Shown piece by piece: positions 1 through 25,320 of a stretch of DNA of 25,320 nucleotides. Every line of letters begins with the position of its first letter. Positions within the stretch are counted from its first letter, which is position 1. Source of the stretch: Marivirga arenosa (GTDB lineage: Bacteria > Bacteroidota > Bacteroidia > Cytophagales > Cyclobacteriaceae). The DNA is taken from the NCBI RefSeq assembly GCF_030503875.2, contig NZ_CP129969.1, positions 1 to 25,320 of the forward strand. The letters are read 5' to 3'. The translations under genes were made by a program, and so were the position numbers. The notes under the pieces are model-generated. The model was not told the DNA's origin. It ran no database searches and was given only the letters and a program-made list of their open reading frames with translations.

Positions 1-337
1 ATATTGCTTATGAATTCATGGAACATGGCTTCTCCGTAATCAACAAATATTCAAAAGCTCACTTACAACGTTATCAAGACCAGCTGGTACCCAAAACACT
101 ATGCTTAGATGACCTAGGACTTGAATCCACTATCAAACACTTTGGTAACGAAACCAACACCATAGCTGAAATCCTCCTAAACCGTTACCACCTTTTCACC
201 ACCAGAGCATGATCACCCACGCCACTACAAACTTAATTCCTACTGAATTAGAAAACCTCTATGGAAATAGAGTTAGGTCGAGAATGAGAGAAATGTTTAA
301 TTTGATTGCATTCCATTCTACTGATAAAAGAGCTTAA
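1..337 (+). pseudogene. DnaC-like ATPase, C-terminal part (continues from window end)
   Basis: This is the C-terminal half of a P-loop ATPase whose N-terminal half lies at 25005-25320. The frame opens at base 3 with IAYEFMEHGF, and bases 25320+1+2 form the linking GAT (Asp) codon. A Walker B-like stretch, TLCLDDLG, follows at about 102-125. Near base 208 the frame breaks (TTRA then stop), but the next frame continues at once with MITHATTNL and NRVRSRMREMFNLIAF, which are conserved in this Bacteroidota family. One missing base explains the break, and the restored protein would be about 217 aa, normal for the family. These proteins resemble helicase loaders (DnaC/IstB type) and usually sit next to a DnaD-like protein in Bacteroidota elements. 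The loader role is inferred from that. Confidence 0.8.
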
Positions 338-447
338 CTTAATATTCAACAATTTTTCTTAATTATGTAGTGTAAATAAAGTAATGTAATTTTAGCGTCA
401 GAAATTCTTTATTTTATGGAATTGTTATATACCATTAAGATAGTGCA

Positions 448-746
448 ATGAAACAGTATCGTGGAATTTTAGGAATTGTAAGTTTTATAGCCTGCTATAG
501 GTTTGTTGACGTATTTGTCTCAATTTTGGCTTCATCGAATCTGAAGAAGAACGATGGATACTAATACTTCTTTCTATACCTCTATACGCTTTTATTCACT
601 TCATTCTTCTTCATAGGTTTGGCTTCAATTATAAAGCTGAATTTACTAAGCCTCAAAGTATTGCTGTAGTTAGTCTCTCTTTAATATTTGGATTGTCATT
701 TTTATTACTAATTCCACTAATATCGTCAGATTTAACTCAATTATAA
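448..746 (+). pseudogene. Small membrane protein, frameshifted
   Basis: I do not recognise the family. The ATG at 448 opens MKQYRGILGIVSFIACYRF, a hydrophobic first segment. That frame stops near 563, but from about 530 another frame reads on as ESEEERWILILLSIPLYAFI and then a third hydrophobic stretch, IFGLSFLLLIPLI, ending at the TAA at 744-746. Joined by one indel near 520, it would be about 98 aa with three membrane segments and the N-terminus probably inside. It stands just upstream of another small unknown gene and DUF2971, all on the same strand, so it may be cotranscribed. Coding status rests on hydrophobic pattern and open frame only. Confidence 0.45.
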
Positions 747-752
747 AAGAAA

Positions 753-1089
753 ATGAAAAACTTCAAGACCATTAAAAATTCGAAATTCATAGAACAGCAT
801 ATGGTTATTCAGCTGGGTTAAATACTAAATTTCTTAATGGTCAGATTAATTACCAGTTTCAGACTCTAGCAAGCGAACCCTTTAAAAAAAACAGTTACCC
901 AACGTTCTTGGTTCACTATTAAATTTTATGATGAAGATGGGTTTTTTATTAATGAAATAGAAATCAGTAACTACACTCGAAATGTTTGATAGTGAAGGTA
1001 ACGTTACAGGTATTTCAGCTAACTCTAGTGAATACATGAATTCAGGTAATTAACGGTTTTATAAAAGAATTGCTGACTCTGGGGTCTAG
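753..1089 (+). pseudogene. Small unknown protein, several frameshifts
   Basis: I see a broken gene of about 110 codons. The ATG at 753 starts MKNFKTIKNS and soon stops, but other frames carry a smooth text: AYGYSAGLNTKFLNGQINYQ (about 797-856), then SWFTIKFYDEDGFFINEIEI (about 911-970), then MFDSEGNVTGISANSSEYM (982-1038), ending in YKRIADSGV and a TAG at 1087-1089. At least three single-base shifts are needed, one at the AAAAAAA run near 890. The pattern suggests a small beta-rich protein. I cannot name a family. It begins 6 bases after the membrane-protein gene and ends 17 bases before the DUF2971 start, so the three probably form one transcript. Confidence 0.4.
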
Positions 1090-1106
1090 TAATAAATAGG
1101 ATTGAA

Positions 1107-1875
1107 ATGAAGTCATTGGCACTATTTCTAAAAAGCTTAAAGAAAAAAAAAATTCCTATATCTATGCATACTCAACTACTTGACCGATTTGAAAAGCTTC
1201 TATCAGATAAAGAAATTGTTTTTGTAAGGACGCTCAGACTTCAACCACCTCTTGAAAATCTTATTTTCAATGCAAAAATTGGTAAAGGATGGTAAAAGAC
1301 ATTATCACCACCCAGTTAAAGAAAAAATCTATTCGCAATGTTGGAGCTATGAAGGAGATTCCTATGCTCTATGGCAGATTACACTCTCAAAAAAGAATGA
1401 TAAGGGCGAATTCAAAAGACATTTGGGCGTTCGAATAACAACAAAACTTGACAAGTTACAACAAATATCAAATCTCAATAATGGCGATTTTTACTATGGT
1501 CAGGTAAATTATTTATGCAAATACCAACTTGAAAAACTACCTAAAGACCTATCTATAATTAAATCATTAAGAGATACGAATTTGAATGAAAATCATCTAA
1601 AGACACTTCTGATAAAACGTAAATCATACCATTATGAAAATGAGGTGAGATTCATCCAAATCCTTATTGACAAATTGATACATAAAACTGATAATCGCTT
1701 ATGCAGATTAAAAATAGAACCAATGAATTTCATCACCTATAGATTTGACCCTGCAATGCCTTATAAGGACTTTAAAAGCAAGAAGGAGGAACTAATTGAT
1801 AAGTTTGGTTTTAGACCAAAACAAATCACGCAATCAACTTACTTTAAGAAAAATAAATTCGTTATTAAATTATAA
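1107..1875 (+). pseudogene. DUF2971 family protein, disrupted
   Basis: The protein is about 255 aa. The N-terminal piece (1107-1295) ends in PLENLIFNAKIGKGW. The main piece reads from about 1318 with KEKIYSQCWSYEGDSYALWQ and carries the DUF2971 hallmarks: a Cys-Trp-Ser core, then KRKSYHYENEVRFIQ at about 1615-1660 and a C-terminal FDPAMPYKDF. Between them the TAA at 1293-1295 stands where the family text would continue WKKTLSPPS, and one extra base near 1318 shifts the frame. So there is one in-frame stop plus one indel. DUF2971 has no assigned biochemical activity that I know of. Such genes are common in accessory and defence-rich regions of bacteria. It converges with the RT gene, leaving 102 bases between the two stops. 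Confidence 0.75.
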
Positions 1876-1977
1876 AGGCAAATAGTAAATGCTAAAAATG
1901 AATATGCATACTGAGCCATTCAAGGGCTTATGCTAGAAATTACAAATACCAGCGCTGTTAGCAACTGGGTCACATAC

Positions 1978-3584
1978 TCATTTCCACTGTGCGTAGTGTT
2001 TTATTTTTTCAAGCTTATTATTTCTTGCGTAGGTAGCTTTTTTGACATCGTGAAATTTACTCCAAACCTTTCTCTGTATTGTCGAATTATTGTGTCATCC
2101 TTGTTTATTTCTTTCATAACGTGATTTGCCTTGTTCAGATAACTGATAAAATTACCCCAATCGTAATGTTTAGAAGGACTATAACCAGTTGCACTGTTCT
2201 CATCTGGTAACCACTTTAGCCGTCTTTGCGAACCTAAATGTGTAAATCTCTTATATAGTCGCGTTTCAAAAAAGTGAGTCAGAGGGTATGTGAGCTGATT
2301 TTGCAAAATGAACACCCCTTCTAAATGACCTTTTCATAGTTCTATAAAATTTCAAAAACCTATGTTTTTACTCTGATTTTTGAGCCGTCATACATGAACC
2401 CCAAATATTCTAATTGTTTGTTAGGATTTAATATCTCATTTTTTATTAAACCGCCTTTAAATTCTGTGTTTTTGTTTAACTCATATCTGTAGATATTGAT
2501 TTTTTGGTTGAATGTCAAGATTTGCTTCGACTTCAATTTCTTTTTGAGAATTAATTGATAAAAGTGCTTCCATCTTTCTGGTCGCAAATTATTCTCAAGT
2601 CGTCACTATCTGCTCTTTTTGGTAATATGCGTTTCTTGATGTTGTCTCTGAATAAACTTTTTCATCAAAGTCTAACATATAAATATTTGCTAGTGTTGCA
2701 CTTATTGGTGTGCCCTGTGGTATTCCTTTCTTTTCTTCTTTATTCAGTTTTTTTCGAATACCCTGTTTATATGGCTTGTCCGCTCTTATTAAATCAGTAG
2801 CTTCTTCAAAGAACTCATTCTTATCACAAAATGCGACTACATTTTCGTGTCGCATATTGTAAATTTCACTAACCTTTTTTTACGCTTGAGTTCTTTTTGA
2901 GAAGTATCATTTGGTAAAAATCTTTCAATTATAAGTTTATGCTGAAACCTTTTAAATAATTCGTTTTCATTTACATATTTGTTATCCACCAAAATTTTAA
3001 AACTGTATAATGGTCATCTGGTAAATTAGTGGAATTCAAAACTCGTTTCCATTGACGATGTAAGATCCGATGGTCTAAATTGTCAAAGAATGCAGTAACA
3101 TCAGCAACTATAATTGATAGTTTTCGATGTTTGTTGTTTTCTACAAATTCAAAAGACTCAAACGCAAATTCGATATTGGATTTATTTCCGCTTTTACCAT
3201 TTCCAATTGGTATTTTTCTGTAAGCAACAGCGACAGAGCCATAAGGCTTATTCTCTAAATATTCTTCATAGGCTTTTGTTAGAAGATGGCTGTAATAGCT
3301 ATAAATATTAGAATCTAAATGGGTTGGAAAGTAAATATGACGTTCTTTTTTATCACTAACTGTACGTTGCCTTTTACCACTGCTGTTTTTTGGCGCATTT
3401 TCAGTGGGTCTATATTTTCTTTTGACTTAAAGTTCTGTGCAACAGAGGTACAAACTTGTGATTGGCAATATTCTCAGGATTTTCAATATAGTCTTTTAAC
3501 CAACCTTTGTCTTTTTTTGCTTGTTAGTGGTTTACCAATGTGCGGATACTTTTTGAATTTAAGCCATTCATCATTCATAGGCAT
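1978..3584 (-). pseudogene. Reverse transcriptase, UG/DRT-like, multiple frameshifts
   Basis: This is an RNA-directed DNA polymerase of about 535 aa when frames are joined. In order it shows: the N-terminus MPMNDEWLKFKKYPHIGKPL; HKFVPLLHRTL; KKERHIYFPTHLDSNIYSYY; the first catalytic Asp in ADVTAFFDNLDHR (about residue 160); GIPQGTPISATLANIYMLDF (about 287); SDDLRIIC (about 325); LEYLGFMYDG (about 390); and a C-terminal helical block, FTHLGSQRRLKWLPDE to SYLNKANHVMKEI. About nine indels break it, several in A or T runs. It ends at 1978 with KHYAQWK. There is no maturase or HNH part, so a group II intron is unlikely. The RHIYFPTHLDSxIYSYY and FFDNLDH text fits stand-alone UG-type RTs, several of which are anti-phage DRT systems. 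The exact class is undecided. The Tyr of the YxDD box is lost at one of the indels. Confidence 0.82.
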
Positions 3585-3960
3585 ATATTAGTTAAAAAAA
3601 GGATTGAGGTTGGTCGTGGCTTACTTTTCGATAGATACAATCCTGAAGTTGCTTTTCACTTTCGCTATAGGCAACGCCACTCATTGATAGAATAGAGTTC
3701 GTATCTTTACTAACACCATCAATTATGAAAGTATTCGCAGAAATAGAAACTAAGACAGTTCATCTCGCATTCCTCACAATGCATCTTGTAATAACATTGA
3801 TAAAGATTTGCAAGATTGGAATCTCTCTTCACACGTCAGCCAAAGTCTGCGTGTGGGACACTAATGTGCACTTTACATAAAACGTACCTATCAGTCTTGA
3901 CCCAACTCTCAACCATTATCATCAAGTTGTCACAAATCATTCCAATGTTAAAATTGTGAC
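3585..3960 (-). ncRNA. Candidate structured ncRNA upstream of the RT
   Basis: On the minus strand, the 590 bases before the RT start (3585-4177) hold no gene in any frame. The RT-proximal 375 bases hold two hairpins. CACACG at 3830-3835 pairs with CGTGTG at 3850-3855, with an inner CAG/CTG extension, giving a 9-bp stem with one bulge. GGATTG pairs with CAATCC (3638-3643 with 3601-3606), and seven Ts follow just before the RT start. Several DRT and retron systems encode a template ncRNA at this place, often ended by such a hairpin. The 5' end is not visible; 3960 is only a guess. The rest of the gap should hold the divergent promoters. RNA status is inference. Confidence 0.4.
3594..3643 (-). 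terminator. Hairpin plus T-run between ncRNA and RT
   Basis: Read on the minus strand, GGATTG, a 31-base loop and CAATCC are followed directly by TTTTTTT. The stem is short and the loop long, so termination is probably partial. Its place, 10 bases before the RT start codon, would allow a separate short RNA and some read-through into the RT. Confidence 0.4.
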
Positions 3961-3987
3961 GAAATCAGTTTGATTTATTGCAATTTA

Positions 3988-4000
3988 TGCCATTTTGGCA
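3988..4000. promoter_or_regulatory. Small inverted repeat in divergent control region
   Basis: TGCCA-TTT-TGGCA is a perfect 5-bp dyad. It lies between the minus-strand RT unit and the plus-strand operon that starts at 4178. It could be an operator or only a small hairpin. Confidence 0.2.
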
Positions 4001-4177
4001 TTATTACTTGCAGTTTCTAAGGAATCTTAATGAATTGTCGAGTTTTATCAATCCCTATTTAGTTTTCACATTGAGTACAACATCCCTGTTTTAATTCTTT
4101 CTTCCTATTAATTTTTGCCATTCCTTTATATTAAAATCTATTTTTCTGCCATACATTTTAATAAAATTTAGCCCTTA

Positions 4178-6163
4178 ATGATTATTTATCATAAAATTGA
4201 CAACTTCATATTTTCGTTATTCAATATCCAGTCTGAAGATGAAGGAAAACTCATAGAGGCTGCCAAGCAATTTTATTCCTTCCAAGGCATGGAACCAACC
4301 GTTTCTATTTCTGAAGGCCTACTCAAAATAGAACTTAATGAAAAAGCTTCAAATCAGGCTAATCAGGAGTTTCGAAAGGTATTGGATTTATGCAATAGCC
4401 GTCAATTTGAAGCAGCAAAGCCACTAATAGAGTCCATTATAAAGGATTCACCTCAAGTTTCAGAATTCCATAGAGTCTATGGCCAAATCCTATCTGAATT
4501 GGGCGATAACCAAGAAGAAGCACAAAACGAGTTGATTGACGCTTTAAAATGGGATCCAAATAATGAATGGGCATTACTCATGATGGGCAATATTTTAGTC
4601 AAAGAGAAAAATGATATTGATGGAGCCCTGAAATACTATGACCAAATTCTTGAGACCAATCCAGAAGAAAACATCACGCTTAATAATATTGGTGCAGTAA
4701 CCGCACTATGAACCAAGGCAGATTCTTGGGAGAAGACTAAAAATACTTTCAAAAATCAATAGAAATCCAGCCTGAGTTCCCTAACCCTTACTATGCATTG
4801 GGCAGATGTAACCGAGCACTCAAGCAACATTCAAAAGCTTTTGATTTAGCAATTACCGCAGCTAAAAAGAATAATCAGCGAGATGAGATTTATACAAGCT
4901 CGCTTCAATTAGCTTTAGATTCTGCCACAGCCATTCGTGAAGAAAGGGATGAATTCGAAACAGTAGAGGATTATAAACTGCGATTGCAAGATAGAGCAGG
5001 TATCGAAATTAGAATTGAGGATGATATCAGCATCCAAACGGCAGCTAAATTGGAAATTGATGAGAAATACAAACGAGGCTACCATTTAGTCAAGTTCAAT
5101 CCCAAGCATTCAAATGTCGAGCATTTAATTATGCACGAGCTGGTGCATTTGGAGTTTATTTTGGACGCTCGTGACAACGGTGAGAACTTCCTTTTCACCT
5201 CCTCTCAAGAGCATAAATCCAAGTTCGATAAGTCTTTTGCCAAATATCGAGTTAAACTTATTAAAAATGGGCTTGCGCCCGAAAAGGCAGATAACTTCCT
5301 TACCTCTTTGTTTGATGGGCTCAATGGACAATTATATAATACACCCATTGACATCTTCATTGAAGATCTCCTATACAAAAGACATCCAAATTTAAGACCA
5401 ACCCAATTCCTTTCAATCTTCAATATTGTTAAGGATGGTATCAAAGCCACTACTTCAAAAGATAATTGTCAATCTAACCCCTGCAAAAGTGGTTTCCGTT
5501 TCCAAAATTTTAAACTTGGTCAATGCCTTTCATTTTAAAGACCTATTCGGGGTAGATTTAATTCAACTTTCAAAGCTACTCCTTTAGAGAAAAAGCAAGC
5601 CGAAGAATTTTTTGAAGAGTTCAGTGAATATAGGCAAGACAAACAACCAGGGGAAGAATATGAAATCATTCAACATTGGGCGGAAGATCTAGAAATTGAT
5701 ACTTACTTCGAATTAAAAGATGAAAAGAAAGTTTACAAATCTCAATCAGCAAAAGTAAATTCTCCTGAAGATGTATTGGAATCAATTGAGAAAGATCCTT
5801 ACGGATTAGATCAAAAGAATCCTGATAATGAAGCAGAGATGAAAACATTCATCGAAACTCATTCCAAAGGAGATGTGAACGTCGGTGGCCATGTACATGG
5901 TGGAAGCTTTAAAATACTTCTCCAATATGCCGCAGGAAGATATTAAAAAAATAGCTTTTGAAATTGCTCATATTGGCATTACTGATTATCAACCCATCAA
6001 GTAATTATAAGGTAAGTTCCATTCCGGGTAAATCCTTTTCAGGTTATCACCTTTTAGCATATTATTACACAAGCTGGGCTTTGGCAGTCCGGAAATGCTT
6101 TCGCAACTCCAAATGCCATTCGATGAAGAATTCAGACTGGCTACACTACTTAATGAAAATTAA
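4178..6163 (+). pseudogene. TPR protein with HELVH metallopeptidase motif, disrupted
   Basis: First gene of a five-gene operon, about 660 aa when restored. The N-terminal half has TPR-like helix pairs: VSEFHRVYGQILSELGD, then ALKWDPNNEWALLMMGNIL, GALKYYDQILETNPEE, and PEFPNPYYALGRCNRAL up to about 4815. The middle carries HLIMHELVHLEFILDA; HELVH (5134-5148) fits the HExxH zinc site of metallopeptidases. The C-terminal part (5560-6163) is acidic and ends PEMLSQLQMPFDEEF. Frames break near 4700, 5470, 5562, 5890, 6000 and 6090, and a TAA at 4738-4740 is an in-frame stop not explained by one indel. The TPRs suggest a partner-binding scaffold that positions a protease. The substrate is unknown. 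It ends 2 bases before the MazG-like gene. Confidence 0.7.
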
Positions 6164-6165
6164 TC

Positions 6166-6780
6166 ATGAAACTACCTCCACTCTCCAAATGCTTTCCTAA
6201 CACCGAATCTTTGGCTGAACTATATGGCGGTTGGTCAGAAGGCCCAATCTTCAAAGTCAGCTTTACAGCTGAAAGCTTTGAGTTGGCAATTGAGAAAACC
6301 AACACCTATTTAGCTCAACATGGCTTTAACTATGAACTTCAATTGGAGGACTTTGAGGAAGAAAAATCTATCGATTTTGCAGATTTAACATTTGCCAGAA
6401 ACATCACTGCAAAAAATCAAATACTTTTAGCCTACCACCAACCACTTGATAATAACCCTTTAGATAATATCTTGGCTTTCCTTAACAGCTTCAGAGAAGA
6501 AAGAGACTGGAAGAAGTTCCACACTTCCAAAGACCTATCCCTTGCCATTAATTCCGAAGCAGGCGAATTAGCAGATCTATTCCTTTGGGATCGAGCGGAA
6601 AGGGTCAACGAGGAAAAGGTAAAAGACGAATTAGCAGATATTATAACTTATTGCATATATTTAGCAGACAACTACAAAATAGATTTATTGGATGCTATAG
6701 TATCCAAAACCATATCAAATTCAGAAAAATACCCTGTGGCCAAATCAAAAGGCTCTGCGAAAAAATATAACGATATATGA
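6166..6780 (+). CDS. MazG-like nucleotide pyrophosphohydrolase with N-terminal extension
   Basis: An intact 204-aa protein. Residues from about 107 on match the MazG-like/RS21-C6 fold: FLNSFREERDWKKFHTSKDL, then EAGE (131-134) and ELAD (155-158), the acidic helices that bind magnesium in this family, and the typical tail EKYPVAKSKGSAKKY. Members cut (d)NTPs to NMP and pyrophosphate. The first 100 residues (YGGWSEGPIFKVSFTAESFE and following) are not part of the usual 100-110 aa enzyme and I do not recognise them. The start ATG lies 2 bases after the TPR gene, and the stop overlaps the next start (ATGA at 6777-6780), so translation is probably coupled. In a defence setting it could lower nucleotide pools or clean modified nucleotides; that is inference. 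Confidence 0.85.
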   Translation: MKLPPLSKCFPNTESLAELYGGWSEGPIFKVSFTAESFELAIEKTNTYLAQHGFNYELQLEDFEEEKSIDFADLTFARNITAKNQILLAYHQPLDNNPLDNILAFLNSFREERDWKKFHTSKDLSLAINSEAGELADLFLWDRAERVNEEKVKDELADIITYCIYLADNYKIDLLDAIVSKTISNSEKYPVAKSKGSAKKYNDI

Positions 6781-8619
6781 TTGTATACAAATCAACCAAA
6801 AAAGATTTTCTAGTAGATGTGTATGATGCCAATATCAGAGACGTCGGAAGCAGTTAGAAAAAATTGTTTATTAAAGTTGGTGATAGCGAGCTTAATTCAT
6901 GGGGCAACTCAATTCCTCAGGTCGAAATAATTCTTAGGGATAAGGACATCCCTGATGATGCTTTGGTGGCGATTGAATATAACATTCCCCGAACACAAAA
7001 CAGATCATTTTATCATCAGTGGCACCGGTGAAAATGGAGAGGATAATGTAATCCTGATTGAATTAAAGCAATGGTCCAAAGCTACGCTTACAGAAAAAGA
7101 TGCCATCGTAACTACTCGCTTCGCTCATGGCGAAAAAGAAACAGTTCATCCTAGTTATCAAGCTTGGTCATACTCTATGCTTCTCAGAGGGTATAATGCT
7201 GCAGTCTATGAAGGAAAGATCAACCTTTTTCCATGTGCCTATCTCCACAATTATAATGATGATGGCATCATATCAAATGAATTCTATAAAGATCATATTA
7301 CAAACGCTCCGCTTTTTGTGAAGGAAATGATCGGAATTTGTCAAACGCTTTATAAAATATGGCGATAAAAAGGATTTGATTCTAACCATTGAAAATGGAG
7401 AATTAAGGCCTTCAAAGAAGCTAGCCAGCAGTTTAGCTTCATTACTTAAGGGTAATAAGGAATTCACTCTAATTGATACGCAAAAGGAAGTATACGAAAC
7501 CGCAAAAACTTGCGCTATTGCAGCAAAGAACGGCCACAAAAAAGTGCTGATTGTGGAGGGTGGCCCTGGTACTGGAAAATCGGTAATAGCCATTAATTTA
7601 TTGGTAGAGCTCACTAAAAAAGGGCTTATTACTCAATATGTCACAAAAAATTCAGCTCCTCGCGCAGTTTATGAATCCAAATTAACTGGAACAATTAAAA
7701 AAACACAGTTCTCAAATTTATTTTCAGGCTCAGGATCTTATTCTTCTGCCAAACCTAATTCTTACGATGCCCTTATTGTAGATGAGGCTCATCGATTAAA
7801 TGAGAAATCTGGTCTATATTCCAACTTAGGAGAGAACCAAATCAAAGAAATTATATCATCATCCGTTTTCTCTATTTTCTTTATAGATGAGAAACAAAAA
7901 ATACACATCAAGGACATAGGTTCTATTGAGCAAATTAAAGCGTGGGCAGAATTGGAAGATGCAGAAGTTCAAGTGATGGAATTAACTTCTCAATTTAGAT
8001 GCGAAGGTTCTGATGGTTACTTATCATGGCTTAATAATTCCCTTCAAATTAAAACAACGGCAAACAGAATTCTAAATGCAAAAGAATATGACTTTAGAGT
8101 TTACGATAATCCCAATGAACTACGTGATGAGATTTTCAAATTAAATAAGGTAGATAATAGTGCTAGGCTTTTGGCTGGTTATTGCTGGGATTGGAACGGT
8201 CAGAGAAGGATCCTGATCTGATGGATATTGTGATACCGGAACATAACTTTGAAATGCAGTGGAATCTAAATAAGAATGTCATGCTATGGATGATCAAACC
8301 TGATTCAGTATCTGAAATAGGATGTATTCATACATCTCAAGGCTTAGAAGCTGATTACGTAGGTGTAATTATTGGTCCTGACCTAATTGTCAGAAATGGC
8401 AAGATTATCACTAACGCATTCGAGCGGTCAGGAATGGATCATTCGATCAGAGGTTTCAAAAAACTTCATAAAGCTGACCCAAAGTCAACAAATTTGTTAA
8501 TGGATCAAATTATCAAGAACACCTATTACACTCTTATGACAAGGGCAATGAGAGGCTGTTTTATTTATTGCACTGATGAAGAAACATCTGATTATTTTAA
8601 AAATTTAATTGAGCATTAA
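6777..8619 (+). pseudogene. DUF2075 helicase with nuclease-like N-terminus (copy 1)
   Basis: About 614 aa when joined. The N-terminus MIVYKSTKKDFLVDVYDANI leads into a PD-(D/E)xK-like core: TDHFIISG, then VILIELKQW with ELK at about residue 95. The DUF2075 (Schlafen-like helicase) ATPase follows: GGPGTGKS (about 261-268), LIVDEAHR (about 334), LTSQFRCEGSDGYLSWLNN, and a C-terminal IGCIHTSQGLEADYVGVIIG plus TLMTRAMRGCFIY. The frame breaks near 6845 (a compensated pair that also explains the apparent TAG), 6985, 7368 and 8210. It starts inside the MazG stop codon. By family the protein should be a cytosolic nucleic-acid ATPase; the nuclease role rests on motif spacing. It is followed after 31 bases by a diverged paralogue. 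Confidence 0.85.
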
Positions 8620-8650
8620 ATTAATATAGCCTCGAAAATTCCCCATAGCC

Positions 8651-10518
8651 ATGAAGCTGTCTGGTAGTCTCCGATTTTATAAATGACAATAACCAAAACT
8701 TAATAGTCTCAAAGCTTCAGTCAGAATTCTTTAAGCATTTCCGCCAAGATCCCCAGCCAAGTGAAATCAGGTCCTGGAAGGAATCACTGCAAGCAATGAG
8801 CAGCATTTGAAAAACTAAAGTTCACCTCTCATGGTGTCCTACTAGAATACCAACTTCCATTAACATCCAAAAGACTCGACTGCCTAATCTGCGGTAAAGA
8901 CGATAATGGAAAAGAAAATGCAGTTATAATTGAGCTTAAACAATGGTCGGAAACCTTTGATTCAGATTGTGAAAATTCCCTTTCTGTCAATTATGGAGTA
9001 GAACTAAAAGAATTATTGCACCCTTCAGTGCAGGTCGGCCAATATGCCGAATATCTTTCCGAAAATCATTCGATTTTCACAAGCAATACCGATATCCCTC
9101 TTTTCGCTTGCGCTTATTTACACAACTATGATTACTCATCCACTGACCCTCTCTTCAATAATAAGTTTTCAGATCAGATCTCCAAATACCCTATTTTTTG
9201 TAAAAAGGAAGAATCAAATATTAGAGGAATTCTTATTATCTAAACTTTCTAAAGGAGATGGCTTGCCAACTTTGGAGAAAATCCAGGAGGGTAAATATAA
9301 TCCCCCAAAAAAATTACTCTCTGAAGTCAGTGAAATTTTTAAAAGACCGATCGCCTTATATTCTTCTTGATGAGCAACTGGTCGTTTTCGATAAGGTGAA
9401 AACATTAATTAAAAATGCATACCAGACTAATAAGAAAGCAGCCGTTATTGTAAAAGGTGGCCCTGGCACTGGCAAATCTGTCATAGCTTTAAACTTACTT
9501 TCTTACTTTTTACACAACAAGTATAAATCACATTACGCCACGGGCTCAAAAGCTTTTACTGAAACTTTCGGAAAATATTTGGAGCAAAGTAAGAAATTTT
9601 TTCACCTACTTTAATGAATACAGAAATGCCTATCAAGATGATCTCGATGTACTTATCTGCGATGAAGCGCATCGCATAAGGGAGTCTAGTAACAACAGGT
9701 TTCAAAAAAATAATGGAAAAACAATCCCACAATTATATGAAATCTTAAAAGCTTCTAGAGTTACAGTTTTATTTATTGATGATTTTCAAATAGTGCGCCC
9801 TGGTGAAATAGGTTCAATCAAATATGTAAAGGAATATGCAGAATCAAAAAATGTCCAAGTCTTTGAATATGAATTGGAATCTCAATTCAGATGCAATGGT
9901 TCTGATGGTTTCATCAATTGGCTAAATAACACATTAGGCATCAAAGCCACAGCCAATGTCATTTGGAAAGAAGCGGATCACTCTACTTATGACTTTAGAA
10001 TTATCGATTCCCCTCAAAAACTAGAACAATTAATTATCAAAAAAAATAAAGAAGGTCATTCTGCCAGAATGGTAGCAGGTTTTTGTTGGCAATGGTCAGA
10101 TCCTGATCCAAAAACAGGGCAGTTGAAAGAAGATGTTATAATTGGAGACTTTAAAAGATCATGGAACGCAAAAGAATTTTCTAAGAACAAATTAGCCCCT
10201 AATATCCCTAAATCCTCATTATGGGCATATAGCAAAAATGGCATTGGCCAAGTAGGTTGTGTTTACACTGCTCAAGGATTCGAATTTGATTATGTAGGTG
10301 TGATTTTCGGGAAAGACATGGTCTATGATCTGGATAATGGAACATGGAAAGGACTTCCTGAAAACTCACATGACAGACCTGTAAAAAAAGATAAGGTCAA
10401 TTACGAAAACTACATTAAGAATACCTATAAGATATTAATGTCACGAGGCATAAAAGGCTGTTATATTCATTTTATAGATAAAGACACAGAACGCTTTTTC
10501 AAATCGAGAATGGAATAA
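8651..10518 (+). pseudogene. DUF2075 helicase with nuclease-like N-terminus (copy 2)
   Basis: A second, diverged member of the same family, about 620 aa. The start at 8651 is uncertain, because the frame shifts near 8670 before VVSDFINDNNQNLIVSKLQ. The nuclease-like core is LLEYQLPLTSKRLDCLICG and then VIIELKQWSE (ELK at about residue 94). The helicase part has GGPGTGKS (about 270), LICDEAHRIRESS (about 337), LESQFRCNGSDGFINWLNN, VGCVYTAQGFEFDYVGVIFG and ILMSRGIKGCYIHF. Breaks occur near 8808, 9225, 9350 and 9600; from 9610 to the stop the frame is clean. Both copies keep the Walker A and B residues and the ELK, so neither looks like a dead duplicate. The next gene begins 15 bases later. Confidence 0.85.
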
Positions 10519-10533
10519 TACAAATGAATTAAA

Positions 10534-11485
10534 ATGGTCTTAAAAAAGAAATTTATGTTATTTGACTTAATTGATGAAACCTTTGATAAAACAATAAAGA
10601 CTGATTTACAAAATGACTACCTCAATCAAGTACAAGTATCAAAAAGATGGGCATGTTATAGTGATTATTGTTTTGATGATCCACAAAAGCCAAATGATGT
10701 TGTTTGTTTTACTTTAATTCCCTATTTCGATGATTTCCACCAACTATCAGATAAAATTCAAGATTTGGCTAATGTTGATATTAAAAATACAAGAAAGGTC
10801 AGAAAAGAATTTACAGAATTTCTAAAAACATATCCTTTAATTAATTTTTCATTTATACTAAATGATAAAAGAAGATTTTGGTAATAATCATGAAGAAAGG
10901 AAAAAGACACTCAAAAAAGAATATACCGACCTAAAGAAAAAATATAAAGAATGGCTTAACAATCAACCAGATCAAAAAGAATATTATAGTCAAATTATTA
11001 AAAAAATTGACTGTGTTTTACTATCTATTGAGAGGAATAAAAAAATTAAACAAATTATTGGGATGACTTTAGTAACAGCATTAGGTGCATATGTCTCCAA
11101 CCAGGTAGTTAAAAAACTGGATTTAGATATTTTTGGTTGGTTTTCAGACAGAGATAGTATAAATGAAGTTTGTGATAATTTTTCTATTCAGTTATTTCAC
11201 ACTTATTTACATAATTTTTCAGATGGTAAGCAATTCAAATTTTTAGCTTCTCCAGCAGGAAGCACAGCTAATGCTTTTTATGAACAACTAGTAAGAATTC
11301 CAGACTATATATCTGGAACAATTTCTGACTATGATAGGAAACTTAATCAGATCAGTAATGATAAGTTTGACGCAATGCTTACAAACTACATGGCAGGTAA
11401 TACTCATAATAACTTTGTATTGAAATTATCGACTGATGTTAATGGATTATATTGCTCAAGAATATTAATAGATCTAAAGGAATAA
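10534..11485 (+). pseudogene. Unknown protein with one possible membrane segment
   Basis: About 316 aa when its two pieces (10534-10884 and 10862-11485) are joined; one indel near 10875 separates them. I do not recognise it. The first third is mixed and acidic (SKRWACYSDYCFDDPQ, then LIPYFDDFHQLSDKI). Next comes a charged, probably helical or coiled stretch, HEERKKTLKKEYTDLKKKYK. A moderately hydrophobic segment, IIGMTLVTALGAYVSNQVV (about 11059-11115), could cross the membrane or lie on it. The C-terminal domain ends with STDVNGLYCSRILIDLKE. It is last in the operon, 15 bases after the second helicase. A membrane-linked effector or partner is possible, but only from context. Confidence 0.55.
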
Positions 11486-11727
11486 GCCTTCCTAATTAAT
11501 ATCCATTCTGTTAAATTTTAGATGTAAAAAGCGACTGCATCTCGATAATTTGCAAACCAAACAGCCGGTTTTTTTTTCAAAATTAATCATCTAACTTCAT
11601 AACTATATTTTTAAAATAAAAGAATGAAATATCACAGAGGATACCCACTCAATCAATTTTCTCATAGATTCAAATCAACCTAGAAATAAACGATATAAAA
11701 CTATACCTTAACTCAAATTCGACCAAC
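11486..11727. other. Intergenic region between operon and endonuclease I
   Basis: There are 242 A+T-rich bases without a gene. An AGCCGG followed by nine Ts at about 11561-11577 could mark the operon's end, but I find no good stem for it. The promoter of the endonuclease gene should lie near 11640-11720. Confidence 0.3.
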
Positions 11728-12789
11728 ATGAAACCTCAACTAACCTTATTTTTAGCATTTCTTGTATTTTCGCTTTCAGCTCAAATCCCGAAGGCTATTA
11801 TGAAACTACAGCTGGTCTCGATGGTGAAGAACTAAAGGCAGAACTTCATGAAATCATTAACGACCATGAAATTTACACCTACACAAGTTCCAATACCGAT
11901 ACTTGGGACATCGTCGAGCAAACCGATAAAGACCCAGAAGATGGAAGCTATGTAATTGGCTTCTATTCTGGTTTCAAAATGGATGCATCTAAAGAGTACG
12001 ATAATGGCAATGGCTGGAACGAGAGAACACGTTTGGGCTAAAAGCCGTGGAAGTTTAGGCACAAATAGGGGTCCCGGCACTGATGTTCATAACCTACGAG
12101 CTGCAGACATCTCAACTAACTCAGCACGAAACAACCGCAATTTTGACGAAGCAGATGACCAATACATAGATGAATCAGGTCAACACCAAGGAGAAACAGA
12201 CAGCTACACAAGTTAGTCCGAATGGATATGGGAACCAAGAGACAAAGTTAAGGGAGATGTAGCAAGAATACTTTTCTATATGGCCACTCGCTACGAGGGC
12301 ACAAACGGAGAACCTGATTTAGAACTAAGAGAAACTACTAAGTAATGACAGCAATGAACCCTACCATGCGCGTCTTTCAGTTTTGCTCAAATGGCATGAA
12401 GAAGATCCCGTAGACGAAATAGAAAGAAATAGAAATGATGTCATTTATTCATTCCAGGAAAACCGTAATCCTTTCGTTGACCATCCCGAATTCGTTTCAC
12501 TCATCTGGGAGGGTGCGGAAGCTGAAGAACCGGAACCAGTCCTATCCACAAAAGAAGAAATCAAAAACAAATTCAAATTCTACCCTAATCCAGTAAAAAC
12601 AAATTTCACAATTGATGCTCCGAGAGGTACAAAATTCACAGTTATAGATTCAACTGGTAAAGTTATAATTGAAAATAACTCGAAAAGAAAAACTCAAAAT
12701 AAGATAGCATCATTTAATGCTGGTATCTATACCCTGCTTACTCAATTAAGGATATAGAAATTTCATTTCAACTAATAAAAAGTGAGTGA
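11728..12789 (+). pseudogene. Secreted endonuclease I with T9SS C-terminal domain, disrupted
   Basis: About 353 aa when joined. A signal peptide, MKPQLTLFLAFLVFSLSAQ, opens it. The body matches the endonuclease I family (Endonuclease_1, related to Vibrio Vvn/Dns): NREHVWAKSRG at about residue 97 with the catalytic His, GTDVHNLRAAD, WEPRDKVKGDVARILFYMA, and [10 protein letters not shown]. The end, [15 protein letters not shown] to [10 protein letters not shown], is a typical T9SS sorting domain, so the enzyme should be exported or surface-bound and degrade DNA outside the cell. Breaks are near 11790, 12020, 12343 and 12755, and a TAG at 12214-12216 interrupts an otherwise continuous frame. It has its own promoter region and is not part of the preceding operon. 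A nutrient or DNA-uptake role is as likely as any defence role. Confidence 0.85.
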
Positions 12790-13000
12790 TTTTTTTACTT
12801 ATTAATTACCTCTTTTTTTTCTATCAAATTAAACACCCTAAATAAAACATATTCGATCAAATACCTTTAAAATATATTATTTTCCTTAATTTAACTACTT
12901 ATACTCCAAGCATACATTAATTAGTAACAATTTATATCTGCAATATAATTATTATCTGTATCTGGTATGTGCTAAGTAATTGAAGCCAAATAAAAAAACC

Positions 13001-16000
13001 ATGAAAATTAAATTACCCAAAATAGAAAAGCACATCCATACTAATGGCAGTAATTCTATAAAGCAATATTATAAAGAGTCAATTACAGCAAACTTCGAAT
13101 TTGTTAAAAGCACACCTTTTATAATTTCCTCAAACGAAGAATCATATTTTATCACTAGTAGAATTGATGATGAAATTCCTAATAATTGTAAATACGCTTT
13201 ACTAGCTTCAAAAAAACCAAAAAAAAAGGATTTCTTATCAAATTCATTAAAATTAAAAAGATGGCTAAAGCATCCTTTATTTAAAGACTTGTCACCTCAA
13301 GAAGTTGTTTCTTCATGGAAAAATAACTTTAGGTTTATAAAAGAAGATGTTGAGAACGGAATTAAAGGATTACGGCCTCCCCAAATTGGTGCTCTTTATT
13401 CCATATTAGCTCATATCCAAACACCAGAGGAAAAGGGCATTGTAGTTATGCCGACTGGAACAGGTAAAACAGAAACAATGATATCAACCTTAGTAGTTAA
13501 TGAATGCAAAAAATTATTAGTTGCTGTCCCATCAGATTCATTACGTACTCAGTTATCAGCAAAATTTAGCACCCTTGGATTGATTAGGGATTTTGGGATG
13601 GTCAATGATTCTTGTCATAATCCTATAGTAGGGATAATCAATGAGAAATTTGAAAGTGAAGAATATCTTTTAGAGTTTATCACTAAATCAAATGTAGTCA
13701 TTACAACAATGAGCATTCTTGCAGGTAGTTCCTATGAACATCAAATTGCTTTTTCTAACTCATTTAGTCATTTATTTGTTGATGAGGCTCATCATTCCGA
13801 GGCAAGTTCGTGGAAAGAATTTATCAATCATTTTAATAAAGAAAAGGTCTTTCTTTTTACTGCAACTCCGTTTAGAAATGACGGTAAGAATTTAGATGGT
13901 AAATTTATTTTTAATTTATCCCTTAAAGAAGCACAAAGACAAGGGTACTATAAACAAATCAACTTCTTACCTATAAGAGAATATGATAAAACTGAAGCAG
14001 ATAAGAAAATAGCAGTAAAAGCAGTAAATAAATTAAAAGAAGATATTGCTAATGGGTATCCCCATATAATTATGGCAAGATGTGTTTCAAAGAACAGAGC
14101 TGTAGAGGTCTTTGAACACTATAGGATATATGAAGATTTAAATCCAATCTTAGTGTACACTGGTATTCCAAATCTGAAAAACAAATTAAAAGCAGTAAAG
14201 GAAAAAAAACATAGTATTGTTGTATGTGTAAATATGCTTGGAGAGGGATTTGATCTTCCTGAATTAAAAATTGCTGCTATTCATGATGAAAGGCAAAGTT
14301 TACCAATTACTCTTCAATTTGTAGGTAGGTTTACCAGGACATCTTTTAATTCTCTAGGAAATGCTAGCTTTATAACAAATATCGCATACCCTCCAAATTC
14401 AGAGAACTCAATAATCTTTATGCCAAAAATGCTGATTGGAATCTTTTGCTTCCAAACATGAGTGAAGGTGCAACAGACAAAGAAATTGATTTCCAAGAAT
14501 TTTTAGATGGTTTCAATAATCTAGAGGATTCTAAAATACCCTTTCAAAATATAAACCCTGCAATGAGTTCAGTTGTGTTTAAAAATAGTGGAAGAGAATG
14601 GTACCCTAATAATTGGAGGCAGGGTATTAGCAACATAGGAACATATCAACATCAATTTAGTAATCATAATCCTGATAAGAAAACATTGGTAATAATATTA
14701 GGAAAGGTAGAAAAGGTAGATTGGGGTGATTTTGATGTTGTGCAAGATATGGAGTGGAATATGATTGTTGTACATTGGGATTTGCGCCACGATAGGAATT
14801 TGATATTTGTTCATACATCATTAAAAATTTATCATCAGAAAAGTTAACTAAAGCAATTTTTGGTGAAGACGTTAATCAAATTGACGGCACTAACATGTTT
14901 AAGATTTTTCATAATGTTAAAAGACTCACATTGTATAATGTAGGCGCTAGACCATGCAGCGCGATATTCGTTTTTCATCTTTCTTTTAAAAGGCATACGG
15001 TTGAAGTACAAGCAAGGCACACTTATCAGAGTAATTTTTTCATGTAGGTTTTAAAGTAGAAGAAAATATAGTTAGGATGCTCTATCAAAGGTAAAGTTTG
15101 GTCTTACTTAAGAGGGAATTTAAATGAGTTAACTCAATGGTGTGAGTCTATTGGAGATGCACTTGATGATCCTAATATAAATCCAAATACTGTTTTAGAA
15201 AACACGCTTGTCCCAGAAATAATAACCCAACGGCCAAATGTAGCTCCCATTGCAGTTGAATGGCATTATAAAATGTTTCAGTACTAGAGAACAGATATAT
15301 AATTAGCATTAATGGTAACGATTATGACCTTTCTAATTCAGAACTAAATATTGTTGATAGTCCTGCCGATTCGCCTTTAAGGTTTTGCTTCAAATGCAAA
15401 GACTATATTATAAATTATGAATTAGTATTAGGGTCTAAGTCTGTCAATAGCAAACCAGAGGCTTTCTTTGAAGTGAAAAAAAAATCTACGGAAGATCCTA
15501 TAATAACTTATGGTAGCACTAGAGAAAGTCTCACTTACTTTTTACAAAAATACACTCCCACTTTTTGGTTTGCCAACGGTGCCCAATTATTTCAAAATAA
15601 TCTTGTTACGCCTAAAGAAAGTGTTGATGGAATTTCATTAAAAAACATCATTCCAATGAATTGGAATGGGTTTCTATAAGAAAAAGAATCCCAAGGCATT
15701 GCTCCATACGAAACAGATTCAATTCAATATCATTTATAAATGAAGTTCACAAAGATTTTGAAATCATCTATGATGATGATGGTTCTGGCGAAATTGCAGA
15801 TGTTATCGGAATAAATAATGGAGACAAAACAATTGACATCCACTTATTTCATTTGAAATATGCTAAAAACGGTCGGACTAGTAACGATATCAGTAATTTT
15901 TATGAAGTCTGCGGTCAAGCACAAAAATCTTTGAATTGGAAGTCTCGTGATGGTAAGGATTTCTTTAATCGTCTGTTCAGAAGAGTAACAAAATCAAAAA

Positions 16001-16220
16001 ACGATGTCACTTGTAGCAGAATAATCAAAGGCAACGAGGAAGATTTGGAACTTTTCTAAATGCTGCCAAATGGACTAAAGAAATGAAATTTCATATTTAC
16101 ATTGTTCAACCTAGTCTAGTCAAAAATGAGGCCTCGAAAAGTATTTTGCTATTATTAGGCAATACTCAACATTATTTACAGACTGTCGGAAATGTTGAAT
16201 TAAAAGTTTATTCAAGCTAA
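13001..16220 (+). pseudogene. SF2 DEAD/DEAH helicase with C-terminal nuclease-like domain, disrupted
   Basis: About 1073 aa when joined; I prefer the ATG at 13001 to the upstream TTG at 12980. Clean helicase frame to about 14390: LRPPQIGALYSIL, Walker A MPTGTGKTE (about 150), LFVDEAHH (about 260), LFTATPFRNDG, and motif VI QFVGRFTRTS (about 438). The long middle (14400-15650) is broken near 14390, 14818, about 14950-15070, 15285 and 15675, but each frame reads on, for example GCSIKGKVWSYLRGNLNEL. The C-terminus has YDDDGSGEIADVIGI and then DIHLFHLKYA (about residue 949), a spacing that suggests a PD-(D/E)xK-like nuclease. It resembles the restriction-type and single-gene defence helicases found in defence islands. 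I cannot name the exact system. A terminator-like hairpin follows 90 bases downstream. Confidence 0.8.
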
Positions 16221-16308
16221 AAGTAATTATTTACATAGAATATTAAAAAAATAATAAGAAAGGGCTTTTATGATTAAAGCTGGAGATATGAAAAACTTCT
16301 TATTAAAA

Positions 16309-16340
16309 AAAGCCGAAAGGCCCCCTTCCATCGGCTTATT
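16309..16340. terminator. Hairpin after the helicase gene
   Basis: AAGCCGA (16310-16316) and TCGGCTT (16331-16337) form a 7-bp stem with a 14-base loop. An A-run lies on the left and only a weak T-run on the right, so it is a better terminator for minus-strand transcripts, but it may also end the helicase mRNA. Confidence 0.5.
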
Positions 16341-16724
16341 TCAACCAAAACCTACAAAGTCAGGATTGACTTATAAGAGCTTCAACGTAAATTAATTACT
16401 TTGGTATATACAAATATTTTGAAGAATAAATCTTAAAATTTCCTTCCTTAATCCCACCAATGCAGCTTTATTTCAAAAGCATTTAAACTACAGTTATAAA
16501 ATCCCCCACCATGCGCATTGCCTAATTTCCCTCCATCCCTTTCACAATCCAAAAAATTAGCCAAAGCCCATGGCTCCCTCAGCCAAAAGCCTTTAATTTC
16601 CCTAAAGGGTAAATCAAAGGCCCTCGGCTAACCTGCAGCACTTACCCGCACAAACCTTCCCTCAGAGGCTTTTGCTTTTTTTTGATAAAGCATTTAAAGC
16701 AGTAAAAAAGCAAAAGAAAGTGGT

Positions 16725-16748
16725 CTTTTTGGCTCCCAAGCCAAAAAG
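16725..16748. repeat. Perfect 10-bp inverted repeat, REP-like
   Basis: CTTTTTGGCT, a 4-base loop CCCA, and AGCCAAAAAG. The form is close to the hairpins in the three repeats at 24584-24969 (ACTTTTT...AAAAAGT), which hints at one extragenic palindrome family on this molecule. Confidence 0.6.
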
Positions 16749-17607
16749 TCTTGATATACCAGCCGCACGGCCAGGTACAATGGTGTGATGCCCTTGAGCT
16801 GCGGCAAAGGTTCTCGCCAGCATTGGCTTCAGGCTTTCAAATAAGTGTTAATTTATAAGGTATTGAAAGCCAAAAGCCAACCCCTTTGGGGCTGAGGTGC
16901 TGTCATGCCCTTTGCAGCTTCACCCAAGTGCATCACGGCAACCTACTTTGTCTGTTGCTTTAAAGTCCGTTAACTCCATTCAAAAGCAACAGCCATCGGT
17001 TGCCAGTGTTAGGCTCGCCTGCGGGCGACCCCGGGCTGCGGCTTGTCATGGTTTTTGTAGCCCTACGTGACTAAAGCCCCTTATGATAAAGGCGCTTTGG
17101 CACTCCCGCAGCAAGAATAAGCCAGCCATCCTGCCCTCATATCCTTTACTTCCATGGCTGCCTTTAACCTTGCTTTTACCTTCCCAACAAAAAACCACGC
17201 CAAGCCTTGTTCGCTCAGTTACTCTTCTCTCATGGCTAGCCCCCGTTCCCTGCGGTCACTCTCGGTCTACCACCCGGGGTCGCTCTCGCAGACGGCTCGA
17301 CACACAGCGGATTGCAAACCATTCCGTAAACTCCATTATTTGCAACCGCTCTTCCTGCGTTCTTCCATTCCTCAGCTTCACGACATCAGTGCCTTGATTT
17401 ACCTTAGTGCAAATACGATAGGTCAGCATTCCACATCCTTTCCCCAAACTCCCCACCTCTCATTTAATGTGCATCTGTTAGCTGCAATGCGTTAACCCCA
17501 GGAATTTGATTTGATGACTTTTTGCTTCTTATTTAAATATTTAACTAATAAAATAAAGAAAAGAGGAAAGCAAAATAGGGCTGCTTTCGCTTTTAGGCCG
17601 CAAGCCC

Positions 17608-17673
17608 AAGCCTTTCAGGTTTTTTGAGAAATCTCCACCGCCAGCTGGCGGTTGTATTTCCCAAAAAAGGCTT
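17608..17673. repeat. Long imperfect dyad with palindromic centre
   Basis: Nested arms: AAGCC (17608) with GGCTT (17669), and TTTTTTGAGAAAT (17620-17632) with ATTTCCCAAAAAA (17656-17668, one mismatch). The centre CCGCCAGCTGGCGG (17638-17651) is a perfect 14-base palindrome. No gene touches it. Confidence 0.6.
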
Positions 17674-18217
17674 GCCCCCTGAGCGAGCAGCCCAAAAAGA
17701 AACCGCTTTCTCTTTTTTTCTTTTTTCCCTTTTTGTTTTCTATTTTAATAATATTATATATGGAGGTGCAGAATATCAAGAGGAGGTTTTCCATAGCTGA
17801 TTTCCTACAAGATTGCGTGCTTTTACAAAAGCTTTAAGCCAATTACCTGCAACTGGAAATTTAAAAAAATAACACAAACATAGGCAATTTACAGGCATGC
17901 GGATGAGAATGATGACAAGAGTACGCGTTGCCGGCTACAAAAAAAATCTCCAGCATCCTTCCCGACTTCCAAACCCTTCATGCTCTCGTATTTTTTGTTT
18001 TGCCGCTCTTGCATCTATCTCACCGTTCCTGTGTGGAGGCGCACTATGTTTAAATTAATTTTTAAAGTACGTATCGCCAGCAAGTGGCTGGTGGCGTACG
18101 TTCGCCTGCGCCCTGCTTTTCACTTCACGCGCTTCTATGTTCAATCTGAAAGTTATTATTTCTCTCAGTTCTTATGGCTTGAGCTTAATTTCTCGCCCTT
18201 GCCTTTTTAATCTTTTT

Positions 18218-18256
18218 GCCCAGTAGGTTCTGCCTGCTGGGTTTTCCTTTTTTTTG
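18218..18256 (+). terminator. Rho-independent terminator (plus strand)
   Basis: CCCAGTAGG, loop TTCTG and CCTGCTGGG (one G-T pair) are followed by TTTTCCTTTTTTTT. This is a strong plus-strand terminator although no plus-strand gene ends here, which suggests an unseen RNA transcribed through the gene-free region upstream. Confidence 0.7.
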
Positions 18257-18273
18257 TGGATTGTAAAATAGAT

Positions 18274-18304
18274 AAAAAAAAAGCCATAGTCATGAACTAC
18301 GGCT
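18274..18304 (-). terminator. Terminator of the minus-strand small-gene cluster
   Basis: On the minus strand, AGCCGTAG, a 7-base loop and CTATGGCT (one mismatch) are followed by a run of Ts. The stop codon of the 56-aa gene lies in the stem. Together with 18218-18256 it forms a back-to-back terminator pair. Confidence 0.65.
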
Positions 18305-18467
18305 CTTTATTTTCCTGACTCCATTTCATAGCCAGTGACACACAAAAACTGACCAGGGCTCCAATGGTGACCAGAATACAGGTCTTTACCAAATCAGCGG
18401 ATTGCAAATTCACTAATACAGTGAGCAATGTTCCTCCTGCTACTCCTGCCTTATCATGGACTTGCAT
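18297..18467 (-). CDS. Small membrane protein, 56 aa
   Basis: The last gene of the minus-strand cluster encodes MQVHDKAGVAGGTLLTVLVN..., ending MKWSQENKEP. One clear membrane segment, TCILVTIGALVSFCVSLAM, lies at residues 29-47, and a weaker one may lie at 11-20. Its start overlaps the end of the 85-aa gene by 14 bases in another frame. Such tiny Gly-rich membrane proteins recur in this gene set in Bacteroidota. The layout (small membrane proteins beside DUF5675) recalls phage lysis genes, but no holin activity can be read from the sequence. Confidence 0.6.
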   Translation of the reverse strand: MQVHDKAGVAGGTLLTVLVNLQSADLVKTCILVTIGALVSFCVSLAMKWSQENKEP

Positions 18468-18711
18468 GATCCTGACTTTTACTAAGCTTCTCTTTCGAAT
18501 CTATTGATTCAGTTTCTACCGTTACCTGACTGACTGCAGTCAATACACTAGCCCCTACAGTCAAATAACCTGCTAGGGTAATCACTCCAGCGGGTAAACT
18601 TATCGGTGCACTCAATATAGCACCTCCTATGGCGGCCAATATCAGTCCTGCAGTTCTTAGCTTCTTAAAGAATTTAGGGGTTGGCTGCTGAGCTCGTTTT
18701 ATAATATTCAT
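18454..18711 (-). CDS. Small double-pass membrane protein, 85 aa
   Basis: Intact. The basic N-terminus MNIIKRAQQPTPKFFKKLR is followed by a hydrophobic hairpin: LILAAIGGAILSAPISLPAG and then VITLAGYLTVGASVLTAVSQ (residues about 23-62), ending in an acidic/basic tail. Close relatives with the PTPKFFK motif are common small proteins in Bacteroidota genomes; I know of no assigned function. Its start overlaps the DUF5675 stop (ATGA type, 18708-18711) and its end overlaps the 56-aa gene, so the cluster is translated as one unit. A holin-like role is possible. Confidence 0.7.
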   Translation of the reverse strand: MNIIKRAQQPTPKFFKKLRTAGLILAAIGGAILSAPISLPAGVITLAGYLTVGASVLTAVSQVTVETESIDSKEKLSKSQDHASP

Positions 18712-19115
18712 ATTTGATTGTTTTTTAATGGTGAGATATACAATTCATTTTCTTTTTGAACCTCCTCAAAGGATTCTAAAAGTTTATCCATTGCTTTTCG
18801 TGAATGAATACCTTTACCTATACCGCTAAGCTTCATCACAGGAGCTATACATCCCTGCAATTCCGTAAGCGCATCATTCGCAGGATGGATTAAAATCCAG
18901 CTTCGTCCTGGTAAATTTTTCAAGATCAGATGAAATCCTCTTTCATCAGTAATCCTTTTTTCCAAAGGTATCTCCCCTCAGGAATGCAACTGATATTTAC
19001 TTTTGTTTTCTCCCTCCCAGGGAAGTTCGATGGTATGACAGACCAGTGATCCATCATACCAAAGAGCTCCATTAGTTCCGCTTGGTTTATAGGTTCGCTT
19101 TAATTCAAACTCCAC
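18708..19115 (-). pseudogene. DUF5675 family protein, frameshifted
   Basis: About 136 aa when joined. The N-terminal part, read from a GTG at 19113-19115, is VEFELKRTYKPSGTNGALWY and then CHTIELPW. The C-terminal part carries the family core: GFHLILKNLPGRSWILIHPA, then LQGCIAPVMKLSGIGKGIHS. The frame breaks near 19000 and at 18972, where one missing C would give IPEGRYPLEKRITDERGF. DUF5675 proteins occur in phages and in phage-like clusters. The His, Asp and Cys residues around IHPANDA and GCIAP look like a small active site, but no reaction is known to me. It sits 8 bases after the preceding gene and overlaps the following one. Confidence 0.8.
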
Positions 19116-19123
19116 TATAAATA

Positions 19124-19885
19124 CTATTTAGCGTCATTTTCGATCTCAACCAATGCCAGTGAATTGAATGCACCATTTTTAAGCGGATACATTGTCCCAT
19201 TCACTTCTTGAAGAAATTCAACTCCAAACAGCAAAAAGATCGGCTCTTGTCCTCCAGCAGGAAGAGTAGCTGTTAAAGTAATAGCAGCTTCAGTTTGAGG
19301 ACCTATAACAATTTCGCTGCTTTCATCAGTATCCAGATTAAAAGTTTCCTCAGCAAAATCCACTTTACTTGCAGCGGCTACTAAACGCATATGAGTAGCA
19401 CCTCCAGGAGCAGCAAAAGTATTCTGAGGAATAAAATCCGGAATGTTTCTGTTGCTTCACCCGTTGCTCTGTCTATAGCAGCCGTATAAGGCGCATACAT
19501 GGTCGCATTCAGCTTTCCATTCTGATTGAACTCAAACCCTCTTAATAATTCAATGTCTCCATCAACAGCCGTTCTTTCTCCTCTAGCATTACGAGGTATC
19601 GCTTTTCACAACCTTCACCAATTCTCGAGTCATTCTGCTGGTCACCCGACTATCCGCAGCTTTCAAAAGCAACGGCCTTACAGAGGTTCTCAAAAGCCTC
19701 CCAGCTTTTCCAGCTCTCCCAAATTCAGATCCATTTTCTCTGGTCCTTTGGAAAGCAGGATGATTCTGAATTCTTGCTTTATCAACGCCTACCTTTTCCC
19801 TGGCTAAATAGCCATCCTTAGTTTTGTAAAAAGACAGATCCCCGATCTTTCCCTTTAGCTTAATCACTCCTTTTTGTCTTGCCAT
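19124..19885 (-). pseudogene. Conserved unknown protein (MARQKG family), frameshifted
   Basis: About 254 aa. I chose the ATG at 19883-19885 (MARQKGVIKLKGKIGDLSFY) over the longer frame from 19969 because the family starts there. The text then reads DGYLAREKVGVD, FQRTRENGSEFGRAGKAGRL and MTRELVKVVKSD. It shifts near 19600 into RGFEFNQNGKLNATMYAPYT, shifts again near 19440 (one C missing in FPDFIPQ), and ends with GVEFLQEVNGTMYPLKNGAF and LALVEIENDAK. The N-terminal third is basic and may bind nucleic acid; the rest looks beta-rich. I know this family as a frequent unannotated protein of Cytophagales, but no function. It leads the four-gene minus-strand cluster and faces a divergent HTH gene. 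Confidence 0.75.
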
Positions 19886-20012
19886 TTCTAAAATTATATT
19901 TGATGAGCAGACAAAGTGCTTCTCTCTATAGGCTGTTGTCAAAAATCCACTTCCGCCCCTGTTCATCATGACTTAAATGGCAAGTATTGTCGTTATAGCC
20001 TAAAGGAATTTG

Positions 20013-20060
20013 GCTATATTAGTGTATAGCATCCTTATGGATAAAGTATAGATAAAGTAT
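20013..20060. promoter_or_regulatory. Probable operator between divergent genes
   Basis: GCTATA-TTAGTG-TATAGC (20013-20030) is a perfect dyad. Two copies of GATAAAGTAT (20040-20049 and 20051-20060) follow with an 11-base period, one DNA turn, just before the HTH start at 20067. The HTH protein may control itself and the opposite cluster. Confidence 0.4.
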
Positions 20061-20066
20061 GAAGTC

Positions 20067-20264
20067 ATGTTATTGAAAAGAACCGTCATATATCCAAAGG
20101 ACATTCAGCGCATCACAGGTAAAAGCGAACGCACCGGAAGAAGAATATTAGAAAAGATCCGAGAAAGAAAAGGAAAAGAAAAGCACCAGCTCATCACCGT
20201 TGCCGAGTTCGCAGACTACACTGGAATTGATGCCGAAACAGTCCAGGAATACCTCACCGATTAG
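20067..20264 (+). CDS. Small helix-turn-helix protein, 65 aa
   Basis: Intact. The sequence MLLKRTVIYPKDIQRITGKS, then ERTGRRILEKIRERKGK and LITVAEFADYTGIDAETVQE contains two helix-turn-helix-like units: KDIQRITGKSERTGRRIL (about residues 11-28) and VAEFADYTGIDAETVQEYL (about 44-62). It is strongly basic in the middle. Near-identical small proteins are common in Cytophagales and their role is not known to me; DNA binding is the natural guess. It diverges from the minus-strand cluster and stands 479 bases before the integrase start, next to the attP-like site. Confidence 0.65.
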   Translation: MLLKRTVIYPKDIQRITGKSERTGRRILEKIRERKGKEKHQLITVAEFADYTGIDAETVQEYLTD

Positions 20265-20417
20265 CAGAGAAAAAGCCTATTCTAATCCCCAAATTACCCG
20301 CCTTTTATACATAATCTACCTTTTTGTGTATATTTAGTATATCAAAGAAAAGTTCTTTGGAAGTATGTGAGCAGGAATACAGTCATTAGATAGCACCAAT
20401 ATTATATGATAAATCAG

Positions 20418-20726
20418 GTGTCCAATTAGTGTCCATAAAAATTAAACCACTAATATATAACTGACAATCAACACCTTATAAGATTTAACGGTAGCCCAGG
20501 TGGGCCCACTTTCAAAAATCATTTTGATACAAAAAGCCTTAAATCTTACGATTTTTAGGCTTTTTTATTTTTTATCATTCAATAAAAACCAATTAATATC
20601 AAATAAAAAGTGTCCATTTGGTGTCCATTTTGAAATTGTATATTTTTGAACACTCGGCCCTTTCAAGCAAGTAGAGGCCGTTTTGCTGTCTGTTGTAATT
20701 ATTTCTGCTCATGCTTTAGTGTCCAT
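20418..20726. other. Candidate attP: GTGTCCAT arm sites around a core
   Basis: The word GTGTCCA(T) occurs at 20418-20424, 20429-20436, 20610-20617, 20621-20628 and 20719-20726, all in the same direction and in closely spaced pairs on both sides. Between them lies the only G+C-rich island, GTAGCCCAGGTGGGCCCAC (about 20491-20509), with GCCCA/TGGGC symmetry. Arm repeats on both sides of a core, directly before a tyrosine integrase gene, are the normal form of attP in this group. The core assignment is inference. I see no second copy of the island, as expected for the excised circle. Confidence 0.5.
20531..20568. terminator. Strong bidirectional terminator hairpin
   Basis: AAAAAGCC (20531) pairs with GGCTTTTT (20558), and the inner TAAATC pairs with GATTT, leaving a small loop and one bulge. 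It has A- and T-runs on both sides. It lies inside the attP-like region, so it could insulate the integrase from chromosomal transcription, or be part of the recombination site. Confidence 0.65.
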
Positions 20727-20742
20727 TTTAACATTACGCAAC

Positions 20743-21996
20743 ATGAGCAATTCAAAAAATCATTCATTAAGTACTTTACTGTATGTAAAGAAGCATCGCA
20801 TCAAGGAAGGTTTAGCCCCTTTTGTATCTGCGAATTTCAACCACCAATTCGAGAGTAGAATATTCACTCAGTAGAAAAGTAGAATTCAAAAAGTGGAACT
20901 ATAACAAGCAAAGGTTAGGAGGATCCACTCAGGAAACAAAAAAGTTAAATCGTTTCCTGGATCAACTAATAGATAGAATTCACAAAATTTATGAAGAGCT
21001 GATACTGAACCAAGAATATGTAACAGCCGAAGTAATTAGAAACAAACTTTTCAACCTGGAAGAAGAAAGCGAAATCACCCTACTCTATCTTTCAAAGTAT
21101 CACTTAGAGAACTTCACAAACTAAAGTGGAGCACACTAAAACACTACAAAGTGACAGAGAGATATTTTCAAAGATTCCTAAAGGCAAAACACAAGTTAAG
21201 CGACATCCCTTTGAAAAGTATTGACTATAAATTTCTAATCGATTTTGAAGATTTCCTTCGCAATTGGAAACCAAAGGACCATCAAAAGGCACTAAATAAT
21301 AATGGTGTGATGAAGCACATGATAAGATTTAGGAAACTTTTAAAACTAGCCCAAAGGCTCGATTGGATAGAAAAGAACCCATTTAAAAAATATCAAACCC
21401 ATTTTGAAAAATTTGAAAGAGAATATCTGGATGGGAATGAACTTCAAGCCATTGAGGAAAAAGAGTTTAATATCCCAAGGCTCGAAATGGTAAGAGATAT
21501 CTTTATATTCAGCTGTTATACAGGCCTATCTTATGTTGATATCTATCATTTATCGAAAGATAATATTTCTATAGGCATGGATGGTGAGAGATGGATTCAT
21601 TTGAAAAGAAAAAAGAAAACGAATACATCCTTCTCGGTGATGCTTTTGCCAAAGGCAGAACACATTATTGAAAAATATACAGATCATCCAAGAGCTTTTG
21701 AAAATCAGCTTTTACCTGTTTTATCTAACCAAAAAACCAACGCCTATCTAAAGGAAATTGCAGATCTATGCGGCATAAAGAAAACGCTAACCTTTCATAT
21801 AGCCCGACATACCTTTGCCACCACGGTTACTCTTACGAATGGAGTACCGATTGAAACAGTGAGCAAAATGTTAGGCCATACCAAGTTGGCCACCACACAG
21901 ATTTACGCTAAAGTGGTCGAGAATAAAATAGGTGAAGATATGGCTGCACTAAAGCAGAAATTATCACAATCCGAGCAACTGAAAAAGGCAGATTAA
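20743..21996 (+). pseudogene. Tyrosine recombinase/integrase, IntDOT-like, two compensating frameshifts
   Basis: 417 aa when joined; the +1 and -1 shifts cancel. I chose the ATG at 20743 (MSNSKNHSLSTLLYVKKHRI), which opens the arm-binding domain. The frame shifts in the TTTT run near 20820, giving YLRISTTNSRVEYSLSRKVE. The core-binding domain (KVTERYFQRFLKAKHKLSDI) follows the second shift near 21110. The catalytic domain shows FSCYTGLSYVDIYHL, TFHIARHTFATT (His-x-x-Arg), MLGHTKLATTQIYAKV and the nucleophile Tyr. The first catalytic Arg is Ser in TGLSY, as reported for IntDOT of CTnDOT. It should integrate and excise the element at the attP-like site just upstream. A perfect terminator follows. 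Confidence 0.9.
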
Positions 21997-22012
21997 TCTG
22001 CCTTTTCTTTTT
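21983..22012 (+). terminator. Integrase terminator overlapping the stop codon
   Basis: AAAAGGCAGATT (21983-21994) and AATCTGCCTTTT (21995-22006) form a perfect 24-base palindrome followed by CTTTTTT. The integrase stop TAA (21994-21996) sits at its centre. Confidence 0.85.
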
Positions 22013-22174
22013 TACCGAGCAATATAATTTAATACCCAATAGTTTTAATTATTATATTTTAAATACAACAGTATACTTATGGAATAATATTTGATATCAA
22101 ACGAACCAATATTTCAGTCAAAACAGAACCATTCTCCCCACTTTTGGAACCAATAATTAAACTATTAAACCCTA

Positions 22175-23386
22175 TTGAAAAGTTGGGTGTTTGGATTAAG
22201 AGACCTATTTGACTATATCGTCTCTAGATCTAAAAATGAAAAACAACAACTATCAAAATCAGAATTTCATGAATGGAAGCAGAACCTCTTAAAAGAAGAA
22301 GAACGGCTAAGGCAAAGCTTAATGAAAATGGTCTTTGTCAATCAGGATGACCAAGCCATTGAAAGGCAAGTACAATTCTACCAGCACAAACTGATTACCA
22401 TTTCAAAAGAGGTAGCCAATCAGATTGAATACCTCCAATTCCTTATGAGCGCATTATCAAAAAAGATGACTACAGATCTCAATTAGGGCATCTATTTCTT
22501 AAAATTCTCTCTGACCTATTAACCTTTATTGAAAATCACTTTGCCCGATATTTCAATCAGGACAGCGAAGTACCCACCACTTATTTTGAAAGGTCCAGTA
22601 CACAGCTGCGCTATAAATTATTTAAATACGAAAGAGCTCGGAGACCTAAAAATATAGATCCTCCCCTTTTGAAAATTATTATTCATAGCATTCAAAAAGC
22701 AATAGACAACCCAAAAGGCATCTCCTACCGCAAGTTTATCTATTGTAAAACATTCCTTCTGAAATGCTGGTTATGCTTTCTCGAGATCCGAAAGGCATTA
22801 AGATGGAAAAACAGATTATTACCAACTTAATATATCTGAACTTCAATGTATTTGCCATTTACAATTACATTAGCAACCGACTTACTGAGCACTATCAAGC
22901 CAAATCCAATTATAATGATCAGCTACTGCAATTGCAGCTTTTCAAAAAGTTGATCAATCAATCTCATATAAAGCCTGATTTTGAATTTCATTCCAATACT
23001 CCAAGTCTTAAAGAAAGCCTTTTAATTTGGATTGAGGAGGAAATTGTGCTTTTGAAGAAAGAAAGCAGCTTTCAATTCAATACCAACAACCAGAGGTAGC
23101 CTGGAATAAAGCACATAAAACCAAAAAGCTTTACAGTACACTTTCAGTATCACAGCTAGCCTATTTCATGAGGTTATTGTCAAATGCTAACATTATAACC
23201 CTTGAAAGTAAAGCCAAATTAATTGAATTAATATCAGATAACTTTTCTACTACGAGTCAGAAAGACATCTCCGTTAAGAGCTTAAAAAATAAAATCTATT
23301 CACCCGAATTTTCAACAATTGAGAACATTCAAAATCTGTTAGAAAACTTAATCCAAATGACCGAAAAGGATAAAACGATAAATTAA
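22175..23386 (+). pseudogene. RteC-region-like unknown protein, frameshifted
   Basis: About 400 aa in four frame pieces. Piece 1 is helical and charged: KSEFHEWKQNLLKEEERLRQ, then QFYQHKLITISKEVANQIEY. It shifts near 22470 into FLKILSDLLTFIENHFARYF and TYFERSSTQLRYKLFKYE, near 22765 into MEKQIITNLIYLNFNVFAIY, and near 23090 into LSVSQLAYFMRLLSNANIIT, ending with LLENLIQMTEKDK. I know this family as an unannotated protein regularly found next to integrases in Bacteroidota elements. It recalls RteC in size, helix content and position, but I would not claim homology. The start is uncertain: TTG at 22175 is the first codon of the clean frame, and coding may begin earlier in another frame after 22079. 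Confidence 0.6.
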
Positions 23387-23521
23387 TTTAACTTTCTTTC
23401 ATTTCAAAAACTGTATTTGAACCAAATGGAAAAGGGTTATGGAGTTATGACCGCTTTCCAACTGTTTTAGCATTTGGCACACTCCTTCTTTCCAGCTTTG
23501 CCAATGACAACAAACAAGTGA

Positions 23522-23794
23522 ATGATTCTGGCAGCCGGAAATAATCACAACGAATGGCTTGAATTCAAACTGGAATTACTCGATGATTTCAGAAAGCTTT
23601 TAGCAGAACAAAAAGGGATCCCCACCAAAAAGTGGCTACGATCCGAAGAAGTCAAAAAGCTTTTAAACATCAGTCCGGGTACACTCCAAAATTTGAGAGT
23701 AAACGGCACACTCCCCTTCACAAAAATGGGTGGTGTTTTATACTACGATGCACAGGATATTCAAAATATCTTACAATCAAATAAGATAGGCTGA
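23522..23794 (+). CDS. Excisionase-like helix-turn-helix protein
   Basis: Intact, 90 aa. After an acidic N-terminal helix (NEWLEFKLELLDDFRKLLAE) comes an HTH_17/MerR-like DNA-binding fold: KKWLRSEEVKKLLNISPGTL, then LRVNGTLPFTKMGGVLYYDA and the helix QDIQNILQSN. This is the Bacteroidota Xis/regulator family that is usual beside integrases and mobilisation genes. Expected roles are directing excision at the att sites or regulating the replication genes that follow 21 bases downstream. No frameshift is present. The upstream 135 bases (23387-23521) are gene-free and should hold the promoter. Confidence 0.85.
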   Translation: MILAAGNNHNEWLEFKLELLDDFRKLLAEQKGIPTKKWLRSEEVKKLLNISPGTLQNLRVNGTLPFTKMGGVLYYDAQDIQNILQSNKIG

Positions 23795-23815
23795 GATAAA
23801 TGAGCAGAAAATAGT

Positions 23816-24547
23816 ATGAAGAAACCGGTGAATTTTATTCACCAGTTTCTTTCCGCTATGGATAAAATATCTGAGGAGAAAAGCTTCAATCCAACACATG
23901 TAAGTCTTTATGTGAGCTTATTCACAAGGTGGAACTTAAACCATTTTAGAAACCCAATATCCATCAACAGAGAAGAGGTGATGACGATTTCTAAAATAGG
24001 TTCTAAAAACACCTATCATAAGTGCTTAAAGGATTTACAAAAAAGTGGATTTATTGATTACCTCCCTTCTCATAACCCTATGAAAGGCAGCCAAATCAAC
24101 ATGCTCAAAATCAGTACAACTACTGATACAAGCACTGAACAAGTGGTGGACAAGTACAATACAACTACTACACAAGTAGTGAGCCCTTCATTAAACAATA
24201 TAAACAGTATAAACAATACAAAGAATATAGATATAGGCTCGAATAAAAATTCAACTAAAAAATTTAAGCCACCAAAATTAGACGAGGTGAAAAATTATCT
24301 CGAAAAGGAGAAATCAAAAGAATATGAACTACAGAAAAAAGAAATCGACCAGGAGGCCGAAAAATTCCTCAACTACTATTCAGCCAAAGGCTGGATAGTA
24401 GGCAAAAATTCAAAAATGAAAGACTGGCAAGCTGCTCTTCGCAACTGGTTATTGAATTACAAAAAATTCAACCCATCAGACACCAAACAAAACCAAGCCG
24501 GCCACCTCCACAACAACGAAATCAAAGACTATGATATACCCCTCTAA
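23816..24547 (+). CDS. DnaD-like replication protein
   Basis: Intact, 243 aa. The N-terminal half is a winged-helix-like domain: NPTHVSLYVSLFTRWNLNHF, INREEVMTISKIGSKNTYHK, then CLKDLQKSGFIDYLPSH. A Thr/Ser/Asn-rich linker (residues about 100-145) follows. The C-terminus has AEKFLNYYSAKGWIVGKNSK and MKDWQAALRNWLLNY, the tryptophan pattern (W.VG...MKDW..A.RNW) of DnaD-like primosome proteins in Bacteroidota phages and elements. It probably binds the element origin and works with the DnaC-like ATPase encoded downstream, past the repeats. It follows the HTH gene by 21 bases in the same direction. Replication function is inferred from family and order. Confidence 0.75.
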   Translation: MKKPVNFIHQFLSAMDKISEEKSFNPTHVSLYVSLFTRWNLNHFRNPISINREEVMTISKIGSKNTYHKCLKDLQKSGFIDYLPSHNPMKGSQINMLKISTTTDTSTEQVVDKYNTTTTQVVSPSLNNINSINNTKNIDIGSNKNSTKKFKPPKLDEVKNYLEKEKSKEYELQKKEIDQEAEKFLNYYSAKGWIVGKNSKMKDWQAALRNWLLNYKKFNPSDTKQNQAGHLHNNEIKDYDIPL

Positions 24548-24549
24548 CC

Positions 24550-24571
24550 TCTGCAGCATAAGGTCTGCAGA
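24550..24571. repeat. Perfect hairpin after the replication gene
   Basis: TCTGCAG, an 8-base loop and CTGCAGA form a 7-bp stem 3 bases after the stop codon. There is no T-run, so it is not a typical terminator. It may be mRNA end structure or part of the following repeat block. Confidence 0.5.
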
Positions 24572-24583
24572 AACCAGCGCGCA

Positions 24584-24969
24584 GGAAGGTCGAAAATAGC
24601 GGGCCAGCTGCTGGATGCAGCGTTGAAGCATGATATTGTTGTGCCTTTTGAATACTTTTTGGCTAGAAAAAAGTTGAACTGACGACTCCTTTTCTTTGAG
24701 CGAGGGAAGGACAAAATAGCGGGCCAGCGGTAGCCATGCGGGTGGAAGCATCATTTTGCCTTGATTTTTGCAATACTTTTTATCAAGAAAAAGTATGAAA
24801 CAGAAAACCTAAAACTATAAAGATAAAACTAATGAAAGCAAATACTCAGCAAATAAGCACAATCCCTAGGCGGGCTGGATTGGTGAAAAGGCGGGCCAGA
24901 GTTGGCCAGTGCATGGCAGCATCTTTTCACCATGCTTTTTGCATACTTTTTAGCTAGAAAAAGTATGAA
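24584..24969 (+). repeat. Three degenerate ~90-95-bp direct repeats, each with a hairpin
   Basis: The units are at 24584-24678, 24705-24799 and 24880-24969. The first two open with GGAAGG and AAAATAGCGGGCCAGC; all three share GCGGGCCAG near the start, an AGCAT in the middle and a 3' hairpin ATACTTTTTnnCnAGAAAAAGT. In unit 3 the hairpin is perfect: CATACTTTTT, AGCTAG, AAAAAGTATG. The middles vary, but each keeps a short stem of its own. They fill the gap between the DnaD-like and DnaC-like genes. Iterons of a replication origin and REP-like extragenic palindromes are both possible; the palindromic end favours REP-like elements, the location favours an origin. Confidence 0.7.
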
Positions 24970-25004
24970 GTAAATGACTTCAATATTTATTAATAAGGAT
25001 TACG

Positions 25005-25320
25005 ATGGCATCAAATGAAATAAACTTAAAGAACTATAGATCAAAAAAATTCCAATTCCACCACTGCTTAAACTTCCTTCAAAAAGCAGGACAAACAGAA
25101 TTCGGAAATCACTTCAAAATCCATGAAGCCGATCATGAAATTCTCTTCAAAATACTGGCCTACTTCTATGAAGATGAAGAAATCTGTAGTGATAATAACA
25201 TCTCATTGCGGAAAGGATTACTACTCACAGGACCAGTAGGCTGCGGCAAAACAAAACTAATGATGCTCTTCAGGCACTTCCTCCACAAAGTCCATAAATA
25301 CTCAGTAAAATCAACTAGAG
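25005..25320 (+). CDS. DnaC-like ATPase, N-terminal part (runs off window end)
   Basis: The ATG at 25005 opens MASNEINLKNYRSKKFQFHH. The family block FGNHFKIHEADHEILFKILA and the Walker A loop LLLTGPVGCGKTKLMMLF (about residues 74-91) follow. The frame runs off the window one base into codon 106, and it is completed in frame by bases 1-2 and the text at 1-337. The full protein would be about 217 aa, close to the usual family length, with Walker A here and Walker B on the other side of the cut. It lies downstream of the DnaD-like gene and the repeat block and probably loads the host replicative helicase onto the element. This is the family of small Bacteroidota ATPases often labelled DnaC/IstB-like. 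Confidence 0.85.
   Translation, partial: MASNEINLKNYRSKKFQFHHCLNFLQKAGQTEFGNHFKIHEADHEILFKILAYFYEDEEICSDNNISLRKGLLLTGPVGCGKTKLMMLFRHFLHKVHKYSVKSTR

Follow-up and report, generated by a model that had tools for sequence, protein, structure and literature searches.

A TPR-HExxH gene ahead of MazG and Schlafen-type helicase genes on a mobile element of Marivirga arenosa, and beside unrelated defence systems in other genomes

The locus and the element that carries it

The window, that is, the whole stretch of 25,320 nucleotides analysed here, is the complete second contig (C2; G000:C2:1-25320) of the Marivirga arenosa genome. The genome consists of two contigs with 4,048,213 bases in total, and since the chromosomal contig C1 holds 4,022,893 of them, C2 can be no larger than the window. 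As the original prediction stated, five genes form a single row on the + strand at positions 4178-11485. The intergenic gaps are 2, -4, 31 and 15 bases, the same values as predicted, while C1 has 29 instead of 31. The features are as follows.

1107..1875, + strand: DUF2971 protein of the candidate defence family PDC-S31 (profile match), cargo of the element
2001..3584, - strand: DRT2-type defence reverse transcriptase with a YSDD motif, 524 aa on C1, cargo of the element
4178..6163, + strand: TPR-HExxH protein, 658 aa on C1, with TPR helices at about 60-252 and an HExxH-bearing domain after about 270
5134..5148, + strand: HELVH (HExxH) motif, with H316, E317 and H320 invariant in 52 of 52 aligned rows
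6166..6780, + strand: MazG-like protein, a predicted NTP pyrophosphohydrolase, 204 aa, PF12643 match
6777..8619, + strand: HEL1, 619 aa on C1, with a putative N-terminal PD-(D/E)xK-like nuclease domain and an SLFN-g3 helicase
8651..10518, + strand: HEL2, 624 aa on C1, a second putative nuclease-helicase of the HEL1 family
10534..11485, + strand: protein of 317 aa (size on C1) without a family match, not a conserved member
20493..20527, no strand: att core of 35 bp at the circle junction (attP-like), identical copies of which flank the chromosomal element
20683..21996, + strand: tyrosine integrase of the element, 437 aa, PF13102 and PF00589

Four of the five operon genes are broken by indels in the window, and only the MazG gene is unbroken. 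Since all five genes are intact in the copy on C1 (L026/L027), the broken frames are most simply read as sequencing errors of a thinly covered contig. An alternative genetic code was rejected, because the frames stay broken under table 4 and the intact C1 copy accounts for the breaks. It was found that C2 is an error-rich, circularly permuted copy of C1 3523630-3549079. Positions 1-20615 of the window align to C1 3528450-3549079 and positions 20493-25320 to C1 3523630-3528449, both at 98% identity. Across the 25,581 columns of the alignment, 215 mismatches and 152 indel events separate the two copies. Although sequencing error is the simplest reading of the breaks, homopolymers of at least three bases account for only 39 of the 152 indels. 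The last and first bases of C2 adjoin on C1 and the gene of an AAA protein spans the contig ends; thus, C2 is a circle opened at an arbitrary point. The possibility that the window is a separate second locus or a paralogue was discarded, given the consecutive ends on C1 and the att junction.

On C1, the element starts inside the 3′-terminal part of a tRNA-Met gene and stops at an identical 35-bp core, and the tyrosine integrase gene adjoins its left end. In the window, the core at 20493-20527 joins the right inner flank to the left inner flank. Because the two ends of the integrative element meet at this junction, C2 looks like the excised circular form of the element, as judged from the assembled sequence. 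The same junction sequence would also arise if some of the cells had the element duplicated in tandem. Outside the operon, the reverse transcriptase matches the DRT2 model PDLC03757 over residues 6-516 of 524 (9.9e-133). An Rfam scan of L026 5400-20000 for the DRT2 template ncRNA returned a tRNA as the sole match.

The site and the backbone are shared with relatives. At the same tRNA-Met gene, G530, another genome of this species, carries a related element whose backbone is shared: identity is 73% for the integrase, 58% for a 401-aa protein, 47% for a 249-aa protein and 82% for the AAA protein. It also shares the right end (80% DNA identity), but the intervening genes differ, and no TPR-HExxH gene was found when G530 was searched. 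M. sericea (L040) also has these backbone genes, close to its TPR-HExxH, MazG and HEL1 genes. By the positions of the flanks, the span at the tRNA-Met site varies among G003-G006 and G530, with the contents having been read for G530.

Related genes were also found on other replicons. A Hymenobacter plasmid has the TPR-HExxH gene, then MazG, then other genes, one of them encoding a 618-aa ATPase without a match to HEL; two genes annotated as DUF2075 lie upstream at a distance of about 4 kb or more, and the product of one of them (629 aa) is 52% identical to HEL2. The triad of TPR-HExxH (43% identical), MazG (54%) and HEL1 (55%) is also present on a 22-kb record that bears the name Microcystis phage and includes a ParA-like gene. 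A scan of IMG/VR with two peptide patterns for a viral origin found no TPR-HExxH relative.

The predicted identities of the first four genes were borne out: the first protein has a TPR domain and a conserved HExxH motif, the second is MazG-like (PF12643, E=1.2e-14), and both helicases match PF09848 above the curated cut-off. PF09848 is the SLFN-g3 helicase family, formerly named DUF2075. HEL1 matches model positions 1-354 of 354 (4.5e-101), and the HEL2 piece in the window matches positions 45-354 (8e-79). All 19 helicases chosen for comparison, which are of the ~620-aa form, keep the Walker A and B residues unchanged; HEL1 is among them and the HEL2 of the window is not. The same 19 also keep D80, E98 and K100 of the N-terminal domain, which make up a D...ExK motif. 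The NERD profile scored 0.023 against this domain, below the cut-off, and the fold searches with HEL1 were dominated by the helicase part. In MazG, E134, E155 and D158 are conserved in 47 of 47 rows and E131 in 46 of 47; these residues of the ExxE/ExxD motif are presumably the catalytic ones. The 317-aa protein gave no Pfam match at E 0.01.

In the TPR-HExxH protein, N384, P386, D388 and E392 are also invariant in 52 of 52 rows. A profile search matched its TPR domain, and fold searches matched mainly residues 54-252, which are the TPR part, and none of the matches listed covers the C-terminal half. The C-terminal 434 aa are covered by no Pfam or PADLOC model (full length searched) and no NCBIfam model (window pieces searched). 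Thus, the assignment as a metallopeptidase rests on the conservation of the motif, by which the protein is probably an active zinc metallopeptidase.

Recurrence of the gene order and the partners of the TPR-HExxH gene

Is this gene order common in other genomes? I scanned 84,980 species genomes with two peptide patterns, which gave 129 TPR-HExxH relatives, and the best 80 were kept. Homologues of the protein numbered 1,684 in a separate search. Among these best 80 of 129, the order of TPR-HExxH, MazG and an SLFN-type helicase was found at 38 loci, a few of which have an intervening gene. The conserved neighbourhood sought by the original prediction therefore exists as a triad. At eight more loci MazG is followed by family f3, and seven of these also have f5, whereas L084 ends in f3; hence MazG is present at 46 of the 80 loci. 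The spacing from the TPR-HExxH gene to MazG is -8 to +10 in 36 of the 46, and that from MazG to the helicase is -14 to +27 in 35 of the 38. Besides the 619-aa form, helicases of about 565 and 730 aa occur. The TPR-HExxH gene is usually the first of its set.

The two remaining genes of the operon behave differently. The tandem of HEL1 and HEL2 recurs in Rufibacter (L043) and Pontibacter (L069), but only HEL1 was found in the stretches read of both triad-bearing Marivirga relatives, and the 317-aa gene was found at none of the 80 loci. Thus, the idea that the five genes make up one self-contained system does not stand as a whole. What remains of it is the recurrent core triad, carried on a mobile element together with other defence genes.

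Partner classes were assigned by profile scans of representatives, with the remaining members following their BLAST family, and 74 of the 80 loci received one, the 38 MazG-helicase loci included. McrC-like partners were found at ten loci, namely the eight with MazG and f3 plus L052 and L083; f5 combines DUF2357 with PDDEXK_7, while f3 matches PDC-M26A and no Pfam family at 1e-5. Type I restriction genes are the partners at five loci (L055, L063, L094, L102 and L107) and type III restriction genes at four (L056, L091, L093 and L108, the last on the opposite strand). SNF2/DrmD-like (DISARM-like) genes of f18 occur at four loci (L104, L111, L112 and L117) and PLD-SNF2 genes of f28 at three (L109, L114 and L116). 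BREX genes are the partners at six loci (L058, L073, L065, L051, L100 and L119), on the opposite strand in L051 and L100 and with BrxL upstream in L119. Further partners are IIG/DrmMI-like genes (L090 and L106), a PDC-S57 gene (L072) and, by a weak match (8.6e-15), an Argonaute-like gene (L103). Six loci have no assigned partner (L042, L066, L080, L088, L099 and L110); L042 has only a short MazG-like ORF, and the contigs of L088, L099 and L110 break off no more than 100 bases from the gene. These results show that the TPR-HExxH gene is not specific to the MazG-helicase set but stands beside many unrelated defence systems. The possible sensor protease of the original prediction thus keeps its TPR domain and conserved HExxH motif and loses its tie to this set.

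The genes that follow were also compared with a control. The test genes were the 67 first non-MazG genes of at least 150 aa downstream, within a 300-bp chain. They matched 161 PADLOC families in all, with 14 matches to PDC-S41, eight to PDC-M26A and seven to DrmD; many of them belong to one family and are not independent, and the counts are per PADLOC family only. The control comprised 80 genes from outside defence islands; they come from 20 stretches, which were placed at fixed positions in the genomes of four relatives. In this control, the 25 PADLOC families shown (of 80) were each matched by one gene at 1e-10.

A survey of the phylum found the TPR-HExxH gene at E <= 1e-30 in 22 of 395 genomes, M. 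arenosa included. A further sample of 20 stretches was drawn, 17 from the other 21 genomes of the survey and three from the earlier relative search; five were already among the 80 and 15 remained. For twelve of the 15, BLAST, the only method used there, placed no neighbour in any of the defence families of the first set. The other three have a type III gene adjoining (L131) or an SNF2-type gene some genes away (L125 and L135). Twelve of the 15 come from one divergent genus (g174). Thus, the association with defence genes is seen on the branch around the query but, as far as this evidence goes, does not extend to the whole family.

Effectors change at gene boundaries

Is the association inherited or remade? 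A tree was built by a quick method without bootstrap from 80 rows (79 loci and the window, with the short row L056 omitted). It requires 27 partner changes for ten groups, for which the minimum possible is 9. Shuffled labels gave a mean of 33.8 changes, and none of 200 shuffles was as low as 27. The MazG-helicase label alone changes 12 times on the tree, at least eight of them by well-supported branches, against 24.9 for shuffled labels. Since the partners are clustered on the tree beyond shuffled labels, the association is partly inherited, but partners have often changed.

To locate the changes, 16 pairs of loci picked from the tree by eye were compared as DNA. L064 (MazG-helicase) and L057 (McrC-like) have TPR-HExxH proteins 93% identical over 439 C-terminal residues, and their shared DNA runs from 9101 to 11629, ending one base past the MazG stop codon. 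The homology of L064 and L077 likewise ends one base past this stop, and that of L064 and L078 ends at 11621, seven bases before it. L114 (PLD-SNF2) and L117 (f18) are 96% identical, with homology up to four bases past the TPR-HExxH stop; the f18 gene of L117 is also SNF2-type, but of another BLAST family than the partner in L114. With L102 (type I), both L064 and L057 share homology to 132-135 bases past the TPR-HExxH stop. In six less similar pairs (L107/L104, L107/L108, L055/L090, L055/L052, L058/L072 and L058/L071), each with differing partners, the homology breaks off 10-79 bases short of the stop. L070 and L101 have the leader and MazG in common, with an extra gene between in L070. The pairs L070/L099 and L111/L110 run into contig ends and are uninformative, and L040/L054 gave no DNA match. 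Thus, the TPR-HExxH leader stays while the effector changes at gene boundaries.

A possible control unit and its place among known systems

The occurrence of TPR-HExxH relatives beside many unrelated antiviral systems suggests one control unit with pluggable weapons. I give about an even chance to the reading that the operon is a mobile anti-invader module in which one control unit is shared and the effectors can be exchanged. The control unit would be the TPR-HExxH protein, often together with the MazG NTP pyrophosphohydrolase. Its TPR superhelix may bind a partner and respond to an effector subunit or to a signal of infection. Cleavage of a protein (a repressor, an inhibitor or the effector) by the peptidase would then follow and would license the downstream nuclease-helicase. 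In M. arenosa, the effector would be one or two PD-(D/E)xK-SLFN helicases that unwind and cut invading or replicating DNA, while MazG would lower or clean NTPs. By such a route the operon may confer phage resistance, and it is in this sense that I infer a defence role.

An XRE-protease pair as a general rule was rejected. One XRE regulator family was sought; a member lies directly upstream at 8 of the 80 loci, and none was found in the searched stretch of the element (L026). HTH_3 matches 7 of 53 upstream ORFs. Thus, a simple circuit in which the protease cuts a repressor is not general.

A broader and more tentative version, which I hold to be less likely than not, is that the TPR-HExxH protein, often with MazG, may be a general-purpose proteolytic immune controller that mobile elements of Bacteroidota combine with whatever DNA-attacking weapons are available: SLFN nuclease-helicases, McrC-like and BREX systems, type I, IIG and III restriction, and SNF2 systems. 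If true, defence systems now considered unrelated would have a control layer in common, the safe carriage or timely activation of self-endangering weapons on mobile elements would be explained, and whatever gene follows the TPR-HExxH gene would be flagged as a candidate new effector. Because near-identical pairs bear different effectors, the controller idea is testable with swapped weapons.

It is also conceivable, with a chance of perhaps one in four, that the HExxH protein tames instead of triggers, degrading or restraining the DNA-attacking enzymes linked to it during establishment of the element in a new host. This would be comparable to proteolytic restriction alleviation. Most of the assigned non-SLFN partners can endanger unprotected host DNA, and the gene is usually first and occurs on mobile elements. 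The plasmid-encoded ArdC, which has a metalloprotease domain, is described in PMC7213743 as aiding conjugation past the restriction system of the recipient. However, such restraint leaves unexplained both MazG at 46 of the 80 loci and the SLFN helicases, which lack an accompanying methylase.

Slightly less likely than restraint is the reading that the TPR-HExxH gene is self-sufficient in defence, alone or together with MazG, moving with defence islands and ending up ahead of other systems. Defence genes cluster anyway, and this element also bears DRT2 and PDC-S31; loci without a recognised partner exist, chiefly in one divergent genus, and the assigned neighbour is on the opposite strand in L051, L100 and L108. 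Against such independence, the spacings to MazG and the helicase are overlapping or short, a co-directional gene follows within 300 bp at 68 of the 80 loci, and the effector changes at gene ends. An ordinary housekeeping or repair operon is very improbable: nucleotide sanitation and repair do make use of MazG and UvrD-like helicases, but the occurrence is patchy (22 of 395 phylum genomes, with no match in a genome of the same species), the location is mobile and the neighbours are defence genes.

The original prediction knew of no named system with exactly this gene set, and searches of the open-access literature found no paper on MazG with DUF2075, nor a description of the TPR-HExxH/MazG/helicase set or of the leader gene. 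A term look-up in PMC11090510, PMC12458937, PMC12839542 and PMC13092281 met no passage describing either, and the main text of the 2026 survey of BREX diversity (PMC12839542) has none of the terms TPR, HExxH, zincin, metallopeptidase and MazG. A role of MazG in defence is already predicted: DefensePredictor (PMC13092281) places it among the uncharacterised domains of predicted defence systems, and the present gene set is not given in the passages concerned.

The McrBC-type, BREX, DISARM-like and restriction systems of Bacteroidota adjoin the same TPR-HExxH gene in some genomes, but their effector genes differ from those of the Marivirga operon. Core genes of BREX, DISARM and restriction-modification were not found among the operon proteins (searched as window pieces, and the first, third and fifth also whole). 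ImmA/IrrE-type metallopeptidases are paired with an XRE repressor, and the eight loci with an adjoining HTH regulator resemble them in having an HExxH protein beside it. Unlike ImmA/IrrE, the present protein has a TPR domain, matches no known peptidase family in the libraries searched and usually stands without the XRE gene sought.

Nhi is a nuclease joined to a helicase. HEL1 resembles the PADLOC families AbiO (1.2e-12), Nhi (3.3e-12) and the candidate PDC-S41 (9.1e-14), though not over its full length: AbiO covers only residues 219-415 and Nhi 233-415, and the best stretch with PDC-S41 is 3-287 of 619. In contrast to Nhi and AbiO, HEL is accompanied by MazG and the TPR-HExxH protein, and its helicase belongs to PF09848. 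The same helicase family is found in Schlafen group 3 (human SLFN11 and SLFN14), and the best Foldseek match of HEL1 is SLFN11 (7zel_A, 9.0e-11). Compared with SLFN11 and SLFN14, HEL is bacterial, lies in a defence setting and has a domain with a PD-(D/E)xK-like motif (D80, E98 and K100) before the helicase.

Junction and cargo of the element

The features around the operon are as follows (window coordinates).

1107-1875, + strand: DUF2971 protein of the candidate defence family PDC-S31 (match at 4.5e-49)
2001-3584, - strand: DRT2-type defence reverse transcriptase (PADLOC 9.9e-133; YSDD)
11728-12789, + strand: Endonuclease I with a secretion-sorting tail
12980-16220, + strand: ResIII-type helicase (622 aa on the chromosome), then a 448-aa protein
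20493-20527: element junction

The last looks like the junction of an excised integrative element that was assembled as a separate circular contig. Near the TPR-HExxH genes of Marivirga and Flavobacterium (loci L040, L107 and L110-L112), backbone genes of the element recur, namely those for a MerR-like HTH protein (assigned by eye), a 249-300-aa protein, and an AAA protein.

The reverse transcriptase gene lies on the upstream side of the operon in divergent orientation, and no Rfam match for an RNA partner was found in the chromosomal copy (L026, 5400-20000). Downstream, the ResIII-type helicase matches PbeA in part, and the 448-aa protein has no match in Pfam or PADLOC; the two are perhaps an additional cargo system. 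Relatives of the Endonuclease I lie close to the same operon in two related genomes (G003 and G004).

Operon relatives on other replicons

Bacteroidota-type TPR-HExxH, MazG, and helicase genes were found, together with a ParA-like gene, in PP438423.1, which may be a plasmid, though it is named a Microcystis phage. In a Hymenobacter plasmid (NZ_CP114769.1), two DUF2075 genes precede TPR-HExxH and MazG, and a different gene set (a 618-aa ATPase and PLD-like pieces) follows them, perhaps a further change of effector.

HEL1 and the Schlafen proteins

SLFN11 from residue 404 can be aligned, with a high rmsd, to HEL1 (L026:17188-19047) from about residue 8. Thus, the nuclease-like domain of HEL1 falls at the position of the Schlafen middle (linker) region. 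A common origin of the two is possible, but the rmsd of the alignment is high.
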